NCBI RefSeq assembly: GCF_003627095.1
Contig: NZ_CP032627.1
Location: 186,001-250,000 of the forward strand
Source: Lactococcus allomyrinae
Lineage (GTDB): Bacteria; Bacillota; Bacilli; Lactobacillales; Streptococcaceae
DNA length: 64,000 nt
Direction: 5' to 3'
Part shown: one piece after another, positions 1 through 64,000 of the stretch
Numbering within the stretch: position 1 is the stretch's first letter
Layout: each line of letters starts with the position of its first letter
Program-made: the position numbers and the translations under genes
Notes under the pieces: model-generated
Databases searched by the model: none
What the model was told of the DNA's origin: nothing
Seen by the model: only the letters and a program-made list of their open reading frames with translations

Positions 1-5
1 CATCA

Positions 6-233
6 TTACAGTATTTTAGTTCTCTGCTTTTGCTTCCAGCGTAGATAGCTTTCAAATCCTTCAACACTTATTCTAACTGACTTTATTCCCCATTTTAATA
101 TAATATCTGAGAAATCAGGATTCCGTCGAATCTGAGTCAGCATATTATCAAGGGTGCGAGGATGAATACTGAACATTTTAGCAATTTCTTCTTTTTTGGC
201 ATACTTTTTTTCTGATTCCATAATGTTTTTCAC
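6..233 (-). CDS. small helix-turn-helix DNA-binding protein
   Basis: A 75-residue basic protein. The stretch KKEEIAKMFSIHPRTLDNML (about residues 13-32) reads as a helix-turn-helix of the excisionase/MerR-like type used to recognise DNA; the tail is rich in Lys and Arg. It is the most downstream gene of a minus-strand group and has its own copy of the element-wide promoter just upstream (271-308). I infer a small regulator or a recombination directionality-like factor; no closer family is recognised. Confidence 0.6.
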   Translation of the reverse strand: MKNIMESEKKYAKKEEIAKMFSIHPRTLDNMLTQIRRNPDFSDIILKWGIKSVRISVEGFESYLRWKQKQRTKIL

Positions 234-270
234 TCAACTCTCAACAAAATTTATTAATTCTTATAGAATA

Positions 271-308
271 ATTATCTCATATAAAAAAAAGAGACTTAAA
301 ACAAGTCC
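271..308 (-). promoter_or_regulatory. element-type promoter, minus strand
   Basis: Read on the minus strand: GGACTTGTTT, then GATAAT exactly 32 bp after the first G, inside TGAGATAATTA. The upstream half also forms a short AAGTC-type hairpin followed by T8. It lies upstream of the small HTH gene and is the only minus-strand copy of the 18 found. Confidence 0.7.
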
Positions 309-335
309 TTTTCTTTATATGTAATTAAAATTTTC

Positions 336-1061
336 TTATAGGCTGTGCTTATTTCGCTTGTTCCGATGTATTTGTGATTTAATTGGACCAATACTTAAAC
401 AAATGAAAATTAGTACGCTTCCAAAAAATACAATCCACCACATTGCTGAACTCTCCCAAAAATAAAGAATAGGGTGATGTAGTTTCCAATAATTGGTATA
501 AATTCCATGTCCAAGATGAACCCATCCTCGATAGATAGCAATGAGTATGTATATTATCCAATAATAGAGAATGGGGCAAAGACCGTAAAGTAATATTGTA
601 CCAAAATTCGTTTTTTCATTTACAGTTTTATTGGTGGATAAAATACTACTGTATGCAGACTTATCAGATATTTGAGAAATTTTATATTGTTCATCTTCAA
701 GATAAGTAATATAGAGGTTTAACATAGTCTTATAGAAAGAGGCACCATCTGCTGTTATGATATCTTTGTGAGCAAAATCATTCCGTATTTTTCTTGCATG
801 ATGTAAATTATTGCGAAAATCATCATCATCTGACCATAATTCATCAATTAAATCAACCATGTTTCCATTATCTCGAAGCCATTCTTGACCAGTATTAATA
901 GAAAAATCAAGCTTTAAAATATTTTCTAGTAAACTTTGAGCTTTTCCCATAAATAAGCCTGGGTCATAATCAAATACCTTGGCGCTTTCGTATTTTTTCT
1001 TTATTTCTTCTAAATCCATGTGCTTTACGTCCTCATAAAAAGTTTTCAATAGTTTTTTCAC
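336..1061 (-). CDS. hypothetical protein with C-terminal membrane segments
   Basis: A 241-residue protein. The N-terminal 150 residues are soluble and charged and contain RKIRNDFAHKD, a motif seen in HEPN-like or DUF4145-like helical domains, but this alone is weak. Two or three hydrophobic segments follow (around 155-180 and 205-230), with a short basic tail. It lies 22 bp downstream of the ImmA-like gene, so the two may be co-transcribed. The function is not recognised; a membrane-tethered accessory or abortive-infection role is only a guess. Confidence 0.55.
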   Translation of the reverse strand: MKKLLKTFYEDVKHMDLEEIKKKYESAKVFDYDPGLFMGKAQSLLENILKLDFSINTGQEWLRDNGNMVDLIDELWSDDDDFRNNLHHARKIRNDFAHKDIITADGASFYKTMLNLYITYLEDEQYKISQISDKSAYSSILSTNKTVNEKTNFGTILLYGLCPILYYWIIYILIAIYRGWVHLGHGIYTNYWKLHHPILYFWESSAMWWIVFFGSVLIFICLSIGPIKSQIHRNKRNKHSL

Positions 1062-1083
1062 AATAGAACGGATATATCAACCT

Positions 1084-2244
1084 CTATCCAATTTTATCTT
1101 CGTGGATGAGTGGTTTTATTTTATCACTGTTTTGACTTTCATTCCAAGCAGGAAGAAACCCATTTTCAAGAAAGGTTGACATTGCTCCGCATTCAGGACA
1201 ATATCTCTCATGTCCTTTTAAAGGTGCAGAACAAGCAGTAGTTGTTGTCAATATTCCACTTACAGTCTTTTTAATGCCTGTACATTTATTGATGATTTCT
1301 AAACCGCAGACAGAACAATAATTTTTTGATGGATGTTCATTTCCACAGATTGGACAAGGCTCTGCTAATCGCCCCTCTTTATCTAATTTTAATACCCTAT
1401 ATTTCATTCTTTTATCTCCCCTAGCAAAAAATTCTATTAACTGTTCATCTGTTTCATGAAATTGAAAATAGTTATCCCGATGAACAATTTCTAAATTATC
1501 TGAGCCACAGATGCTACAAAATTTTAGTTCACTCCCTAAATTGATTTCAAAACTTTTGCAGTCTCTACAAAAATGATAGATGTTATCATCAATAGAATAA
1601 AGTAATCCAGAGTATCGGGAAGCATTCCTAGCTCCCATGTCAAAATAATTCTTTCGCAAATTGATTTTGATTTTATTATCAAAATAATCTTTAAAAGTTT
1701 CAGTCACTTGAAGCCAAGGATACTTTTGTCTTGTATGAAGTGTATTTTGTGCAACAAGAGCAGAAACATCAAAAACTTTTTCTATAAATTCCTTTGACCA
1801 GTCGCCACTCGTCGCACAAGTTGGACAGAGTAATTCACTTGCAAAAGTGTCTGCCTCCCCTTCGAGTATAGAATTAACCCTTCCAAAGCCATTTCGGGGG
1901 AGAAGTCCACTATAATTTACAAAGTGTCCTAAAAGAATATGCCCCAATTCGTGAGCTAAAGAAAAGCGTATCCTTTGCGGAATTTTCTGAATGGTATTGT
2001 CATTATAAAAAATAATGTAAGCATTAGTCCCTGTTTTACAGCTGAAAGCTTCATCTGAAATTTGTTCTGCTTTTTTCCCTAATTTTGGAGCGATATCAGT
2101 ATTAAACTTTTCATAGGTGTCCAGATGAATATTTGGAAAATTAGAAAGCAGTTGTAAGATATTAATCGGAAATGTAATGTCGCATTTTTCAACTAATATT
2201 TTCTGAGTAGTGTAGTTAATCCTAGAATAATTATATTTTCCCAT
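1084..2244 (-). CDS. ImmA/IrrE-family metalloprotease with C-terminal zinc ribbons
   Basis: A 386-residue protein. The N-terminal half has the zinc-peptidase motif in RFSLAHELGHILLGH (about residues 92-106), typical of ImmA/IrrE proteases, which cleave or derepress a partner XRE repressor in mobile elements. The C-terminal half carries repeated CxxC pairs (FCSICG, PCPICG, YCSVCG, YCPECG), so it probably binds several zinc ions. The XRE gene directly upstream on the same strand is the expected partner. I infer that it relieves repression of the element under stress. The extra zinc ribbons make it longer than a minimal ImmA. Confidence 0.85.
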   Translation of the reverse strand: MGKYNYSRINYTTQKILVEKCDITFPINILQLLSNFPNIHLDTYEKFNTDIAPKLGKKAEQISDEAFSCKTGTNAYIIFYNDNTIQKIPQRIRFSLAHELGHILLGHFVNYSGLLPRNGFGRVNSILEGEADTFASELLCPTCATSGDWSKEFIEKVFDVSALVAQNTLHTRQKYPWLQVTETFKDYFDNKIKINLRKNYFDMGARNASRYSGLLYSIDDNIYHFCRDCKSFEINLGSELKFCSICGSDNLEIVHRDNYFQFHETDEQLIEFFARGDKRMKYRVLKLDKEGRLAEPCPICGNEHPSKNYCSVCGLEIINKCTGIKKTVSGILTTTTACSAPLKGHERYCPECGAMSTFLENGFLPAWNESQNSDKIKPLIHEDKIG

Positions 2245-2256
2245 TTCATTGTTTTA

Positions 2257-2586
2257 CTACTTATCATAGCCGTTATCTTTTGCGAATTTAGCAATAAGAG
2301 CCCCTAGCATATCTATTTCCTCATCTGAAAGTTCTGTATCCATTTTTCGGGCAAGAATTTGTACTTTAGGTTTTTGCAACATTTCCTTAGGAGCATCTGC
2401 TCTACCTAGGAGATAATCAACGGTCACATTAAAATAATCAGCAACTTTTGCTAAATCTTCTCCTTTGGGTTTTGCAGTTTTCCATTTATAGATATTATTC
2501 TCGCTAAATCCTAATCTAATTGCTAAATCTTTTAGACTAATTCCTTGTCCATCAGCTAAAGATTTAATTCGTTCAAATGTAGTCAT
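2257..2586 (-). CDS. XRE-family repressor (ImmR-like)
   Basis: A 109-residue protein with a classic Cro/CI helix-turn-helix: FERIKSLADGQGISLKDLAI, then RLGFSENNIYKWKTAKP, and the family ending VADYFNVTVDYLLGRAD. It is the upstream partner of the ImmA-like protease and faces the rightward genes across a roughly 280-bp control region. I infer that it represses the divergent promoters, with the perfect palindrome at 2763-2786 as a likely operator. Confidence 0.85.
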   Translation of the reverse strand: MTTFERIKSLADGQGISLKDLAIRLGFSENNIYKWKTAKPKGEDLAKVADYFNVTVDYLLGRADAPKEMLQKPKVQILARKMDTELSDEEIDMLGALIAKFAKDNGYDK

Positions 2587-2626
2587 AATATTCCTTTCGC
2601 AAAATATCCAAAAAGATACTTTATTG

Positions 2627-2655
2627 TTGACTTATTTCTCGAAAAAGATTATAAT
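2627..2655 (+). promoter_or_regulatory. consensus sigma-70 promoter
   Basis: TTGACT, a 17-bp spacer and TATAAT. It points right towards the HTH and ParM-like genes and lies in the gap next to the repressor, so it is the natural target of repression. Confidence 0.75.
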
Positions 2656-2762
2656 GAACCTTGTAAGAAATAAAAAAATAAATAAAAAATCACCTAATAA
2701 TTACATTAAACATTGCCCCAAGCTAGTTTGTAGAGTATTTAAGAGGATTTTTATTGTGTTTT

Positions 2763-2786
2763 AATATTATCATTTTCGATAATATT
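2763..2786. promoter_or_regulatory. perfect palindromic operator candidate
   Basis: Nine-base arms AATATTATC and GATAATATT are exact reverse complements around a 6-base centre ATTTTC. The site lies between the rightward promoter at 2627 and the first rightward gene, as expected for binding by a dimeric XRE repressor. Confidence 0.6.
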
Positions 2787-2862
2787 TGTCAAGGGTTATT
2801 ATATAAAGAAATAAATACTGTTGTCAAGAGTGATTATTTCAGAAAAAGCAGGAAGGATATAC

Positions 2863-3201
2863 ATGGAAATTAAAATTAATGAGGAGTCGTATTTTACGGT
2901 AGAAGAAGTAATGAAAAAAACGGGACTATCAGAAAATTCACTTAAAAGTTATAAAAGTTCACGATTTCCCGAAATCAAAGAGATGGTAGTAAAAATTGGG
3001 GGAAAAACTTTATATTCCAAGAAAGCTATTGATTTTTTAAACAATCGTAAAACTGAAATGGGGTTTACTGAAGCTATTGAACTTGCTGGAATTGAATTCC
3101 CATCCAAGAAAGAAGCTGCCGCATACTTTGGCTTTCCGCCAGAAGACCTATCACGATATTTGCGCGTGAAAAAAGCAATCGAAGCAGTAGAAAAAAATTA
3201 A
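2863..3201 (+). CDS. helix-turn-helix protein of the rightward operon
   Basis: 112 residues from the ATG preceded by AGGAAGG; an upstream TTG at 2821 lacks a ribosome binding site. YFTVEEVMKKTGLSENSLKS (residues 8-27) resembles MerR/excisionase winged HTH domains. A second HTH-like stretch lies near KEAAAYFGFPPEDLSRYLRV at the C-terminus. It is the first rightward gene and sits before the actin-like ATPase, so it may autoregulate the segregation operon. A ParR-like adaptor role is possible but unsupported. Confidence 0.6.
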   Translation: MEIKINEESYFTVEEVMKKTGLSENSLKSYKSSRFPEIKEMVVKIGGKTLYSKKAIDFLNNRKTEMGFTEAIELAGIEFPSKKEAAAYFGFPPEDLSRYLRVKKAIEAVEKN

Positions 3202-3291
3202 TTGATTTTTGTAAAAATTATCAAGGATTTTTTGAAACAAAAATATACTCATATTGTGAAGCGAAAAAGATTCACAAGAAAAGGAGAAAAA

Positions 3292-4446
3292 ATGGCAATC
3301 ACAGTTAAGAAGACACTCATTTCCATTGACTTGGGAAATAAACAAGTAAAGTTAGAATCACGCGCAACAGGTGTTAAAGTTGCACCAAGTGTACTGTTAG
3401 ATACGCGGTATGCACCAGATTTTTATCTTGGAGGGAAACCTGAAAATACACCGTCTATTTATCGTTTACGCCTCGATAAAGAAGAAAAATCTTTCCATTT
3501 TGGGGAGACGATAAACAGCTGGGGGAAAGCTTATGCAGGTCATTGGGAGACTTCCATTGGTTTTGGAATGAAACGCTATACCAAACAGATTTTTAAAGAG
3601 CTTTTCCTATTTTCTGTCGCACGCGTAGTCAAGGAGATGAATACCAATCATCCTGTTCTTGATATTGTCACAGGATTACCAACAGGCGATTATAAAGACC
3701 CAAAGGTCATAGATTATATTCGGAAAATAGCGAAAGGCTTCCACACTATCTATGTGGATGATAAGCCAGTTAATTTCGATATCGCTTCCATTACGTTTTA
3801 TCCTCAGTATCTTGGTTCTATTGCAAATAATTGTTTCCAATGGAACGGAGAAAAGTATCATCATTTGACTCAAAATCTTTCTAAGTTTTCAGGCATCCGG
3901 TATGGCTTCATGGATATTGGCGGTGGAACAATTTTGAGCGATGTTGTAGAAGGACTAAATTTTAACCTTTCAGAAACTAAAACAACAAGTCGCAATGGTG
4001 TTCATCGCCTGTTGGGACAAGTCGCTAAAGAGGCGAGTATTTCTCAAGTAGAAGCTGAACTTGCTTTATGGCATACGAACGAGCAAGGACGTTATATTAT
4101 AGGCGAGAAAACAGCAGCCCCAAAAGATATTACAGATATTGTATTGAGAGCTAAAAAAGCTTATACAGAAGTTGTCTTGCATGAAATTGAAACTCAATTT
4201 TTCCAAATTGATTTAGATGACCGACTTTCATCTGTTCGTTTGAATAAAATTTTTATCACGGGTGGAGGTGCATATCTTATTGATGTGGACCAGCTGATTG
4301 AAGGAATTGAGAACAGCTACAATATTCCCGAAGAATTTACAGCATCTGGAGATTTCATTGAACTGCTCAATAATTCAACAACTGCTAATGTTGAAGGTTA
4401 TTTCAAATTAGGGGTGGCAGCTCACTTGGGTGAATTTGTGGAATAA
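3292..4446 (+). CDS. ParM/Alp-type actin-like ATPase
   Basis: 384 residues from the ATG after AAAAGGAGAA. Actin-fold nucleotide-binding motifs are visible: ISIDLGNKQVKLE (phosphate 1, about residue 10), GFMDIGGGTILSDV (phosphate 2, about 205) and IFITGGGAYLID (adenosine, about 320). Plasmid- and phage-encoded members polymerise into filaments that segregate DNA. The position at the start of the element next to replication genes fits partitioning. The usual adaptor and centromere are not identified; the next gene is a candidate partner by position only. Confidence 0.8.
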   Translation: MAITVKKTLISIDLGNKQVKLESRATGVKVAPSVLLDTRYAPDFYLGGKPENTPSIYRLRLDKEEKSFHFGETINSWGKAYAGHWETSIGFGMKRYTKQIFKELFLFSVARVVKEMNTNHPVLDIVTGLPTGDYKDPKVIDYIRKIAKGFHTIYVDDKPVNFDIASITFYPQYLGSIANNCFQWNGEKYHHLTQNLSKFSGIRYGFMDIGGGTILSDVVEGLNFNLSETKTTSRNGVHRLLGQVAKEASISQVEAELALWHTNEQGRYIIGEKTAAPKDITDIVLRAKKAYTEVVLHEIETQFFQIDLDDRLSSVRLNKIFITGGGAYLIDVDQLIEGIENSYNIPEEFTASGDFIELLNNSTTANVEGYFKLGVAAHLGEFVE

Positions 4447-4464
4447 AACTTAAAAAGGAGAAAG

Positions 4465-5316
4465 ATGATGCTTGAAAAAGAAGTACAACCTGTTTTGGGT
4501 ATCTATTTATCAGAAGTTAAATATTCTTACGATGACTACCAAGAAGCTTGTTGGAACATGAAACTTCTTAGTTATTATCCAGTTAATTTACCTTGGTTGA
4601 AATTCTGGGGGAAAATAAACGAAGCGCTGTTTCGTTATTTTTACGAGGACACGGATGAGGGGGAATTGGAACAACTATTAAACAGTCATCAAACAGAATT
4701 TGAACGCCTGGTGATAGTGGATGATTTGGTTCTTGAACGACTTGTGATTGGTTTTAAAATTTTAAATTCTCTAGCAAGTCCTACACTTGTGCATGCTCGT
4801 ATCTCTTTCAATAGAATTGCAGCAGAAGTGGGAATTTCCCTTGACGATTTAGAAATCTTTATTCCTGAGATGTACAGTTATTACGACTGGGAAGATATTG
4901 ATAGCGAACCTGAAAATTATGATGTCACAGACCTCTTTGCATCTATTGATACAATAGATAAATTTAACAATCAATCCCAAAATCAAAGAGAACTCGCACG
5001 CTTTTCTAAAGCATTGGATAAGACGGGACATAAAGTTATTAGTTATCGTTTCCGCGATTTTCAAGAAAGTGAAGGGAAACTTTTTACAAGACTATTTGTG
5101 TATTTGTTAAATGTTATCGCACAGCGCAAGCGTACAAAACTACGCAAGTATCTGTTGGAATATAGTAATCACAGTGATTATGTGCAGAACTCGTTCGGTT
5201 TGCGAAAACAAACCGATAAAAAAGGACGCTGCTATCTGCATGATGATTTGATTGGGCAAGACTTTGAGATTGATGAAATTCTAAAACTTTACCATTTAGA
5301 TGTATCAAAGTCATGA
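4465..5316 (+). CDS. hypothetical protein downstream of ParM-like gene
   Basis: 283 residues, starting 19 bp after the actin-like gene behind AAAAGGAGAAAG; two consecutive ATGs, either may be used. No recognised domain. It is aromatic-rich and acidic in the first 180 residues, then basic with paired Arg/Lys (KRTKLRKYLLEYSNH). Tight linkage suggests a function connected to the actin-like protein. It could be a filament adaptor, but nothing in the sequence proves this. Confidence 0.6.
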   Translation: MMLEKEVQPVLGIYLSEVKYSYDDYQEACWNMKLLSYYPVNLPWLKFWGKINEALFRYFYEDTDEGELEQLLNSHQTEFERLVIVDDLVLERLVIGFKILNSLASPTLVHARISFNRIAAEVGISLDDLEIFIPEMYSYYDWEDIDSEPENYDVTDLFASIDTIDKFNNQSQNQRELARFSKALDKTGHKVISYRFRDFQESEGKLFTRLFVYLLNVIAQRKRTKLRKYLLEYSNHSDYVQNSFGLRKQTDKKGRCYLHDDLIGQDFEIDEILKLYHLDVSKS

Positions 5317-5331
5317 TGGAAAGGAATTCCT

Positions 5332-5595
5332 ATGGTTATGAGTGACCCAAAGTATAAAGATTTGCTTTGCCCCTATTGTGGTACTTCTAATCGTTTTCCG
5401 ACGGCTTGGGCAGAAGACCAACGTTGTATTCATTGCGATAAGTGGATGGTGCATAAAGACAAAAATATCATGGAAGAAGAACTTCGGGTATTGAAAGAAC
5501 ATTATCAAAAAGAAAAGAATGCTATTTATGAAAGGTACCGTGGAAATTATTATGAACCACATCTTAAGGTCATTGAAGAAGGCAAGAAAGTATGA
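5332..5595 (+). CDS. small zinc-ribbon protein
   Basis: 87 residues. Two cysteine pairs, CPYC and CIHC, about 24 residues apart, form a typical zinc ribbon; the C-terminal half is a charged helix (EEELRVLKEHYQKEKN). It overlaps the next gene by 4 bp (ATGA), showing translational coupling. Function unknown; probably nucleic-acid or protein binding. Confidence 0.65.
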   Translation: MVMSDPKYKDLLCPYCGTSNRFPTAWAEDQRCIHCDKWMVHKDKNIMEEELRVLKEHYQKEKNAIYERYRGNYYEPHLKVIEEGKKV

Positions 5596-5834
5596 GTAGG
5601 ATTGACAGAACGACCGCTGATTATATTTTTAGCGAATTATCGGCAAAGCATAAAATTTCAATAGAAAATGTGAAACAGCGATTTGTAACAGGAGAAGGCT
5701 TTGAACCTATACAAGGATTGTGGCGCAGAGATATGAGCATGGGATATCAAGACAAACGTGGACGCTTGCACGTTCGTCCGGTCACTCTTAAAGAATGGCA
5801 AGAAGATTGGAAATGTATGAAGGAACAAGAATAA
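5592..5834 (+). CDS. small hypothetical protein
   Basis: An 80-residue basic protein whose ATG overlaps the stop of the zinc-ribbon gene. No recognisable domain; it contains WRRDMSMGYQDKRGRLHVRP, which looks like a small beta-rich binding module. Part of the same operon. Confidence 0.55.
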   Translation: MSRIDRTTADYIFSELSAKHKISIENVKQRFVTGEGFEPIQGLWRRDMSMGYQDKRGRLHVRPVTLKEWQEDWKCMKEQE

Positions 5835-5835
5835 T

Positions 5836-5925
5836 ATGATACTATTTATTATTTTGCTCATTGTCCTTATTATAGGAACAATAATCAGTCATGGTCTTGT
5901 ACGTGGTGCAGACCCTCGACAATAA
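5836..5925 (+). CDS. tiny single-pass membrane peptide
   Basis: 29 residues starting 2 bp after the preceding stop. The first 18 residues are almost entirely Ile/Leu/Val/Phe, followed by SHGLVRGADPRQ, so it is a one-helix membrane peptide. The ribosome binding site is weak (AGGAACA). Function unknown. Confidence 0.4.
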   Translation: MILFIILLIVLIIGTIISHGLVRGADPRQ

Positions 5926-5950
5926 AATAATTCACCGAAGGAGAGAAATC

Positions 5951-6217
5951 ATGAAACAATATAAGATTGATAAAATTTTAAACCACTTAAAAGAACAGAA
6001 AACTATTACAAGTTTAGAAGCTTTCCAGCTCTACAACATTACACGTTTATCTGCCATTATCTATGTTTTACGGCACACTCACCATCTTTATATTACCAAT
6101 GATGATTTTAAAGCCAAGGACGGCACACATTTTGCTCGTTATCATTTGCATGAGGGAGAAAGTGCTCCAGATGTTACGGTCGCAAAGGGACAAATGTCTA
6201 TTAAAGATTTTATGTAG
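5951..6217 (+). CDS. winged-helix DNA-binding protein (phage type)
   Basis: 88 residues from the ATG after GGAGAGAAATC. IDKILNHLKEQKTITSLEAF followed by QLYNITRLSAIIYVLRH is a short winged helix-turn-helix seen in small phage proteins that handle DNA during replication or late gene control. The C-terminal VAKGQMSIKDFM resembles a short clamp- or partner-binding tail (QMSIKDF), which is speculative. Confidence 0.6.
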   Translation: MKQYKIDKILNHLKEQKTITSLEAFQLYNITRLSAIIYVLRHTHHLYITNDDFKAKDGTHFARYHLHEGESAPDVTVAKGQMSIKDFM

Positions 6218-6322
6218 CTTTTGCTCGTTGTAAATCAAATTATTTTGTAAGAATATGAGAAATGTGCATCCAGGGTATTGAACAATCAATACTCTGTGTT
6301 TGCCATTAGGTAGAGGAATTGT

Positions 6323-7378
6323 ATGTCAAATAAATATAAAGCAGCATATAGAGCAACTGATGAAGGAGCAAGAGGAACGTGGGGGCTAGTTGAGAAGGAA
6401 GTAGGGATTGCTTATGAAAATATGTATGGTATCCAGAAGTCCGACGGTAACGGCTGGTTAGGATGGCTTAAAAGTGGTAATGGTTTTACTTCGGAAGAAG
6501 AATTTAGAGTGAAGGAAGAGTACACTCTTAGATATTATGATTATAGCGAGATGGGGACTCTAAGGACAGAACAAGGGAGTGGAGTATTTTTATTTGATGC
6601 TCAGGAGAAGGCGGGGGCTTTCATTGTTGAAGTGGTTGAGCAAATGTTTATGGATGCTAATTCATTAAAAGTTGAACAGATTGAAACCTCACCAACTTTG
6701 TTTATGAAACGATTATTTGATGATTATCATGATATTTTAAGTCAAGCACATGATAAATTTTTGGCAGAAGCTATTCGCTACGAGAACAATCAGCCTACTT
6801 CTCTTGAAGCACTGTGTGTGAAGAAGCGATATATTAAAATATTGCCTAAATTTCGATTCATACTCTGTAATTTGCTTGTGACGTGCTTCATTCTTGGTGG
6901 GATTTTCGCTAAAACTCAAATTATCTTTGTTTCTATAATGATACCTATAAGTATAATTTTGTTGGTCTTGCAGGTATTGGAGGATAGGGAAGGCATTGCT
7001 GATGGATATTCTCGTTTTTTGAAGCATACTACAAAAAATTATAGAGATTTTCTTTCTATCTTTGAAAAGTATCCTAACCTTAGTGTGAAAGGTTTAGAGT
7101 ATTTTGGCTATCAAGACCCAGTAACATACAAATTATTTAATGCTGTGATGACATTTGCCTTTAATAGTTTTACATTAGCGGACACACAAGGAGATAAGAA
7201 AGCCTTGGAACGCATTCTCCGACCAATTGTAGCTGATTTATTTAGACAGGTACAACTCAATTATAGAGAGCATTTAGAGATTGAACAAGCTGCCGCCAAT
7301 GCACAAAAGCGGCAATTACAACAACAAATTGATTCTGATTTACACGCGTATGAGCATCGAATATTTAAAGAATTATGA
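6323..7378 (+). CDS. hypothetical membrane protein
   Basis: 351 residues. Two hydrophobic helices around residues 178-215 (FILCNLLVTCFILGGIFA, then FVSIMIPISIILLVLQVL) split a long soluble N-terminal part from a helical, Gln-rich C-terminal part. No family recognised. It has a similar plan (soluble, two membrane helices, soluble) to the 12971-13693 protein, so the two may act in the same membrane process. Confidence 0.55.
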   Translation: MSNKYKAAYRATDEGARGTWGLVEKEVGIAYENMYGIQKSDGNGWLGWLKSGNGFTSEEEFRVKEEYTLRYYDYSEMGTLRTEQGSGVFLFDAQEKAGAFIVEVVEQMFMDANSLKVEQIETSPTLFMKRLFDDYHDILSQAHDKFLAEAIRYENNQPTSLEALCVKKRYIKILPKFRFILCNLLVTCFILGGIFAKTQIIFVSIMIPISIILLVLQVLEDREGIADGYSRFLKHTTKNYRDFLSIFEKYPNLSVKGLEYFGYQDPVTYKLFNAVMTFAFNSFTLADTQGDKKALERILRPIVADLFRQVQLNYREHLEIEQAAANAQKRQLQQQIDSDLHAYEHRIFKEL

Positions 7379-7492
7379 GGGGATATACCTCAATAAATAT
7401 TAGATATTTTATCGTCTATGAGCAACACATGGTGTTTAGGGTGGTTAGATTCTGCCTTGTTGCTATAAATAATAAAAAAGGAAAGTTCTATT

Positions 7493-8926
7493 ATGTCAGT
7501 AGAAAAGAGACACTCAGCGAGTGCAGTTTTACGCAATCAAGAACATTTTTTTCAATTGGATGAACGATTGCTTTTGGTATTTTCACCAGAGCAGTATATG
7601 TTCATCAATCGTCTTGATTTTTGGATTCAACAGAAATTGCAAGCACAACTAGCTAACGGTGAACCTGTTCGTGGTTGGGTTAACACAGAAAATAGAATGT
7701 ATATTTTTAAGACATTAAAGCCTAGCCAACATCAAACGATTCCTTCATGGTTAGAAGAATTCTACCATTTTTCAGAATCCAGTTTTAATCGTGTAGTAAA
7801 GTCGTTAGTTAGTGCGGGAATTGTACTCAAGCACAATGATAAGAACAAGCTTGCTAGAGATAAAACACTTTGGTATTCACTTGATTATGAAGCATTGGAC
7901 CGGTATTATTCCGAAAAATTTATAGAAAGATGGCAAGAAGTGATTGTCACACGCGTGACTTGGGAATTAAAAAAGTGGCTTGACTTTCAGCCAAATGTAG
8001 AAAATTCATCTCTTACGAATGTTCAATTAAGAAAGAAACTCTTTGACTCCAACGCAAAGGTCATAGCAAAACAACGAGCAGAAGAACTCGTTTTAGAGTT
8101 TAGTGATTTCAATGAACAAGTGATAAAAGATGAAGTCACAGAGGCAGTGAATAAAATTTTAACCCAATTAGAGCAGGAATTTCTTGGTGTTGTTCCATGC
8201 TGTCAAAATGACAACATGAGTGATACCAACGGTTCAGATGGTGAAAACGAGAAAATTAACGAAAAAAAAGCTGGGAAGCCGCATGAACAGTCATGCTGTC
8301 AAAATGATAGCATGGAAGCTGTCAAAATGGCAGCAGCATTAACCATATATAACCAACCAGGTATAACAAAGAATTACGATACTAATCGATACGTAAATCT
8401 TGACGATTTACCGAATAACTTCATTCAAGGAGTGAATCATCTTTTTCTTACGCCTAAAACCGTTGGACAACTCTCACATTTTGGTGAAGAAGCCAAAGCA
8501 TTACAAGATATCATTTTTAGAGCCAAACTAAAAGTTGAAAAAGAATACCACGAGCAGTTAAAGCTCAGATTTCCTGATAGAGAAAAATCACGGATTGAGG
8601 GAGAATTTTGGCAAGATGATTTAGAGAATGAAGTTCAAAAGTTAATATTTGTGATTAAAGAGAGCAGACGCAAGGAGAAACCAATTCAAAATATTGAGGC
8701 TTTCTTTACGGCGATGATGGAAAATTTTTGGCTTGCGGCGCTGGTTATTGATTTAAACTGTTCTTACAGCTGGAAAGAAAATGCAAAATATCAAGCTGAG
8801 GAAGAGGGGAAGAATTTTCTCCACGCTTATTTTAGCAAATTTGATAAGGCGGAACTTAAAGAAGAATTGTCAAACTTTAGTAAGGAAGATGCTCAAAGGC
8901 TGAGCACGAATGAAATTTGGATTTGA
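7493..8926 (+). CDS. replication-initiator-like winged-helix protein
   Basis: 477 residues behind AAAGGAAAG. The N-terminal 140 residues (FSPEQYMFINRLDFWIQQKL ... SSFNRVVKSLVSAGIVLKH) form a winged helix like the replisome-organiser proteins of low-GC phages and plasmids. The middle has the low-complexity repeats CCQNDNMSD and CCQNDSMEAVKMAA, the QNDxxxVKM pattern seen in such initiators. The C-terminal third is helical. I infer binding of the element's origin, which could lie inside the gene at the repeats. DnaD-like is an alternative label. Confidence 0.55.
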   Translation: MSVEKRHSASAVLRNQEHFFQLDERLLLVFSPEQYMFINRLDFWIQQKLQAQLANGEPVRGWVNTENRMYIFKTLKPSQHQTIPSWLEEFYHFSESSFNRVVKSLVSAGIVLKHNDKNKLARDKTLWYSLDYEALDRYYSEKFIERWQEVIVTRVTWELKKWLDFQPNVENSSLTNVQLRKKLFDSNAKVIAKQRAEELVLEFSDFNEQVIKDEVTEAVNKILTQLEQEFLGVVPCCQNDNMSDTNGSDGENEKINEKKAGKPHEQSCCQNDSMEAVKMAAALTIYNQPGITKNYDTNRYVNLDDLPNNFIQGVNHLFLTPKTVGQLSHFGEEAKALQDIIFRAKLKVEKEYHEQLKLRFPDREKSRIEGEFWQDDLENEVQKLIFVIKESRRKEKPIQNIEAFFTAMMENFWLAALVIDLNCSYSWKENAKYQAEEEGKNFLHAYFSKFDKAELKEELSNFSKEDAQRLSTNEIWI

Positions 8927-8936
8927 ATAGCATACA

Positions 8937-8974
8937 AAATTATTTGCCCGACAGATTTTTTTCCGTGAGATAAT
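8937..8974 (+). promoter_or_regulatory. element-type promoter
   Basis: CCCGAC variant: CCCGAC lies 22 bp before GATAAT, with TGAGATAATAA at the -10. It precedes a leader of about 115 nt and the membrane protein at 9093. Confidence 0.65.
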
Positions 8975-9092
8975 AAGAGAGTAAAAGGTTGTTGCCTTTC
9001 CTAGCTCAAAAGGCGTGCGAGTAGGATAAGTTAATTAGGACTGACGAAAGCGCAAAAAAGAGTATTTATATTTGATTATTAAAGGTGGGGAA

Positions 9093-9716
9093 ATGTATAA
9101 AGGAAAACAAAAAATAGAGCTCAAAACGTTGAATGAGCATTTAAACTATATCGTTGTTGGCGGCATTATTGGGCTGCTTATTTTATTAGGGATTAGTGCT
9201 GTATTTACTTTTTTGAGTATAGCGGCCTATGCGGCAAGTGTTGACCATAGTATGTCTGTCGTTGATTATCTCTATAATTCTAATTATAATCATACCGTTC
9301 TCAAATTTATCCTATTCGTCACAGGAGGTCTGGGAATTATTTTATTAGTTGTGACGGTTATTGCTAGTTTTATTTTACTTATGAGAGGAAAGCAATGGCT
9401 TGGAGGGACAATTCTAGGAATAATTACTGTTTCTACATTGTTTTTGTTCTTTGTTCCTGTCAGTCAAACTCAAAAAGTTTACTCCGTTAAAGGGATTCTA
9501 AAAAATGACGTATTTATTGATGGGCGAAATGACTTTACTACCCCTAGTTATAAAAGCGTGGAAGAAGCGAAGCAAAAATTTTTTGATGAGGTTTGGTTTA
9601 GTAGCCCTCAAGAGGTTACTTTTACAACGATTGTCAGTACCAGAAAGGTTTATCAACCTTTAGTCAAGATTGAATTCCCTCAGAAACCTGCCAGTTACAA
9701 TGCGGATAATGAGTAA
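9093..9716 (+). CDS. hypothetical multi-pass membrane protein
   Basis: 207 residues from the ATG after AAAGGTGGGG; a TTG 21 bp upstream is in frame but too close to the ribosome site. Hydrophobic helices lie near residues 18-45, 65-95 and 105-125, followed by an extracellular-looking C-terminal domain of about 80 residues. Transcribed from the element-type promoter at 8937. Function unknown. Confidence 0.6.
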   Translation: MYKGKQKIELKTLNEHLNYIVVGGIIGLLILLGISAVFTFLSIAAYAASVDHSMSVVDYLYNSNYNHTVLKFILFVTGGLGIILLVVTVIASFILLMRGKQWLGGTILGIITVSTLFLFFVPVSQTQKVYSVKGILKNDVFIDGRNDFTTPSYKSVEEAKQKFFDEVWFSSPQEVTFTTIVSTRKVYQPLVKIEFPQKPASYNADNE

Positions 9717-9874
9717 AGCATCTGATAAAGCCTTTCTTTTTGTCAGTGCAATAGAGTTTTGTGGAGATAGATATATATGTACCAAAGAATTGAGCACCAA
9801 AACCTCTTTGCTAAAGCATGATGCTACGGAATTGAGGAAAAATCATAAAAAATAATATTTTGGAGGAGAAAATA

Positions 9875-10185
9875 GATGATTGAAGTTAAACGATGTACCA
9901 ATGATAAATCTAAAGAAGCGTTTGAGATGTACGCTAAAGTTATTAATGAGTTTAAGCCAACACCAGTGCGTTACCGTGGAGATTGGCTTGATATTGAGAA
10001 GAATTACGACATTGATAATAGGGACTGATTCTTACTATCCAAGCGGTCTTAAATTTTATGATAAGAATGGTTATCAATCACTCAAAGAAAGTGAAATTCA
10101 TGAAAATCTTGATATATTTAACGCTTATCAAGATTATAAAGATGTAGATGATATATGGTTAATAAAAAAATTGACTATTAAATGA
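9875..10185 (+). pseudogene. small gene split by a frameshift
   Basis: The ATG at 9875 follows a strong TTGGAGGAG. It reads MIEVKRCTNDKSKEAFEMYA and onward, then stops at 10026 in a GGGAC context. The other frame continues sensibly with GTDSYYPSGLKFYDKNGYQS to 10185. Together they would make about 103 residues. A one-base indel near 10020 explains the break. No function recognised. Either a decayed gene or a sequencing indel. Confidence 0.5.
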
Positions 10186-10197
10186 ATCGAGGGTTAC

Positions 10198-11715
10198 ATG
10201 AGAGAACTCATAATTGATAATTTTGCAGGTGGCGGTGGCGCTTCAACAGGAATAGAAATGGCAATTGGTCGCTCGGTGGATGTTGCGATTAACCATGACC
10301 CGAACGCTATTGCAATGCACAAGGTCAACCATCCGACTACAAGACATTATTGTGAAGATGTTTTTCAAGTTGACCCTCATGAAGCTACGAGAGGTCTCCC
10401 CGTTGCACTTTGCTGGTTTAGTCCTGATTGTAAGCATTTTTCTAAGGCAAAAGGCTCTACACCTGTTTCAAAGAAGATTAGAGGTTTAGCCTGGGTAGCG
10501 GTCAAATGGGCAAAAGCAGTGAAACCGCGGGTCATCATTTTAGAAAATGTTGAAGAATTTCGGACATGGGGACCACTGATAGAAACTGAAAAGGGATTGT
10601 TTCCAGACCCAGCTCACAAAGGCGAAACCTTTGAAGAATTTAAGTATGAGCTAGAAAAATGTGGTTACATCGTTGAATTTAAAGAACTCAGAGCTTGTGA
10701 TTATGGAGCCCCCACGACAAGAAAAAGGCTGTTTCTTATTGCACGTTCGGACGGCAAGCTAATTGTTTTTCCTGAAGCAACTCATGCCCCCAAAGATACT
10801 TTAGAGGTGCTTAGTGGATTAAAGCTTCCTTACCATTCTGCTGCAGAATGCATTGACTGGAATATTCCTGGACAATCTATCTTTGACCGAAAGAAACCAC
10901 TGGCAGAAAATACCATGAAGCGGATTGCCAGAGGTTTACAAAAATTTGTAATTCATAATCCAAACCCTTTTATTGTCAGAATCGGACAAACAGGATTTGG
11001 TGGAGACCGACTTTCCTATTCCTTAGAGCAGTCATTAACCACAATTACCACAAAAGCAGAACACTGTTTGGTTACGCCTACCATTATGGTTAATACCTCT
11101 GGACATCCGGGTTCAAGTGTTACTGAACCACTCAAAACAATTACTACTGGCGGGCATCAGGCACTTATTCAAACCAGTTGGATTAAAGAAGATTACTCCA
11201 AATCCACAGGGACAGATATCAGTAAGCCTGTTGGAACGATTACTGCACAAAGTGTTCATCAAGGTGTTATGTCGGCTTTTCTCTGCAAGCATTATGGCGG
11301 AAATTATCAAGGTGCAGGGATTGATGTCAGAAATCCAACCGATACAATAACGCAGGTTGACCATCATGCATTGGTTGAAGCGTTCCTGATAAAATATTAT
11401 GGCTCGGATACGGGTCAAAGCCTCAATGACCCACTTCACACGATTCCAACTAAGGACCGGTTTGGTTTAGTTAGAATTGAAAATCAAGATTATCGGATAG
11501 TCGATATCACAATGCGGATGTTGCAACCGCATGAGCTTTCTAAAGCCCAAGGATTGCCCGAAGACTACATTATCGACCGAGACCCCGAAGGAAATAAAGT
11601 AAGTAAAGCCGTACAAACCGCAAGAATTGGGAACATGGTGGTTCCACAATGCGCAGAAGCGCTTGTTCGAGCCAACTTACCAGAGTTATGTCAAACCACT
11701 CAAAATTCGAACTGA
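10198..11715 (+). CDS. phage-type C5 cytosine DNA methyltransferase
   Basis: 505 residues. Motif I is DNFAGGGGASTGIEMAIG. Motif IV is WFSPDCKHFSKAKG, with the catalytic Cys in the PDC form used by this phage subgroup instead of PCQ. Motif VI is ENVEEF and motif X is ARIGNMVVPQCAEAL near the end. It transfers a methyl group from SAM to C5 of cytosine in a specific site. The target-recognition region carries five repeats of the form P(L/V)xTITT-x6-LV (about residues 275-425). No restriction enzyme is adjacent, so protection of the element from host restriction is likely. Confidence 0.9.
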   Translation: MRELIIDNFAGGGGASTGIEMAIGRSVDVAINHDPNAIAMHKVNHPTTRHYCEDVFQVDPHEATRGLPVALCWFSPDCKHFSKAKGSTPVSKKIRGLAWVAVKWAKAVKPRVIILENVEEFRTWGPLIETEKGLFPDPAHKGETFEEFKYELEKCGYIVEFKELRACDYGAPTTRKRLFLIARSDGKLIVFPEATHAPKDTLEVLSGLKLPYHSAAECIDWNIPGQSIFDRKKPLAENTMKRIARGLQKFVIHNPNPFIVRIGQTGFGGDRLSYSLEQSLTTITTKAEHCLVTPTIMVNTSGHPGSSVTEPLKTITTGGHQALIQTSWIKEDYSKSTGTDISKPVGTITAQSVHQGVMSAFLCKHYGGNYQGAGIDVRNPTDTITQVDHHALVEAFLIKYYGSDTGQSLNDPLHTIPTKDRFGLVRIENQDYRIVDITMRMLQPHELSKAQGLPEDYIIDRDPEGNKVSKAVQTARIGNMVVPQCAEALVRANLPELCQTTQNSN

Positions 11716-11890
11716 TGCAAAGCTATGGACAACGCTAGATTTAGAGAGAAAAATAAATATCGTTGCATCATGGATTGAACTCATTGAAAATCAACATGTT
11801 AAACTGATGCACATTGATGATGGAACAAGTGATTTTGCTGAAAATTTAGCGAAAGTTCTAACTTGTCCTTTGGAAGATTTATTAGATTAA
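11627..11890 (+). CDS. small ORF overlapping the methyltransferase 3' end
   Basis: The open frame runs from an ATG inside the methyltransferase to 11890 (87 residues). Only the part after about 11700 looks like protein (DLERKINIVASWIELIENQH then VKLMHIDDGTSDFAENLAKV). It may start at a non-ATG codon near 11700, or a frameshift may have removed its start. No family recognised. Confidence 0.35.
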   Translation: MGTWWFHNAQKRLFEPTYQSYVKPLKIRTDAKLWTTLDLERKINIVASWIELIENQHVKLMHIDDGTSDFAENLAKVLTCPLEDLLD

Positions 11891-11928
11891 GGACTTGTTT
11901 TAAGCTCAAAAATTATTTTTGAGATAAT
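11891..11928 (+). promoter_or_regulatory. element-type promoter
   Basis: GGACTTGTTT with GATAAT exactly 32 bp downstream, in TGAGATAATAA. Its start is directly behind the previous stop, and it drives the coiled-coil operon at 11970-13693. Confidence 0.75.
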
Positions 11929-11969
11929 AAAAGTAGAGGCAAAATTTGTTGTTAGAGGAGAAAATACAC

Positions 11970-12800
11970 ATGTTTGGTCAAAAAAAGAAAAATATCTTAG
12001 ATGATTTAAACGAAGAATTGGTAGATAGCGCTGCTGAGGAAACGCAAGAAACACTTGAGGAATTAAAGCATATAGAAGAAACTGACAAAGCGGCGGCGAA
12101 AAAGGTTGAAGACGAACGCCTCCAACAGCAAGCAGAAACAGTACGTCAACAGGCAGAGAATGCCGAACGCCTTCGACATCAAGAAGGGCTTGAGAAGCAA
12201 GAATATTTAGAACGTGAACGACAACAAGCCCGTGAAGCAGCTGAACGTCGCCAAAAAGAATTGGAAGCTAAACAGAGTCATATTACTTCTCCTCAAAAAG
12301 AAAAATTAGATAATTATCTACAACAGTTACAAGTCAAACAAAGTGAGATAGCAAAAACGGTAAATCTGTTTGAGTTAATACCGGCTCTTCATGAAGCGAG
12401 TGAAAGTTCGATTGCAAAGTTTGAAGATGATGAGGTAAGTAAATTAGCTACTGAAATTCAAAAAATGGATAAACGAGTGGAATTGAAAGATAAGGCTAAA
12501 GAAGCATCACGCGCTCGCCAGGAAAAGGAAGTGTCACGTTTAGATGCATTCTATCATGCACAAGAGTTAGAGAGAATTGCCGAAGTTCAGCGCTATATAA
12601 AAAAACAGCGAGAGGAGGAGCAAGAAGCAGTTCGAGATGCTGAAGCAAATACACTGAATCAAACATTACTTGAAATCGAAAATACAGAAACTGAAAAATT
12701 GGATACTTACTCTAAAAATCAAACAGAGCGCATTCGCTTTGAAAAGAAACATTATCAAGAAATGTGTAAAGACTCACTCAACAAGATTTTGGGGAAGTAA
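11970..12800 (+). CDS. long coiled-coil protein
   Basis: 276 residues from the ATG after GAGGAGAAAATACAC. Almost the whole protein is charged heptad repeat (QQAETVRQQAENAERLRHQE and similar), rich in Glu, Gln, Arg and Ala, without membrane segments. No enzymatic domain. It is first in an operon with a short protein and a two-helix membrane protein. A scaffold for a membrane-associated assembly is a reasonable inference. Confidence 0.6.
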   Translation: MFGQKKKNILDDLNEELVDSAAEETQETLEELKHIEETDKAAAKKVEDERLQQQAETVRQQAENAERLRHQEGLEKQEYLERERQQAREAAERRQKELEAKQSHITSPQKEKLDNYLQQLQVKQSEIAKTVNLFELIPALHEASESSIAKFEDDEVSKLATEIQKMDKRVELKDKAKEASRARQEKEVSRLDAFYHAQELERIAEVQRYIKKQREEEQEAVRDAEANTLNQTLLEIENTETEKLDTYSKNQTERIRFEKKHYQEMCKDSLNKILGK

Positions 12801-12822
12801 TTATGAAGGGAAAAATTTCGCT

Positions 12823-12984
12823 ATGACAGCTAAACACCAACAATTTAATTTTTTGCCTAATGACCCACAAAAAAAGAAAGCTACTTTGCGGGACATTACT
12901 ACTAAAGATACAGGATGGTTCCAAAGTGATTTTAAGGCACGTATTGCTGCTCTAGGAAGTCAGGATAATCATGCGACAACGTAA
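12823..12984 (+). CDS. small hypothetical protein
   Basis: A 53-residue protein MTAKHQQFNFLPNDPQKKKA and onward, starting 13 bp after a weak GAAGGG. It overlaps the following gene by 14 bp, indicating coupling. No domain recognised. Confidence 0.45.
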   Translation: MTAKHQQFNFLPNDPQKKKATLRDITTKDTGWFQSDFKARIAALGSQDNHATT

Positions 12985-13693
12985 TAGTAATTATGAAAGT
13001 TCTCACGAAACACAGCGTGGTGCAAGTAAGGCACGCACGGAAGCCATGACGACTTATTTTACTCAGCCTTTAATTACAGTAGATACGCCTGAAACGATTG
13101 CCAAACGTTATCTTCCCGTCTCAGTACTTTCAAGACATGTGGAAGATTTCATGCAAGAAGAACGTGGCGAGGGTTGGGTTATGATAAATGACGAATTGTC
13201 TCAAGAAGAAAACTCACTTTTGTTAATGAAGGAACAATACTATGAGAAATATTTATATTATCAGAGTTTTTATAAAAGTCATGACCGCCGACTGAGCACC
13301 ATGATGCCGCTCATTCGTATGCTTAAACATAGCACTTATGAAGGTTTGGCTGCTAAACAAAAACGAAATTCTATTATTTTTGGAAGTCTGTTAATTCTAA
13401 GCGCATTGATTATTCTCGCACTTTTGCGTGTTGTATTGGCTACACCATATACTTTACTAGCAAGTATATTTGTAGGCTTATTTTTGGGTGTTTTTTTAAT
13501 CTTTCAGTATGCCTACAAGCAAGATGTAGAAGATTTACTCCTGGATGCTGAGGTGCGAGAAGTTTTAAATAAAAAGTTCCAATATATTTTAGGACAAATC
13601 TTTAGAAATGCTGTAAATAATATCCAAGAATTACCAAATGCAGAAGAAAAAATGGGAAAACGGAGTATTTTCCCGACAAAATTTGGGTCATGA
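12971..13693 (+). CDS. two-helix membrane protein
   Basis: 240 residues. A soluble N-terminal part of about 135 residues is followed by two strong membrane helices (SIIFGSLLILSALIILALLR, then TLLASIFVGLFLGVFLIFQY) and a soluble C-terminus. It is the last gene of the coiled-coil operon, ending before the tRNA cluster. Function unknown. Confidence 0.6.
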   Translation: MRQRNSNYESSHETQRGASKARTEAMTTYFTQPLITVDTPETIAKRYLPVSVLSRHVEDFMQEERGEGWVMINDELSQEENSLLLMKEQYYEKYLYYQSFYKSHDRRLSTMMPLIRMLKHSTYEGLAAKQKRNSIIFGSLLILSALIILALLRVVLATPYTLLASIFVGLFLGVFLIFQYAYKQDVEDLLLDAEVREVLNKKFQYILGQIFRNAVNNIQELPNAEEKMGKRSIFPTKFGS

Positions 13694-13752
13694 TAAAATA
13701 ATAATGTGAGATTTTATATCTTTATATCTTTATATCTTTGTACAACTTTTAT

Positions 13753-13773
13753 TCTAGGTACGTTCTCCTAGAA
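13753..13773 (+). other. hairpin ahead of the tRNA cluster
   Basis: TCTAGG pairs with CCTAGA around an 8-base loop, directly before the first tRNA. The preceding 25 bp hold three copies of the octamer ATATCTTT in tandem. It lacks a U-tract, so it looks more like a leader or processing structure than a terminator. Confidence 0.35.
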
Positions 13774-13779
13774 TATCTA

Positions 13780-13851
13780 AGCAGAGTAGAGCAATGGCAG
13801 CTCATCTGGTTCATACCCAGAATTGGTGATGGTTCGAGTCCATCCTCTGCA
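13780..13851 (+). tRNA. tRNA with CAT anticodon (Met type)
   Basis: Cloverleaf by eye: acceptor GCAGAG/CTCTGC, D stem GAGC/GCTC, anticodon stem TCTGG/CCAGA with loop TTCATAC, T stem GATGG/CCATC with TTCGAGT. The anticodon is CAT; elongator Met or a lysidine-modified Ile2 tRNA cannot be told apart here. The terminal acceptor pair is mismatched. No CCA is encoded. Confidence 0.85.
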
Positions 13852-13857
13852 ATTATT

Positions 13858-14425
13858 GTCTCATCTCGGTTATACAGGGCTTGATAACCCTCCGAGAGCC
13901 TTTCTAAGTATGCCCTTAGTGGTGTATGAAAGTAACCTTTGTAAGTTTTAGTGGTGATAACCCCTAAGCGCGAAGATTGAAGCGTGTGAGCGTGAATTTG
14001 CTAGTAAAAGCTAGTGTGAAATGGAAGGTGTGGCAATGTTTTATCACTTTAGTGCATTCTTCTTTTCGGTAGATAGAATTATACGGTGGTTGTTGCGAAA
14101 ACCACAAGCAGCCGTATAGCTCAGTGAGGCTTGCTCTAGCTGGCAAGGAAACCTGAGTATTGCTAAGCAATCTGCTGTGTCGTGAAACTGAGAAATCAGG
14201 GTATAAGAGAAGCGAGAAGTTCAAGTAGCCCAAGACACATACTCATAATAAAAACATTTACTAAATTATATGTTGAAATCTGTATCGGGTGAAAGTTGGG
14301 AGATTTTGTTTCTCGCCCAATCATTAAAAGCAATAGGAGCTAAGAGAGTTGCTACTCTTAGTAGAGCCTGTTGGGATTGTCGCATAATTAAGAGGAGTAA
14401 AACATTGTTTGGAGAAAAACCGGGA
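13858..14425 (+). ncRNA. hairpin-rich non-coding stretch between tRNA genes
   Basis: About 570 nt without a credible ORF. Visible helices: CTCGG/CCGAG (13865, 13892) enclosing AGGG/CCCT with loop CTTGATAA; TTAG-GG/CC-CTAA (13948-13966) with loop TGATAA; ATACGG/CCGTAT (14081, 14112) enclosing TGGTT/AACCA; CTCAG/CTGAG (14120, 14153) enclosing CTTGC/GCAAG. The density of nested perfect stems and repeated TGATAA loops suggests a large structured RNA co-transcribed with the tRNAs. The size is close to that reported for ROOL RNAs, but I cannot match a consensus. Group I introns and RNase P were considered and lack their core motifs. Confidence 0.45.
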
Positions 14426-14434
14426 CAATATTTT

Positions 14435-14523
14435 GGAGAAATAGAATGTAATTTGGTATCAGGCTAGACTTGAAATCTAGCAATCGCAAATGCGGTGTGT
14501 CGGTTCAAATCCGACTTTCTCCT
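14435..14523 (+). tRNA. tRNA-Ser (TGA)
   Basis: Acceptor GGAGAAA/TTTCTCC, anticodon stem GCTAGA/TCTAGC with loop CTTGAAA (anticodon TGA), a long variable arm as in class II tRNAs, and a T loop TTCAAAT. About 89 nt. No CCA encoded. Confidence 0.88.
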
Positions 14524-14600
14524 TTGCCATTGTGGCGCATTTACCTAGTTTTTGTTGTTATTGTTTTGGTAGGAATTTTGCTGAAAATCCTACCTCTCAT

Positions 14601-14673
14601 AGAGAAGTAGCTCAGCGGGGAGAGCAGTGGTTTTACACTCCATATGTCAGCGGTTCAAATCCGTTCTTCTCTA
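14601..14673 (+). tRNA. tRNA-Val (TAC)
   Basis: Acceptor AGAGAAG/CTTCTCT, D stem GCTC/GAGC, anticodon loop TTTACAC giving TAC, T stem AGCGG/CCGTT with TTCAAAT. The anticodon stem has one weak closing pair. Preceded by a hairpin (GGTAGG ... CCTACC at 14570-14596) and followed by another (AAATCTA/TAGATTT), likely processing structures. Confidence 0.82.
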
Positions 14674-14767
14674 TAAGCGTCAAATCTATGCTAGTAGATT
14701 TGGTGGTATTCTAGCAGATGCAATTTAAGAGCGTTCGCTTCCTCTTTGACAAATCGGAAAGACGAAA

Positions 14768-14839
14768 GTGCTTGTAGCTCAATGGTAGAGTGTTGGCTTA
14801 CAGAGCCAAAGGTTGTAGGTTCAAGTCCTACCAAGCATG
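14768..14839 (+). tRNA. tRNA with apparent ACA anticodon (Cys codon UGU)
   Basis: Acceptor GTGCTTG/CAAGCAT, D stem GCTC/GAGT, anticodon stem TTGGC/GCCAA, loop TTACAGA, T stem GTAGG/CCTAC with TTCAAGT. The standard 7-base loop puts ACA at positions 34-36, which reads UGU. Bacterial tRNA-Cys normally carries GCA, and A34 is very rare outside Arg(ACG). The fold is convincing; the amino-acid identity is not. Confidence 0.75.
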
Positions 14840-14874
14840 TAGTTATCATGATGATTTTTGATAGCATAATAACT

Positions 14875-14948
14875 CTGAATATGGCTCAGTTTGGTAGAGC
14901 ACCTGTTTTGGGAACAGGAGAGCGCAGGTTCAAATCCTGCTATTCAGA
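14875..14948 (+). tRNA. tRNA-Pro (TGG)
   Basis: Acceptor CTGAATA/TATTCAG, D stem GCTC/GAGC, anticodon stem CCTGT/ACAGG with loop TTTGGGA (TGG), T stem GCAGG/CCTGC with TTCAAAT. Last of the five-gene tRNA cluster. Confidence 0.88.
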
Positions 14949-15057
14949 TTTTACAAATGGTTTTGCTCAACAGTCAGAGTATCCAAACAAATTTGGGTTG
15001 GATAGGAGTTCGATACTCACACAGAACCACTATATATTTAAGAAAGAAGTAAAAAGG

Positions 15058-15390
15058 ATGAGAGATACAAAATCATTATTGCCTAAATTTGAATATTTCA
15101 AATCTCCGAAAAGCGGAAAACTTAGAAAAGTTAAAAATGGCTATTCTTGGACAGTTATGCTATTTGGAATAATTGTATTATTATTTCGCAGAGAATGGAA
15201 AATTGCGGGTATTGCCGTAGCAATCATTATTGCCTTTTCTGGACTAATGGTCATGTTTCACTTAGATGGAGGCAATGCACTATTGCTTGCAGGTTGGATT
15301 TTTTATGGCTTTAAAGCAAATGAGCAGCGTAAGCATGACTTGCTTAATGCTGGCTATGAATTAGTAGATATGCCAGAGAAAACGGAATAA
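15058..15390 (+). CDS. small membrane protein
   Basis: 110 residues from the ATG after AAAAAGG; the longer open frame upstream runs through tRNA genes and is not coding. Two hydrophobic segments (about residues 31-65 and 72-85) after NGYSWTVMLFGIIVLLFRRE, a pattern like DUF2628 membrane proteins. Ends at a hairpin terminator. Function unknown. Confidence 0.55.
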   Translation: MRDTKSLLPKFEYFKSPKSGKLRKVKNGYSWTVMLFGIIVLLFRREWKIAGIAVAIIIAFSGLMVMFHLDGGNALLLAGWIFYGFKANEQRKHDLLNAGYELVDMPEKTE

Positions 15391-15418
15391 TGTTGCTCAT
15401 GCAGCATTATTTTTTGAA
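15391..15418 (+). terminator. hairpin terminator
   Basis: AATGTTGC and GCAGCATT form a stem just after the stop codon, followed by ATTTTTT. Confidence 0.6.
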
Positions 15419-15426
15419 GAATCAAG

Positions 15427-15597
15427 ATGAATAACAGAAAACTGATTAAAACTCCATCACTACACGAAGGAGATGTATTGAAAGTCAATAACCGGCTGGT
15501 GCGCGTAAAACTTACAGGTGTTGGTTGGAAATATGTTGAGTTAGGAGAGAATTACCATGTCACAGTATCGCAGAAGCAAGAAAAATCAAAAAAATGA
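15427..15597 (+). CDS. small hypothetical protein
   Basis: A 56-residue basic protein (SLHEGDVLKVNNRLVRVKLT, then GVGWKYVEL) that looks like a small beta-barrel. It overlaps the next gene by 41 bp in another frame. No strong ribosome site. Function unknown. Confidence 0.4.
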   Translation: MNNRKLIKTPSLHEGDVLKVNNRLVRVKLTGVGWKYVELGENYHVTVSQKQEKSKK

Positions 15598-16144
15598 AGA
15601 TTATTGGAATCGACCGGTCTTTGAAAAAAATAAAGTTGAAGAAAGAAAGCGAGTTGTTTATCTCAAAGATGAGGAGATAAAGGATAAGAGAGGCAATAAA
15701 AAACATAGCAATCTTTTAATATGGTGGCTTCTATTTTTGATTTTCACGCTTATTCTTATACTTGTAGGAGTCGTAGTTTTCGCAACAAAGACACCGGCAG
15801 GACCGCAAACACAGAAGAATTTTGCGCAAGTAAGTGTAAAGAAAAGTAGCGCTAAGAAACACTTTTCAAGCAAAGATACGATACAATCTTCTAGCTTAGA
15901 TACAACGGAGATGACAGAAACGCAAGAAACACTTCCTAGTTCTTCTAATGTGCCTGAAATGTCATCTAATGCACCATCAGATACACCGACAAGTAGTTCA
16001 GGGAAATATACGTTAAAGACAGTTTCCTCATCAGGAAGAACAAGTATAACTTATTTTGATGATTTACAAAGTGCTATCAATCAGGGAATTGCTTTGGTGA
16101 ATAGTGGACAAGCCATAAATTATTGGGTGACAAACTCAAATTAA
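15557..16144 (+). CDS. single-pass membrane protein with Ser/Thr-rich stalk
   Basis: 195 residues behind TTAGGAGAG. A basic cytoplasmic N-terminus, one membrane helix (LLIWWLLFLIFTLILILVGV, residues 53-72), a Ser/Thr/Pro-rich extracellular stalk (about 90-155) and a small C-terminal domain ending YWVTNSN. The layout suits a surface-displayed or envelope-spanning protein. No family recognised. Confidence 0.6.
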   Translation: MSQYRRSKKNQKNEDYWNRPVFEKNKVEERKRVVYLKDEEIKDKRGNKKHSNLLIWWLLFLIFTLILILVGVVVFATKTPAGPQTQKNFAQVSVKKSSAKKHFSSKDTIQSSSLDTTEMTETQETLPSSSNVPEMSSNAPSDTPTSSSGKYTLKTVSSSGRTSITYFDDLQSAINQGIALVNSGQAINYWVTNSN

Positions 16145-16259
16145 GTTTAATAATACACAATTCGTTACATATTGCTACAAATTGAGACAATTTGTGTTTG
16201 CTTTATGGAACAACACCGAAAAACTCGGTATTTTAATGCCGAGATGAAAGGTGCTTTAC

Positions 16260-16297
16260 TGTTAATTTACCCGACGACTTTTTTCCCATGAGATAAT
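16260..16297 (+). promoter_or_regulatory. element-type promoter within the tnpB left end
   Basis: CCCGAC lies 22 bp upstream of GATAAT, and the -10 region reads TGAGATAATAA. The same promoter is present in the tnpB relic at 48519, so it belongs to the IS copy or was picked up by a common ancestor. Confidence 0.65.
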
Positions 16298-16337
16298 AAG
16301 AGAGGAAGTTGATACTTAACGAAAGGAAGAATAATAA

Positions 16338-17456
16338 ATGGTTATACGAAAAATCGCTCAAAAAATACCTTTCAAACCAACAAAGAAGCAAATTCAGTTC
16401 TTTGCGGATTGTTTTGGTGCGAGAAGATTTGTGTATAACAGCCAAGTTGCTGTATTCAATACTTACTTTGAAGAAAATAAGAAGTTAGTCTATCCTAAAA
16501 TCACAGACCTTAAACATGAGAATGAGTGGTTAAGAGGAAGTGTTGTGCCTGCTCACAGTCTCTCTAATGCACTCATGGATTTTGGTAAAGCTCGTTCTGC
16601 CTACTTCAAAAAGAAAAAGTATTCAAAAAATCGTCCTCGATTTCAAAGCCGTCACGATTACATTCAATCGTTCAGAAATGGAATGCCTCTAAAAACAATT
16701 CGTGAAAACGGACGCTACCAACTTTCAAAGAAGCTAGGATATATTAAAATCCGTAAACGTGACAACCTCCGCTATCCTATTGAACAGATGACCCAATGGA
16801 CAGTCAAGCGTGAGGGCGACAAATACTATATCGTCTTCTTGTTCACGGTTGAAGTTGAAACGCAATCTGAAACCACTGGTGCAGTTGGTATTGACCTTGG
16901 CATTAAAGACTTCGCTATCACATCGGACGGCGAAAAAATAGATTTGCCTGAACAAATCGGAAAACTGGAAGCCAAAGTGATAAAAGAACAGCGTAAACTT
17001 TCACGAAAACAAAAAGGCAAAGGCAAGCAGTCGAACAACTTCTATAAGCAAAAAGCGAAGTTACAAAAGGCTCATGCTAAAGTTCGTCATGTTCGTGAGA
17101 ACTTCCATCATCATGTGTCAAAACAGCTCGTTGAAGAAAACCAATTCATTGCTTTGGAAACATTGAGACCTTCTAATATGATAAAGAACCACAAGCTGGC
17201 TCGTTCGATTGCACGAGCAGGCTGGCGACAATTCACCAATCAGTTGGAATATAAAGCTCAATGGTATGGACGTACCGTACAACACGTGGGGCAATACTAT
17301 GCAAGTTCAAAGACTTGTGGAAATTGTGGCATCATCTATCACGGTCTTAAACTTTCTGAAAGAGAGTGGACGTGTTCAGAGTGCGGCACCCATCATGACA
17401 GAGACCTTAACGCAAGCCAAAACATTCTCAAAGAAGCACAACGATTAGCTTCTTAA
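16338..17456 (+). CDS. tnpB: TnpB RNA-guided nuclease
   Basis: 372 residues, the usual TnpB length. An N-terminal helical/HTH part is followed by the RuvC motifs: [11 protein letters not shown] (Asp), [12 protein letters not shown] (Glu) and [12 protein letters not shown] (Asp), all intact. Between II and III lies a CxxC...CxxC zinc finger (CGNCG ... CSECG). Known family members use a right-end-derived RNA to cut DNA next to a TAM and help the IS persist. The start follows GAAAGGAAG. Confidence 0.92.
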
Positions 17457-17602
17457 AATAAATACTTGTAATTGTTAAAGAACCGACCGACAATCGGGGA
17501 TAGCTCGCTCAATATAAGAACCTCTGGCACACGGAAACAAATCCGGAGTCAAGTCTGCTTAGTTCGCGAGAATCTCGGTACTTTAGTACCGAGAATGTTC
17601 AA
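17400..17602 (+). ncRNA. TnpB guide RNA scaffold (right-end RNA)
   Basis: TnpB guide RNAs overlap the 3' end of tnpB and run to the right end. Here about 145 nt beyond the stop contain pairs such as CCGA-CCGACAATCGG and CTCGGTAC/GTACCGAG. The guide would be the roughly 20 nt after TCAA at 17602, which fall on the ribosome site and start of the next gene. Extent inferred from family knowledge. Confidence 0.55.
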
Positions 17603-17619
17603 AGAAAAAAGGAGAAGCT

Positions 17620-17851
17620 ATGAAATTTGGAAATAAAAAGAGTAAGAAATATTATGGGATATTCGCAAGCGAGTAAAATGCGATGGTTTCCTTTTGAAAA
17701 ATTTGAGCCACAATACGCTCAAGGATATATTCGATTAGAAGCTGATTCAAATGAAGTTGGATTTAGAGTTGTAGATACTTATGGACGTAGAGATGAAGAA
17801 CTTGAAAAAGAGGGATTTGTCTTTGAAAAAGGGAGCAGCCAAAGCACGTGA
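17620..17851 (+). pseudogene. short gene with probable frameshift
   Basis: The ATG at 17620 behind AAAAAAGGAG reads MKFGNKKSKKYYGIFASE and stops. A second frame (entered near a TATTATGGG run) continues MGYSQASKMRWFPFEKFEPQ to 17851. Joined, they would give about 76 residues, unknown in function. The tnpB element ends 17 bp upstream, and its guide would match this start region. Translation from TTG at 17627 is an alternative. Confidence 0.4.
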
Positions 17852-17864
17852 GAGCGTGCTTTTT
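17841..17864 (+). terminator. hairpin terminator
   Basis: AAAGCACG pairs with CGTGCTTT around TGAGAG, then TTT. It overlaps the stop codon of the preceding gene and isolates it from the RNA promoter at 17938. Confidence 0.7.
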
Positions 17865-17937
17865 ATAATGGTTTAAATAAAAATAATTATTTTTTAGCTG
17901 CTAAGAAAAGTGAAAAAATATATAAAAAGCAGAAGAA

Positions 17938-17975
17938 GGACTTGTTTTTGGTCAAAAAATTGTGCGTGAGATAAT
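17938..17975 (+). promoter_or_regulatory. element-type promoter for the giant RNA
   Basis: GGACTTGTTT with GATAAT exactly 32 bp downstream inside TGAGATAATAA. Transcription would start near 17982, directly into the non-coding structured region. Confidence 0.75.
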
Positions 17976-17981
17976 AAACAG

Positions 17982-18830
17982 GTAAACATTTTATATACTA
18001 TTCTATTTGACCTTAGGTCAGCCAGAACTCCGAAGCTTCGCTTTGGTGTATTGAGTTTCTTGTATGGGATATTTTTATTGAAGGTTCACTCGTTGTGATA
18101 TGCTTTGTCGATTTTATCGCCATTCTATCATTTCTTGATGTGTTCCCGCTCGGTTCAAATTTCTTCATTCAACACTTAATTATCCATTGCAGCTTTTGTT
18201 AGAGGATAGGCAAATGAGAACGTGTGTTCTTATGAGGTAATATCGTGAGATATAGGTTTCTTGTGAAACTGTAAATTTTGATGCTATGTCATTTTTTACA
18301 CCCAAGCACCAATAGCCGAAATTGAATTTAATGGGTTTGATTTTCTCGGTCAAACATCATGTTTCAATTTTAAAATGAACAGCAATGATTTCCAAGTCTG
18401 GAAGTTGAGTGCATAAGAGAACTTGTACTGTTTTGTGAAAACAAGCAAAATCTGACTGTTCATCATTCAAATGTTCAAGTTAAAAACGTCCGATGTGGAA
18501 TGGTTTAACCTGATTCATGATTAAGACAGCGTAACGTCCGGTGTGGAATTGACGTGTCACCCTAAGAAGTGGCTTGCAAGTGGTTCTTGCGTCTTAACAA
18601 GTTGAATGTAATTAAAATTTCTGTTGAGCTAGTATTCAGAAGAGAACAGATTTTATCTGTCTGATAATGAGCGAAAGTGTAGTGTACAAGAGTACATCCA
18701 GTTTTACAAGAGGCAATAGAACAAAATGTTCGTTAGTGCGTGGCATTTGTTTGTAGTTGTCCAAAGCATTTATTGTTTTTAAACACATAAGGGTCAACGT
18801 ACCATACGTTTTTGCCCTTATGGGCTAGAA
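17982..18830 (+). ncRNA. candidate giant ornate RNA (GOLLD/ROOL-like or new class)
   Basis: About 850 nt with a dedicated promoter, no credible ORF, and a chain of perfect small hairpins: GACCT/AGGTC (18010), CCGAAG/CTTTGG (18030), ATATC/GATAT with loop GTGA (18240), GTTTC/GAAAC with loop TTGT (18256), ACAGAT/ATCTGT (18646), TGTAC/GTACA with loop AAGA (18683). It closes with CATAAGGG/CCCTTATG (18786, 18815) enclosing AACGTA/TACGTT. The 17-mer AACGTCCGRTGTGGAAT occurs twice, 48 nt apart. GOLLD and ROOL RNAs are known from mobile elements of Lactobacillales, near tRNA genes, at 580-800 nt. Assignment to either is inference. Confidence 0.65.
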
Positions 18831-18840
18831 AGGCATGAAA

Positions 18841-19008
18841 ATGCAAAAAATTAGTAAAAAATACATTATTTTTCTTCATTCTTCATCAGGTTATTCAATA
18901 GGACAAATTGAAGGAGACAACAAGCGAAAACTTGCGCTTGAAGCTCTGGATATTATGGATTGGGCTTCATTTAATTATTGCTACCGACGTGTTAAACGGG
19001 TGGAATAA
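18841..19008 (+). CDS. small hypothetical protein
   Basis: A 55-residue protein from the ATG 7 nt after AAAGG (another ATG lies 6 bp upstream). It contains GYSIGQIEGDNKRKLALEAL and a basic C-terminus YRRVKRVE. It directly follows the structured RNA and could be read from the same transcript. No family recognised. Confidence 0.5.
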   Translation: MQKISKKYIIFLHSSSGYSIGQIEGDNKRKLALEALDIMDWASFNYCYRRVKRVE

Positions 19009-19071
19009 TAAGAAAAGCTAATTGAATCGGTTTGATAAATGAATTGATAAGTAGAAAAATAATACTAACAC

Positions 19072-19186
19072 AAAAACGCACTAGACGTTACTCTATTGAG
19101 TAAATAATTTGTGCGTTTTTCGTTCAGTAGAATTGAGAACAAACAACGCACAAAGTCTGTATGTTCAGGCTAATATTGTGCGTTTT
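19072..19186 (+). repeat. two tandem AACGCAC/GTGCGTT hairpins
   Basis: AAAAACGCAC ... GTGCGTTTTT (about 19074-19120), then AACGCACAA ... TTGTGCGTT (about 19145-19184). The same inverted-repeat pair occurs twice in a row just before ssb. Either could act as a terminator, or the pair as a double-stranded protein site. Confidence 0.5.
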
Positions 19187-19215
19187 TATATTTTATGCAC
19201 AAAGGGGCACATATC

Positions 19216-19689
19216 ATGAATAACACACAACTCATCGGACGCACAACCAAAGTAATTGAACTTCAAACATCACCAGCTGGAAAAAGTTACGCACGTTTTA
19301 CTATTGCAGTCAATCGTCGTTTCAAAAATGCCAATGGGGAGCGTGAGGCTGACTTCATTCCTTGTATCATTTTTGGACAATCTGCGGAAATTTTTTCCAA
19401 ATATGTTCAAAAAGGAGATTTAGTAGGAATTGATGGTGAATTGCGGACGAGTAATTACACTGATAAAGATGGCAATAAGCGCTTCAATATGGAAGTGATT
19501 GTCACAGCCTTTGATTTTTTGCCTTCGCATAATCAAAATGCTCAAGGAAATCAAAGTACACAACAGGGACAACAAAATCCTTCCGCTTATCAAGCACCAC
19601 AAGCAAATAGTGGTCAAGCTTCTACGTATGATGACCCATTCTCAGGTGGTACTCCAATGGAAATCAATCCAGAAGATTTGCCATTCTAA
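19216..19689 (+). CDS. ssb: single-stranded DNA-binding protein
   Basis: 157 residues from the ATG after AAAGGGGC; an in-frame ATG 21 bp upstream has no ribosome site. The N-terminal OB fold is typical (NNTQLIGRTTKVIELQTSPA; FTIAVNRRFKN; ADFIPCIIFGQSAEIFSKYV), followed by a Gln/Asn-rich linker and an acidic tail ending NPEDLPF, the SSB partner-binding tip. It coats single-stranded DNA in replication or conjugation and would work with the Bet protein and helicase nearby. Confidence 0.95.
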   Translation: MNNTQLIGRTTKVIELQTSPAGKSYARFTIAVNRRFKNANGEREADFIPCIIFGQSAEIFSKYVQKGDLVGIDGELRTSNYTDKDGNKRFNMEVIVTAFDFLPSHNQNAQGNQSTQQGQQNPSAYQAPQANSGQASTYDDPFSGGTPMEINPEDLPF

Positions 19690-19692
19690 AAA

Positions 19693-19826
19693 CGATAAGT
19701 ACGGTGTGGAACGGGGGAAAGAGAGAAACACGTAAAGTGTGGAAGGAATGAAACCCTGAGGTCAGTGCCTGTCAAGCTTGCTTGATATGGTAACACTTCA
19801 CTTTACCTATCGTTATAATAAAAAAC
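19693..19826 (+). other. long inverted repeat after ssb
   Basis: AACGATAAGTA at 19693 can pair with CCTATCGTTAT at 19806-19818, enclosing about 110 nt with further short stems. It may be the ssb terminator region or a structured leader for the small peptide gene at 19913. Confidence 0.35.
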
Positions 19827-19912
19827 AAAATAAATAATGGTATTAGGAAACTAATACCTTGTGGTAGCCACGTAAATCCTTTTACGGGGTAAAAAGAAAG
19901 GAGGTATCTTTT

Positions 19913-20002
19913 ATGACCTCACTTCTTTCTCGCATGGTATTAGTTGGGATGTTCAAATTTGTACTCACGGGTACGAAGGCGAAAGAAAAACCGCCGCCGT
20001 AA
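19913..20002 (+). CDS. small hydrophobic peptide with strong ribosome site
   Basis: 29 residues: a hydrophobic centre (LLSRMVLVGMFKFVL) and a basic, Pro-ending tail. It follows a very strong AAAGGAGG. A GC-rich hairpin (AAACCG-CCGCC ... GGCG-CGGTTT, 19988-20014) overlaps the stop and is followed by T-rich DNA. Size, hydrophobicity and a compact structured transcript resemble type I toxins, but no known toxin family or antisense promoter is certain. Alternatively a leader peptide. Confidence 0.4.
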   Translation: MTSLLSRMVLVGMFKFVLTGTKAKEKPPP

Positions 20003-20236
20003 GGCGAAACGGTTTCTCTTGTGGTTAGTTAGACTACTGATTCAACTATTGGTCCAAGGACTGATAAGCAAATTGGTAAACTATCTGACCCCACTTCTCT
20101 AATATTATTATACCATGCGAGACCCGCAGACGCAAGTTTGCGTGGCTTTCAGAGGGTATTGTTTACTTTTCCAAGAAATAATCAGTTCAAAATAATGAAG
20201 AATTTGGACCTAATTAAAAAGAGAGTAGTAAATAAT

Positions 20237-20398
20237 ATGGAAAACATAGAAGCACTTTGTAACCATTTAGAGAATATGACAGTGACGGAAAGAAAAAAAC
20301 TGTTTGAAAGACTTTCTCTTTATAAAAAAATTATTTTTCTAATTTGTTTGGGATTAATAATCCTTTTAATGAAAAGGAATAAAGAAGTTACAAAATAA
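20237..20398 (+). CDS. small C-terminally anchored membrane protein
   Basis: 53 residues from this ATG (a longer version from 20195 is possible, neither has a strong ribosome site). Soluble N-terminus MENIEALCNHLENMTVTERK, then one membrane helix IIFLICLGLIILLM and a basic end. Function unknown. Confidence 0.4.
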   Translation: MENIEALCNHLENMTVTERKKLFERLSLYKKIIFLICLGLIILLMKRNKEVTK

Positions 20399-20414
20399 TA
20401 ACTATAATAAAATT

Positions 20415-20475
20415 GCACCTAAACCCAATCGGGTATGGATAATTCCAACCCGAAAGGGTTGAGGAAGTAAATAAA
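20415..20475 (+). repeat. hairpin leader, copy A1
   Basis: AACCCAATCGGG pairs with CCCGAAAGGGTT around a 15-base loop. About 60 bp, almost identical to the leader at 21484, ending directly at the ATG of the Bet gene. Confidence 0.7.
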
Positions 20476-21471
20476 ATGACAAAAGAACTACTTGACCTTG
20501 CAAACACAGATAATTTGACAGCAAGCATTGTACGTCAATATATCACGGGTGGGGCACAAGCTTCCCCTGAAGAATTAGCATATCTGGTTACTATTGCAAA
20601 AAACATTAAAGCAAGTCCGTTTCTTAAAGAAATTTACTTTATTAAGTATGATGAGAAAACACCTGCTCAAATTGTAGTATCTCGTGATTTTTATAGAAAA
20701 CGAGCACAAATGAATCCTCTATTTAAGGGGATTGAATCTGGTGTTATTGTGACAGACCTTGATGGAGAGCTTGCTTATCGTGATGGTGCGGTTAAATTAC
20801 CAACAGACACCTTATTAGGCGGCTGGGCTAAAGTCTATGTCAAAGATTATGTTTCTCCTATCAAATCCTCTGTTATGTATGATGAATATGTACAGATGAA
20901 GGATGTTTGGGAAAATAATCGAAAGACAGGAGAGAAAGAGCCAAAAGCATTATGGGCATCTAAACCTTTAACAATGATTACTAAAGTTGCAGAGTCACAA
21001 GCTTTACGCTCAGCTTTTCCATCAGAATTTTCTGGTTCGTATGCCGAGGAAGAGATTCCAGAAGCTTCTGAACTGATTAATAAAGATAGAAAAGATGTCA
21101 CGCCAGCACAAGGACAAATAGGAAATCCTGTTAATCAACAAGGGATGTATAAACAAACCTCAAGACAGGAAGTATTGGAAAAACAAAAAATGGAGAGCAT
21201 TCAGAAAAAAGGGGAACGTCAACAAGCGCCAACTAATCAGTACGCACAACAAGGACTTTCCACTCAAAACGACCGCTATCCGGATGTTCGTTCCTCTCAA
21301 CAAGGGAACGGACAAGCACAACAGTCCCAGCAACCACAATATACTGGAACACAAGTAAGTAACGAACAACAGGCTCAAAATAATGATGAATTTAACCCTA
21401 ATCGTTTTGCTCGTGACCCTCAACAAAGTTCACAAAAAAATGAAACGTTCGTTAATGAACTTCAATTTTAG
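20476..21471 (+). CDS. bet: Bet/RecT-family single-strand annealing recombinase
   Basis: 331 residues. The N-terminal 195 residues show the Redbeta/RecT core (TASIVRQYITGGAQASPEEL, FLKEIYFIKYDEKTPAQIVV, RDFYRKRAQ, AWAKVYVKD-like GGWAKVYVKDY, and LWASKPLTMITKVAESQALR). The C-terminal 130 residues are a Gln/Asn-rich linker ending ETFVNELQF, an SSB-tail-like end. It anneals complementary single strands in phage-type recombination. Neighbouring ssb is the usual partner; no exonuclease gene is recognised next to it. Confidence 0.85.
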   Translation: MTKELLDLANTDNLTASIVRQYITGGAQASPEELAYLVTIAKNIKASPFLKEIYFIKYDEKTPAQIVVSRDFYRKRAQMNPLFKGIESGVIVTDLDGELAYRDGAVKLPTDTLLGGWAKVYVKDYVSPIKSSVMYDEYVQMKDVWENNRKTGEKEPKALWASKPLTMITKVAESQALRSAFPSEFSGSYAEEEIPEASELINKDRKDVTPAQGQIGNPVNQQGMYKQTSRQEVLEKQKMESIQKKGERQQAPTNQYAQQGLSTQNDRYPDVRSSQQGNGQAQQSQQPQYTGTQVSNEQQAQNNDEFNPNRFARDPQQSSQKNETFVNELQF

Positions 21472-21483
21472 TTTATATTAGTA

Positions 21484-21543
21484 CACCTAAACCCAATCGG
21501 GCATGGATAATTCCACCCCGAAAGGGTTGAAGAGGTAAATAAA
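21484..21543 (+). repeat. hairpin leader, copy A2
   Basis: Second copy of the 20415 leader, differing at only a few positions, again ending at the start codon of the next gene. The stem CGGG/CCCG and AACCC/GGGTT is kept. Confidence 0.7.
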
Positions 21544-22092
21544 ATGAACGAAATTACACTTACTGGAGAATATAAAGCAATTTATCCAGAGAATAAAGAA
21601 TATCAAAGTAGAGAGAGTTCTTTCTATTGGCATCTTACCAAAGAGGATAAAGAATTTCTTGATGTACTAGAGAATATTTTTAAACGCAAGGAAATAATTG
21701 AAAAATTTAAATCTGCTTTTGGAGATAATTTCCACTTTTATCATTCAGAATATAGCTTTACATATGATACCAATGAGGTAAATATCACATGCTTTTATAA
21801 TGGGATGCGCGAACTTTCTTTACAAGAGAAGAAAGAAAAAGAAATTGCTGACGATAAGCAGATGGGGTCTTCTGAAAAGCTTGTACTGGCTCAAAATTTA
21901 ACTGTACCCGCTTATTCAAAGAAAAGAGAACTTTTGTTTCGCGGAGAATCATTCAAAAAAAGAATTTGGGTAAATGATTGGATATTAAAATTTGATGTTA
22001 CAGATAACTTGATTTTAAAAGAGACCGGATTAGTTAATTCAAAAACGGTTCCTGATATGATGGAGTATTTATCTTCTAAATTTCCCAACTAA
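21544..22092 (+). CDS. hypothetical protein
   Basis: 182 residues, charged and soluble, beta-rich N-terminus (MNEITLTGEYKAIYPENKEY) and helical middle. Shares its leader sequence with the Bet gene, so the two are likely controlled alike. No family recognised. Confidence 0.55.
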   Translation: MNEITLTGEYKAIYPENKEYQSRESSFYWHLTKEDKEFLDVLENIFKRKEIIEKFKSAFGDNFHFYHSEYSFTYDTNEVNITCFYNGMRELSLQEKKEKEIADDKQMGSSEKLVLAQNLTVPAYSKKRELLFRGESFKKRIWVNDWILKFDVTDNLILKETGLVNSKTVPDMMEYLSSKFPN

Positions 22093-22138
22093 CTATATAA
22101 ATTGAACTCTTAATTGAGTAGCAATCACTTAGTATGAT

Positions 22139-22239
22139 TCATAATGCCGCTAAAATCGGGCATTAACTACCGCAAGGGATTTCATCACTCCCTTGCGGAA
22201 TGGTGTGTTCCTACATTTATTAAAAATAAAGGAGACATT
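22139..22239 (+). repeat. hairpin leader, type B
   Basis: AATGCC/GGGCATT with loop GCTAAAATC, then a perfect 10-bp stem CCGCAAGGGA/TCCCTTGCGG. The first stem is nearly identical to that at 29095-29122. Confidence 0.65.
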
Positions 22240-22734
22240 ATGACTAACACTATTAAAACAAATCAAAATCTCAAAGAAACTTTTGCTGCGATTGCGAATA
22301 ACGACTTAGACCGCATGGTTGCAGTTTATGAAAATGAACAAGTCAATCAAGCAGTACAAGCTTATCAAGCAAAAGTTCATGCAATTTCTAGCCAACTGGC
22401 TCATGTTGCTGAACTTTGTACAGGGTTGAAACAACGCTACTTTGGTTTAAAGGAATCTACGTTCACTCGCGCCTCTTATATGTCCGCAAAAGCTTCATTA
22501 AAGGTTTGTGCGAACGTGAAGAGAACTATCAAAAATACTCAGTTATTTTTAGTAGAAAGACGCTTTGAATTTGGATTTGAAGAAACAAAAGCAATGTTGA
22601 AACTTTTTGTACCATATCTTGAAGGACTTAAAATTTTAATTAAAGGCTATGTCCAAATGGTACAGAAGTATGAATTTGAACAAACACAAGCAGACTTGTT
22701 TTATTTACAAGCAAAGAATGTAGCACTTACTTAA
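22240..22734 (+). CDS. hypothetical helical protein
   Basis: 164 residues from the ATG after AAAGGAGAC; the upstream open frame runs through the leader and is ignored. Mostly helical, with a basic middle (TFTRASYMSAKASLKVCANV KRTIK) and no membrane segments. Function unknown; phage-like early gene by context. Confidence 0.55.
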   Translation: MTNTIKTNQNLKETFAAIANNDLDRMVAVYENEQVNQAVQAYQAKVHAISSQLAHVAELCTGLKQRYFGLKESTFTRASYMSAKASLKVCANVKRTIKNTQLFLVERRFEFGFEETKAMLKLFVPYLEGLKILIKGYVQMVQKYEFEQTQADLFYLQAKNVALT

Positions 22735-22823
22735 AAGTTTGTGATGCATAACACTCAGGAGGGTGCAATATTCCCTTCTGGGGATACTGTATCTCTCCAT
22801 TTTTTGAAAGGAAATATTAAAAA

Positions 22824-23755
22824 ATGGCAGTAGAAATATACACAGCAGATGCAATCAACTTACTTTACTTGTATGAAAAAACAGGAGAATATGGCGATAC
22901 CACGATTACCTTTGCGGAAATCAAAGATTACGTGGAGTATATCGCTAAAGTTCGTAAGATTGAAATAAAATCAGGAAAAGAAACAGAAGTTGATGTTGAA
23001 CGTCCGCTCTCGATTCTATCCAGCACTTTCTCGAAAAATATAAAGCGAATAGACCTATAGAGGTAGCACAGGCTAATAAAGGTGTGGAAAAATCTAAACT
23101 TAGTATGACTATAGAAAATTTTTATATAGCACTTAACAAGATTTTGAAGCATGAAAAATTAGATGTTGATGAAGCGTTATTCTTTTTAGAAGAGACAAAT
23201 GATGTTTTGAATAAAGAAAATATCTGGCAGTTTTTGGGACTCTCTGAAACGATGCTTGAAGAGACGGAACTTCCGTTTAATATGACTGATTCTATTTTTA
23301 AAGCACATAACCGCATTGGAAAAGTCTTTGCAGTTGAAAATGTACAAGAACTTTCACGATACAAACACGTTTGTTATGGTGCTCATGGAACCAAAAATGA
23401 TAATGTTTTATCTATTTTATCCAATGGTTTTGTTTCATCTGACAAAGTTAAAGCCGTGGCATTTTCAGGTCAAATGTTCGGAGAAGGAGTCTATATGTGT
23501 CGCCTTTCTCAATTTTCTAAAGTTTTGAACTACATTTCTAGTCCCAGTACCTCAACTCCAAGTTATGCCTTTTTAATGAAAATTGGATATAACAAAAAAA
23601 TTGATGTGACGTCTAGCAGAAGCGAAACTATACAACCTGGGGAATTAGTTCATGCTCATGATATTGGAATGTATTCAAGAGATGAATATGTTGTGGCGGA
23701 TAGTTCTCAAATTGCTATTACGCATATTGTTGAAATTTTTGAGAAAAACAACTAA
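22824..23755 (+). pseudogene. PARP-type ADP-ribosyltransferase, split by a frameshift
   Basis: The second open frame (GTG 23084) holds a PARP catalytic fold. His is in CYGAHGTKNDNVLSILSNGF (codon 23384), Tyr in MFGEGVYMCRLSQFSKVLNY (codon 23492) and Glu in RDEYVVADSSQIAITHIVEI (codon 23684), matching the H-Y-E triad. Upstream, 22824-23060 gives 78 residues, but a better continuation jumps frame near 23000 and joins SALDSIQHFLEKYKANRPIE to the PARP part. Joined length would be about 309 residues with a helical regulatory-like domain before the catalytic one. PARPs transfer ADP-ribose from NAD+ to proteins or nucleic acids. Either a real or technical indel, or two coupled genes. Confidence 0.7.
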
Positions 23756-23873
23756 AAATATCACTTATCACTTGATAAGCCCAAGAGTTTTTAACTCTTT
23801 TTTATCATGGGATAAGACTTCTGCTTTAGCAGTTGGGGCTTTTATAATGGCATCTGCCAAAGAAAGGAGCCTC

Positions 23874-24851
23874 ATGGCTAAACAGATTATTTATCCCACT
23901 AACGAAAATGAAATTCTCACTCAAAAAGTGAACTACACCAAAACAAAAGATGGTATCACAAACTGGAACTTTTGGACAGGTAATTCTTCTGATAGATTTG
24001 GGTTTTATCCCTCTTTAGTAAATCCTATTACTAAAATGGAAGCATTGCTTGATTATCGAAAGAAAATGCGTGTAGCTTATGAGAGAAGACTTACTGAACA
24101 ACAAAAGAATGTTATCAATCCGATTGATAATCAACAACAACTGAAGCAATGGTTAGAAAAAGAGGGTGTAATAAAAGCAGCATCATACTTTGAATTTAAA
24201 GATTCATCAAGTAATTGGGTAGATTTGAAAGCTATTGCTCCTTATTATTATTCAGAAGCTGTTCTGTTTTTTGAAAATCTTTTTTTACCTCAATTAGATG
24301 CTTTAAATACATTATTTACCTTTACTGGAAGTTGGGAAGATGATTTGAAAAGATATGCTTTTGAGATGGAAAAGACGCGTATTGAAAATTCAATGTTGCA
24401 TCTGAATTTAAAAAACAAACATTCAGATACTGCTTTTCTAAGTCACTCTATTATTAGAAAGGTAACGGCTGAAATTAATAAGGCTTATTATTCAACCATT
24501 GAAAATTTTAATGGTAATTCTAGGACAAAGCTAAACTTAGAAAATAGCACTTTGACAAACTTTGAAGGCTCAAATAATTTTACTTTGGTGAATTCTAAGT
24601 GGTGTGATACGGCATTTCAGCGTCACACTGGTGGTGAAAATAACGCTAACATCTTCTTGGAAAATGTATCGCTTATCAACTGTACGGTTAAATCAAATAA
24701 TAAAATTAAATTCCGAGGAGAGGACGAGAATAATGTTCTCACCTTGAAAAATATAACAATTTTAGATTTTAGAGAAATTTCATATACTACAGATGAAGAA
24801 ACAACATTGACTGCCGATATGGTAAAGAATAATAAAATAATCCTTTACTAA
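23874..24851 (+). CDS. hypothetical protein with beta-helix-like C-terminus
   Basis: 325 residues from the ATG after GAAAGGAGCC. The N-terminal half is helical (NQQQLKQWLEKEGVIKAASY); the C-terminal 130 residues repeat short N-x-LxNSTLTNF / LENVSLINCTVKSNN / LKNITILDF units, typical of a right-handed beta-helix or pentapeptide-like repeat. Follows the PARP gene behind a TTATCACTTGATAA hairpin leader. A substrate or antidote of the PARP is conceivable only from position. Confidence 0.5.
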   Translation: MAKQIIYPTNENEILTQKVNYTKTKDGITNWNFWTGNSSDRFGFYPSLVNPITKMEALLDYRKKMRVAYERRLTEQQKNVINPIDNQQQLKQWLEKEGVIKAASYFEFKDSSSNWVDLKAIAPYYYSEAVLFFENLFLPQLDALNTLFTFTGSWEDDLKRYAFEMEKTRIENSMLHLNLKNKHSDTAFLSHSIIRKVTAEINKAYYSTIENFNGNSRTKLNLENSTLTNFEGSNNFTLVNSKWCDTAFQRHTGGENNANIFLENVSLINCTVKSNNKIKFRGEDENNVLTLKNITILDFREISYTTDEETTLTADMVKNNKIILY

Positions 24852-24955
24852 TTTTACTTTTTAACACCCAAAGGGGGATAATCGTTCCCTTTGGGAAGTT
24901 ATCTCCTTTTTACTTTAAAAGCTTGCGAGCAAAAATAAAATGGAGGAATACTGAA

Positions 24956-26350
24956 ATGGCAAAAAATAAAAAGATAGTAAACGGACAGCTCTCGTTCTTT
25001 GACTTATTGGCAGGGTATGAACGTGAAGCAGTTGAAACACAAATCACTGTTCCCGAAATTAAAGGAATTACTGGAGAACTTTTTGATTGGCAAAAAGCAC
25101 CCACTGATGCCTTAAAAGCTATTTTACTAGATAAGGAAAATGAAGATTATAAAAATCAACGTGCTTTCTTCATATTTGGTGAAGTTGGTGTCGGGAAAAC
25201 TTATATCTCATGTTATATAGCAAAAGATTGGCAAGGAGAAGTAAAAATTATTGCGCCAATAGGAACACACAAAAATTGGAAATCTTGTTTAAAACTTTTT
25301 GGCGTTGAAAACGCTGAAATAGTTGAGACTATAGATTTTGATATTTTCACAACGATTGACCCAGAAAATTTATTAATTATTGTGGATGAAATTCATAATA
25401 ATGTAAAAGATACAGAGTGGCTAAATTTGTATTCGTGCTTTGTAAAAGCAGGGGTAACCTTATTAGGATTGACAGGCACACCTTTTGAAAAGCAAATTAA
25501 TGTATTTGCGAAAGCAGCATTAATCCTTTCAAATTTGGACGTCCCTCGATTAAAAGCCGGACAAGTGAAAAAATATTTATCACAAGTCGTTCCTTATCAT
25601 GGTATATCCCTCTCTAAACCTGCTGAAAATATCCAGCCTCATTACATTACAAAGACGAAAGAAATTGCGATTGAAATGAGTTCGGAACAACGTGCGTTCT
25701 ATGATTTTATGGTTGCACGTACTGGTAAATTGGATATTTCAAACTTTCAACTCGCAAAAGCGACTGATAATTTTGTGGATTTTGGAGATACCGAAACATT
25801 CTTTACTAAGCGAGATACAGGACGCTATTTTGTAGGGTATAAAGCAGAAGATAAATGCGAAAATCAAAAATTGGTAGCATTGAGAAAAGAAACTTTCACT
25901 TTATCTGGTAAGACTTTAGTCTATGTCAACACGAAAAAAGCCTTAGAATTCCTAGAAAAAGAAGGATTTGATACTTTAACGTTTGAGGATAAAGAAAAAA
26001 CAGAAGAACTCATCCATCAACACTATGAAACCAAGGATATTCTTGTTGTTTGCACAACAGAGGTCAAAGAAGGGATAAATCTTGATGAAATAACCAACAT
26101 TATTTGGTATCAAACTCCAAAAAATGCAGTAGATTTCACTCAATGCAACGGACGGATGCTTCGTGGTGTTCCAGAGAAAGATACTGTTAAAAATGTTATT
26201 CAGATTTTTTCTCATAACACGATTCAAGAAAAAGTGGCTAATCAATTAGCAGCTGTGGTTACAGGCAATAATATATCTATTGCTTCTGAATCTTCAGAAA
26301 CATGGGAAACGCGTCTGGAAGCTTTCTTGAGAAATGTACAAAGTATGTAA
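24956..26350 (+). CDS. SF2 helicase (phage type)
   Basis: 464 residues from the ATG after TGGAGGAATACTGAA. Helicase motifs are visible: Walker A GEVGVGKTYIS (about 75), DEIH in IVDEIHNN (about 142), motif III GLTGTPFEK, and motif VI QCNGRMLRGVPEKD (about 395). The N-terminal NGQLSFFDL could be a partner-binding peptide. It would unwind DNA in the element's recombination or replication together with Bet and SSB. Preceded by a CCCAAAGGG/CCCTTTGGG leader hairpin. Confidence 0.85.
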   Translation: MAKNKKIVNGQLSFFDLLAGYEREAVETQITVPEIKGITGELFDWQKAPTDALKAILLDKENEDYKNQRAFFIFGEVGVGKTYISCYIAKDWQGEVKIIAPIGTHKNWKSCLKLFGVENAEIVETIDFDIFTTIDPENLLIIVDEIHNNVKDTEWLNLYSCFVKAGVTLLGLTGTPFEKQINVFAKAALILSNLDVPRLKAGQVKKYLSQVVPYHGISLSKPAENIQPHYITKTKEIAIEMSSEQRAFYDFMVARTGKLDISNFQLAKATDNFVDFGDTETFFTKRDTGRYFVGYKAEDKCENQKLVALRKETFTLSGKTLVYVNTKKALEFLEKEGFDTLTFEDKEKTEELIHQHYETKDILVVCTTEVKEGINLDEITNIIWYQTPKNAVDFTQCNGRMLRGVPEKDTVKNVIQIFSHNTIQEKVANQLAAVVTGNNISIASESSETWETRLEAFLRNVQSM

Positions 26351-26441
26351 TAACACTAACCATAAAAGGAAAACAGCTTCTTTGGTGGTGTTTCTCTTTT
26401 ATAAATTATTAAACTAACAATTATAAGGACATAAAAATAAA

Positions 26442-26855
26442 ATGGGATATACAAATTATTTTACAACAACTAAAAAAGACTTTAATTCTGAATTTATTGC
26501 TTTAGCACGAAAGATTGTTGAACTATCTGACGTTTCTACTAAAGGCTGGGATGGAACGAAGAAGGCTGAGTTCAATCTTAAAACAATTTCCTTAAATGGG
26601 GATGCAAGCAATCAAGAAGATTTCGAGACGTTCGAGTTATCTAGGTTTGCTTATGATTTTCGAACAGATGACTACTATTTACCGTCTGAACTGAAGTTTG
26701 CATTTACAAAAACTGAAAGATTACCTTACAGTTTTAATGGTAAAGTCACAGATAGCGAATTCATTGCAGGAGCAAATTTATTCAATAATGCTCTGGACTA
26801 TTTTAACATTGAAAAACTATCTATCGAAGAATGTGAAAACTTTGTAAAGCAGTAG
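26442..26855 (+). CDS. hypothetical protein (YTNYF type)
   Basis: 137 residues beginning MGYTNYFTTTKKDFNSEFIA. This start pattern occurs in small proteins of phages and mobile elements of unknown role. Acidic, no membrane helix. Preceded by an AACACT ... GGTGTTTCTC leader. Confidence 0.55.
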   Translation: MGYTNYFTTTKKDFNSEFIALARKIVELSDVSTKGWDGTKKAEFNLKTISLNGDASNQEDFETFELSRFAYDFRTDDYYLPSELKFAFTKTERLPYSFNGKVTDSEFIAGANLFNNALDYFNIEKLSIEECENFVKQ

Positions 26856-26870
26856 GAAGAAAGTACAATC

Positions 26871-27014
26871 ATGTTTAATCAATATACAACACAAAAAGGA
26901 ATAACTGTTACTGAATTAGTTTCAGGGTCACTCTGGATTGTTAATAATGGAAAATTACAATTTAAGTTTACTAATATCATTGATTTTGTTCGGTATATGA
27001 CAAAAGTGAAATGA
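26871..27014 (+). CDS. small hypothetical protein
   Basis: 47 residues starting 16 bp after the previous gene behind AGGAAGAAAG. Short beta-rich sequence ending in a basic tail YMTKVK. Function unknown. Confidence 0.45.
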   Translation: MFNQYTTQKGITVTELVSGSLWIVNNGKLQFKFTNIIDFVRYMTKVK

Positions 27015-27095
27015 ATTTAAATTGGTAATCCCTCATGGGACTCACAGCGAGTGGCTGATTGTCCCGAGGGGGCGTTATCTCGAAAGGAGAGGCAA

Positions 27096-27323
27096 ATGGT
27101 TACTGTTTATTCAAAAAACAACTGTATGCAATGCAGAATGGTTAAAAAATTTTTAACTGAACATGATGTTACTTTCAAAGAAATCAACGTAGATGAGAAT
27201 CCTGAGTTTATTGCTCATTTAAAAGATGACCTTAATTTCATGGCAACCCCTGTTGTTGAAACTGAAAACATCGCTTTTTATGGTTTTGCGCCTGATAAGC
27301 TGAAAGCATTAGCAAACAATTAA
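27096..27323 (+). CDS. NrdH/glutaredoxin-like redoxin
   Basis: 75 residues from the ATG after CGAAAGGAGAGG, the usual NrdH size. MVTVYSKNNCMQCRMVKKFL has the redox CxxC (CMQC), and the glutaredoxin cis-Pro is in MATPVVE. NrdH proteins reduce class Ib ribonucleotide reductase; here it may boost dNTP supply or act on another target. No nrdEF genes are nearby. Confidence 0.85.
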   Translation: MVTVYSKNNCMQCRMVKKFLTEHDVTFKEINVDENPEFIAHLKDDLNFMATPVVETENIAFYGFAPDKLKALANN

Positions 27324-27445
27324 CAATTAAATATTGCTTCATAACGAAGCCGCCTTGCACAGGGTGTCATTGAACGTGCGTGCTAAAATATTAGCTCGTA
27401 AGTCCTGATTCCCGTGAGGAACAGGCTGAGTTTAGGAGAAATGTA

Positions 27446-28444
27446 ATGAATGAATTGTCAGTTAAATTTATTCCCGCAAGTATTGAACTTGTTCAACAAA
27501 AAGAATTTGAGCAACAAATTATTGATATTGCTAATAAATATTCTAATTTGGTAGTGACTCAAGAAACATTGAAAGAATCTCGCGAAACACGGGCAGAATT
27601 GAACGGTGTGATAAAAGACTTAGAGTCTAAAAGAAAACAGGTCAAAGCTCATATCAATGAGCCTTACGAGGCTTTCGCAGGATGGCTTAAACAGGCAACA
27701 CTTTCTTTAACAGATACAATTTCAAAGATTGATGCAGGAATTAAAGAATGCGAACGGAATACTCGTGAGCTTCGATTACAAATTCTTACAGCAAATCTTG
27801 AAAAAATTTGTGAAGATAAAGAATTGCAAATTAATGGGAAAGTTATGGATTCTCGCATCTTTGATGCAGAGCTATCAAAAATGGCTTTAGCTGTTAATTT
27901 TACAAAAGATATGAACTTGACTAAAGTGGCACGCGAAAAGCTTCAAGAATTAGTAGAAGTTGAATTTAATGCTAAAAAAGAATTAGCTTTGGCGACAGAT
28001 TCAATCAATACAGTGGCTTTTAGCGTAAATCTTGAACCGCGTCCGTATCTTCAACTCTTTGTGCAGGGGAAACCTATTGCGGAAGTTTTGGTAATGATAC
28101 AAAAGGATGCACAGGCAAAAGATGAACGTAGAAGGCTTGCGGAGCAAATACAGATTGAAAAAGCTGAAAAAGCCAAGCAAGCTGAGTTAGCAAAGCAAGA
28201 AGCGACACGGCAAGCAAAAGTGATGTCTTCTGCCGAGCCACCACATCAAAAGGTTATTGACCCATATCCAGCTCAACTCATTTTTTCGATTGACTTTGAA
28301 ACTGTCGCACAAAAAGACTTCTTCAAATCAGTTATGGAAGATAATGGGTTTGAGTATGTGGTGAAATCTTTTGAATCGCGTAATCCGGAATACCTTAAAG
28401 TACTTGAACAGAAAAAAGCTCAGGAAAATAATTCTGTTGCATAA
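27446..28444 (+). CDS. DUF1351-family phage protein
   Basis: 332 residues, strongly helical (LKESRETRAELNGVIKDLES), then a Lys/Ala/Gln-rich region (about 230-265) and a small C-terminal domain. It matches my knowledge of DUF1351 proteins, common next to Bet/RecT and SSB in low-GC phages and suspected to help recombination. Preceded by a structured 120-nt leader. Confidence 0.7.
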   Translation: MNELSVKFIPASIELVQQKEFEQQIIDIANKYSNLVVTQETLKESRETRAELNGVIKDLESKRKQVKAHINEPYEAFAGWLKQATLSLTDTISKIDAGIKECERNTRELRLQILTANLEKICEDKELQINGKVMDSRIFDAELSKMALAVNFTKDMNLTKVAREKLQELVEVEFNAKKELALATDSINTVAFSVNLEPRPYLQLFVQGKPIAEVLVMIQKDAQAKDERRRLAEQIQIEKAEKAKQAELAKQEATRQAKVMSSAEPPHQKVIDPYPAQLIFSIDFETVAQKDFFKSVMEDNGFEYVVKSFESRNPEYLKVLEQKKAQENNSVA

Positions 28445-28529
28445 TCTAATACACTGACCCAAAGGGCTGAAACATTACTCTTTGGAGTGGTGTCTCTCTT
28501 TATTAATTTTAAAGGTAAAGGAGAATAAA

Positions 28530-28850
28530 ATGAATAAATCTGAGTTGGGAAACCTTCTAATCGAAGTAATTTCTCCCGCAGTTTCCACACAAATTTACAT
28601 TACAACTTTCGATAATGACACCTGTCTCCATACTTGGAAGGAAGTCAAATGGAAAGGTGATTCATCCCAAGAATGGAATGAATTTCTAGAAGTTGAAGTG
28701 ACCTTGAATGAAATCTATGAAAAATTTAGAAATACAGAGAGGTCTCAAACTATTGTTGTTGTTGTTGTAGATGGTGGACTTTCAGGGAAAATTTACCGTG
28801 AAGATAATGGGTTTTGGATGCAATATGCGGAAACTCACGGTTATGCTTAG
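28530..28850 (+). CDS. hypothetical protein
   Basis: 106 residues from the ATG after AAAGGAGAA. Soluble, acidic, beta-rich (TQIYITTFDNDTCLHTWKEV). Preceded by a CCCAAAGGG/CTCTTTGG-type leader with GGTGTCTCTC. Function unknown. Confidence 0.5.
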   Translation: MNKSELGNLLIEVISPAVSTQIYITTFDNDTCLHTWKEVKWKGDSSQEWNEFLEVEVTLNEIYEKFRNTERSQTIVVVVVDGGLSGKIYREDNGFWMQYAETHGYA

Positions 28851-28860
28851 GAGAAAAAAG

Positions 28861-29024
28861 ATGATAATTTAAGAGTTCATCAAAATGGAAATGCTTATTC
28901 AATCAGAAGTAGTCATTCAAATATAGAAAGACTCATCAACTATATTCAGAGCATTAAAGTAGCGCATCGGTTTGATACATTGATTAGTACAGACTTTACG
29001 GAAGTTGAAAAAACTTTAGTATAG
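28861..29024 (+). pseudogene. remnant small ORF without a start
   Basis: An ATG with a good GGAGAAAAAAG site gives only ATG-ATA-ATT-stop. One frame over, DNLRVHQNGNAYSIRSSHSN and onward runs 50 more residues to 29024. A lost base after ATG would explain it. No function recognised. Confidence 0.35.
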
Positions 29025-29094
29025 TGCTGGATTTAGATTTGAAAATTAACAAAAAATGCCAGATATGCTGATGAGCTGTTACAAAGGTAACACA

Positions 29095-29190
29095 TAATGC
29101 TTCTAAAATCGGGCATTATACTAACAAACAATCCGTAAGGAAATTGTTATTTCCTTCGGGTATGATAATTTCCTTGGGAACGATTAAGGA
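29095..29190 (+). repeat. hairpin leader, type B
   Basis: AATGCTTCTAAAATCGGGCATT repeats the stem-loop of 22142-22163 with two changes, followed by nested AAGGAAAT/ATTTCCTT stems. Confidence 0.6.
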
Positions 29191-29197
29191 GATTATC

Positions 29198-29677
29198 ATG
29201 GAAACAACAAATAAATTGAACTATTCAGAAGTTATGGAAATAACGGATAAGGTACTGAAACGTAAACCTTGGGATACGGCTGAGCACTGTAATATCATAC
29301 ATGGGACAATTCTCTCAAAAGTTTTTGGAGAAGTCCTAGATGATATAAGTATTGAAGACTTTGACAGAATTGAACAAGCAGTTAACAAAAAAATATTGGA
29401 GTCGCTTGGTATCACTCATCAAACGAAAGAAGAAGCGTTAGCATCTGAACAGCGTATTATGGAATATTGGGGATGGGGAGATAACGTTAAAAATATTTTT
29501 AATGGTAAGCCTTATTCTGATAAAGATGGTTTTGGTTCGATTATTTCCAGATATAGAGCGGATTTTCCCTTTAAATCTGTAAGAGCAGAGAATGCTTTCG
29601 TCAGAAGTCAAACTAGAAATTTGATTCATCATTGGTATTTTATGCTCAAAGAATGCTTACCCGAAAAGTTTGAGTAG
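29198..29677 (+). CDS. hypothetical protein
   Basis: 159 residues from the ATG after TAAGGAG. Helical, acidic, with WGWGDNVKNIFNGKPYSDKD in the middle. No domain recognised. One of the single-gene units of the early region. Confidence 0.5.
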   Translation: METTNKLNYSEVMEITDKVLKRKPWDTAEHCNIIHGTILSKVFGEVLDDISIEDFDRIEQAVNKKILESLGITHQTKEEALASEQRIMEYWGWGDNVKNIFNGKPYSDKDGFGSIISRYRADFPFKSVRAENAFVRSQTRNLIHHWYFMLKECLPEKFE

Positions 29678-29791
29678 AACTATAAGATTACATCTCACCC
29701 TAGGGGACATTTTGACACCTTAGAGGTAGAGAAGTCAACTAGGATTTAAACACGCGCAGATGCGCTCTTAATTAAGCCTAGGAGGCACAAC

Positions 29792-29968
29792 ATGAAAACA
29801 ACAACTTATATCGCATTATCAGTAGTATTTATCTTTGTAGCAGCTATCTTCTTTGCTCTTATGATAATCTTCAAGACCAATACGCTCTTTTTTGGAGCAG
29901 GTATCATTAGCGGAACGATTGTAGTTTTGTTTACAACCTTTGGCTATGCACTTATTGAAGAAGTCTAA
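29792..29968 (+). CDS. small two-helix membrane protein
   Basis: 58 residues behind CTAGGAGGC. Two hydrophobic helices (about 6-27 and 33-55) separated by KTNT. No function recognised. Confidence 0.5.
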   Translation: MKTTTYIALSVVFIFVAAIFFALMIIFKTNTLFFGAGIISGTIVVLFTTFGYALIEEV

Positions 29969-29988
29969 GAAGGAGAGAAAAACTAAAA

Positions 29989-30267
29989 ATGAGATTAACA
30001 AAAGCTGATAAATTGACACTTTCTAAATTTGGTTTTTACCAAAACGACCTGCTTACTATCGAAGATTTGGATTATACCTTTCAATATAAGGGAAAATCTG
30101 TTTCATTTGTAGAAGTAAAACGCATCGCAAGTGACCCAAAACAAAAATCACTTGGACGAGAAGCCCTTCTAGTTTCTCTTGCACGCAGTGCTTTTAAAGG
30201 TAGCGTACAATTTGGAATTAAAAAGGATATTGTCGTTACCTCTTGGAATAAGGAGTGGTTACAATGA
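29989..30267 (+). CDS. small hypothetical protein
   Basis: 92 residues behind AGAAGGAGAG. Basic, mixed alpha/beta (YTFQYKGKSVSFVEVKRIAS). It overlaps the next ATG by 4 bp. Confidence 0.5.
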   Translation: MRLTKADKLTLSKFGFYQNDLLTIEDLDYTFQYKGKSVSFVEVKRIASDPKQKSLGREALLVSLARSAFKGSVQFGIKKDIVVTSWNKEWLQ

Positions 30268-30422
30268 TTGAAAATCAAATAAAAGAAAAATTAATTGTAA
30301 TACTTGCTAAACATGAAGAGGGTGTCCGTCAGATGATGGCAAAGGCAAGGGAACATCAAATTGAAAATTTAGATTTGTTTTTATCACTTGTGAGAGAAGC
30401 AAATCAACACATTATTAAATAA
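30264..30422 (+). CDS. small helical protein
   Basis: 52 residues, ATG overlapping the preceding stop (ATGA). All helical (VRQMMAKAREHQIENLDLFL). Translationally coupled partner of the 29989 gene. Confidence 0.45.
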   Translation: MIENQIKEKLIVILAKHEEGVRQMMAKAREHQIENLDLFLSLVREANQHIIK

Positions 30423-30507
30423 CACTATTACTTCTCTGTTAGGATTTAATCTTTCCTACAGGGAAGACTAGATGCTTTCGGACTTTTAACAAGAAAGGAG
30501 CATCTAC

Positions 30508-30807
30508 ATGATGACTTTTAATGATAAAATCAATTGGCTAAAAAAATATTATCCTTACAAACTTTCACGCGCATGGTATGAAGAAAATCCTGTGAGGACT
30601 TGCGCTATTTATAGACGTGAGTATCACAAATGGTATCAAGGTCAAATTGACCGTATCACTGATGAAGTACGTGCAAAAAATGCTGAAAAAACTGAAGCAC
30701 TTGTAAAGCGAAGTTTGGAGTTATTTGGGAAAAAGATTTCACAATTAACCCCAGAACAAAGACGTGTGATGTTTACTGAAGCGCTTGCATTAGCTCGATG
30801 CCAATAA
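30508..30807 (+). CDS. small basic protein
   Basis: 99 residues behind GAAAGGAGC. Basic, aromatic N-terminus (KKYYPYKLSRAWYEENP), helical C-terminus (LTPEQRRVMFTEALALARCQ). No family recognised. Preceded by a CTGTTAGGA/TCCTACAG leader hairpin. Confidence 0.5.
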   Translation: MMTFNDKINWLKKYYPYKLSRAWYEENPVRTCAIYRREYHKWYQGQIDRITDEVRAKNAEKTEALVKRSLELFGKKISQLTPEQRRVMFTEALALARCQ

Positions 30808-30827
30808 CGATGAAAGTAGGAAATAGA

Positions 30828-31036
30828 ATGACAAAAACAAAAAAAGAATACCGTGGGTATCCATTAACAACTGAGCTAGAATTTGTTCTTGATAGTACGG
30901 TAATGAAGAAGAATTAGACTTTTTATACTCAGGTGAAATGAGTATAGAAGATAAAGTTACTTTATCTAAGCTACTTGATGCTGGTGTCTCTGCTGGTTAC
31001 CTTGTCAAAACAAAAGATGGTTATGAAGCTGTCTAA
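30828..31036 (+). pseudogene. small gene split by a frameshift
   Basis: The ATG at 30828 reads MTKTKKEYRGYPLTTELEFV and stops at 30917. One frame over the text continues GNEEELDFLYSGEMSIEDKV, TLSKLLDAGVSAGYLVKTKD and GYEAV to 31036. A single-base indel near 30898 rejoins them to about 69 residues. Unknown function. Confidence 0.4.
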
Positions 31037-31144
31037 TTTAATAAAATAAAAAATAACTCTACAAGGAGCAAAATGAATTACTTTCTCCTTGTAGGGGGAT
31101 GTAGTTTAAATTTTGTTCCTTTTTCATTTTAAAGGACAAAAGAT

Positions 31145-31774
31145 ATGACAAAGAAAAATTTACAAAACGTAGCGAAGAATGCTAAAATGTACGCACACAA
31201 CGATTTGAAAGTCGTTCTCAATACATATAAACTCTCTTCCTTTACTGTAACAGAAAATGGATTTGGACAGTTCACAGGCAACTATTATGCTGTACTTGAT
31301 TATCTTGGAGTTTCTGAAAAACGATTTATCAATCTCATTGCAGAATCCGAGAATGAAGAAAAGCAATTTAATCATCTCAAGAAAAAAATAGAACGCAAGT
31401 TGGGAATGTTAAATCACTCTCAACAAGATGATTTGATGACTCAATGGGTTAATTGGTCTAATGAGACACACGCTGACCCATGCGAATCACACAATAAACG
31501 TGTTTATATCAATCGTGATGATGAAGATTGGATGCCTATTGAAATGGAATTGGCGACTTTACAGAATTCTATGAAACTTATCAAACGCGAAGCAGTTGAA
31601 CGTGCTTATTGCTTAGCAGCGCTTCATGTCTGCAAGCAAGAAAAGACACTTAGAGATTTAGCGTATGATTATGCTCTCAATTATGAATTGCTTTTGGAAG
31701 TCAACAATGACTTGTTCCAGCCAAAAGAAATTGAAGAAGACGAATTCTTTTGGAACTTCTTAAACTTAAACTAA
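31145..31774 (+). CDS. hypothetical protein
   Basis: 209 residues behind TAAAGGAC. Helical, with a central CxxxHN-like stretch (ADPCESHNKRVYINRDDEDW) and a C-terminal acidic tail (KEIEEDEFFWNFL). Last unit of the hairpin-leader region, followed by a clear terminator. Function unknown. Confidence 0.5.
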   Translation: MTKKNLQNVAKNAKMYAHNDLKVVLNTYKLSSFTVTENGFGQFTGNYYAVLDYLGVSEKRFINLIAESENEEKQFNHLKKKIERKLGMLNHSQQDDLMTQWVNWSNETHADPCESHNKRVYINRDDEDWMPIEMELATLQNSMKLIKREAVERAYCLAALHVCKQEKTLRDLAYDYALNYELLLEVNNDLFQPKEIEEDEFFWNFLNLN

Positions 31775-31782
31775 ATATCTAT

Positions 31783-31816
31783 TATGACACCTCTATCTCT
31801 CTCTTAGAGGTGTTTT
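31783..31816 (+). terminator. hairpin terminator
   Basis: ACACCTCTA pairs with TAGAGGTGT around CTCTCTCT, then TTTTATTT. Ends the early region. Confidence 0.8.
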
Positions 31817-31829
31817 TATTTGATAGAAA

Positions 31830-31867
31830 GGACTTTTTACTCGATGAAAAATTTTCAATGAGATAAT
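31830..31867 (+). promoter_or_regulatory. element-type promoter
   Basis: GGACTTTTTA with GATAAT exactly 32 bp downstream inside TGAGATAATAA. Drives the 31904-33423 operon. Confidence 0.7.
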
Positions 31868-31903
31868 AAAAAGAAAAAACGGAAATAAAAAGGATATAAA
31901 AAT

Positions 31904-32728
31904 ATGGCAAGTCCAAGTTATCAAAAGAAATTAAAAAGTGCTGTTCAGCGCTATAAAGTTCAGCAGATTAAGAAAACATCTAGGGAAGAAAATAATAAAG
32001 AGATTAAAGAAAAATGGCTCAATCAAGAATTGATGACTCCTGTTATTCCGAATATGCCACGATGTCCAAAAAATGTTGATGAATATCTGTATTTATTAAC
32101 TATTCAGTATGGAATGGCTAATAAGGGAACAAAAAACACCAATGACCGGCGTGATATTCTCTCGAATTATAGTGGCGCTTGGATTGGAGTGGAAGGTTAT
32201 GTGACGGATGCTAAAATCTTTAATGGAGTCATGCGACTTTGTATTTCGCTTCCGAGACTTGATACTTTTGATGCTAACTCTGGCAAAATTATTGATAGCC
32301 ATGTCTGGATTAAAATGAGTGATTTTCAATACAGTGATATTGATGATGGACGAATTACGAATCAAGCAATGTACGAGAGCGAAGAAAGCGTGGATGGTGC
32401 CATAAGTCTAGGAGATTTCGTCCAATTTGTTGGATTGGTTTATCCTTATGTCACAGGAAAAAAAGTGAAATATGGCTTCAATAAATTTAAAAGGATTAGC
32501 CGTGGGGGGCTAAAATTTGTTGTTGAATCTAAAAAAGGAAAGAAACAACGAATTGTTGATTCGCGTTATCCAAGATTGGGTTATTTGATTAAAGCACATC
32601 ATATCCCTGGAACGAATAAATTTGCTTATCGTTTTGCAAATTGGAATGAAATTAATAAACAAAAAGAGAAATTAGAAAATTTGTATAATGCTTACAAATT
32701 GAAAAATGGGGTTGGGGAAGAAGCATGA
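31904..32728 (+). CDS. hypothetical protein
   Basis: 274 residues behind AAAAGGATA. A basic helical N-terminus (KKLKSAVQRYKVQQIKKTSR), then a beta-rich middle with GAWIGVEGYVTDAKIFNGVM and VQFVGLVYPYVTGKKVKYGF that resembles an OB-like nucleic-acid-binding fold. It overlaps the Spx-like gene by 4 bp. No named family. Confidence 0.5.
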   Translation: MASPSYQKKLKSAVQRYKVQQIKKTSREENNKEIKEKWLNQELMTPVIPNMPRCPKNVDEYLYLLTIQYGMANKGTKNTNDRRDILSNYSGAWIGVEGYVTDAKIFNGVMRLCISLPRLDTFDANSGKIIDSHVWIKMSDFQYSDIDDGRITNQAMYESEESVDGAISLGDFVQFVGLVYPYVTGKKVKYGFNKFKRISRGGLKFVVESKKGKKQRIVDSRYPRLGYLIKAHHIPGTNKFAYRFANWNEINKQKEKLENLYNAYKLKNGVGEEA

Positions 32729-33168
32729 TAACAGTATTTGTAGGTTTGAATAATAAAAAATCAATAGGAACAGCCATTCAATGGCTCAAAGCGCATCATC
32801 TCTCTTATAAAGTAAAACACATAGAGGAGATGACTTTATCAGAACTCATTCATATTCTTTCGTTGACTGATGAAGGGACCTCTGAATTAGAAGCTAACCC
32901 TGACCATAAAGCAAGAAATAAAGCATGGCGACAGATGCATGAAGCCATAGAAAATGCAGAGAGTTTAAGAGAAGTACAGACCTTCATTCACAGTTATCCT
33001 CAACACTTTCATGGATTATTTATCGTGGACGAACAAAGATTAGTAATTGGCTTTAATGCGAATGAAATTAGATGTTTTGTCCCTCGTGAAAATCGCCATG
33101 TTTTTATTAACGGGTTACATTCAAATGAATTAAGAGAACATTTGAATGTGCGCGGATATACGTCTTAA
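32725..33168 (+). CDS. Spx/ArsC-family protein lacking the CXXC redox pair
   Basis: 147 residues, close to Spx length. The fold pattern matches Spx: MTLSELIHILSLTDEGTSEL, FIHSYPQHFHGLFIVDEQRL and VIGFNANEIRCFVPREN (Spx R92-like region). The N-terminus MITVFVGLNNKKSIGTAIQW has no CxxC, so it cannot use the redox switch. Spx proteins bind the RNA polymerase alpha C-terminal domain and redirect transcription. A mobile-element version could tune host or element promoters. Confidence 0.75.
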   Translation: MITVFVGLNNKKSIGTAIQWLKAHHLSYKVKHIEEMTLSELIHILSLTDEGTSELEANPDHKARNKAWRQMHEAIENAESLREVQTFIHSYPQHFHGLFIVDEQRLVIGFNANEIRCFVPRENRHVFINGLHSNELREHLNVRGYTS

Positions 33169-33189
33169 ATAAGATGGAGGAGAGAGAAT

Positions 33190-33423
33190 ATGTATAATTT
33201 ACTGAAACAATATCTTACAGAGAAGAATATTTTTTTAGGAAAAGAAATGTTCTCAGCTGTGTTATTGGATTTACAATTTAGAGAAGCCGGAAATACAACG
33301 CGGATTTCTAATGCTTTAGCTTATGGATTAAAGCTTTATCAAACATCAGACGGTTTTAAGATTGATAAGGACAAATTTGAATATTTATCAAGAATTTCTA
33401 CCGAGGTGTGGAAGACAAAGTGA
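33190..33423 (+). CDS. small hypothetical protein
   Basis: 77 residues behind GGAGGAGAG. Helical with a basic patch; no domain recognised. Ends just upstream of the topB promoter. Confidence 0.5.
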   Translation: MYNLLKQYLTEKNIFLGKEMFSAVLLDLQFREAGNTTRISNALAYGLKLYQTSDGFKIDKDKFEYLSRISTEVWKTK

Positions 33424-33439
33424 AACTCATATAGAAAAA

Positions 33440-33477
33440 GGACTTGTTTTAGGTGTTTTTTTCTTTTTTGAGAAGAT
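33440..33477 (+). promoter_or_regulatory. element-type promoter (divergent -10)
   Basis: GGACTTGTTT with the -10 equivalent GAAGAT 32 bp downstream (TGAGAAGAT). The spacing is kept although the -10 is weaker. Upstream of topB. Confidence 0.5.
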
Positions 33478-33499
33478 AGAAAAAAGGAGACGAGATAAA

Positions 33500-35608
33500 A
33501 TGAGTATTTTTGTGCTAAGCGAAAAAAACACCCAACAAGCTAAAAAATATGCACAAGCTCTCTTTGGACATACCAGGCGTAACAAGGAGGGTTTCTACGA
33601 GGGAGTGTGGGCTGGGAATTCAATGGTTATAGGGTATCTCGGCGGTCACTTATATGAACAATATTCACCTGCTGACTATACGGATAGGTGGAATGCGCGT
33701 GAAGCAAAACCTCGACAGTTAATTGAAATGCAACCACTTGTTCCAGAAAAATGGAAAATCAAAGAAAAGAAGGGAAAAGTTGGCAAGCAGTCTATTCACG
33801 ACCTTCTTCAAAAGATTAAACGCGCAGGAGACAATGTGACAGAAATTTATTTAGCGACTGACCCTGACCGTGAGGGGACACTACTTGGGCGTGAGGTTTT
33901 AATTGAATTAGGATTGATGGATAAAGTGACGTCTCGCGTTTATGCTCATGATACGGCAGAGTCCCAAATTAGAAAAGCTTTCAGTCAGGCAAAGCCGATA
34001 GCAACGGATGAATTACTCTATGTTGCAGGTTTGGAAAGACAACGTGTAGATTGGCTTGGTGGAATTGCTTCTTTTGCCTTAATGAAGTCAGAAAATGCAC
34101 TGAAAGGGCATCTTGGAAAAGGAACAGGTTCAATAGGACGTGTTAAATCTGGTGTTGCTATTTTTATAGAACAGGTCAATCAAAAAAACGATAATTGGGA
34201 CGAGGAAGCACCTGAAAATAATAAGTATGGTATAAAAATGACGACTTCTGATGGACTTGTTTTGAAATCTGCTCGACAGGCACCGCTAGAAGCACAAATT
34301 ATTGGTTGGATAAAACGACATTCAACAATAACAACCGTTGATATAAAAGCAGAGGATAAAAAGCGTTCAGTGAATGCTCCAATGTTATTACAGCTCTCTA
34401 GTATTATGACTTGGGCGAAAAAAAATAAAATAAAAAAAGAGATTATGCCTTTTTTGAATAATTTGGCTCTTAAAGGCTATATTACTTATCCTCGTACAGA
34501 AATAAATGTCATTTCAAAATCTTTTCGTGACGAAAATCTTGCACCACGCGCAGAAGAAGTTAAAAATCTTCTTGAAGTGAAGCTTCCTTTACCTAATCGT
34601 TTGATTTTTGATAAGCCTTGGATAAACAATAAAAAAGTAGATAACGCTGGACACATGGCAAATACCTATGGAGATAATGTGCCCAGTAAGACGGAACTTG
34701 AAAGTTTAGAAAAAGAGGAACAACAACTTTACCGGATTATAGGATTGCGCTCTCTTGCGCCGATGATGCCTAAAGGAATTGATAGCGTTCGCCAATATAG
34801 CAGTCAAGTTGATGATATGCCCTTTGCTGCAAGCAGTTCATCTATTCTAATAAAAGGCTGGCGAGAATTGCCTGAGCTTTATTCTAATAAAAATCAGTCA
34901 AAGAAATCAGATGAGGAAACGACTTTTGTGGATGGCGGTTTGAAAAATGTCAATTTTGAAGTGGAACGTATAAAACGTCATCCTCCAGTCCGTATTACTC
35001 CTGCAAATATCATAGAACTGATGGGAAAATATGGTTTGGGAACATCAGGAACCCGAGAAAATATTATTAAAGAGATGACTTCTTTTGGACAAATCAAAAA
35101 CAATGGAAAATATTATGAAGTAACGGAAGTAGGAAAAGCTTTGGTGTATAATCAGCCACTTTATACCTTTGAGTCCACAAAAGAGCTTGGTAAACTTCTC
35201 TTAGATATTCAGGGATTAGGAGACTCAGAAACACCAATTCCAGCAGGAACGGCTATCAATAAACTTGCAAGGGATATTTCAACTTGGCGAGATGCGATAT
35301 TGCCAAAAATAAATGACACGTTTACTTATTTTGACCCCAATATTGAAAAATACAAAGCAGTAGAACGTATGGAAGTGAAAACAAAGTCAGGTAAAACGTT
35401 GAAGTTTAAAAAAGAGTTTTTTGGACATACTTTTAGTGAAGAAGAATGTGAAGCGCTTAGTCAAGGGAAAGAAATTACTTTTAAAGGAAATAATGGGAAG
35501 CCTGTCACTGGTATGCTAAAGCATCAAACTTTTAGTGGGAATAAATTTATAGGCTTTATGCCGAATTGGGACAGTGAAAAATATAAAAAAGCAAAAAGCG
35601 TGAGATAG
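33500..35608 (+). CDS. topB: DNA topoisomerase III
   Basis: 702 residues from the ATG after AAAAAGGAGACG; the longer open frame upstream overlaps the promoter and is not used. Toprim domain with FVLSEKNTQQAKKY and the acidic triad in ATDPDREGTLLG (about 120), catalytic Tyr in GYITYPRTEINV (about 328), and a type IA core with ANIIELMGKYGLGTSGTREN. It decatenates and relaxes DNA by cutting one strand. TopB copies are common on Gram-positive conjugative elements. Confidence 0.93.
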   Translation: MSIFVLSEKNTQQAKKYAQALFGHTRRNKEGFYEGVWAGNSMVIGYLGGHLYEQYSPADYTDRWNAREAKPRQLIEMQPLVPEKWKIKEKKGKVGKQSIHDLLQKIKRAGDNVTEIYLATDPDREGTLLGREVLIELGLMDKVTSRVYAHDTAESQIRKAFSQAKPIATDELLYVAGLERQRVDWLGGIASFALMKSENALKGHLGKGTGSIGRVKSGVAIFIEQVNQKNDNWDEEAPENNKYGIKMTTSDGLVLKSARQAPLEAQIIGWIKRHSTITTVDIKAEDKKRSVNAPMLLQLSSIMTWAKKNKIKKEIMPFLNNLALKGYITYPRTEINVISKSFRDENLAPRAEEVKNLLEVKLPLPNRLIFDKPWINNKKVDNAGHMANTYGDNVPSKTELESLEKEEQQLYRIIGLRSLAPMMPKGIDSVRQYSSQVDDMPFAASSSSILIKGWRELPELYSNKNQSKKSDEETTFVDGGLKNVNFEVERIKRHPPVRITPANIIELMGKYGLGTSGTRENIIKEMTSFGQIKNNGKYYEVTEVGKALVYNQPLYTFESTKELGKLLLDIQGLGDSETPIPAGTAINKLARDISTWRDAILPKINDTFTYFDPNIEKYKAVERMEVKTKSGKTLKFKKEFFGHTFSEEECEALSQGKEITFKGNNGKPVTGMLKHQTFSGNKFIGFMPNWDSEKYKKAKSVR

Positions 35609-35612
35609 AAAC

Positions 35613-35650
35613 GGAATTCTTACACGAAGAAAAAGCAATCATGAGATAAT
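35613..35650 (+). promoter_or_regulatory. element-type promoter
   Basis: GGAATTCTTA (GGACTT-like) with CACGAA in the CCCGAC position and GATAAT 32 bp downstream in TGAGATAAT. Drives 35671-36191. Confidence 0.6.
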
Positions 35651-35670
35651 ATTTTTGAGGAGGAAATGAA

Positions 35671-35877
35671 TTGAGAAAATTAACAAGTGTTGGAAAAATC
35701 ATCAATATTTTAGCGTTGTTAGCGGCAGTCTCTGCTATTATTTTATTTTTGCTTGAGCACAAGTTTCAGACGGCTCTTTGGGCTGGAATAAGTACGCTTT
35801 GGATTGCAAATACAATAAAGAAAGAACAGCAACTTCAACAAGTGATAAAAATACTTGAAGAAGTAGAGAAATATTAA
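35671..35877 (+). CDS. small two-helix membrane protein
   Basis: 68 residues from TTG after GAGGAGG; an ATG 5 bp upstream is out of frame and stops at once. Two hydrophobic stretches (about 9-27 and 31-46) and a helical Glu/Gln-rich end (KKEQQLQQVIKILEEVEKY). Function unknown. Confidence 0.5.
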   Translation: MRKLTSVGKIINILALLAAVSAIILFLLEHKFQTALWAGISTLWIANTIKKEQQLQQVIKILEEVEKY

Positions 35878-35918
35878 AATGAAGGTATTTTAGGAAGAAT
35901 TTAATAGGTAGAAGAAGA

Positions 35919-36191
35919 ATGACAAAGAAAAATATTAAGAATGTTGATGGTAACCTTATTATTGAAAAAGTAAATCAATTAGAGGCAATGGAATGTCCTT
36001 TCGTATCACTTGAAGATTACATCGCTTTTCAGCTGTACATGGATGGTCCTGCCATTGATGAGTTGGTGGATAAATTTATCCCACATCTGCCAGAACGACA
36101 CAATGAAGTAGCTGAGGCTTTAGCACAAAGGATAAGCGAATTTTCTGAGATTATGAAGAAGCTTTTGCTGGGAACGAATATTGAAGAATGA
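35919..36191 (+). CDS. small hypothetical protein
   Basis: 90 residues, acidic and helical (IEKVNQLEAMECPFVSLEDY). Weak ribosome site (GAAGAAGA). Followed by a terminator. No family recognised. Confidence 0.45.
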   Translation: MTKKNIKNVDGNLIIEKVNQLEAMECPFVSLEDYIAFQLYMDGPAIDELVDKFIPHLPERHNEVAEALAQRISEFSEIMKKLLLGTNIEE

Positions 36192-36197
36192 TAAATA

Positions 36198-36228
36198 GAA
36201 AAAGAATCGCACTGGGCGGTTCTTTTGT
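36198..36228 (+). terminator. hairpin terminator
   Basis: AAAAGAA-CGC and GCG-GTTCTTTT form a stem followed by GTTGTTTG. Just ahead of the OMEGA RNA promoter. Confidence 0.6.
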
Positions 36229-36245
36229 TGTTTGTAAGCAAAGAC

Positions 36246-36283
36246 GGACTTGTTTCCTGAAAAAAATAGAGCTATGGGATAAT
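36246..36283 (+). promoter_or_regulatory. element-type promoter for the OMEGA RNA
   Basis: GGACTTGTTT with GATAAT 32 bp downstream (TGGGATAATAG). Its predicted start near 36290 coincides with the 5' end of the OMEGA RNA region. Confidence 0.7.
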
Positions 36284-36289
36284 AGAAAA

Positions 36290-36615
36290 ATAAAATATCA
36301 AGGAGGTTCAATAGCTCCAGTGACACACGGGTTTGAAAACCCATGATTGCTCGCTTTGCTCAGTCGCATTGCAAGATGTGATTCGAGCGAAATATTGAAT
36401 AGTCTAAGCTAGAAATAGCTACGTTATCTTGGTTAACAGACCCGTGGACCTTTGTTCTCATCTACGGCTCTCTGGAGGCACTGTAAACAGTTCTGTTGGA
36501 GACGGAACGGTCAACCTCGGTACGGCTTATCAAATAAGAAAGCCTTGATAACATTGACGAAGGACACCAACGGAGATTTATCTCCGATTTACATTAAATT
36601 TCAAAGGAGGGAAGC
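36290..36615 (+). ncRNA. OMEGA RNA (HEARO) of the IscB locus
   Basis: About 325 non-coding nt sit between a promoter and iscB, where family knowledge places the OMEGA RNA, with the guide at its 5' end. Stems visible: GGGTTT/AAACCC (36330), GCTAGAAATAGC (36409), GGAGGCACTG-x-CAGT (36473), ACGGCTTATCAA/TTGATAACAT (36523), CGGAGA/TCTCCG (36572). A GGAGG ribosome site for iscB is at its 3' end. The guide would be within about the first 20 nt of the transcript. Boundaries are approximate. Confidence 0.65.
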
Positions 36616-37856
36616 ATGACCCAACAAATCAAATTCATCAATGTTCTGAATAACCACGGCACATGGTACGTCGATGGATTAAAACAGGACAAGCACACTG
36701 GATTGGACGTGACACCATTCAATTCGACCGTCCAATAGGTTCAGAAACACAAGAACTCACATTAGGCATTAATGCCGGCTATAAAATCATTGGTGCATCA
36801 GTGACAAGTGAGACACAAGAGTATTATGCCTCAGAAACGAACCTGCGCACTGATATTGTCAAGAACTTGAGTACAAAACGTCAATATAGACGGTCTCGTA
36901 GAAATCACAAGACACGATATCGTCAGGCACGCTTTGACAATCGTGTGAAGTCAAAGCATAAAGGTTGGCTTGCCTCAAGTATTGAAGTCAAGATTGACAA
37001 TCATGTCCAGCTCATTCGCAAGCTTATAAAGAAGCTTCCGATAACTAATATTATCGTTGAAGCTGGACAGTTTGACATTCAAAATCTCAAAAACCCTGAC
37101 ATCACAGGTAAAGAATACCAAGAAGGAAATCAACTTGGATTTGCTAATGTCAGAGAGTATGTCTTAGCAAGAGACCATCACAAATGTCAACACTGCAAGG
37201 CAGATGGTTTGAAAGGTATCAAGTTACACGTCCGTCACCTCGTCTCACGAAAAGTGGGAGGTAACCGCCCTGACAATCTCATCATTTTGTGTGAAAACTG
37301 TCACGCAGCTTACCACCGTGGCGAGTTTGAATTAAAGAAAGCACCAAAAGGCTATGCGCCAGCTAGTGCAATGTCAATCATGCGTTCGACCCTGCTTGAC
37401 CGACTCATTAATGAATTTGGTGACAAGGTGGAGACAACGTTTGGCTATTTGGTCAAAGAAGCACGACTCACAATTGACTTGCCAAAAACAAGCATGACTG
37501 ATGCCTTCGTCATTGCAGGCAATCTAATGGCTGACAGATTAGACTTTCAAGAGCTGAGAAAGCATGTGCGCTGCCATAACAGACAACTCCACAAAGCAAA
37601 ATTTCTTAAAGGTGGCATCCGCAAAGCCAATCAAGCTCCAAGAGAAGTTCATGGTTTTCGACTGTTTGACAAGGTTCAGGTAGAAAACAAAAATTGGTTT
37701 GTTTTTGGAAGAAGAACCAGTGGCTATTTTGACCTTCGTAGTCTGACAGGAGAAAAGCTCAATAAGGGGAGCTATAGTGCCAAAAAAATTAAGCTCGTAC
37801 ACCGAGCAAATTCAGTAATCACACAATACGCAACAATCGCTCCAACGGGAGCATAG
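36616..37856 (+). pseudogene. iscB: IscB-type OMEGA nuclease with damaged N-terminus and altered RuvC-I
   Basis: The start at 36616 (after AAAGGAGGGAAGC) reads MTQQIKFINVLNNHGTWYVD, matching the N-terminal part of the PLMP domain. The rest is in another frame (36663 onward, 397 residues): VRRWIKTGQAHWIGRDTIQF continues PLMP, then RuvC-I, an Arg-rich bridge (KRQYRRSRRNHKTRYRQARF), RuvC-II (NIIVEAGQFD), HNH (CQHCKADG ... HVRHLVSRKVGGNRPDNLII ... CENCHAAYH), RuvC-III (TDAFVIAGN). RuvC-I reads TLGINAGYK with Asn (codon 36771) where nucleases have Asp. The internal ATG at 36663 may give a PLMP-truncated protein. Nickase, dead regulator or relic are all possible. Confidence 0.8.
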
Positions 37857-37910
37857 AAAGGGCGCATTCCTCTTGGCATTTAAATACCGAGTCTTCTTGC
37901 GCATTAATTA
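37857..37910 (+). other. right-end region of the IscB element
   Basis: Just after the stop, GGCATTTAAATACCGAG recalls the GGTATTTTAATGCCGAG palindrome of the tnpB left ends, flanked by GCGCATT repeats (GGGCGCATT, TGCGCATT). Probably the IS-type end of the iscB unit. Confidence 0.4.
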
Positions 37911-38700
37911 TGAGACAACATATTAACGGTAACTATTCTCAAAGGACAGCATCAATACGTCCTCCCAAAAATCATATGATGAAAACAACCATTATTGTTG
38001 CAACGTCAATGGTAGCTTTAACAGGTGCATTCATCTTGGGAAAAACAAATTATGACATGCATATGAGTATTATTCATGCACAGGCTCAAACTCAGGCAGC
38101 ACAAAGGAAAGCTAAAAAAGCAGAAACAGCACAAAAGAAAATTCAAGCTTTAGAAGCAACTGTTTCTCAAACGAATGTCAAAGTGCAAACTTTGACAAAA
38201 TCAACAGCAGACATGAGTAAACAAATCACGTCTCTCAATCAACAGTTAAAATAAAACTGGCTGAACGGGCAAAGGCAAAACAAGAAGCACAAGCGCAAGC
38301 AGATGAAGCTGCTACACAGGCGCAACAAGAAAAGGAGAGTGCCAGCCAACCGACAGCCACACCGAAAGGAAGTAATAACACCACTCAAACAACATCACAG
38401 GTACAATCACAGTCCTCTAGTTCAACGTCAGGCTTGAATATGAACCAGACATCAGGACAAGTTGATATTAACGCTGTCGCTCAGTATATGCAATCCATAA
38501 CAGGAGGAGATGCAGGCACTTGGGCAACGATTATTCAACGGGAGTCAAGCGGGAATATGGATGCCAATAATAGTACCCATTTTGGTTTATTTCAGTCAGA
38601 CACTGCATATATTGGTATGACATTAGAACAAGAATGTGCTAATGCAAAAGAAAAATATGATAGTCAGGGCTTTGCAGGAGCGTGGCTCAATTATGAATAA
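37910..38700 (+). pseudogene. membrane-anchored lytic transglycosylase-like protein, frameshifted
   Basis: The first part (37910-38254) has a basic N-terminus, a membrane helix (TTIIVATSMVALTGAFILGK) and a coiled coil. It stops at TAA inside an AAAATAAAA run. One frame over the reading continues KLAERAKAKQEAQAQADEAA, a Thr/Gln-rich linker, then WATIIQRESSGNMDANNSTH and FGLFQSDTAYIGMTLEQE to 38700, like the C-terminal domain of Apf/Rpf-type cell-wall enzymes with Glu in RES. A single-base indel at about 38250 accounts for the break. Likely role when intact: opening peptidoglycan for the transfer apparatus. Confidence 0.6.
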
Positions 38701-38735
38701 CAAGTAAAAAATAAACACAAGAAAGGACATTTGAA

Positions 38736-39218
38736 ATGTCAAAAATCACAATCAAACTGGCTTCTTTGCAAGCCGTCAACAATAAAATACCCAATACTAT
38801 CCGCGGGATTGACCGTAGCACAGTTACTTTTCTGCCTGAAGCTATTGTCAAACGAATTGGTTCTGATGAAGATTTAGCACTATTTGAAGAAAAGTGTCTT
38901 GTAACTACGCGCAATAGACAAAATCAGCAAAGTACTTTTTATCAAGTAAAAATTGCCCCAACAAGTAGTTTTCATATTTTTTCTAAAACAAAAGAAGATT
39001 GGACAGATAAAATAACCGCAAACATTTCTTATAATGTTGGAAAAGATGGGAAAGTTCTTGTCAATCTGGTTATTTTTGTTAGAGAAAGTCCAGAATTTCA
39101 TACGAAATATCTTCGTGCGCGTGCATTGGTATTCAACACGGAAGAACTAGCTGACATTCATATTCATCGAGAACAGCAAGAAGAATTCAAGCTTAATGAT
39201 GAAGATTATAATTTTTGA
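38736..39218 (+). CDS. hypothetical protein
   Basis: 160 residues behind AAGAAAGGAC. Soluble, mixed alpha/beta; contains TNISYNV-like TANISYNVGKDGKVLVNLVI. No domain recognised. Directly left of the IS21 remnant. Confidence 0.5.
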   Translation: MSKITIKLASLQAVNNKIPNTIRGIDRSTVTFLPEAIVKRIGSDEDLALFEEKCLVTTRNRQNQQSTFYQVKIAPTSSFHIFSKTKEDWTDKITANISYNVGKDGKVLVNLVIFVRESPEFHTKYLRARALVFNTEELADIHIHREQQEEFKLNDEDYNF

Positions 39219-39290
39219 TGACCGCACAAACCCCGCCGACAAAAAAGAATAATAAAATAATTTTTTGTTCTATGATTTATCGGTTTTTAC

Positions 39291-40702
39291 TGTAAAGGGT
39301 CATGCTAAAATGTAGGAAAAAGGTCATTGAAAATGTAGGTTGAAGCGTAAACATGATATGCTTTTCTTACTCAATCCAAAGGAGGATTTGTTTGAGAAAA
39401 GACATCCTAGAAAGGCTCAGCTTACATTTTATGACTGACACTAAACCTAATTTCGCAGCCCTTGCCAGACGATATAATTGTGATTATCGTACCGTCAAAC
39501 GTTACTATGAACTCGGACAAGAACAAACCCTACAAGAAGCTTCTCGGCGCAATGTTCCGCCCACATTAATTGAAAATTTCAAGACCCTCATCAATGAAAA
39601 AGTTGAATTAGGATGTTCCGCTCGTTCTATTTTCTACCTCATTCAAAAACGAGGTTATAGTGGGAGTTATGTCACAGTCAGACGTTACGTGAAATCTTGT
39701 AAAGTAACCAAGCAACATAAAGCAACTGTTCGTGTAGAAACTTCTCCTGGACTTTCCGCTCAAGTCGATTGGAAAGAAAACCTCAAGATGACTTCTAAAA
39801 ATGGAGAAGTATTCACGGTCAATATTTTTCTCTATGTGCTTGGCTACTCACGCATGAAATACCTTCAACTGACAACCAGCCGTGAACAGCCTATCCTATT
39901 TGACTGCTTGAACAACGCTTTCTTTGAACTCGGTGGAGTTCCTGAAGAAATATGGTTTGATAACATGAAAACCGTCGTTGACCATTCAAAGAGCCAATTC
40001 ACTCATGCTGTATTCAACGAAACCTTCCGACAATATGCGAAGGATGCTGGATTTCAATTTCAACCCAAACTCAAAAAGACAGACATCGTTGATTTGCATA
40101 CGCTGCGTTTCTTGGACAATCATGACAATATTCTTTTTGTTGGAAATAGTGGTGTGGGTAAAACACATTTAGCCATTTCTCTGGCTTTAGAAGCTTTGGA
40201 TAAAGGACACAGCTCTTATTTTATTCTCAGTAATGAACTGGTCAATAAGTTGCTTAAAGCCCAACAGCGTGGCGCTTTAGAACGTGCATTAAAGCAATAC
40301 GCCAACTATGATTTACTCATTATTGATGAGATGGGTTATCTTCCTTTTTCCAGAGACGGCGCTACGTTGTTGTTTCAGCTTATCAATGCCCGATATGAGA
40401 AAAAATCCACCATTATTACCACCAATATTCCCTTGTCGCAATGGTCAGAGTTCTTACAAGATAAGAAATTAACGAATGCTTTATTAGACCGCTTAGTTCA
40501 TCATTCTAAAGTTATTCCGATTACAGGTAATTCTTATCGAATGAAAGATTATAGCGAAAGAAAAACAAGGGTAGTCACCACAAAGAAATAGAAAATATAG
40601 GGAGATTAAATCCGACATAATGACCCAAAAACTACATTTTCGATGACCATTTCCCTACATTTTCAATGACCAAAAAACTACATTTTTACGTGACCCTTGA
40701 CA
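39291..40702 (+). mobile_element. IS21-family element with large internal deletion
   Basis: The left end TGTAAAGGGTCATG and right end CGTGACCCTTGACA are inverted repeats. Internal terminal repeats of the type GGTCATTGAAAATGTAG occur once on the left and three times (two clear) on the right, characteristic of IS21. At 1.4 kb it is about 1 kb shorter than a complete IS21, because istA and istB are fused. No clear target duplication. Confidence 0.85.
39392..40591 (+). CDS. fused IstA-IstB remnant of IS21 family
   Basis: 399 residues from TTG behind AAAGGAGG. Residues 1 to about 235 are the N-terminal half of IstA: HTH (FAALARRYNCDYRTVKRYYE) and two of three DDE acids (QVDWKEN, FDNMKTVVDH). From about 240 it is IstB: Walker A VGNSGVGKTHLAIS, Walker B LLIIDEMGYLPFSRDGATLL, and TTNIPLSQW. 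The join deletes the IstA C-terminus with the last catalytic Glu and the IstB N-terminus, but keeps the frame. Not expected to transpose. Confidence 0.88.
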   Translation: MRKDILERLSLHFMTDTKPNFAALARRYNCDYRTVKRYYELGQEQTLQEASRRNVPPTLIENFKTLINEKVELGCSARSIFYLIQKRGYSGSYVTVRRYVKSCKVTKQHKATVRVETSPGLSAQVDWKENLKMTSKNGEVFTVNIFLYVLGYSRMKYLQLTTSREQPILFDCLNNAFFELGGVPEEIWFDNMKTVVDHSKSQFTHAVFNETFRQYAKDAGFQFQPKLKKTDIVDLHTLRFLDNHDNILFVGNSGVGKTHLAISLALEALDKGHSSYFILSNELVNKLLKAQQRGALERALKQYANYDLLIIDEMGYLPFSRDGATLLFQLINARYEKKSTIITTNIPLSQWSEFLQDKKLTNALLDRLVHHSKVIPITGNSYRMKDYSERKTRVVTTKK

Positions 40703-41085
40703 AGCCAAATGATACTCAATTGAAAAAAGTTGCTTGGGAGCTAGGAACTTCAGTCGATTATTTATTGGGAGAGGTTGATGAATCTCCGAAATTTGTAAAA
40801 TTTGACAAAGAGGAGAAAGAAAATTTTTATCAAATTTTTCGAGGAAATTTAGATAAGCTATCAGAACAATTGTCAAATCATGACATTACAAAAGAAGAAT
40901 TTGAAAAGCAAGAAAAAATGATATTAGAATTTCTTGAAGAAGCTCCAGATGTAGAAGTTCGTAGTACAATTATTGGCTCATACCTTATTGCAGAAACAAG
41001 TAGGGGTAAAAATTTTACTTTTAATTTTGAAAATATGGAACAAAAAGAAACTGATGATGAAAATAATAGAGATAAATTAGGATAA
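40703..41085 (+). pseudogene. XRE repressor C-terminus truncated by the IS
   Basis: Directly after the IS end, KPNDTQLKKVAWELGTSVDY-LLGEVD is the end of a Cro/CI HTH domain, followed by a charged C-terminal domain of about 100 residues. The recognition helices are missing. An ATG inside the IS end (40666) allows a 139-residue fusion. The original repressor is broken. Confidence 0.65.
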
Positions 41086-41099
41086 TTTTAAATTATAAT

Positions 41100-41134
41100 A
41101 AAAAAGAAGTGGGCAAATACCTACTTTTTTTAGT
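41100..41134 (+). terminator. hairpin terminator
   Basis: AAGTGGG and CCTACTT form a stem around CAAATA, with A- and T-tracts on each side. Separates the repressor remnant from the type VII cassette. Confidence 0.6.
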
Positions 41135-41225
41135 GAAATTTAGGAAAGTTAATTGCAAACCTCTGTCAAAAAAAGTAAAATAAACTTAATGATAATTAAA
41201 TAAAAAAGCAAGGAGATTTACATCT

Positions 41226-41501
41226 ATGGGAACATCAAGAATTAGTTCTGATATCATGACCGCACAGAGTGCAATTTCTAGGTTGACAGGAATTGAAGCT
41301 TCAGGGATTCAAAATGAACATCTTGAATTTGCAGGAAGTAATATTCCATGCATGAAAGCAGGGAAGAATCTGAACAATCAAATACTTAAAGATGTGAGCG
41401 AACTCGTTACTTGTATTCAAAAGCAAGCAGATAAAGTTGAAGGACTAGCCCAGGCAATAGAATATCGAGATAAAGCTGACGCTAATAGTTGGGGATTCTA
41501 G
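41226..41501 (+). CDS. type VII secretion effector-associated small helical protein
   Basis: 91 residues behind AAGGAGA. MGTSRISSDIMTAQSAISRL and the helical hairpin length match the TIGR04197-type WXG100-like proteins encoded upstream of LXG toxins. These bind the LXG helix and guide it to the secretion machine. First gene of a four-gene cassette with 1-bp spacing to the next. Confidence 0.78.
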   Translation: MGTSRISSDIMTAQSAISRLTGIEASGIQNEHLEFAGSNIPCMKAGKNLNNQILKDVSELVTCIQKQADKVEGLAQAIEYRDKADANSWGF

Positions 41502-41502
41502 T

Positions 41503-41859
41503 ATGAGAGATAAAAGTGCAGATGAACGAGTGATGTTAGGACGTGAAATTCTTTTCAAAGAAAATCAAATTGACGAAATCAACCGAGAATATCAAAATCA
41601 AGAGAGTCAACTTGAACGTTTTCATAGTGAAATGAATCGTTTATTTAATGCAGAACAAGAATTGTATGCCCAAGCTCAACAAGAGGGAGAAAATACAAGC
41701 TGGAAAGAGGCAGAATTTCAAGCGGTTAGTCAAGAAGTTCAGCGTGTTGTTTTTACCGAATCGGAACTCATTCATCAAGGTTACAGTCAAGCTCGACTGA
41801 CAATTCAAGATGATATTGACCAACTTCATAAAGAGAGGAATGCTTTGCCGTGGGATTAA
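41503..41859 (+). CDS. second LXG-associated helical partner
   Basis: 118 residues, entirely helical and charged (EILFKENQIDEINREYQNQE), between the TIGR04197-like gene and the toxin. It overlaps the toxin start (GTG) by 10 bp. LXG toxins typically have two such small targeting partners; assignment by size, order and composition. Confidence 0.65.
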   Translation: MRDKSADERVMLGREILFKENQIDEINREYQNQESQLERFHSEMNRLFNAEQELYAQAQQEGENTSWKEAEFQAVSQEVQRVVFTESELIHQGYSQARLTIQDDIDQLHKERNALPWD

Positions 41860-43382
41860 AGTATAATAAAAATGACGGTCAACTTTTCATTTCGGCTATG
41901 AATCATAATGTTTCAAGTGCGAATGAAATCGTAAGTCGATTAAAAGACGGAAGCGACCATTTAATTAGTATGGTAAATGGCGGTTCAGCTCAATTATCAG
42001 GAAAAGCTTATAATGCAGTTGGAACACTTTTTACAAGTCTAGTTCAACCTGTGCTTTCAAAATTAGAGTCAGCAACAGAAGATATCAAAAATGATATTCA
42101 AGTTTTTCAAGCTCAAAGCTCTGCCTTTAATGCTTTTAATGATACGATTTATGATGAAGATAGATTAAATCAATTAAAAGAGATTAAACAACAACAGCAA
42201 GCAACAGTTGTGGCTCAAATTGGCATGTTCAATAGTACCTTGTTAGGAGATTTAGCAAAAAATGTAGCCGAAGCACTCTTTTATGAGGGGAAACGATTAG
42301 AGAATGTCGCCGAGCATTATGCCAATGAAATTAGAGAAATTGATGATAAACTTCGAATTTTACATGAGTTTTCTTCAAGTACTAGTCATTTGTTTCAAGA
42401 CAGTTTAACTGTTTTTCAAAGTGCTATGCAAGGGGTTAAGGCACTTAATCAAGGACGATTTGATTCTAATGGTAATTTTTCAATACCAAACAATTCTAGT
42501 ATGGATTGGTATAAAACACTCACAAATCAAAAATTGGATTCAGCCTTAGTTTCAGATGATGAAGCAGAACGAGAAGAACTACTCAAAGGACTTGATGTTA
42601 AAGGCTTGACAGATAAAGACCGAGATAAATATGAGTCGTCAGTTTCAGATATCCTCAAGACACTACAGAAACAGGGGTGGACGAAAGAGGGGCTTGAAGC
42701 TTATCTCAAAACCTTAGCGACAATCAATTCAAATAGTCATTCTGCAGGAGATGTTTTTCCAATAGATTCTTTGATTGAAAATGCACAATTAATGAAATTC
42801 TTATTGGACAATGCGAGTCATCTTGATGTTTCGAAATATGTTGAGAAAGGTTGGGAGTGGGAGAAGACAAATACTTATTATTTTATCAATGGGGAGCCAA
42901 ACTTTGTTTTAACACAACTAGGCGCATATCTTCCAAATTTTAAAGTGACCAAACAAGCCAGTCCAGAAGAAATGGCAAGTGTATCTAAAGTTGTGGAGGA
43001 TAAAGTTGTTGCCCCAGGGGAAAGCCAAGCATTATTGATTGCGGATACTATTTTAGAAGAGTCAGAATTACTTAAAATAACTGATAGTGAAGTATTTATA
43101 AAGGCATTAGGTGGTAAAACATATACAGAAAACACTAATTTCGTATATAATTTTTCTTCTGAAACAAAAGGTTACAGTGCTGCTAAAAAAGAATTTGATA
43201 GTATGAATTTATCTAATGTTAGAATATATAATCAAGGAACTGATAAAGAAACAATAGTGGGAAAACTCTCAAATGGGGATACGGTCAATCTTCATACCTC
43301 ATCATCGAAAAATATTGGGGAACCTCCATCTATTGAAATTTATGACCCAATTACTAAAAAGAAAATTAAAATAAGGTTTTAG
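41850..43382 (+). CDS. LXG-domain type VII secreted toxin
   Basis: 510 residues from GTG. Residues 1-210 are helical like the LXG domain (SAMNHNVSSANEIVSRLKDG, LVQPVLSKLESATEDIKNDI, ENVAEHYANEIREIDDKLRI). The C-terminal 100 residues (from about SETKGYSAAKKEFDSMNLSN) end in the beta-rich IEIYDPITKKKIKIRF and would be the toxin tip. The activity is not recognised. No type VII secretion genes are in the window, so it would use the host's system. The next gene should be immunity. Confidence 0.75.
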   Translation: MGLKYNKNDGQLFISAMNHNVSSANEIVSRLKDGSDHLISMVNGGSAQLSGKAYNAVGTLFTSLVQPVLSKLESATEDIKNDIQVFQAQSSAFNAFNDTIYDEDRLNQLKEIKQQQQATVVAQIGMFNSTLLGDLAKNVAEALFYEGKRLENVAEHYANEIREIDDKLRILHEFSSSTSHLFQDSLTVFQSAMQGVKALNQGRFDSNGNFSIPNNSSMDWYKTLTNQKLDSALVSDDEAEREELLKGLDVKGLTDKDRDKYESSVSDILKTLQKQGWTKEGLEAYLKTLATINSNSHSAGDVFPIDSLIENAQLMKFLLDNASHLDVSKYVEKGWEWEKTNTYYFINGEPNFVLTQLGAYLPNFKVTKQASPEEMASVSKVVEDKVVAPGESQALLIADTILEESELLKITDSEVFIKALGGKTYTENTNFVYNFSSETKGYSAAKKEFDSMNLSNVRIYNQGTDKETIVGKLSNGDTVNLHTSSSKNIGEPPSIEIYDPITKKKIKIRF

Positions 43383-43393
43383 GAGCTTGGAAA

Positions 43394-43951
43394 ATGGAAA
43401 AAATAAAAAATAGTGAGTTATATTACAAAATCAAGTTTATAAAAAATATTATGGGGGGAAATCAAGAATTTTCAATTATATTTGAATCGGATAATAAGGA
43501 AGAATATAAACTATATTTTGGACCAGTTTATGAAATGCGATATACAGTGGAAATGGCGAATATATCACGTTTTTCAGATGCAAAATTTATTGAGGAATTA
43601 AGCACAGACATATTGCTAATAGAGAATTCTGATTATGTCAATAGTTTAGAGGAAGCTATGGTGTATGCCTATTCTTTAGAGAATATCAAACATTATTTCA
43701 TACATGATGAAATGGATACAGTAATAGATGTCTTAGCAAATGGGGAACCAAGAATAGAAAAAATTAGTAAATCTGAAAGTACCGATTTACTAAAAAAAGA
43801 AGTTAAACATTTGAAGTGGTGGGATAACAACGAAAATATATCGCTCATTCAAAAAGAGTTAGAAGATTTACGAGCATATAAATTAAAACGTGAACAAGAG
43901 GATAAAAAAGCTAGAGAAGATGAGATAGCAAGAAATTCTTTTGGATTTTAG
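43394..43951 (+). CDS. candidate immunity protein for the LXG toxin
   Basis: 185 residues, 11 bp after the toxin. Acidic, no signal peptide, with FSIIFESDNKEEYKLYFGPV at the N-terminus and a charged helical tail. Position and co-transcription are the only evidence for immunity. Followed by an AACCAC/GTGGTT terminator at 43962. Confidence 0.55.
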   Translation: MEKIKNSELYYKIKFIKNIMGGNQEFSIIFESDNKEEYKLYFGPVYEMRYTVEMANISRFSDAKFIEELSTDILLIENSDYVNSLEEAMVYAYSLENIKHYFIHDEMDTVIDVLANGEPRIEKISKSESTDLLKKEVKHLKWWDNNENISLIQKELEDLRAYKLKREQEDKKAREDEIARNSFGF

Positions 43952-43957
43952 AAACAA

Positions 43958-43996
43958 TAAAAAACCACGTCTTAAAGTAAAGAGGTGGTTTAGGTT
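43958..43996 (+). terminator. hairpin terminator
   Basis: AAAACCAC pairs with GTGGTTT around the loop GTCTTAAAGTAAAGAG. Ends the toxin cassette. The DNA from here to 44300 shows no gene. Confidence 0.6.
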
Positions 43997-44304
43997 ACTT
44001 AATATTTACTTCTCAACGTTAAGGCTCGGTTGATTATTGCTGAGATTTAATAAAGTTTTGTTTAACATTATTAAAAATGTGAGAAGACATATTATGCTAG
44101 TAAAATTGTATTCATTATTATGACTATCTTTTTATGATTAGATTTGGTGTGAATTGGTGCAAAAATTATCCTGAAACATACTTGTGTATCTTTAAATATC
44201 ATATCTAACAAAAGTGAATTAGTGATAGAACTGGATTTTTAAGTATTCATAAGTATATTAATGTTGATAGAGAATTCTCAAAATTTTAGGAAAATTGAAT
44301 AATA

Positions 44305-44334
44305 GAGCAATTTCTGAATCGAAATTGCTCTTTT
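44305..44334 (+). terminator. perfect hairpin terminator
   Basis: GAGCAATTTC and GAAATTGCTC are exact complements around TGAATC, followed by TTTT. It insulates the start of the conjugation region. Confidence 0.85.
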
Positions 44335-44355
44335 AATCGGAGAAAAGTAGAAGAA

Positions 44356-44393
44356 GGACTTGTTTTAAGTCCTTTTTTTCTTTGTGGGAAAAT
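44356..44393 (+). promoter_or_regulatory. element-type promoter overlapping a terminator hairpin
   Basis: GGACTTGTTTTAAGTCC is itself a perfect hairpin followed by T7, and the -10 equivalent GAAAAT lies 32 bp from the first G. Terminator and promoter halves are superimposed. Drives the transfer operon starting at about 44.4 kb. Confidence 0.6.
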
Positions 44394-44435
44394 GAAATAA
44401 AAAAGGGGGTGATTGCGATTGGTTCTCTTATCATT

Positions 44436-45904
44436 ATGCTTCTAAAGAAAGTCTTGATTAAAAGTGCGGAAAAAGCAGTAAAAATTGCACAGCAACACGC
44501 CCAAAAAGCAGGAAAAGCATTTCTTGGGAATAATAAAGCATTACGCCATTTGCAGCGTATCAAAGGGATATTGCATGTCATAACGATTATTGGGGGACTG
44601 TTGGATTTTGGTGTTGTGATTGCAGGCTTCGTCCTTATCATTGTTTTAGTCTTCGGGTTAGCTTCAACATCAAGTGCTTGTAGTAATGGGAGTGATGATG
44701 CTTCAACAAATGTGGCTGAAACCAGCAATTCTAACTCAAAAGAAACATTTACCTTAGCTCAAGTCACACAGTTTGGAAATGATGGCTTGACATCCACTTG
44801 GGGAGTCTCTGAACAAAATGTAGAAAATTATTTTCTTGCGAATAATCGTGCAACGGCTGCAAAATACAATCTCATCGCTTCAAATATCGGAGAAGTTTCA
44901 GATGCAGTCAAGAGCGAGGGCGTTTCTCCAACTTTCTTTTGGCTTTATGTCGTCAATGAAGGGGGTGGCGCTGGTGGATTTATCAATCATTATGGTTCTG
45001 ACTCAGGGAATGCGGTGACAGATGCAAAACGTGATGCGGATTACCTTGTTCAATATGCAAGTTTAAACACAAAGGTGGCAACTGTCGGTGGAGAACCGGC
45101 AGATATGCCAACTGATGAAGCAACAAGTTTTTTAAAAGCTCAACCTAACGGAAGTATTGGACGTGTCTATGTACAAGCAACTTCCGCTGTAACCGCAGAA
45201 ATTGAAACTTTGTCAGGGAAAACGGGAGATTGGACAGGTAAATTTAATCTCCCGTTGTCTACAATGATGAATAATATTGATAATCTTGGTGGAAATTGGA
45301 AAGAAGGAGCAAAGGCACAAGCAGCTGGAGACTCCAATTCCAGTACTACAGATAAGTCCAGTGACAGTACAGATGATGATTGTTCTGCAAGTGATTCTAC
45401 TTATACTCCTGGTAGTATTCCTAGTGGAGGGATGAAGCTAACGATTGCTCAAAATTGGATGAGTAAAAATTATGCGACTGCGCCACTTCCTAGTGATTAC
45501 TATGGAGAAGCACAGGGAAGTCCCGACGTTCATGATAACTGTACTCTTTTTTCAGGTTGGTTTGTCGCAAACTTTACTGATTTAAAATGGAGTCATGGAA
45601 ATGGTGCAGATATTGTTAAAAATCTTTCTGCTGCAAATGGTATTCAGCCAATGAATAAGCCGGAAGTCTATGCCATTTTCTCTATTCAGGGGGACGTGAC
45701 ACAGGTATGGGCTGGAAAACATCAAACCCAGAAGGACACACGGGAGTTGTTCTTGGCATTGATGGTGATAATGCGATTATTGGACAAGCGGGTTATGGAA
45801 GTAACTTTATCAATGCTGCCTCAGTACCTTTGAAAGATTTGACTGCCGCAAACGGATGGAGTTTCTTTAGTACGAAAGGACATTTAAAAAATGTTCCGAA
45901 ATAA
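44436..45904 (+). pseudogene. bifunctional cell-wall hydrolase of the transfer system, frameshifted
   Basis: N-terminal basic helix and a membrane segment (LDFGVVIAGFVLIIVLVFGL), then a lysozyme-like domain (SDAVKSEGVSPTFFWLYVVN) and a Ser/Asp linker. A CHAP domain follows (PDVHDNCTLFSGWFVANF, with its Cys) whose C-terminal part with GHTGVVLGIDGDNAII is in another frame after about 45690, in a GGGGG run. The gene is complete if one base is corrected (about 490 residues). Such Tn916 Orf14-like proteins open peptidoglycan for the conjugation channel. Start uncertain: the ribosome site AAAGGGGGTGA lies 5' of an ATT (44418), not of the first ATG. Confidence 0.75.
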
Positions 45905-45930
45905 AAATGGGTAGGAAAGGAGAGGGGAAA

Positions 45931-46128
45931 ATGTCAGAATGTAAGAAAATCAAATATTCAAATTTAGGTGCGTTGTATGCGTTAGTTTCTGCACAAGAAA
46001 CTCATAATGATTATCGTCCCATTCGCAAATATTTTTGTAAAGAATGTCAGGCTTATCATCTAACAAGCAAACAACATATTCATTATTTAGAAGAAATGGG
46101 TACTCTTGGGTTTCACTTAAATTCATAA
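45931..46128 (+). CDS. small Cys/His-containing protein
   Basis: 65 residues behind GGAGAGGGG. FCKECQAYHLTSKQHIHYLE looks like a small zinc finger (CxxC...H...H). Second gene of the transfer region. Function unknown. Confidence 0.5.
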   Translation: MSECKKIKYSNLGALYALVSAQETHNDYRPIRKYFCKECQAYHLTSKQHIHYLEEMGTLGFHLNS

Positions 46129-46169
46129 TAGAAAAAAGAATTTTGAAAACTAAAATAACGAAAGGAAAG

Positions 46170-46832
46170 ATGAGTTTGAAAAAAATAATCATAGCGAGTT
46201 TGCTTTCATTAACGAGTTTAACTTTATTAAGTGCTTGCGGGAACTCACTCAAAAAAACGTCCCAATCAAAGAACGAGAAAACAGAACAGCTTTCACCAAA
46301 TGTAAAAGACAAAGGAACATCAAAAACAAAAAATACTTTAAACGGTGGAACAATACAAACTGCGCCAAAAGTTTCATCTTCATCCAAACAAGTGGCTACT
46401 ACGAAACCCTCATCTTCATCTGAAAGTGTAGCAGATAAAGAAGCACAGAATAAAAAAATTGTTACAGAATTCTTTGCGGATTATCTTACTTTCAACACTT
46501 CAACAATGCCTGCTTATCAGCGTGCAGAAAATATGCTTAAACTTTCCAATGAGAAAGTCGTCAATTACTTAATGCCTAATGTCCTAGCTAATGGAAACAA
46601 TGTCAGAGAGTCCATTAACTATACACAATCTTATATATCACCGATTATCATTAAAAATTCTAGTCAAGCACAGTACCAATATGATGTGACAGTAGAGTAC
46701 AAAACTTCTATTGCCGGTAATGATAATCAAACGAAAGAAATGTATTCTTTGAGCCTTCAAAACGGCAAAGTAAGTGTGATTAAAAAAGATGTGACTTGGA
46801 TATGGAATCCGAGTACAAAGTCGTATCAATAG
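46170..46832 (+). CDS. lipoprotein of the transfer operon
   Basis: 220 residues behind GAAAGGAAAG. Lipoprotein signal IIIASLLSLTSLTLLSACGN with lipobox LSAC (Cys about 23), a Ser/Lys-rich spacer, and a C-terminal domain (KKIVTEFFADYLTFNTSTMP) of NTF2-like appearance, similar in plan to TcpC-like or other surface components. Anchored outside the membrane. Confidence 0.7.
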   Translation: MSLKKIIIASLLSLTSLTLLSACGNSLKKTSQSKNEKTEQLSPNVKDKGTSKTKNTLNGGTIQTAPKVSSSSKQVATTKPSSSSESVADKEAQNKKIVTEFFADYLTFNTSTMPAYQRAENMLKLSNEKVVNYLMPNVLANGNNVRESINYTQSYISPIIIKNSSQAQYQYDVTVEYKTSIAGNDNQTKEMYSLSLQNGKVSVIKKDVTWIWNPSTKSYQ

Positions 46833-46848
46833 CGAATGGGAGAATAAA

Positions 46849-47436
46849 ATGAAGATGAGAGATGAAATAGAAATAAGCTTCATCAATATAGGGAAAAGTA
46901 TTATTTCTGAAACCAAGATAAAAGATATAGGTCAGCCTTTATCCATTACCCTATTACTAGCAATGATTATCAATCATAACGCTCTCCTACTAGCAAGTAA
47001 TGTTATTCTATTAGCCTTATTTTTGATTGTATTATTTAGGATAGGAAAGGGAATTATTTCTTATTTTAATACACAAGATATGCTAGAAAGTGTAGAAGAA
47101 CGCTTCAAAAAACAGAATGACGTCGTGAATAGTTTTGAAGTGGCAATGCTTGGTATTGGAACGTTGTTCAACTTTGTCTATGAGACAGTGAGACTAACAG
47201 TTTTATTCCTTGTATTCATAATTTTTTGGACTGCTGTGATGGCGGAACCCAGCGAATTGAGTGATTTTTTGAAAGAAATGAATAGTGGAAACATGATGAC
47301 GCTTTTTCAGATAGTGTTGGGTTGGCGATGTGTATGGTCGGGCTTTAAACTAGTCATAAGCCTTTACTCTAACAAGAAAGCACATATTTGGAACAATAAG
47401 TTTTTTGACTACTGCAATGCATTGCTTAATCATTGA
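46849..47436 (+). CDS. multi-pass membrane protein
   Basis: 195 residues. Three or four membrane helices (PLSITLLLAMIINHNALLLA, NVILLALFLIVLFRIGKGII, VRLTVLFLVFIIFWTAVMAE). No family recognised. Last gene of the first transfer operon before a terminator. Confidence 0.55.
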   Translation: MKMRDEIEISFINIGKSIISETKIKDIGQPLSITLLLAMIINHNALLLASNVILLALFLIVLFRIGKGIISYFNTQDMLESVEERFKKQNDVVNSFEVAMLGIGTLFNFVYETVRLTVLFLVFIIFWTAVMAEPSELSDFLKEMNSGNMMTLFQIVLGWRCVWSGFKLVISLYSNKKAHIWNNKFFDYCNALLNH

Positions 47437-47440
47437 AAAA

Positions 47441-47464
47441 GAACGCTGATAAGCGTTTTTTTAT
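47441..47464 (+). terminator. hairpin terminator
   Basis: AACGCT and AGCGTT around GATA, followed by TTTTTT. Confidence 0.75.
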
Positions 47465-47494
47465 TGGAGAGCATTGTTGAAAATGTTCGACAAA

Positions 47495-47532
47495 GGACTT
47501 ATTTCCTGAAAAAAATAGAACCGTGAGATAAT
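47495..47532 (+). promoter_or_regulatory. element-type promoter
   Basis: GGACTTATTT with GATAAT exactly 32 bp downstream (TGAGATAATGA). Shares CCTGAAAAAAATAGA with the OMEGA RNA promoter at 36246. Drives 47569-48448. Confidence 0.7.
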
Positions 47533-47568
47533 GAAAGTATCAAATTAAAATGAAAGAGGAACCCATTT

Positions 47569-47814
47569 ATGGCTTCTAAGTTAGCGGTAATCGCACTTTT
47601 AGACACTTGCGGAATTTTACAAGAACAAACTTCCCTTGCCTTTTCTGATTTAAAAAGAAAAATAAAAATTTGCGATGACTTTGAATTTCTCAGTTTAATT
47701 ATTGAGCAAAAAGAACCTCATGAAACGAGACTGAGTGATGCTCAAAAAAAAGAACTTTCTAATCTTGCTCGTACAGTTGTTCAAATTTTGAGACACAAAA
47801 AAGTGATTGCTTAG
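47569..47814 (+). CDS. small helical protein
   Basis: 81 residues behind AAAGAGG. Helical and soluble (LAVIALLDTCGILQEQTSLA). No domain recognised. Confidence 0.5.
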   Translation: MASKLAVIALLDTCGILQEQTSLAFSDLKRKIKICDDFEFLSLIIEQKEPHETRLSDAQKKELSNLARTVVQILRHKKVIA

Positions 47815-47830
47815 AAAGTAGGAAAAGACG

Positions 47831-48448
47831 TTGCTAGATTTCATTTGGATAATTATTGTCATTATCGTGCTTACTTGTCTTTCGAGCTTTCTTATACTTT
47901 CGCGGAAGAAGAGCAGACTGAGCCGATGGCAAAGAATACTCATTACTCTCTCAATTTTTTTTATTGCTTTCCCCTTGCGTTTGTTTTTGGTTTGGGATTT
48001 ATTTACAAAACCTGCACCTTTTATTCAAACTCTGCAATATGCTTCGAAGGCAAATATACAAAAAGAATTGCCATTGTTGATGAATAATACGCATCATGAA
48101 AGTCAGATAGATTTTTCTAAGCCTCAATTTATCATCTTGTATAAAGTTGGTTGTCCTTATTGTAATGCAGCACATCAGACGATTGAACAGGAGATAAAAG
48201 ACTTACCACGCGCACAAGTCCATTTTGTGGAAGTAAGAAGCCATTTAGGAAAACAACTTGTCCAACGCTATCAAGTACAAAAAGCACATACAATTATTGT
48301 GACACGTCCTAAAACAGATGAAAGCACACTTTTTGAAGAAGCCCAAGCAGTATTAAATAGTGAGCATCAATTAGTGTTTTCTGCGGATAAGAGTAGTATT
48401 CAAGAAGCTATTCAATATTTCAAAGGAGAAAATTCAAAAGGAAAGTAA
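47831..48448 (+). CDS. membrane-anchored thioredoxin-fold protein
   Basis: 205 residues from TTG. Two N-terminal membrane helices (about 1-22 and 35-55) and an outer thioredoxin domain: FIILYKVGCPYCNAAHQTIE carries the CPYC active site (about 110). Outside the membrane it could form or isomerise disulfides in transfer proteins, as in several Gram-positive conjugation systems. Confidence 0.75.
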   Translation: MLDFIWIIIVIIVLTCLSSFLILSRKKSRLSRWQRILITLSIFFIAFPLRLFLVWDLFTKPAPFIQTLQYASKANIQKELPLLMNNTHHESQIDFSKPQFIILYKVGCPYCNAAHQTIEQEIKDLPRAQVHFVEVRSHLGKQLVQRYQVQKAHTIIVTRPKTDESTLFEEAQAVLNSEHQLVFSADKSSIQEAIQYFKGENSKGK

Positions 48449-48464
48449 TGATAATAAAACCTAT

Positions 48465-48729
48465 GGGACAGCACCGAAAAACTCGGTATTTTAATGCCGA
48501 GATGAAAGACGCATTACTGTTAATTTGCCTGACGGATTTTGTCTCCGTGAGATAATAAGAGAGGAAGTTGATACTTAACATTGCGATTGAAACATTAAGA
48601 CCCTCTAACATGATTAAAAATCACAAACTTGCTCGCTCTATTGCAAGAGCAGGCTGGCGACAATTCACCAATCAGTTGGAATATAAAGCCCAACCGTTTG
48701 CCAAGCCTAACGGTTTTGGTAAAAATTAA
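48465..48729 (+). mobile_element. truncated tnpB element relic
   Basis: The first 130 nt (palindrome ACTCGGTATT/AATGCCGAG, promoter and GAGAGGAAGTTGATACTTAA) match the left end of the 16206 element. They are joined to a piece encoding [20 protein letters not shown] and [17 protein letters not shown], equal to TnpB residues about 273-313. Most of tnpB and the right end are missing; it ends at an AACCGTT/AACGGTT hairpin. No functional product. Confidence 0.8.
48519..48556 (+). promoter_or_regulatory. element-type promoter in tnpB relic
   Basis: CCTGAC variant of the upstream block, GATAAT in TGAGATAATAA; spacing of the CCTGAC block differs by about 1 bp from the rest. Now lies upstream of the transfer genes at 48744 and may drive them. 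Confidence 0.55.
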
Positions 48730-48743
48730 GAAAGGAATTCAAA

Positions 48744-50066
48744 GTGAGAGATATAAAAACAACACTTTTTACCCGACTACTTCCAAAATACTTAAAAAAG
48801 AATAAAAATAGTGAAGAGGATGCCCCTGTTATTGTTATCCCTTCACTCATAAATTTGGAAACATTAAAAGGCAACATTTCACTTGATTTATCATTCTATA
48901 AAGAAAATCATGCCCCTAAAAAGTACCTCACTTCGTCAGACTATGAAGAGGTTTATTTTTCGGATATTAAAGATGACCCGATTGCGTTTGAACTGCTACG
49001 TTTCTTAGCTAAAGTAACTTTTGCCCATAAATTACAAGTAGAGCATTATATGCTTTCTTACTGTGAAGCATTAACAGAAATCGTTGCCCCAAAGTTACGT
49101 GAGAAAGCTTTGGATAAAACGATTATCAAATTACAAAAGAATAATCTTTTGAGAAAGATGATTTATACAGGTTCTGACAAGACACCATTTGATGTACCTA
49201 TTTTATCCTTGACAGGTGAGGGCTATCGTTTTGCAAAACATTTGCGTGCGCAGCTTGGTATTAATTATTTTATTGCTTCGCCTGATAGCTACCTTGAAAG
49301 AGTTCCGCGTGCTTTTGCGCGTGCATGGTCTATCGTGGATGTCTTTTTGGCATCCCTTGCTTTAAAGAACTTTAGAGGTTATGAAAGTCATTTCACAGGA
49401 TTTTCTGATGCGGAAATAAACTATTCTACACCTGTGTCTAACTGCGTAATAACCTTTGAACTCGCTTCTCATGTCAAGACATCCCTTTTTGCTTATACTT
49501 ACTTTGAAAATGATAATCCTTTCTATCTCAAACAAGCCATTAAAGCCTGGATAGGTATTGCAGAAAATTACTCTAATAAAAGTATTCCCGGATTTGAGGG
49601 GGACATTAACCTTTTTGCGGTCATTGTACAAACACGTGAAATGGCAGAGTTTATCAATCAACAATTCGGGTTAGACCAACTGCCCTATCCTCCTGTTTTA
49701 ATTATTCTTGAAATGATGCAAGACCAAAGCATTGAAGAAGCTTTTGTTTTCTGGGATAAAAATGGGAAACTTTCAAAATTAGCTTTAACGGCAAAACAAC
49801 CTTTTAAGGAAAGTAAGCCATTGGAACCTATTGAACCTATTGAAAAACCAAAAACAACCCTTTCTGAGGCTTTATCCGAAAAGCCGGATGAAGAAATAGA
49901 AACAGGTGCTGAGCAAGAAAAATCAATATCTGAAGTTGAGAATACGTTAGAAAATCAAAATGATGATGAAGTTGAAGAAGAAATCTTGTACGAGGAAAGC
50001 GAAGATATTGACGATGAAGTGATTGAAGAATCAACAGATGATGACGATTTTGAAGGGAGCTGGTAA
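48744..50066 (+). CDS. transfer-region hypothetical protein with acidic tail
   Basis: 440 residues from GTG after AAAGGAATTC. The first 340 residues are soluble and mixed; the last 90 are extremely acidic (NQNDDEVEEEILYEESEDID). No relaxase, coupling or ATPase motif seen. It sits 3 bp before the next gene, both leading into the T4SS genes. Possibly a DNA-processing accessory. Confidence 0.5.
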   Translation: MRDIKTTLFTRLLPKYLKKNKNSEEDAPVIVIPSLINLETLKGNISLDLSFYKENHAPKKYLTSSDYEEVYFSDIKDDPIAFELLRFLAKVTFAHKLQVEHYMLSYCEALTEIVAPKLREKALDKTIIKLQKNNLLRKMIYTGSDKTPFDVPILSLTGEGYRFAKHLRAQLGINYFIASPDSYLERVPRAFARAWSIVDVFLASLALKNFRGYESHFTGFSDAEINYSTPVSNCVITFELASHVKTSLFAYTYFENDNPFYLKQAIKAWIGIAENYSNKSIPGFEGDINLFAVIVQTREMAEFINQQFGLDQLPYPPVLIILEMMQDQSIEEAFVFWDKNGKLSKLALTAKQPFKESKPLEPIEPIEKPKTTLSEALSEKPDEEIETGAEQEKSISEVENTLENQNDDEVEEEILYEESEDIDDEVIEESTDDDDFEGSW

Positions 50067-50069
50067 TCA

Positions 50070-51047
50070 ATGGGAATCACACTTTATTTAGAAGCAAATT
50101 TTATCACAAATAAATCTCAGAACCCTTTTTTCTCTAAGATTATTAACAGTGCAGGAAATTTGCTTTATGTCGCAAGTTCTTATTTGCAAGGAACAGATGC
50201 TTTTCTTGAGGGTAAGCTTAAAGCCTCACAACAGTTTATTCAAACACCAGAGGAAAAACTAGACGAAAGTATTGCAGGGGGTATCATTGAGGAAAATTGC
50301 ACAATGTTTATTGATGATGCTTTAGGCGATTTGAAAAAAAGTACCTTGACAAAGTTATTAAATTCTAATGTACGTGCCATCTTTATTCTTGCTCGTTTCG
50401 AGGATTGGTTACATGGACCAGAGAATAAATATACGCTATCAAATGGCTTCGACTCCTTCTTAATTTCACGTCCTGTGATTACCAATCCTCAACGTCTCCT
50501 AGAATTTGTGAATATCTTTCCAGAAGCAGAAGAAAAAGTATTAGACTGGGTGGAACATCCGAGAAAATTGCCGGTAAATAGCTATTATGTCTTTAATAAG
50601 CAACAATTTAAAGGAGTGGACTATTTTTCTATCTTTGACCCACGGACAGTCTCTTTCATCTCCCTAGAAGAAAGTAAGCAAATGTTAGCGCGTGATGATA
50701 AGAGTCAGTTGTATTTCAATACCTTAGCGAAACGCTTGAAGGAGTTGACAACCCTCGTCACAACACAAGGAGAGAACCTGAACCATTTAAAGCAAGAACT
50801 AGCAGGTCTCACTCAAAAAGAAAAGGACACAACAGAATTAAAGGAAAAAGTGTCAGAAGCGTTGACAGAAAACTTCCAACCCCTACATAATGAATTATTG
50901 GAACTTATTCAAAAAAGTGCCACTAACCAAGAAAATGCTGAGAAACTATTACAAAAATTAATAGAACACCAACATATTGAACTGGAAGAAAAGAAAACCA
51001 TCACAAATAATGTGAAACAAACTTCTCTTGAAGAATTGTTCAGCTAG
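50070..51047 (+). CDS. transfer-region hypothetical protein with C-terminal coiled coil
   Basis: 325 residues, 3 bp after the preceding gene. The N-terminal 200 residues are a mixed alpha/beta domain of unknown type, and the C-terminal 110 a coiled coil (LAKRLKELTTLVTTQGENLN) ending NVKQTSLEELFS. No signal or membrane segment. Function unknown. Confidence 0.5.
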   Translation: MGITLYLEANFITNKSQNPFFSKIINSAGNLLYVASSYLQGTDAFLEGKLKASQQFIQTPEEKLDESIAGGIIEENCTMFIDDALGDLKKSTLTKLLNSNVRAIFILARFEDWLHGPENKYTLSNGFDSFLISRPVITNPQRLLEFVNIFPEAEEKVLDWVEHPRKLPVNSYYVFNKQQFKGVDYFSIFDPRTVSFISLEESKQMLARDDKSQLYFNTLAKRLKELTTLVTTQGENLNHLKQELAGLTQKEKDTTELKEKVSEALTENFQPLHNELLELIQKSATNQENAEKLLQKLIEHQHIELEEKKTITNNVKQTSLEELFS

Positions 51048-51052
51048 TTTCC

Positions 51053-51079
51053 AAAAGGACTTTTACCCCCGTCCTTTTT
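51053..51079 (+). terminator. hairpin terminator overlapping the next promoter
   Basis: AAAAGGAC and GTCCTTTT pair around TTTTACCCCC, followed by T6. The GGAC arm is also the upstream block of the promoter at 51057. Confidence 0.7.
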
Positions 51080-51094
51080 TCTTTGTGAGAGAAT
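51057..51094 (+). promoter_or_regulatory. element-type promoter
   Basis: GGACTTTTAC with the -10 equivalent GAGAAT 32 bp downstream (TGAGAGAATAA). Drives the NlpC/P60 gene. Confidence 0.6.
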
Positions 51095-51122
51095 AATGAT
51101 ATAAAAACAAAAAGGAAAATGT

Positions 51123-52094
51123 ATGACAGTAAGAAAGATAAGTATTTTATTTATAGCTTCACTATTACTTTGTAGTTCAATTCCTGTAGCAGCCACACCA
51201 CAGACTACAGGTGAAGCAAAACAGGATATTCTCACGACACAAGCTACAGCACAAAAGCAACTTAATCAAAGTAAGCTCATTCAAATAAAGATTGATAAGC
51301 TCAATAAAGAAGTGACGACAGAACAGAGTGTTTTAAAAGAAGAGGCGCGTGAAGTCCAAACCAGTCAGTTAGGTTCAGGAAATAATATTATCTCTATTGT
51401 GGCGAATTCAAAGAATTTATCTGATTTTTTGATGAAAATGAATGGCATCTCCACCTTACAAAAGCAACAAGCACTACAAATTGCAGCACAAAATAAAACG
51501 CTTGTCGATTTAAAAGGACAGAAAAAGAAGTCTGATGATGCGATAGAAAAAGCAAATCAAGCGCTAAAAGAAGCACAAACAGAATATAATACACTCTCTG
51601 CCAAAGAAAAAGCTGAATTTCTTAAAGCACAAGAAAACAAAGCCAGTGATAATATTCTCCAGTCTGTCCCAGTTTCCAATACTAAAACTACCGCATCAGA
51701 AGTTCAATCTGCCCTAACAGCTTCGAACACTATAGTATCTTCAAGTAGTAGCAATGCAGCCAAGATTATCAGCGTCGCAAAACAATATTTGGGTGTCCCT
51801 TATGTCTGGGGAGGCACAACACCTTCCGGTTGGGATTGTTCCGGCTTTACCTCTTTTGTTTATCGACAAGCACTCGGCATGGAAATTGGACGCACAACCT
51901 ACAACCAAATGGCTTCGGGGCACTCCATCCCATTTAGTCAGGCTCAGCCAGGGGATTTGTTGATTTTTGATGGTGGTGGACATGTTGGTATTTACCTAGG
52001 AAATAACGAGATGATTAATGCAGAGAATCCATCTGTCGGTACAGTCATTGCCAGTCTTACTTATTGGCAACCAGATTATGCCTTAACCTATTAG
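51123..52094 (+). CDS. secreted NlpC/P60 endopeptidase
   Basis: 323 residues behind AAAAGG. Signal peptide with cleavage after VAAT/A near residue 24, coiled coil to about 180, then an NlpC/P60 domain: PYVWGGTTPSGWDCSGFTSF (catalytic Cys about 240), GDLLIFDGGGHVGIYLGNNE (His) and MINAEN. It cuts peptide stems in peptidoglycan. A second wall hydrolase for the transfer channel, or a coupling protein for mating. Confidence 0.92.
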   Translation: MTVRKISILFIASLLLCSSIPVAATPQTTGEAKQDILTTQATAQKQLNQSKLIQIKIDKLNKEVTTEQSVLKEEAREVQTSQLGSGNNIISIVANSKNLSDFLMKMNGISTLQKQQALQIAAQNKTLVDLKGQKKKSDDAIEKANQALKEAQTEYNTLSAKEKAEFLKAQENKASDNILQSVPVSNTKTTASEVQSALTASNTIVSSSSSNAAKIISVAKQYLGVPYVWGGTTPSGWDCSGFTSFVYRQALGMEIGRTTYNQMASGHSIPFSQAQPGDLLIFDGGGHVGIYLGNNEMINAENPSVGTVIASLTYWQPDYALTY

Positions 52095-52106
52095 AAAGGA
52101 CGAGTC

Positions 52107-52232
52107 ATGTTCATCATCTATTTTTTAATTGCTGCTTTAGCGGTTTGCGTGGGAATCTTTGCAATCATCATGGGAATCATTGGGTTCATAGCACTTGCCG
52201 TTGAAGCTATTTTAGATAAATTGGGAGACTAG
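52107..52232 (+). CDS. small membrane peptide
   Basis: 41 residues behind AGAAAGGACGAG. One or two hydrophobic helices almost throughout, ending AILDKLGD. Directly upstream of the VirB2-like gene; possibly a minor pilus or assembly component. Confidence 0.5.
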   Translation: MFIIYFLIAALAVCVGIFAIIMGIIGFIALAVEAILDKLGD

Positions 52233-52253
52233 CAGTTTTAATGATGAAAGAAA

Positions 52254-52291
52254 GGACTTGTTTTAAGCTCCTTTTTTAATTTTGGGATAAT
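52254..52291 (+). promoter_or_regulatory. element-type promoter
   Basis: GGACTTGTTT, AAGCTCC + T6 hairpin half, GATAAT 32 bp from the first G (TGGGATAATTA). Drives the VirB2-like gene. Confidence 0.7.
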
Positions 52292-52328
52292 TAAACAGTA
52301 TAAAATTAAATTCTTTAAAGGAGAAAAA

Positions 52329-52880
52329 ATGAAAGATGTTTTTTCTGGTATCTATACGGTCATCAACAACAACTTACCAATCATCGTATGGATTATGTTG
52401 GGAGCTTTTATCGCATTATTTCTTGTTGCCATTGGCTTTGCGGTCGTAAAGCTAATTTTTGGAGGACAAGATGGAGTACATGCTGCTCGCCAGTCTATTG
52501 GTAAAATTCTTACAGGGGCATTGATTGCCCTCCTAGCATCTGCTTTAGCACATGGCGCGCAAACTGCTCTAAAAGCTGTCAAGATTGCAAATATCACGGT
52601 TGCTGGTGGAGGGAAAGCACAAGATGTGGTCGATACGATTGTGAGTGCAGGAAATGCCATTTTAGCATTGTTGATTGCTTTTATTCTAGTTGGAATTGTT
52701 CTTACTTGTATTGGAGCTGCCTTGATGTTCTTGGGTGGAGAAGATATGGCAAAGAAAGGGAAAACGATGTTGATGACGTGTATCATCGCTGTTGTCATTA
52801 TGTTAATCGCACTCCCTGTTTCTAAAATCATATCAGATGCTTTATTAAATGGTTATAAACCACTTGATATTACAGGCTAG
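52329..52880 (+). CDS. VirB2/TrbC-like membrane subunit
   Basis: 183 residues behind AAAGGAG. Four hydrophobic helices arranged as two similar pairs (PIIVWIMLGAFIALFLVAIG ... ILTGALIALLASALAH and AGNAILALLIAFILVGIVLT ... CIIAVVIMLIALPV), each separated by a short basic loop with Gly-Gly. This duplicated two-helix pattern suits a VirB2/TrbC-type pilin-like channel component. The family call is by topology and neighbourhood. Confidence 0.6.
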   Translation: MKDVFSGIYTVINNNLPIIVWIMLGAFIALFLVAIGFAVVKLIFGGQDGVHAARQSIGKILTGALIALLASALAHGAQTALKAVKIANITVAGGGKAQDVVDTIVSAGNAILALLIAFILVGIVLTCIGAALMFLGGEDMAKKGKTMLMTCIIAVVIMLIALPVSKIISDALLNGYKPLDITG

Positions 52881-52884
52881 AGAT

Positions 52885-52914
52885 AAAGAAGGACTTGTTT
52901 GAGTCCTTCTTTTG
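52885..52914 (+). terminator. hairpin terminator shared with promoter
   Basis: AAGAAGGACT pairs with AGTCCTTCTT around TGTTTG, then TT. The first arm contains the GGACTTGTTT block of the promoter at 52891. Confidence 0.75.
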
Positions 52915-52928
52915 TGTTGCGAGATAAT
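52891..52928 (+). promoter_or_regulatory. element-type promoter
   Basis: GGACTTGTTT with GATAAT 32 bp downstream (CGAGATAATGA). Drives 52961-55676. Confidence 0.7.
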
Positions 52929-52960
52929 GAGACCAAACCACTTTTGAAAGGGGGGTTATC

Positions 52961-53383
52961 ATCAAATTCAAATTTAATACGCTGTTAGTCAAGGGAAAGA
53001 AAGTTGTTTTTCCTTGGGTCAATCTGGCGCGTCCATTGATGATAGAAGAATTCATAGGAATTGCGAATGACCTGCAATTAAAGGCTATCCAGTTTTTAGA
53101 TAATGACCTTGAAAGCTCACTTATGATAAGTCTTACTATTTCTACGGAAGACTATGCGGTGCGCCCACAAACAATTACTATAAAATGGGACATTCAGACA
53201 ATCACACTTCCTGCTCTTACGTTGATAATTACGGCAATGCTTGAACTCTGTTATCACACTAAAATTGAAACAGAAAATGCGGAACTGTTAGGGCATTGGA
53301 TATGGGAGGTCCGTCAACTTTTGGAAGAACTCTATACTATCAAAGTGGAGATAGAACAGGAGGAAGGCAACCATGCGGTTTAA
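52961..53383 (+). CDS. small transfer protein, probable non-ATG start
   Basis: The ribosome site AAAGGGGGG is followed in frame by ATC-ATC and a coding-like stretch (KFKFNTLLVKGKKVVFPWVN) before the first ATG at 53036. The ATG-only form is 115 residues. I place the start at ATC 52961 (about 140 residues). Soluble, mixed. It overlaps the VirB6-like gene by 11 bp. Similar to small first genes of Gram-positive T4SS operons, not recognised further. Confidence 0.5.
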   Translation: MKFKFNTLLVKGKKVVFPWVNLARPLMIEEFIGIANDLQLKAIQFLDNDLESSLMISLTISTEDYAVRPQTITIKWDIQTITLPALTLIITAMLELCYHTKIETENAELLGHWIWEVRQLLEELYTIKVEIEQEEGNHAV

Positions 53384-55676
53384 AAAAACGAAAATTGGCG
53401 GGCTCTTGGTTTCATTCACTTTCTTGTTAAGTCTCCGTATCCAAGCGTTTGCGGATGATAGCTTGATGTCAAAAGATTCTGCAGAAGCAATTAAGCACAT
53501 TCGAGCTTGGCAAGATTATGTGAGCACGCAAAGTGTCATTTGGGATATCTTTCGCTTGATAGGATGGGGAATTGTTAAATTTTTCTTTTCTATCAACCAA
53601 GCTTTGGCTGACTTCATGACATGGTACATCTCTCCCGCAAAAGGAATTTTCAGTATTCTTAGCCAAGGGTCAAGCGCTAAAGCTTCTGTGAGTGACCAAA
53701 TTGCAGCAAGTCCCTTTGCTTTCTTGTTTTTTGTAGGGACAGCGGTCATTGTTGTGGGAGTGACGATTGCGATTGCTCTTAATGCTTTTCATTATTTTAC
53801 TGGCAAAGGACGTCCAGTCAACGAACTCATTATGACGCTTCTCAAAAATGCGGGAATTATTATGTTGGCTCCCTATATGCTTATGTTTGGACTTTTGATA
53901 TTCCAGTCGCTTTCTTCAGCAGTAGGATTTACCAATAGCACGACAACAGATGCCAATGGTCTCAAAGTGACGCTTGCTTCTCAAATGATAGGAAATAATC
54001 TTATTGATGCAGAAGACGCCAATGCTCAAGACTTACCTATTTATGGGAAAGCAAAATATGAAGAAGATACGACAATTAAGGGAAATTATGGAGAATCAAA
54101 CCTCAATCCTTTTCGACTCATTCCGATTGGAGCGATTGCTGGTTCAGGTTATGCCGTTGGTAGTGAGGGAGGTGTAGAAGCCTACACTAAACCGTCTGAT
54201 ATTTATAATATTGACATCAACCAAATCGTAAAAAATAGTCCCTATAACAGTGACAATCATACATCCACAGACTGGGTTCACGCAGCACACGGAGACTTTG
54301 GTTCAAAGGTTTCAGATTTTTTCTCTTCGGGTAATGCGGATGTAGATAAAGAAAACCTAATCATTTATACAGCACGTAATATAGACTTGAATGAAAATCC
54401 AAATCCAGATAAAAAAGCAAGCTATTATCTGGACTCACGGACATCGGGCATTCCAAGTATTAGTGCTGGTGTTTATGTTTGGCACGTTTCATGGCTTCCT
54501 ATTATTATTGGTGAGTTTGCGCTCACAATGGTTTATATTTTTGCTATCTTTAAAATTGCTAAGATTGCTTGGGAATTTATCAATCTTTTAATTTTAGGCA
54601 TTCCAACAGGCGCAGTAAAAATAGGAACAGAAGAAGGGGCAAGGTTTATTCTTGATGAGACCTTTGAAATGTTACTTTCTCTGTTTATGACCGTTATTGG
54701 TGTCAACATGTTTATTGGATTTTCAACGGTTATTGGGACATTGGTAAGTGGTTGGCAAGCTTCGGGGATGTATGAAAATCTTCTTAAATCTGTAATAACG
54801 CCTATCTTGCTTTTGATGTTTGCAGGCTTCTCTCGTGAAGACCCACGGTTCTGGCGTGCTTCGGGTGCGATGCAGGGAAATTCCAATATGGGAATGACAA
54901 CACGAGGTCTCGTGGGAAGTATGATGGCAATGAATGCGGCAAAATCTGCGATTGGAGGTGTCACACGTCTTGGAAAGAATGTAGTTGGTTCAGATATTAA
55001 AGGTGCTATGCAACGTTCTGCTGCACAAAATGGAGGGAAAACGACCATAGGTGGAACATTGGCAAATCTTCGAGGAGCGCGTGCAGCTTCCTTTATGGGA
55101 GGTAAAGTTAATCGTGGTTTTCAGGAGGGGATGAATGCTTATCATAAATCTTCTGCAAAAACAGCTCGAAAGAATGCAGAGCATCATGACAATAGTAAAG
55201 GCAAAATAAAAGCTGCTGCTGTTGGTCTTGGAGCAGGGATTATTTCTCCCGGAATAGAAGCGGCAGGTTCTATTCGCAAGGGTTCTCGAAACTTTGGTAA
55301 AACAATGATGAAAAATACAAGTGTAGCTAAGCGAACGGGGGCTTCTGAGAAAATGAATGAAGCTGTTCGAAATGGTGATGATAGAAAACTAGAGCATTTA
55401 GAAAATAAAGCGAAGGCAAAGCAAGATGCTGTACGTTATTCAATCCCACATAGACATGACATCTCTGCTGTTCGTAAGGCTAATAAAGCAACAACAAGAG
55501 CGTATGAAACAGAATCTAAAATAGGTCTTGCACGGGAATATGCCGCCTATGTTAGCTTACCACCTAAAGCACAAAAAGAAATGAGATTTGAGGAAGTTAA
55601 TCGTCATCCATTGCACGAGGTAAATGTGGATAGCAATATGTCATTGCCGCCTAAGCGTCCTACAAAAAAATATTAA
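53373..55676 (+). CDS. VirB6/TrbL-like polytopic transfer protein
   Basis: 767 residues. Signal-like N-terminus (KIGGLLVSFTFLLSLRIQAF), then multiple membrane helices (about 55-80, 110-140, 150-180, 355-390, 405-470), a large extracellular loop (about 190-350), and a basic Gly/Ala/Lys-rich cytoplasmic tail of 250 residues. The plan matches TcpH/Orf15-type VirB6 proteins that form the inner-membrane channel. Overlaps its upstream gene and precedes virB4 by two genes, as in Gram-positive ICEs. Confidence 0.75.
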   Translation: MRFKKTKIGGLLVSFTFLLSLRIQAFADDSLMSKDSAEAIKHIRAWQDYVSTQSVIWDIFRLIGWGIVKFFFSINQALADFMTWYISPAKGIFSILSQGSSAKASVSDQIAASPFAFLFFVGTAVIVVGVTIAIALNAFHYFTGKGRPVNELIMTLLKNAGIIMLAPYMLMFGLLIFQSLSSAVGFTNSTTTDANGLKVTLASQMIGNNLIDAEDANAQDLPIYGKAKYEEDTTIKGNYGESNLNPFRLIPIGAIAGSGYAVGSEGGVEAYTKPSDIYNIDINQIVKNSPYNSDNHTSTDWVHAAHGDFGSKVSDFFSSGNADVDKENLIIYTARNIDLNENPNPDKKASYYLDSRTSGIPSISAGVYVWHVSWLPIIIGEFALTMVYIFAIFKIAKIAWEFINLLILGIPTGAVKIGTEEGARFILDETFEMLLSLFMTVIGVNMFIGFSTVIGTLVSGWQASGMYENLLKSVITPILLLMFAGFSREDPRFWRASGAMQGNSNMGMTTRGLVGSMMAMNAAKSAIGGVTRLGKNVVGSDIKGAMQRSAAQNGGKTTIGGTLANLRGARAASFMGGKVNRGFQEGMNAYHKSSAKTARKNAEHHDNSKGKIKAAAVGLGAGIISPGIEAAGSIRKGSRNFGKTMMKNTSVAKRTGASEKMNEAVRNGDDRKLEHLENKAKAKQDAVRYSIPHRHDISAVRKANKATTRAYETESKIGLAREYAAYVSLPPKAQKEMRFEEVNRHPLHEVNVDSNMSLPPKRPTKKY

Positions 55677-55737
55677 TATAAAAACAGAAGGAAAGCCCTA
55701 TTTTTAGAGTTTTTCTTTTTATTAAGAGTGTAAAGAA

Positions 55738-55775
55738 GGACTTGTTTCAAGCTTCTTTTTTTATTTTGAGATAAT
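55738..55775 (+). promoter_or_regulatory. element-type promoter
   Basis: GGACTTGTTT with GATAAT exactly 32 bp downstream (TGAGATAATCA); the first arm also pairs in a hairpin ending T7. Drives the 55804-59889 operon with virB4. Confidence 0.75.
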
Positions 55776-55803
55776 CAAAAAGAAAGACAAAGGAGGTACT
55801 TTT

Positions 55804-56442
55804 TTGGGACATATTTTACTGATTGTCGGCATCATTGGGGCAATTCTAACCATTGGATTATTAGCTCTTTTATTTTTACCAGAATTAAAAAGTTTGGGAA
55901 GCGGTAATGCTAGCGGAGGCTTGTCTTTAGCTTCTTTAGGGAAAGGTTCACTTGATGAATACAATCCCCTCATTATAGGAATTGCTGAGGATACGTATGT
56001 CATACTCTCGCCAAAAGCTGGGGGAGGCTATTATACCTACCTTAAAATCGAAGCTGTTGATTTATTTGATATTTCTGATGAAAACTTGGAACGCCGTATT
56101 CGTGGATTCGCTAAATTCTTGGAAGCAAATGTTAAAGGCATTCAGTTCGTTAGTTTTGCGACTAAGATTGATTCAAGCCTGCAAAAGGAACATCTTTCAA
56201 GACGTATTGCAAAGGCAAAGACTGAAAAGCAACTACAACTGTTGGAAATTGAAATGCAGAAAATTTATGAAGCAGAGCTGACAGACCAACAAAAAGTATT
56301 TTATTTTAAAATATTTGACCGTAAGTTGGGAAGCTTAAAGAAGCGCATCATGTTACTAGGAGCTATTAACAATGATTTTCCTTATGAGCAAATCAAAGGA
56401 ATGGATGAAATAGCCGAAATTGAGAAAAAACTTGTTGAATAA
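55804..56442 (+). CDS. N-terminally anchored transfer protein
   Basis: 212 residues from TTG after AAAGGAGG. Membrane helix (IVGIIGAILTIGLLALLFLP, about 6-25), then a soluble domain (DEYNPLIIGIAEDTYVILSP) with helical C-terminus. Sixteen bp before virB4. Function unknown; cytoplasmic or surface orientation not settled. Confidence 0.6.
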   Translation: MGHILLIVGIIGAILTIGLLALLFLPELKSLGSGNASGGLSLASLGKGSLDEYNPLIIGIAEDTYVILSPKAGGGYYTYLKIEAVDLFDISDENLERRIRGFAKFLEANVKGIQFVSFATKIDSSLQKEHLSRRIAKAKTEKQLQLLEIEMQKIYEAELTDQQKVFYFKIFDRKLGSLKKRIMLLGAINNDFPYEQIKGMDEIAEIEKKLVE

Positions 56443-56457
56443 ATCAAAGGAGAAAGA

Positions 56458-58527
56458 ATGCGACAACAACCAACATTACTTGGAACAAATCCTACGATAT
56501 TGGGAAAGAAAAAGACTATCAAAATAAAAGGCAATAAAAAAGAAAAGCAAAAAGAGGAGAGTGCGCGACCACCTTATACAAACGAACGAATGAAGTTGGA
56601 GCAGTTAAAGCGGTTGATTGCGAAACAACGTCAAAAGGGTTATGATGTTGATTTTATTTCCAAAACACAGCCCTCAGGGACGATTACTTTTGAAGAAAGT
56701 TATGTTCAAACAGGGAGTGGCATAGAAACGACAGTTCTTGTTGATGCATTCCCTCAAAGTCCGTTGCCTTTTTGGATTGTCAACTTAGCAGAATCAGCCC
56801 CAGATGTGATTTGTATTATGAATATTGAGTCTGAAAACAAAGTAACAACGAGACGACGATATCAAAAGATGCTGCGAGAAGAAAAATTTGGGCTAGAACA
56901 CGCCAAAGATGACTCTGCGGCAATGGAAGCGCAAATTGAAGTGGAAAAATTGCAACAACTCATTCTGGGAACCTTTCAAGGGGAATCCTCTCAAAAAGTT
57001 ATTTCCGTGCGCCTCACCATTAAAACGGTGGACAAAAAATCGCATCAGGAGCGTTTAACGGAATTAGTCAATACACTTAAAGGAGGAGGCTTTCATGCGC
57101 AAGCTTTTCCAAGTGACACGAAAGCACTTTATGATGCCAAATGGCTTTCTCCTGAACAGACTTCTAGTTCCTTTTATAAAATTGCGCCTTTTTCTATTAG
57201 TTCAAACGACCTCGCCAAAGGCTATCCTTTTAATCATACAGAGTTGACAGACCCAGAGGGTGCTTATCAGGGACGAACAGACACAGGAGGGGCTATTTTC
57301 TTTGACCCTTGGTATCGTATTGGACAACGTACCGCAAGTAATATCATGATTTTAGGGAAGACCGGAGCGGGGAAATCTCACTTCATTAAGAAGAATTTAG
57401 ATTTTCAAGTAGCCCTTGGGAATCGAATCATCACCTTTTCTAAAAATAATGAATACAATAAATGGACAAAAGATGTCAATGGGATTGTCGTTGGTATGTT
57501 TAGTTCAACAGAGCGTATCAACATGATGCAGGTTTCTGGCTCTGTTTCAAAGGTAAACGAAGACGGTTCGGGAAAAAATGAGATAGATATTTCAGCCTCA
57601 TTTACAGCCCATATTTCAAGTATCGTGAATAATTTCAGATTACTTGACCGCACAATTACGGATACCGAATCGAATGCTATGTCTGTTATTTTGAATCAGT
57701 TTTATATTGCTTATGGTATTTGGAGAAGCCCAGAAGATTTAGCGAAGTTTGGAATGCCAGATGTGACATCTTTGTCTCCTGAAGAATATCCTATTTTATC
57801 TGACCTTCAAGACTTTGTTTACAAGACTCTAGAACTTTTTACAGACGCTTCAACAGAATATAAAATGAAAACAGCACTTAAAATGCTCATAGAAGTAGGC
57901 TCTGGTGTCTTTGATGGGATAACGAATGTCCGTGACCTGACTAAAGAGCAGGTAGTTTGTTTTGATTTGGATACATTATTAGCCCAAGACCGAGCTTTCC
58001 AGCAAATTCAGCTTGCTAATGCCTTTAACTTGATTGTTTCACAAGCATTAATTTCGGGCTTAAAACAGCGTGATTATGTGGCAGAGGGGGGCGACCCAGA
58101 TGGTGTGATGCACACGATATTAATGATAGATGAGTGCCATAATTTGATTAATATTCATAATCCATTTATTGCCGAACAGGTAACGACCTCTTTGCGTGAA
58201 TTACGTAAACTCTATGGTGCGATTTGGTTGGCAACACAGACACCAAAGGAAATGCGTCCTTCTGGAACACCACAAACAAAAGAATTAATGACCGCTGTTG
58301 AATCCATTAATAAGATTGTTGATTTTATGACGTATCGTTTTTTGTTTAACTTGGATAATTCAGCTGAAATCAAAGATTTGATTGGAGATAACCTCCCGGA
58401 GGAATATGCAAAAGCTATTCCACTTCTTGACAAAGGGCAATGTGTCTTTATGTCTGGGAAGACGGTTATGAAAATGAGCGTCCACTTTGACCCTGTACGT
58501 AATCAAGTCTATTCAGGAGGTGAATAA
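56458..58527 (+). CDS. virB4: VirB4-family conjugation ATPase
   Basis: 689 residues behind AAAGGAGAAAG. Walker A ILGKTGAGKSHFIKK (about 300-314), Walker B TILMIDECHNLI (about 553) and an Arg/Gln-motif WLATQTPKEM. This AAA+ motor powers assembly and substrate transport of the type IV secretion channel and is the most diagnostic T4SS gene here. It lies between a membrane protein and VirB8/VirB3-like candidates. Confidence 0.93.
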   Translation: MRQQPTLLGTNPTILGKKKTIKIKGNKKEKQKEESARPPYTNERMKLEQLKRLIAKQRQKGYDVDFISKTQPSGTITFEESYVQTGSGIETTVLVDAFPQSPLPFWIVNLAESAPDVICIMNIESENKVTTRRRYQKMLREEKFGLEHAKDDSAAMEAQIEVEKLQQLILGTFQGESSQKVISVRLTIKTVDKKSHQERLTELVNTLKGGGFHAQAFPSDTKALYDAKWLSPEQTSSSFYKIAPFSISSNDLAKGYPFNHTELTDPEGAYQGRTDTGGAIFFDPWYRIGQRTASNIMILGKTGAGKSHFIKKNLDFQVALGNRIITFSKNNEYNKWTKDVNGIVVGMFSSTERINMMQVSGSVSKVNEDGSGKNEIDISASFTAHISSIVNNFRLLDRTITDTESNAMSVILNQFYIAYGIWRSPEDLAKFGMPDVTSLSPEEYPILSDLQDFVYKTLELFTDASTEYKMKTALKMLIEVGSGVFDGITNVRDLTKEQVVCFDLDTLLAQDRAFQQIQLANAFNLIVSQALISGLKQRDYVAEGGDPDGVMHTILMIDECHNLINIHNPFIAEQVTTSLRELRKLYGAIWLATQTPKEMRPSGTPQTKELMTAVESINKIVDFMTYRFLFNLDNSAEIKDLIGDNLPEEYAKAIPLLDKGQCVFMSGKTVMKMSVHFDPVRNQVYSGGE

Positions 58528-58530
58528 CGC

Positions 58531-59427
58531 ATGGCATTAAGAGAGACGAATGACAAAGATGAGCAAAAAATTGATTTTAGCCACTCTGATAAGAAAAACG
58601 CACGAAAGCTGTATGGGAGCATAGGAGGCGTGCTTGTACTCTTTCTTGCTCTTGGATTTACCTTGCGTACTCCTCCAAAACCTGTGACGCCCACCTTGAC
58701 GAAAATGAACACTTCACAAGTAACAGCTGTCGGGAATATCTATTATATCGGAACCAGTCTTAGTGCCTCTAAGAAAATGGCACAGTCTCTTTATTATATT
58801 GATGCGCCACAAACAGATGGTGCGCTCTCTATTAAAGTGACAGCTACTCTTACAGCTCAAAATGGGAATGCGGTTGAAAGCAAAGTCTATCAAGCAGGGG
58901 CACATATCTTTGCGATAGAGTATAAACCACAAGCTAAGTTGCCTATTATCTCTCAATCTATTGCCATAAAGAATTTATCTATAGTGAGTGATGAGGGAAC
59001 GACAAATGAAGCCCAAGCAGTCTCAGACCCCTTTGTAGTCAAACCGAACAATAAAGTGAAGTATCAAGTCCCAAATTATCGTCATTTAATAACGGAAGAA
59101 TTGGTTTATCAAATTAACTTGTATAACAAAGAAATTGCCAAGCAGGGAAAGACGTTGACGCAAGCGACAAATAAGCTCAATAAAGATAATCAAACGATTG
59201 ATGCTATCAACGCTCAAAATAAAACGAATTTAACAGAGGACCAGTTAAATGCCAATCAGTCACAGGTGGATGCATTAACTGCGGATGTCGCTACACAACA
59301 AGCCAATATCGCTCAAGCAAAGGCTCAACAACAGACTTTACAGGAAAATCTAAAGAAAGCCATAAATGTTCAAGAAGCGGTTAAAAAGGCGACCACGGAT
59401 GATGCCATTGCAAAAGCATTGGGCTAG
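58531..59427 (+). CDS. single-pass transfer protein (VirB8-like position)
   Basis: 298 residues, 3 bp after virB4. One N-terminal membrane helix (LYGSIGGVLVLFLALGFTLR, about 30-49), a beta-rich outer domain to about 190, then a coiled coil rich in Gln/Asn/Ala. Plan and position suit a VirB8/TcpC- or ORF13-like periplasm-equivalent component, not proven. Confidence 0.55.
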   Translation: MALRETNDKDEQKIDFSHSDKKNARKLYGSIGGVLVLFLALGFTLRTPPKPVTPTLTKMNTSQVTAVGNIYYIGTSLSASKKMAQSLYYIDAPQTDGALSIKVTATLTAQNGNAVESKVYQAGAHIFAIEYKPQAKLPIISQSIAIKNLSIVSDEGTTNEAQAVSDPFVVKPNNKVKYQVPNYRHLITEELVYQINLYNKEIAKQGKTLTQATNKLNKDNQTIDAINAQNKTNLTEDQLNANQSQVDALTADVATQQANIAQAKAQQQTLQENLKKAINVQEAVKKATTDDAIAKALG

Positions 59428-59436
59428 GAGAAGAAA

Positions 59437-59889
59437 ATGAGTAGTCAATATTTAAACGAACCCATTAAAATTTACTCTACACAAAAGAAAGATATGAAGC
59501 TCTTTAGAGGTGTCAATGTTTGGTATATTGGAGCAGGAGCTGTGCAGCTGCCGCTCTTCATGAGTCTCTATAATCAAAAACTAAGTTTGGGGTTTATCAT
59601 TCCCATTATTATCATCACAACAGTCCTTTCACTGAACGGGGTACGTTGGTCTAATAAATATAAAGGACGGAGAAATTATCGTAACATCCTTCGTTCATTG
59701 ACACAGCGTAGGCAGAAATTTCAGACCTATAATATCAAGGCGATTCAGTGGGCAGAAGTAGAGGCTGCGGAGTATGATGTCTATAATGATACCGTGGATG
59801 CGATAGAGAGCCTTATACTGGAGCGTATGGCACGTTTAGGAATTGTAGATGCACAAGAACTCAAAGCAATCAATCAAAGTATTCATTAA
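59437..59889 (+). CDS. PrgI/VirB3-like membrane protein
   Basis: 150 residues behind CTAGGAGAAG. Basic N-terminus with LNEPIKIYSTQKKD, two membrane helices (VWYIGAGAVQLPLFMSLYNQ, LGFIIPIIIITTVLSLNGVR) and a soluble helical tail. Small two-helix proteins of this type next to VirB4 are PrgI/TcpE/VirB3-like. Ends the operon at a terminator. Confidence 0.6.
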   Translation: MSSQYLNEPIKIYSTQKKDMKLFRGVNVWYIGAGAVQLPLFMSLYNQKLSLGFIIPIIIITTVLSLNGVRWSNKYKGRRNYRNILRSLTQRRQKFQTYNIKAIQWAEVEAAEYDVYNDTVDAIESLILERMARLGIVDAQELKAINQSIH

Positions 59890-59926
59890 AAAATATCAGC
59901 CCATTCATTGCTGGCTGATATTTTTG
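59886..59926 (+). terminator. hairpin terminator
   Basis: AAATATCAGCC pairs with GGCTGATATTT around CATTCATTGCT, followed by TT. Confidence 0.85.
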
Positions 59927-59962
59927 TAAGGTTACCCGGCATAAAAAATAATAGGCGATAAT
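59925..59962 (+). promoter_or_regulatory. element-type promoter, divergent copy
   Basis: CCCGGC at the CCCGAC position, GATAAT with the normal spacing (GCGATAATG). A separate TTGGGA-18-TATAAT promoter lies at 60036-60065, so the next gene may have two starts. Confidence 0.45.
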
Positions 59963-60100
59963 GTTATGAGGATAGAAAAATTGCAATAAAAGTTTGGCTC
60001 AACCATGCGGATAGTCAGGCTAAGGATTTGTTTGGGACTTGTAATATTTTTATGGTATAATGATGCGTTTGCCAATTTTTTGGCGAGAAATGGAGAAAAT

Positions 60101-60406
60101 ATGAATCAGTTAGTACGAACAGTGAAACGTTATCCCTTTCAAGTATGGGCGGTTGTTTCTAATTTAGGAGTCTTTGCTTGGCTTCAAGCCAATACGGGAC
60201 GATTTGTGCAAGAAGGTAAAGCGATGATGGCAACGCATCAGAGCGACCTTGAAAGATTTTGGAATTTTCTTAAAGAGAATCCGCTCATAGTTTTAGGAAT
60301 TGCAGTCATATTAGTGATTAGCTTTCATTTCTTAGAGAATATAGGACGTACTATTTTTACCCTTTTGAATCTTTTACTTTTACTCAAAATTTTGGGAGTA
60401 TTTTAA
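60101..60406 (+). CDS. small membrane protein
   Basis: 101 residues from the ATG after TGGAGA. Hydrophobic segments near 11-28 and 60-100, with a soluble loop between. Last gene of the transfer region. Function unknown. Confidence 0.5.
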   Translation: MNQLVRTVKRYPFQVWAVVSNLGVFAWLQANTGRFVQEGKAMMATHQSDLERFWNFLKENPLIVLGIAVILVISFHFLENIGRTIFTLLNLLLLLKILGVF

Positions 60407-60414
60407 ATCAGAAA

Positions 60415-60464
60415 CAAAAAAAGCAGAGAGTGATTGCAAAAGACAATCATTATCTGCTTTTTCC
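60415..60464 (+). terminator. hairpin terminator
   Basis: AAAGCAGA-GTGATTG pairs with CAATCAT-TCTGCTTT around CAAAAGA, followed by TT. Up to the next promoter at 60600 no gene is visible. Confidence 0.85.
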
Positions 60465-60599
60465 TTTGCCTAAAGGTTACAAAGGGACTTTCAGAATACC
60501 ACAAGTTCTTATTTTTTACAAGTAAGTGTTCATTCTATGTGAGAAACATTTTATTCCTCCTATTTTTCTTTCTTTAGTGCTTGAAAATGGTACTACAGC

Positions 60600-60637
60600 G
60601 GACTTCTTACCCGACAAAAGAAAAGACATGAGATAAT
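60600..60637 (+). promoter_or_regulatory. element-type promoter
   Basis: GGACTTCTTA and CCCGAC together, GATAAT 32 bp downstream in TGAGATAATAA. This copy shows both versions of the upstream block in one site. Drives the intein-containing helicase. Confidence 0.75.
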
Positions 60638-60670
60638 AATAGAAAAAGCATAAGAAAGAATAAGTTTGAT

Positions 60671-63600
60671 ATGGATTTGATTAAAGAATTGGATATTAAA
60701 AATGATGTTCCTTCCGTAAAATTGCGCTATTATCAAGAAGAAGCGAAAGCTGCGATTGAAGCAGAATGGGAAAAAGGCAACAAAAGAACCCTAGTTGTTA
60801 TGGCAACAGGGTGTCATAGAGTCGGTGAAGGTCTTTTAATGGCTGATGGAACTGTTCAAAAAGTTGAAAATATCAAAGTTGGTGATAAATTATTAGGGGG
60901 TGACGGCTCTCCTCGTACAGTATTAAAACGGCATGAAGGAGAAGATGAAATTTATGAGATTAAACCTATCAAAGGAAAAAGTTTTTTTGTAACAGGGAAT
61001 CATAAACTAACTTTGGTGAAAACAAGAAGGCGTGGAGATAATTCGCCACAGTATCCATCTTATCAGTATGATGCTTCTTTTGTAGATGTATCAGTAGATG
61101 ATTGGCTTTCATGGGGTAAAACACAAAAGCATATCCATAAATTAGTTAGAACAACAGGGGTTGAATTTCTAAATAAGGTTACTTTACCTCTTCCCCCTCA
61201 TTTTCTTGGTGTTCTTCTTGGAGATGGTGGCTTGAAGTATCAGTTAAATGTGACTACTATGGATGAAGAAATTGTTGAAGAACTCATTAATCAAACTAAG
61301 GCACTTAATATGGAGCTTAGTCATACACCTGCTGGACGAGCAAAAACATATAAATTTTTAGATAATCATAAGCACAATAATAAATTAAGAAATATTTTAG
61401 ATACTTTAGATTTAACTGATAAAGGCTCAGAAGAAAAATTTATTCCACAAATTTACAAAACTGCATCTACGCAAGATAGACTAGAATTAATTGCAGGATT
61501 ATTAGATACAGATGGAAGTTTAAGCAATACAACTTATGATTTTACATCTAAATCAAAACAATTAGCAGAAGATTTGGTATTTCTTTGTCGCTCGGTTGGT
61601 TTAGCCGCTTATATGTCTGAAGCTAAAAAAGGAATAAAAAGTTTAAATTTTGAAGCAATTTATTGGCGTGTATGTATTAGTGGAAATACTGATAGAATTC
61701 CATGTAGAGTAGCGCATAAAATTGCTTCCAAAAGAAAACAAAAGAAAAATGTACTTAGAACAGGTTTTACTGTGACTCCTGTTGGAAAAGATAATTATGT
61801 TGGTTTTACAGTAGATGGAGATAATCGTTACTTACTAGATGATTTTACGATTACTCATAACTGTGGCAAAACGATAGTCATGGCAAAGGTCGCGGAAGAA
61901 CAACAACGTCTTCATCCAGACAAACAAATTTTAGTGCTTGCTCACCGTGGAGAACTGCTAAATCAAGCAATGAATAAATTTGAAAAAGCAACAGCACTTA
62001 CCACTGTAAAAGAGAAAGCCCAAGAGACAAGTATTGGTTCGGAAGCACAAGTCGTTGTTGCTTCTGTTCAAACCATGAAAAATGATAAACGTCTGCATCA
62101 ATTTGACCCAGAACAGTTTAGCACCATTATGGTCGATGAGACACATCATATTATGGCAAAGATGTACCGCAAAGTCATTGACTATTTCCCCAATGCGAAT
62201 ATGTTAGGTGTCACAGCGACAGCTGACCGGACAGATAAATTAGATTTAGGAGAAGTATTTGACAGTGTTGCTTATGAGTACGATTTAGCAACAGCTATTA
62301 AGGACGGCTATCTTTCTCCATTAACCGCTCAGACTATTCCAATTAATATTGATTTAAACGGCGTACATATGAAAGCAGGAGATTTTAATGAATCTGAACT
62401 TGATGATGTTTTAGGACCTTATTTAGAACGAATCGCAGATGAAATGGTCCTCGCGTGTGAAGGACGACAAACAGTCGTTTTTATGCCGTTGATTGCGACT
62501 TCCAAACGTTTTGTGGATATCCTAAATAAAAAAGGCTTTCGTGCTGCTGAGGTCAATGGACAATCTAAGAATCGGGATACCATTCTCAAAGATTTTGAAA
62601 ATCGGAAATATGAAGTGTTGGTGAATGCCATTTTGCTTACTGAAGGTTGGGATTGTCCGACTGTGGATTGTATTGTTATGCTTCGTCCAACCAAAAGCCG
62701 AAGTCTTTATGCACAGTGTATTGGGCGGGGAACTCGCTTATCGCAAGGAAAAAAAGAGTGCCTTATTTTAGATTTTCTCTGGAATAGTTCTAAGCACGCA
62801 CTCTGTCATCCTGTTTCGCTTCTTACCAAAAATGAAGCACTGGTACATAATGCGTCACTCCTCGCACAAAATGGCGAACCAAAAGCTGTTGACGAGTTAG
62901 TTGAAGAAGCGAAAGAAGAATATAAAAAAGCACAATATGCACAGTTGACACGAGAATTAGAAGCTCTTTCTATTCGGCGCCGTCGGAAAAAGCTTGACCC
63001 TTTTGAAATTTTTCTAGGGAATGCGAATGGTGTGGATTTCTCTGATGAAACCCAGAAAATGACAATGAGTCAAAATCAAAAAAACTGGTTGGATAGTAAT
63101 AATATAGATACTTCTTTGATTAAAACCTACGCACAAGCTGAGAGTTTAATCAATCAATTAACACATCGTGAACCAGACCAAGCTACGCTGAAGCAAGTGA
63201 AACTTCTTAAAGATAAAGGATTTAAACAGGCTGACCAATGGACAAAAGTAGAAGCGTCCGAAGTCATAGGAAAAATAGCAGAAAACTTCTGGGAAGTGCC
63301 ACGCTCAATCCATCCAAATACATATCAACCAAAACGCTTAGAAAATATTGAAAATAAAGAGAATTCTTCCTCAATACAACACTCTGAGATAAAAGAGCGT
63401 ATTAAAAAATTTGATAAACTGATAGAAAAGCAATTTTTAGAGTTGATTGCATCTGATAAAGAAGTGACAGCTAATGATAAGTTACGAAAAGCCATGCTTC
63501 AAGCCATGATGGAAGAAAAAAGCAACAGAGTAACGGCAATAAAACGAGCCTTTTTACAGAAAAAATCTCAAAAAGAAATAGATGGTATTGTTTATCAAGA

Positions 63601-64000
63601 AAACAAAGAATTTTACACTCAAACGAAGGAAGCTTGGAAAGTCTCAGAAGAAAAGCTTCGACAAGAAAAACGGCGAGAAGCCCGCAAAAAGGAGCGGGTG
63701 AAAAAAGAACAAAAGCAAAAAGAAAAAATCATAAGTCGAGAAAAAGCCGAAGAAGTCAGCAAGGCGCGTGAAGATAAAATTAAAGAGTTGTTTCCTGATG
63801 AATGGTACTTAGTTAAAGCACTTAATGGACGATGGATGAAAAAATATAAAGGGCGGATTACTGCTATCGCTCTTACAAAACGTGAAGGGGATTATTATGT
63901 GAGAGTCCACATTTCTGATTTTAATAAGAAAACATTCAAGGAAAGAAAAAAAAAACAAATTATTGACCATTTCTATGGGTTTAGCTCTGAAGTGCATTTT
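60671..64000 (+). CDS. SF2 DNA helicase interrupted by an intein (runs off the window)
   Basis: Open from the ATG to the window end (1110 codons, no stop). After removal of the intein the N-part (LRYYQEEAKAAIEAEWEKGN, LVVMATG) joins CGKTIVMAKVAEE to restore Walker A ATGCGKT. Later motifs: DEAD-like VDETHHIMAKM (about 487), GVTATADRTDK, LTEGWDCPTVD, QCIGRGTRLSQG. The C-terminal 380 residues are charged and helical (Lys/Glu-rich). A dsDNA helicase or restriction-like DEAD/DEAH enzyme; role in the element unknown. Transcribed from the element promoter at 60600. Confidence 0.9.
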   Translation, partial: MDLIKELDIKNDVPSVKLRYYQEEAKAAIEAEWEKGNKRTLVVMATGCHRVGEGLLMADGTVQKVENIKVGDKLLGGDGSPRTVLKRHEGEDEIYEIKPIKGKSFFVTGNHKLTLVKTRRRGDNSPQYPSYQYDASFVDVSVDDWLSWGKTQKHIHKLVRTTGVEFLNKVTLPLPPHFLGVLLGDGGLKYQLNVTTMDEEIVEELINQTKALNMELSHTPAGRAKTYKFLDNHKHNNKLRNILDTLDLTDKGSEEKFIPQIYKTASTQDRLELIAGLLDTDGSLSNTTYDFTSKSKQLAEDLVFLCRSVGLAAYMSEAKKGIKSLNFEAIYWRVCISGNTDRIPCRVAHKIASKRKQKKNVLRTGFTVTPVGKDNYVGFTVDGDNRYLLDDFTITHNCGKTIVMAKVAEEQQRLHPDKQILVLAHRGELLNQAMNKFEKATALTTVKEKAQETSIGSEAQVVVASVQTMKNDKRLHQFDPEQFSTIMVDETHHIMAKMYRKVIDYFPNANMLGVTATADRTDKLDLGEVFDSVAYEYDLATAIKDGYLSPLTAQTIPINIDLNGVHMKAGDFNESELDDVLGPYLERIADEMVLACEGRQTVVFMPLIATSKRFVDILNKKGFRAAEVNGQSKNRDTILKDFENRKYEVLVNAILLTEGWDCPTVDCIVMLRPTKSRSLYAQCIGRGTRLSQGKKECLILDFLWNSSKHALCHPVSLLTKNEALVHNASLLAQNGEPKAVDELVEEAKEEYKKAQYAQLTRELEALSIRRRRKKLDPFEIFLGNANGVDFSDETQKMTMSQNQKNWLDSNNIDTSLIKTYAQAESLINQLTHREPDQATLKQVKLLKDKGFKQADQWTKVEASEVIGKIAENFWEVPRSIHPNTYQPKRLENIENKENSSSIQHSEIKERIKKFDKLIEKQFLELIASDKEVTANDKLRKAMLQAMMEEKSNRVTAIKRAFLQKKSQKEIDGIVYQENKEFYTQTKEAWKVSEEKLRQEKRREARKKERVKKEQKQKEKIISREKAEEVSKAREDKIKELFPDEWYLVKALNGRWMKKYKGRITAIALTKREGDYYVRVHISDFNKKTFKERKKKQIIDHFYGFSSEVHF
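60812..61861 (+). other. intein with LAGLIDADG homing endonuclease domain
   Basis: 350 codons between ATG and CGKT of the host Walker A. It begins with Cys (CHRVGEGLLMADGTVQKVEN), has block B TGNHKLTL, two LAGLIDADG-like motifs (FLGVLLGDGGLK and LIAGLLDTDGSLSN), block F/G GFTVDGDNRYLL and ends HN before Cys+1. All canonical protein-splicing residues are present, so it should excise itself and could home into intein-free alleles. Confidence 0.92.

Follow-up and report, generated by a model that had tools for sequence, protein, structure and literature searches.

A candidate long structured non-coding RNA in a probable lactococcal integrative and conjugative element that also carries ROOL

The window analyzed here, 64,000 nt covering bases 186001-250000 of a 2.695-Mb contig (C1) of a Lactococcus genome, contains at 17982-18834 on the plus strand a stretch that we read, ahead of other explanations and with middling confidence, as a long structured non-coding RNA of about 850 nt encoded by an integrative and conjugative element (ICE). 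The stretch has no ORF, a codon score like that of ROOL RNA, an excess of hairpins and no convincing Rfam match. The analysis supports the first-pass annotation in its proposal of a dedicated, long non-coding unit bearing structure signals, and the analogy it drew with giant RNAs is better than it knew: this same element carries a true ROOL 3.5 kb upstream.

The candidate is preceded by a promoter-like motif at 17938-17975 on the plus strand (GGACTTGTT, 20 nt, TGAGATAAT), an exact match to GGACTTNTT-N20-TGNGATAAT. Exact copies of this pattern number 12 genome-wide (11 forward, 1 reverse) and lie, all of them inside the ICE, between C1:186271 and C1:276629; the reversed-pattern control has 0, and dinucleotide shuffles of the window (n = 30, one strand each) yielded no site with one mismatch or fewer. 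The dedicated promoter claimed earlier is confirmed as a motif and is stronger than claimed. Motif positions in the window include 11891, 17938, 31830, 36246, 47495, 52254, 55738 and 60600. A plain sigma-70 scan did not list the 17938-17975 site because its -35 hexamer is poor; the site would be of the extended -10 type, with a box further upstream, and the family perhaps reflects an ICE-encoded activator working on extended -10 promoters. Two of 18 genomes of the genus carry the motif, the source genome and that of L. nasutitermitis (3 exact copies). A slightly stricter form matched 17 GTDB contigs once each, the only Lactococcus-titled one being from L. nasutitermitis. A motif search of viral contigs matched five, and no repeated leader pattern was found in viral contigs.

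The spacing between motif and gene distinguishes the 17938 site from the rest of the family. With up to two mismatches the ICE holds 24 copies, 23 of them on the plus strand and some possibly due to chance, for which distance was measured between the -10 box and the first ribosome-binding site (RBS) plus ORF of at least 40 aa. This distance is 865 nt at the candidate and 17-399 nt at the other 22 plus-strand copies, 14 of which stay under 100 nt. The sole minus-strand copy (308) gives 1340 by this crude rule, yet the integrase frame starts ~200 nt beyond it. Among exact plus-strand copies the next-longest distance, 332 nt, is found ahead of iscB, where a guide-RNA region is presumably located. 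An exact motif copy followed by such a distance suggests that an ICE promoter is aimed at this stretch, with no gene met for 865 nt.

Two further loci begin at, or contain, promoter-like sites. At 36246-37856, an IscB (RRXRR + HNH) is preceded by a well-folding non-coding leader of ~380 nt whose start coincides with one of the ICE-family promoter motifs; no HEARO match was obtained at the Rfam cut-off. At C1:260200-261850 (window coordinates 74200-75850, L056), a short-unit array carries 11 promoter-like TGTTATACT-type sites, a pattern fitted by eye. Two of the 11 stand before cold-shock-like genes (by eye), and the rest are spaced 77-112 bp apart within runs, each having behind it a small hairpin, one arm of which is purine-rich and Shine-Dalgarno-like. 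Seven hairpins have T-rich tails by script, and as a whole the array is reminiscent of a bank of very small RNAs.

The candidate would belong to a separate plus-strand transcription unit of ~17982-19120, its start placed near 17982 from the motif, that comprises the ~850-nt non-coding body and a 55-aa ORF. Upstream, a terminator-like hairpin predicted at 17841-17862 on the plus strand (AAAGCACGT-GAGA-GCGTGCTTT, then TTATA) would close the preceding unit. Downstream, the 55-aa ORF (18841-19008, plus strand; RBS-like AAAGG; frame-0 codon score +0.211 in a single 150-nt window) is followed on the same strand by two terminator-like hairpins in the predicted fold, at 19072-19120 (AAAAACGCAC ... GTGCGTTTTT) and at 19145-19184 (ACGCACAA ... 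TTGTGCGT, then a T-rich tract), both upstream of the ssb start at 19195. A generic terminator scan with a stricter pattern listed none of these three hairpins. The extent of 850 nt given at first pass stands as a non-coding body, but the 55-aa ORF and the hairpins that end the unit had been overlooked. The CATAAGGG/CCCTTATG stem, which had been taken to close the 850 nt, is real but folds, as predicted, into a local plus-strand hairpin at 18786-18822, directly 5' of the ORF.

This layout also raises the alternative that the 850 nt form a long 5' leader, a cis-acting regulator of the 55-aa ORF through attenuation or translational control. The ORF lies in the same unit, with its RBS-like AAAGG and positive in-frame codon score, and the stable hairpin at 18786-18822 ends 6 nt before the AAAGG. 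However, 850 nt would be very long for a leader, the triple hairpins and 17-mer modules described below are located ~230-625 nt upstream of the ORF, and no known leader family appears at its Rfam cut-off. The ORF is itself without relatives found, as neither Pfam (up to E = 1) nor searches for relatives, including viral contigs, returned a family or homologue. We consider a leader unlikely and return to the reading as a structured RNA.

The stretch carries no coding signal, as would be expected of a large structured RNA. The earlier claim of no ORF is borne out by the longest frames inside it, 35 aa on the plus and 57 aa on the minus strand. With a codon log-odds score whose training set was the ICE ORFs of at least 200 aa, taken as the mean best-of-six-frames, the candidate reached -0.23, ROOL -0.235 and a second non-coding stretch at 19690-20140 -0.20, compared with +0.21 to +0.43 for four genes, 3 of which are also in the training set. 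Seven small ORFs inside the candidate or overlapping its end had no Pfam match up to E = 1. A decayed protein gene was rejected, as the codon score retains no trace of a reading frame and the Pfam search was empty.

Several local structure signals are present. Perfect hairpins, defined as stems of at least 5 bp with loops of 3-8 nt, number 13 in the candidate against 6.07 ± 2.58 in shuffled sequence (n = 300; P 0.013) and 7 in ROOL against 3.24 (P 0.06), with four coding stretches at 4 versus 6.0, 15 versus 12.0, 12 versus 15.3 and 11 versus 14.8. The many perfect hairpins reported at first pass therefore hold as an excess over shuffles, but at least 13 also occur in 9.3% of ICE windows of the candidate's length; and of the 13 loops, described then as GNRA-like or TTGT, one is a strict GNRA (GTGA) and one is TTGT. 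Within 53 nt at 18217-18269 on the plus strand, three perfect hairpins of 5 bp follow one another, their tetraloops being GTGT, GTGA and TTGT; this is the sole such cluster in the 115-kb ICE and was seen in 0 of 3000 shuffles, by a definition set post hoc, after the cluster was seen.

Further downstream, both the MFE and the centroid fold predict a multibranch plus-strand domain at 18464-18608, closed by the stem CATTCAA/TTGAATG, that holds both copies of a repeated 17-mer. This repeat, already noticed at first pass, is identical at 16 of 17 positions between 18485-18501 (AACGTCCGATGTGGAAT) and 18533-18549 (AACGTCCGGTGTGGAAT), both on the plus strand. For each copy the predicted fold has an outer stem, then the internal loop AACG / AT(G or T)G, and lastly TCC-GRTGT-GGA. 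The outer stems, formed by the flanking helices GTTAAA/TTTAAC (6 pairs) and GCGT/ACGT (4 pairs), are unlike in sequence but both begin flush, at the equivalent position of the copy (simulation P 0.0046). In the modeled fold, a shared 17-mer hairpin with differing outer helices is the closest to covariation that one sequence can give.

Folding energy is less distinctive. The whole-stretch z of the candidate is -3.2 (60 shuffles) or -4.8 (20 shuffles), compared with -2.7 for its minus strand, -2.3 for ROOL and -5.3 to +0.1 for 11 other window stretches; over 120-nt windows the mean z is -0.68 for the candidate, -0.62 for ROOL and -0.49 for RecT. Since these values lie within the range of genes and ROOL, energy neither supports nor excludes an RNA. 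An unexceptional energy, the equal hairpin richness of 9.3% of ICE windows and the lack of homologues in the collections searched would suit non-functional filler, that is, a decayed or inserted stretch beside an IS200/IS605-type insertion with the chance hairpins of AT-rich DNA, and a TnpB gene does lie just upstream (tnpB, 16338), the candidate starting ~480 nt after it. We judge filler improbable given the exact promoter-family motif at the start and the terminator-like hairpins at both borders, the lack of a decayed reading frame by codon score and of any Pfam match in the seven small ORFs, and a hairpin cluster and 17-mer module that exceed shuffles. These same features argue for the structured-RNA reading.

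We then searched for relatives and known families. An Rfam cmscan of 17400-19250 up to E = 10 returned five weak matches, none to GOLLD, ROOL or HEARO, the best being RefA9 (E 0.63) on the opposite strand upstream of the promoter. The covariance-model check that the first-pass annotation had named for these three families thus matched none of them to the candidate; its suggestion of a divergent GOLLD fails, and we reject the candidate as a divergent form of GOLLD, ROOL or HEARO. No similar DNA was found in 50,697 phage records or in 72,556 plasmid records. Among 98 relatives' genomes three matched, one being its own and the others short only. Matches of 29-30 nt (L003, L004) were discarded because they fall on the promoter motif itself, and a 55-nt, 80% match in G071 (L002) to the same part of the query was taken as chance; Rfam scans of these three loci were empty. 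Among 395 genomes of the order, 17 matched at E <= 0.01 (one its own, the rest ~20-50 nt). These short matches are scattered over the query and were set aside, a gathering-threshold scan of ~3 kb each finding only a T-box in L014. Of 335 family genomes, one matched at E <= 1e-4, the candidate itself. The three genome sets overlap.

A covariance model of the multibranch domain (R1, 18464-18608), built from one sequence, recovered only its own sequence in 345 genomes under stricter filters, and in 15 sources itself plus one noise match (13.9 bits, E 0.61). The 17-mer matched two IMG/VR contigs over 19 nt each, in GC-rich DNA that by eye resembles a phage tape-measure gene, and these matches were rejected. 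As a positive control for the DNA search, the ROOL of the window recovered the ROOL of another Lactococcus genome (G015) at 67% identity. The control scored all first-look candidates, whereas the 395- and 335-genome searches scored 2 per genome and the 98-genome search 4, so that the genome-search negatives are weaker than the control. As judged by sequence similarity, the candidate is an orphan in the data searched. A literature search on ROOL and GOLLD with Lactococcus or ICEs, covering mostly non-subscription papers, showed no ICE-borne giant RNA among the titles listed.

The location in a mobile element, claimed at first pass, is confirmed by integrase and conjugation genes, and the window probably sits in an ICE of ~115 kb. 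A tyrosine integrase (Phage_integrase, 4e-25) marks the left end. An exact 17-nt repeat is found at the 3' end of the SRP RNA gene (C1:184642-184658) and at C1:299668-299684; the two copies would bound ~115 kb, and such a repeat alone is weak evidence (E 0.006). The ICE further encodes a T4SS ATPase with ~30% identity to its counterparts on enterococcal conjugative plasmids, a weak match to a TraG/VirD4-type coupling protein (7.5e-5), a relaxase candidate at 71246-72175 (weak Replic_Relax match, 4.3e-4, below cut-off), a ParM-like actin, SSB and RecT. A helicase ORF at 60671-64084 (60671-63997 scanned) carries inserted Hint and LAGLIDADG homing-endonuclease domains, the insert being probably an intein; a helicase scan of viral contigs gave nothing useful. 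Searches with the orphan protein at 12971-13693 brought nothing. Compared over the first 100 kb of its contig 3, the L. nasutitermitis element, the closest relative of this ICE, shares transfer-, regulation- and surface-type ORFs with the ICE and has nothing matching the ssb/RecT region.

A gene content of ssb and RecT is typical of plasmid leading regions, and the hairpin-rich stretch lies upstream of both, as would a DNA-level element, for instance a single-strand origin, a single-stranded promoter or another site of conjugation or replication that acts as folded single-stranded DNA. We hold this to be very unlikely. The relaxase candidate is ~52 kb away, the longest inverted repeat inside the stretch is imperfect (24-nt arms, 71%), and the promoter-like motif that faces into it is of the normal duplex kind. 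The iteron-like repeat array is likewise far off, at ~92.7-93.7 kb; there, at C1:278700-279740 (window coordinates 92700-93740), ~1 kb of TTAAGAGT(N)ACTCTTATTTTG and GTTGAGCGATTT repeats appear, by eye, iteron- or parS-like.

The ssb/RecT region was also compared and inspected on its own. DNA of 18780-26500 had no match among plasmids and matched 32 phage records, the best 20 of the 32 being short ssb or recT pieces. The RecT protein matched 11 distant plasmid records, and its relatives in viral contigs fall in three loci, one of which (L023) is a phage module with RecT and SSB that by eye also holds a relative of the 27446 gene and matches the window in DNA over just 58 nt. Between ssb and RecT, a second dense non-coding structure occupies 19690-20140, where 7 of 9 windows have z < -2 and 19830-20140 folds at -106 kcal/mol; it contains a 29-aa ORF (MTSLLSRMVLVGMFKFVLTGTKAKEKPPP) without a Pfam match and is possibly a type I toxin-antitoxin unit. 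Two 73-nt leaders (20407-20479 and 21475-21547), 89% identical and each forming a long hairpin, stand just upstream of the RecT gene and of the next gene, and may perhaps serve as a protein-binding operator. At 23084-23755 the region also encodes a small PARP-type protein (PARP catalytic domain, E 1.8e-11).

The true ROOL of this element (RF03087; 13841-14442, plus strand; 171.8 bits, E 1e-36) is located between tRNA-Met and tRNA-Ser in a cluster ordered Met-ROOL-Ser-Val-Cys-Pro. The cluster ends at 14949, 3.0 kb upstream of the candidate, in agreement with the ~3 kb given at first pass, where the ROOL within it was overlooked. In the 13780-14523 region the ends of the ROOL model overlap both flanking tRNAs, and in the other Lactococcus genome (G015, C11) ROOL lies between tRNA-Asn and tRNA-Met. 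This sandwiched position in both genomes suggests that the ends of ROOL are trimmed by tRNA-processing enzymes. The G015 ROOL contig (38.7 kb compared) has ROOL and one weak partial protein match in common with the window, and ROOL DNA had no match among plasmids. On the sequence evidence, ROOL is here carried by an ICE-like element and not by a phage. According to PMC12286853, ROOL and GOLLD form RNA-only nanocages, assemblies of 8 and 14 chains of unknown function; their genes have been linked mainly to phages and prophages, where a tRNA island is often close by.

Taken as a structured RNA, the candidate may work as follows. Transcription would begin from one of the ICE-family promoters and stop at the tandem terminators before ssb, giving a unit of ~17982-19120 with the 55-aa ORF carried on the 3' end of the RNA. 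The ~850-nt RNA would fold into hairpin-rich domains and most likely act as a structured RNA in itself. By analogy with what has been proposed for ROOL and GOLLD, it could serve as a scaffold, or oligomerize into an assembly, made when the transfer and maintenance genes of the ICE switch on. More tentatively, and with less confidence than in a structured RNA as such, the candidate may represent a new RNA class, giant, structured and of scaffold type, that is encoded alongside ROOL in one ICE, stands under the ICE promoter regulon, is tied to conjugation and not to phages, and is possibly a partner of, or an alternative to, the ROOL cage. If so, the presence in one ICE of a true ROOL together with another, unrelated long RNA under an ICE-specific promoter would tie these RNAs to conjugation, and would provide a lactococcal system for testing each of the two by deletion. 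Should the stretch be a mere leader or filler, a ROOL in an ICE and a promoter family of fixed spacing would still be useful.

Among known systems, the guide RNAs that IscB and TnpB use are brought to mind by an ICE that carries both nucleases (IscB at 36663). Unlike HEARO and the IscB/TnpB omega RNAs, the candidate has its own promoter-like motif, lacks a HEARO match and is not directly upstream of a nuclease gene, iscB being ~18 kb away. The megaplasmid lncRNA of L. salivarius, as described in PMC5643018, is likewise long, non-coding and without a known function, and is carried by a mobile replicon of the Lactobacillales; it is abundant, species-specific and, at 520 nt, shorter than the candidate, beside which it is set by description only. 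From a remark on L. salivarius in PMC12286853, we infer that this lncRNA is a ROOL. GOLLD resembles the candidate in exceeding 800 nt (~850 nt here, from the putative start to the small ORF), in residing on a mobile element and in having a tRNA island a few kb away, a context described in PMC12286853. It differs in that the candidate is not adjacent to tRNAs, lies in an ICE and not a phage, and gives no match up to E = 10 to a GOLLD model of the conserved 3' region. From ROOL the candidate is separated by the lack of a covariance-model match, a T-rich composition (35% versus 29%), a length of ~850 versus ~600 nt, and a position not between tRNA genes, with its own promoter-like motif and terminator-like hairpins. 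What the two share is a large size, richness in hairpins and a place in the mobile DNA of Lactobacillales, here in the same ICE, together with an equal absence of coding signal and a similar excess of perfect hairpins.
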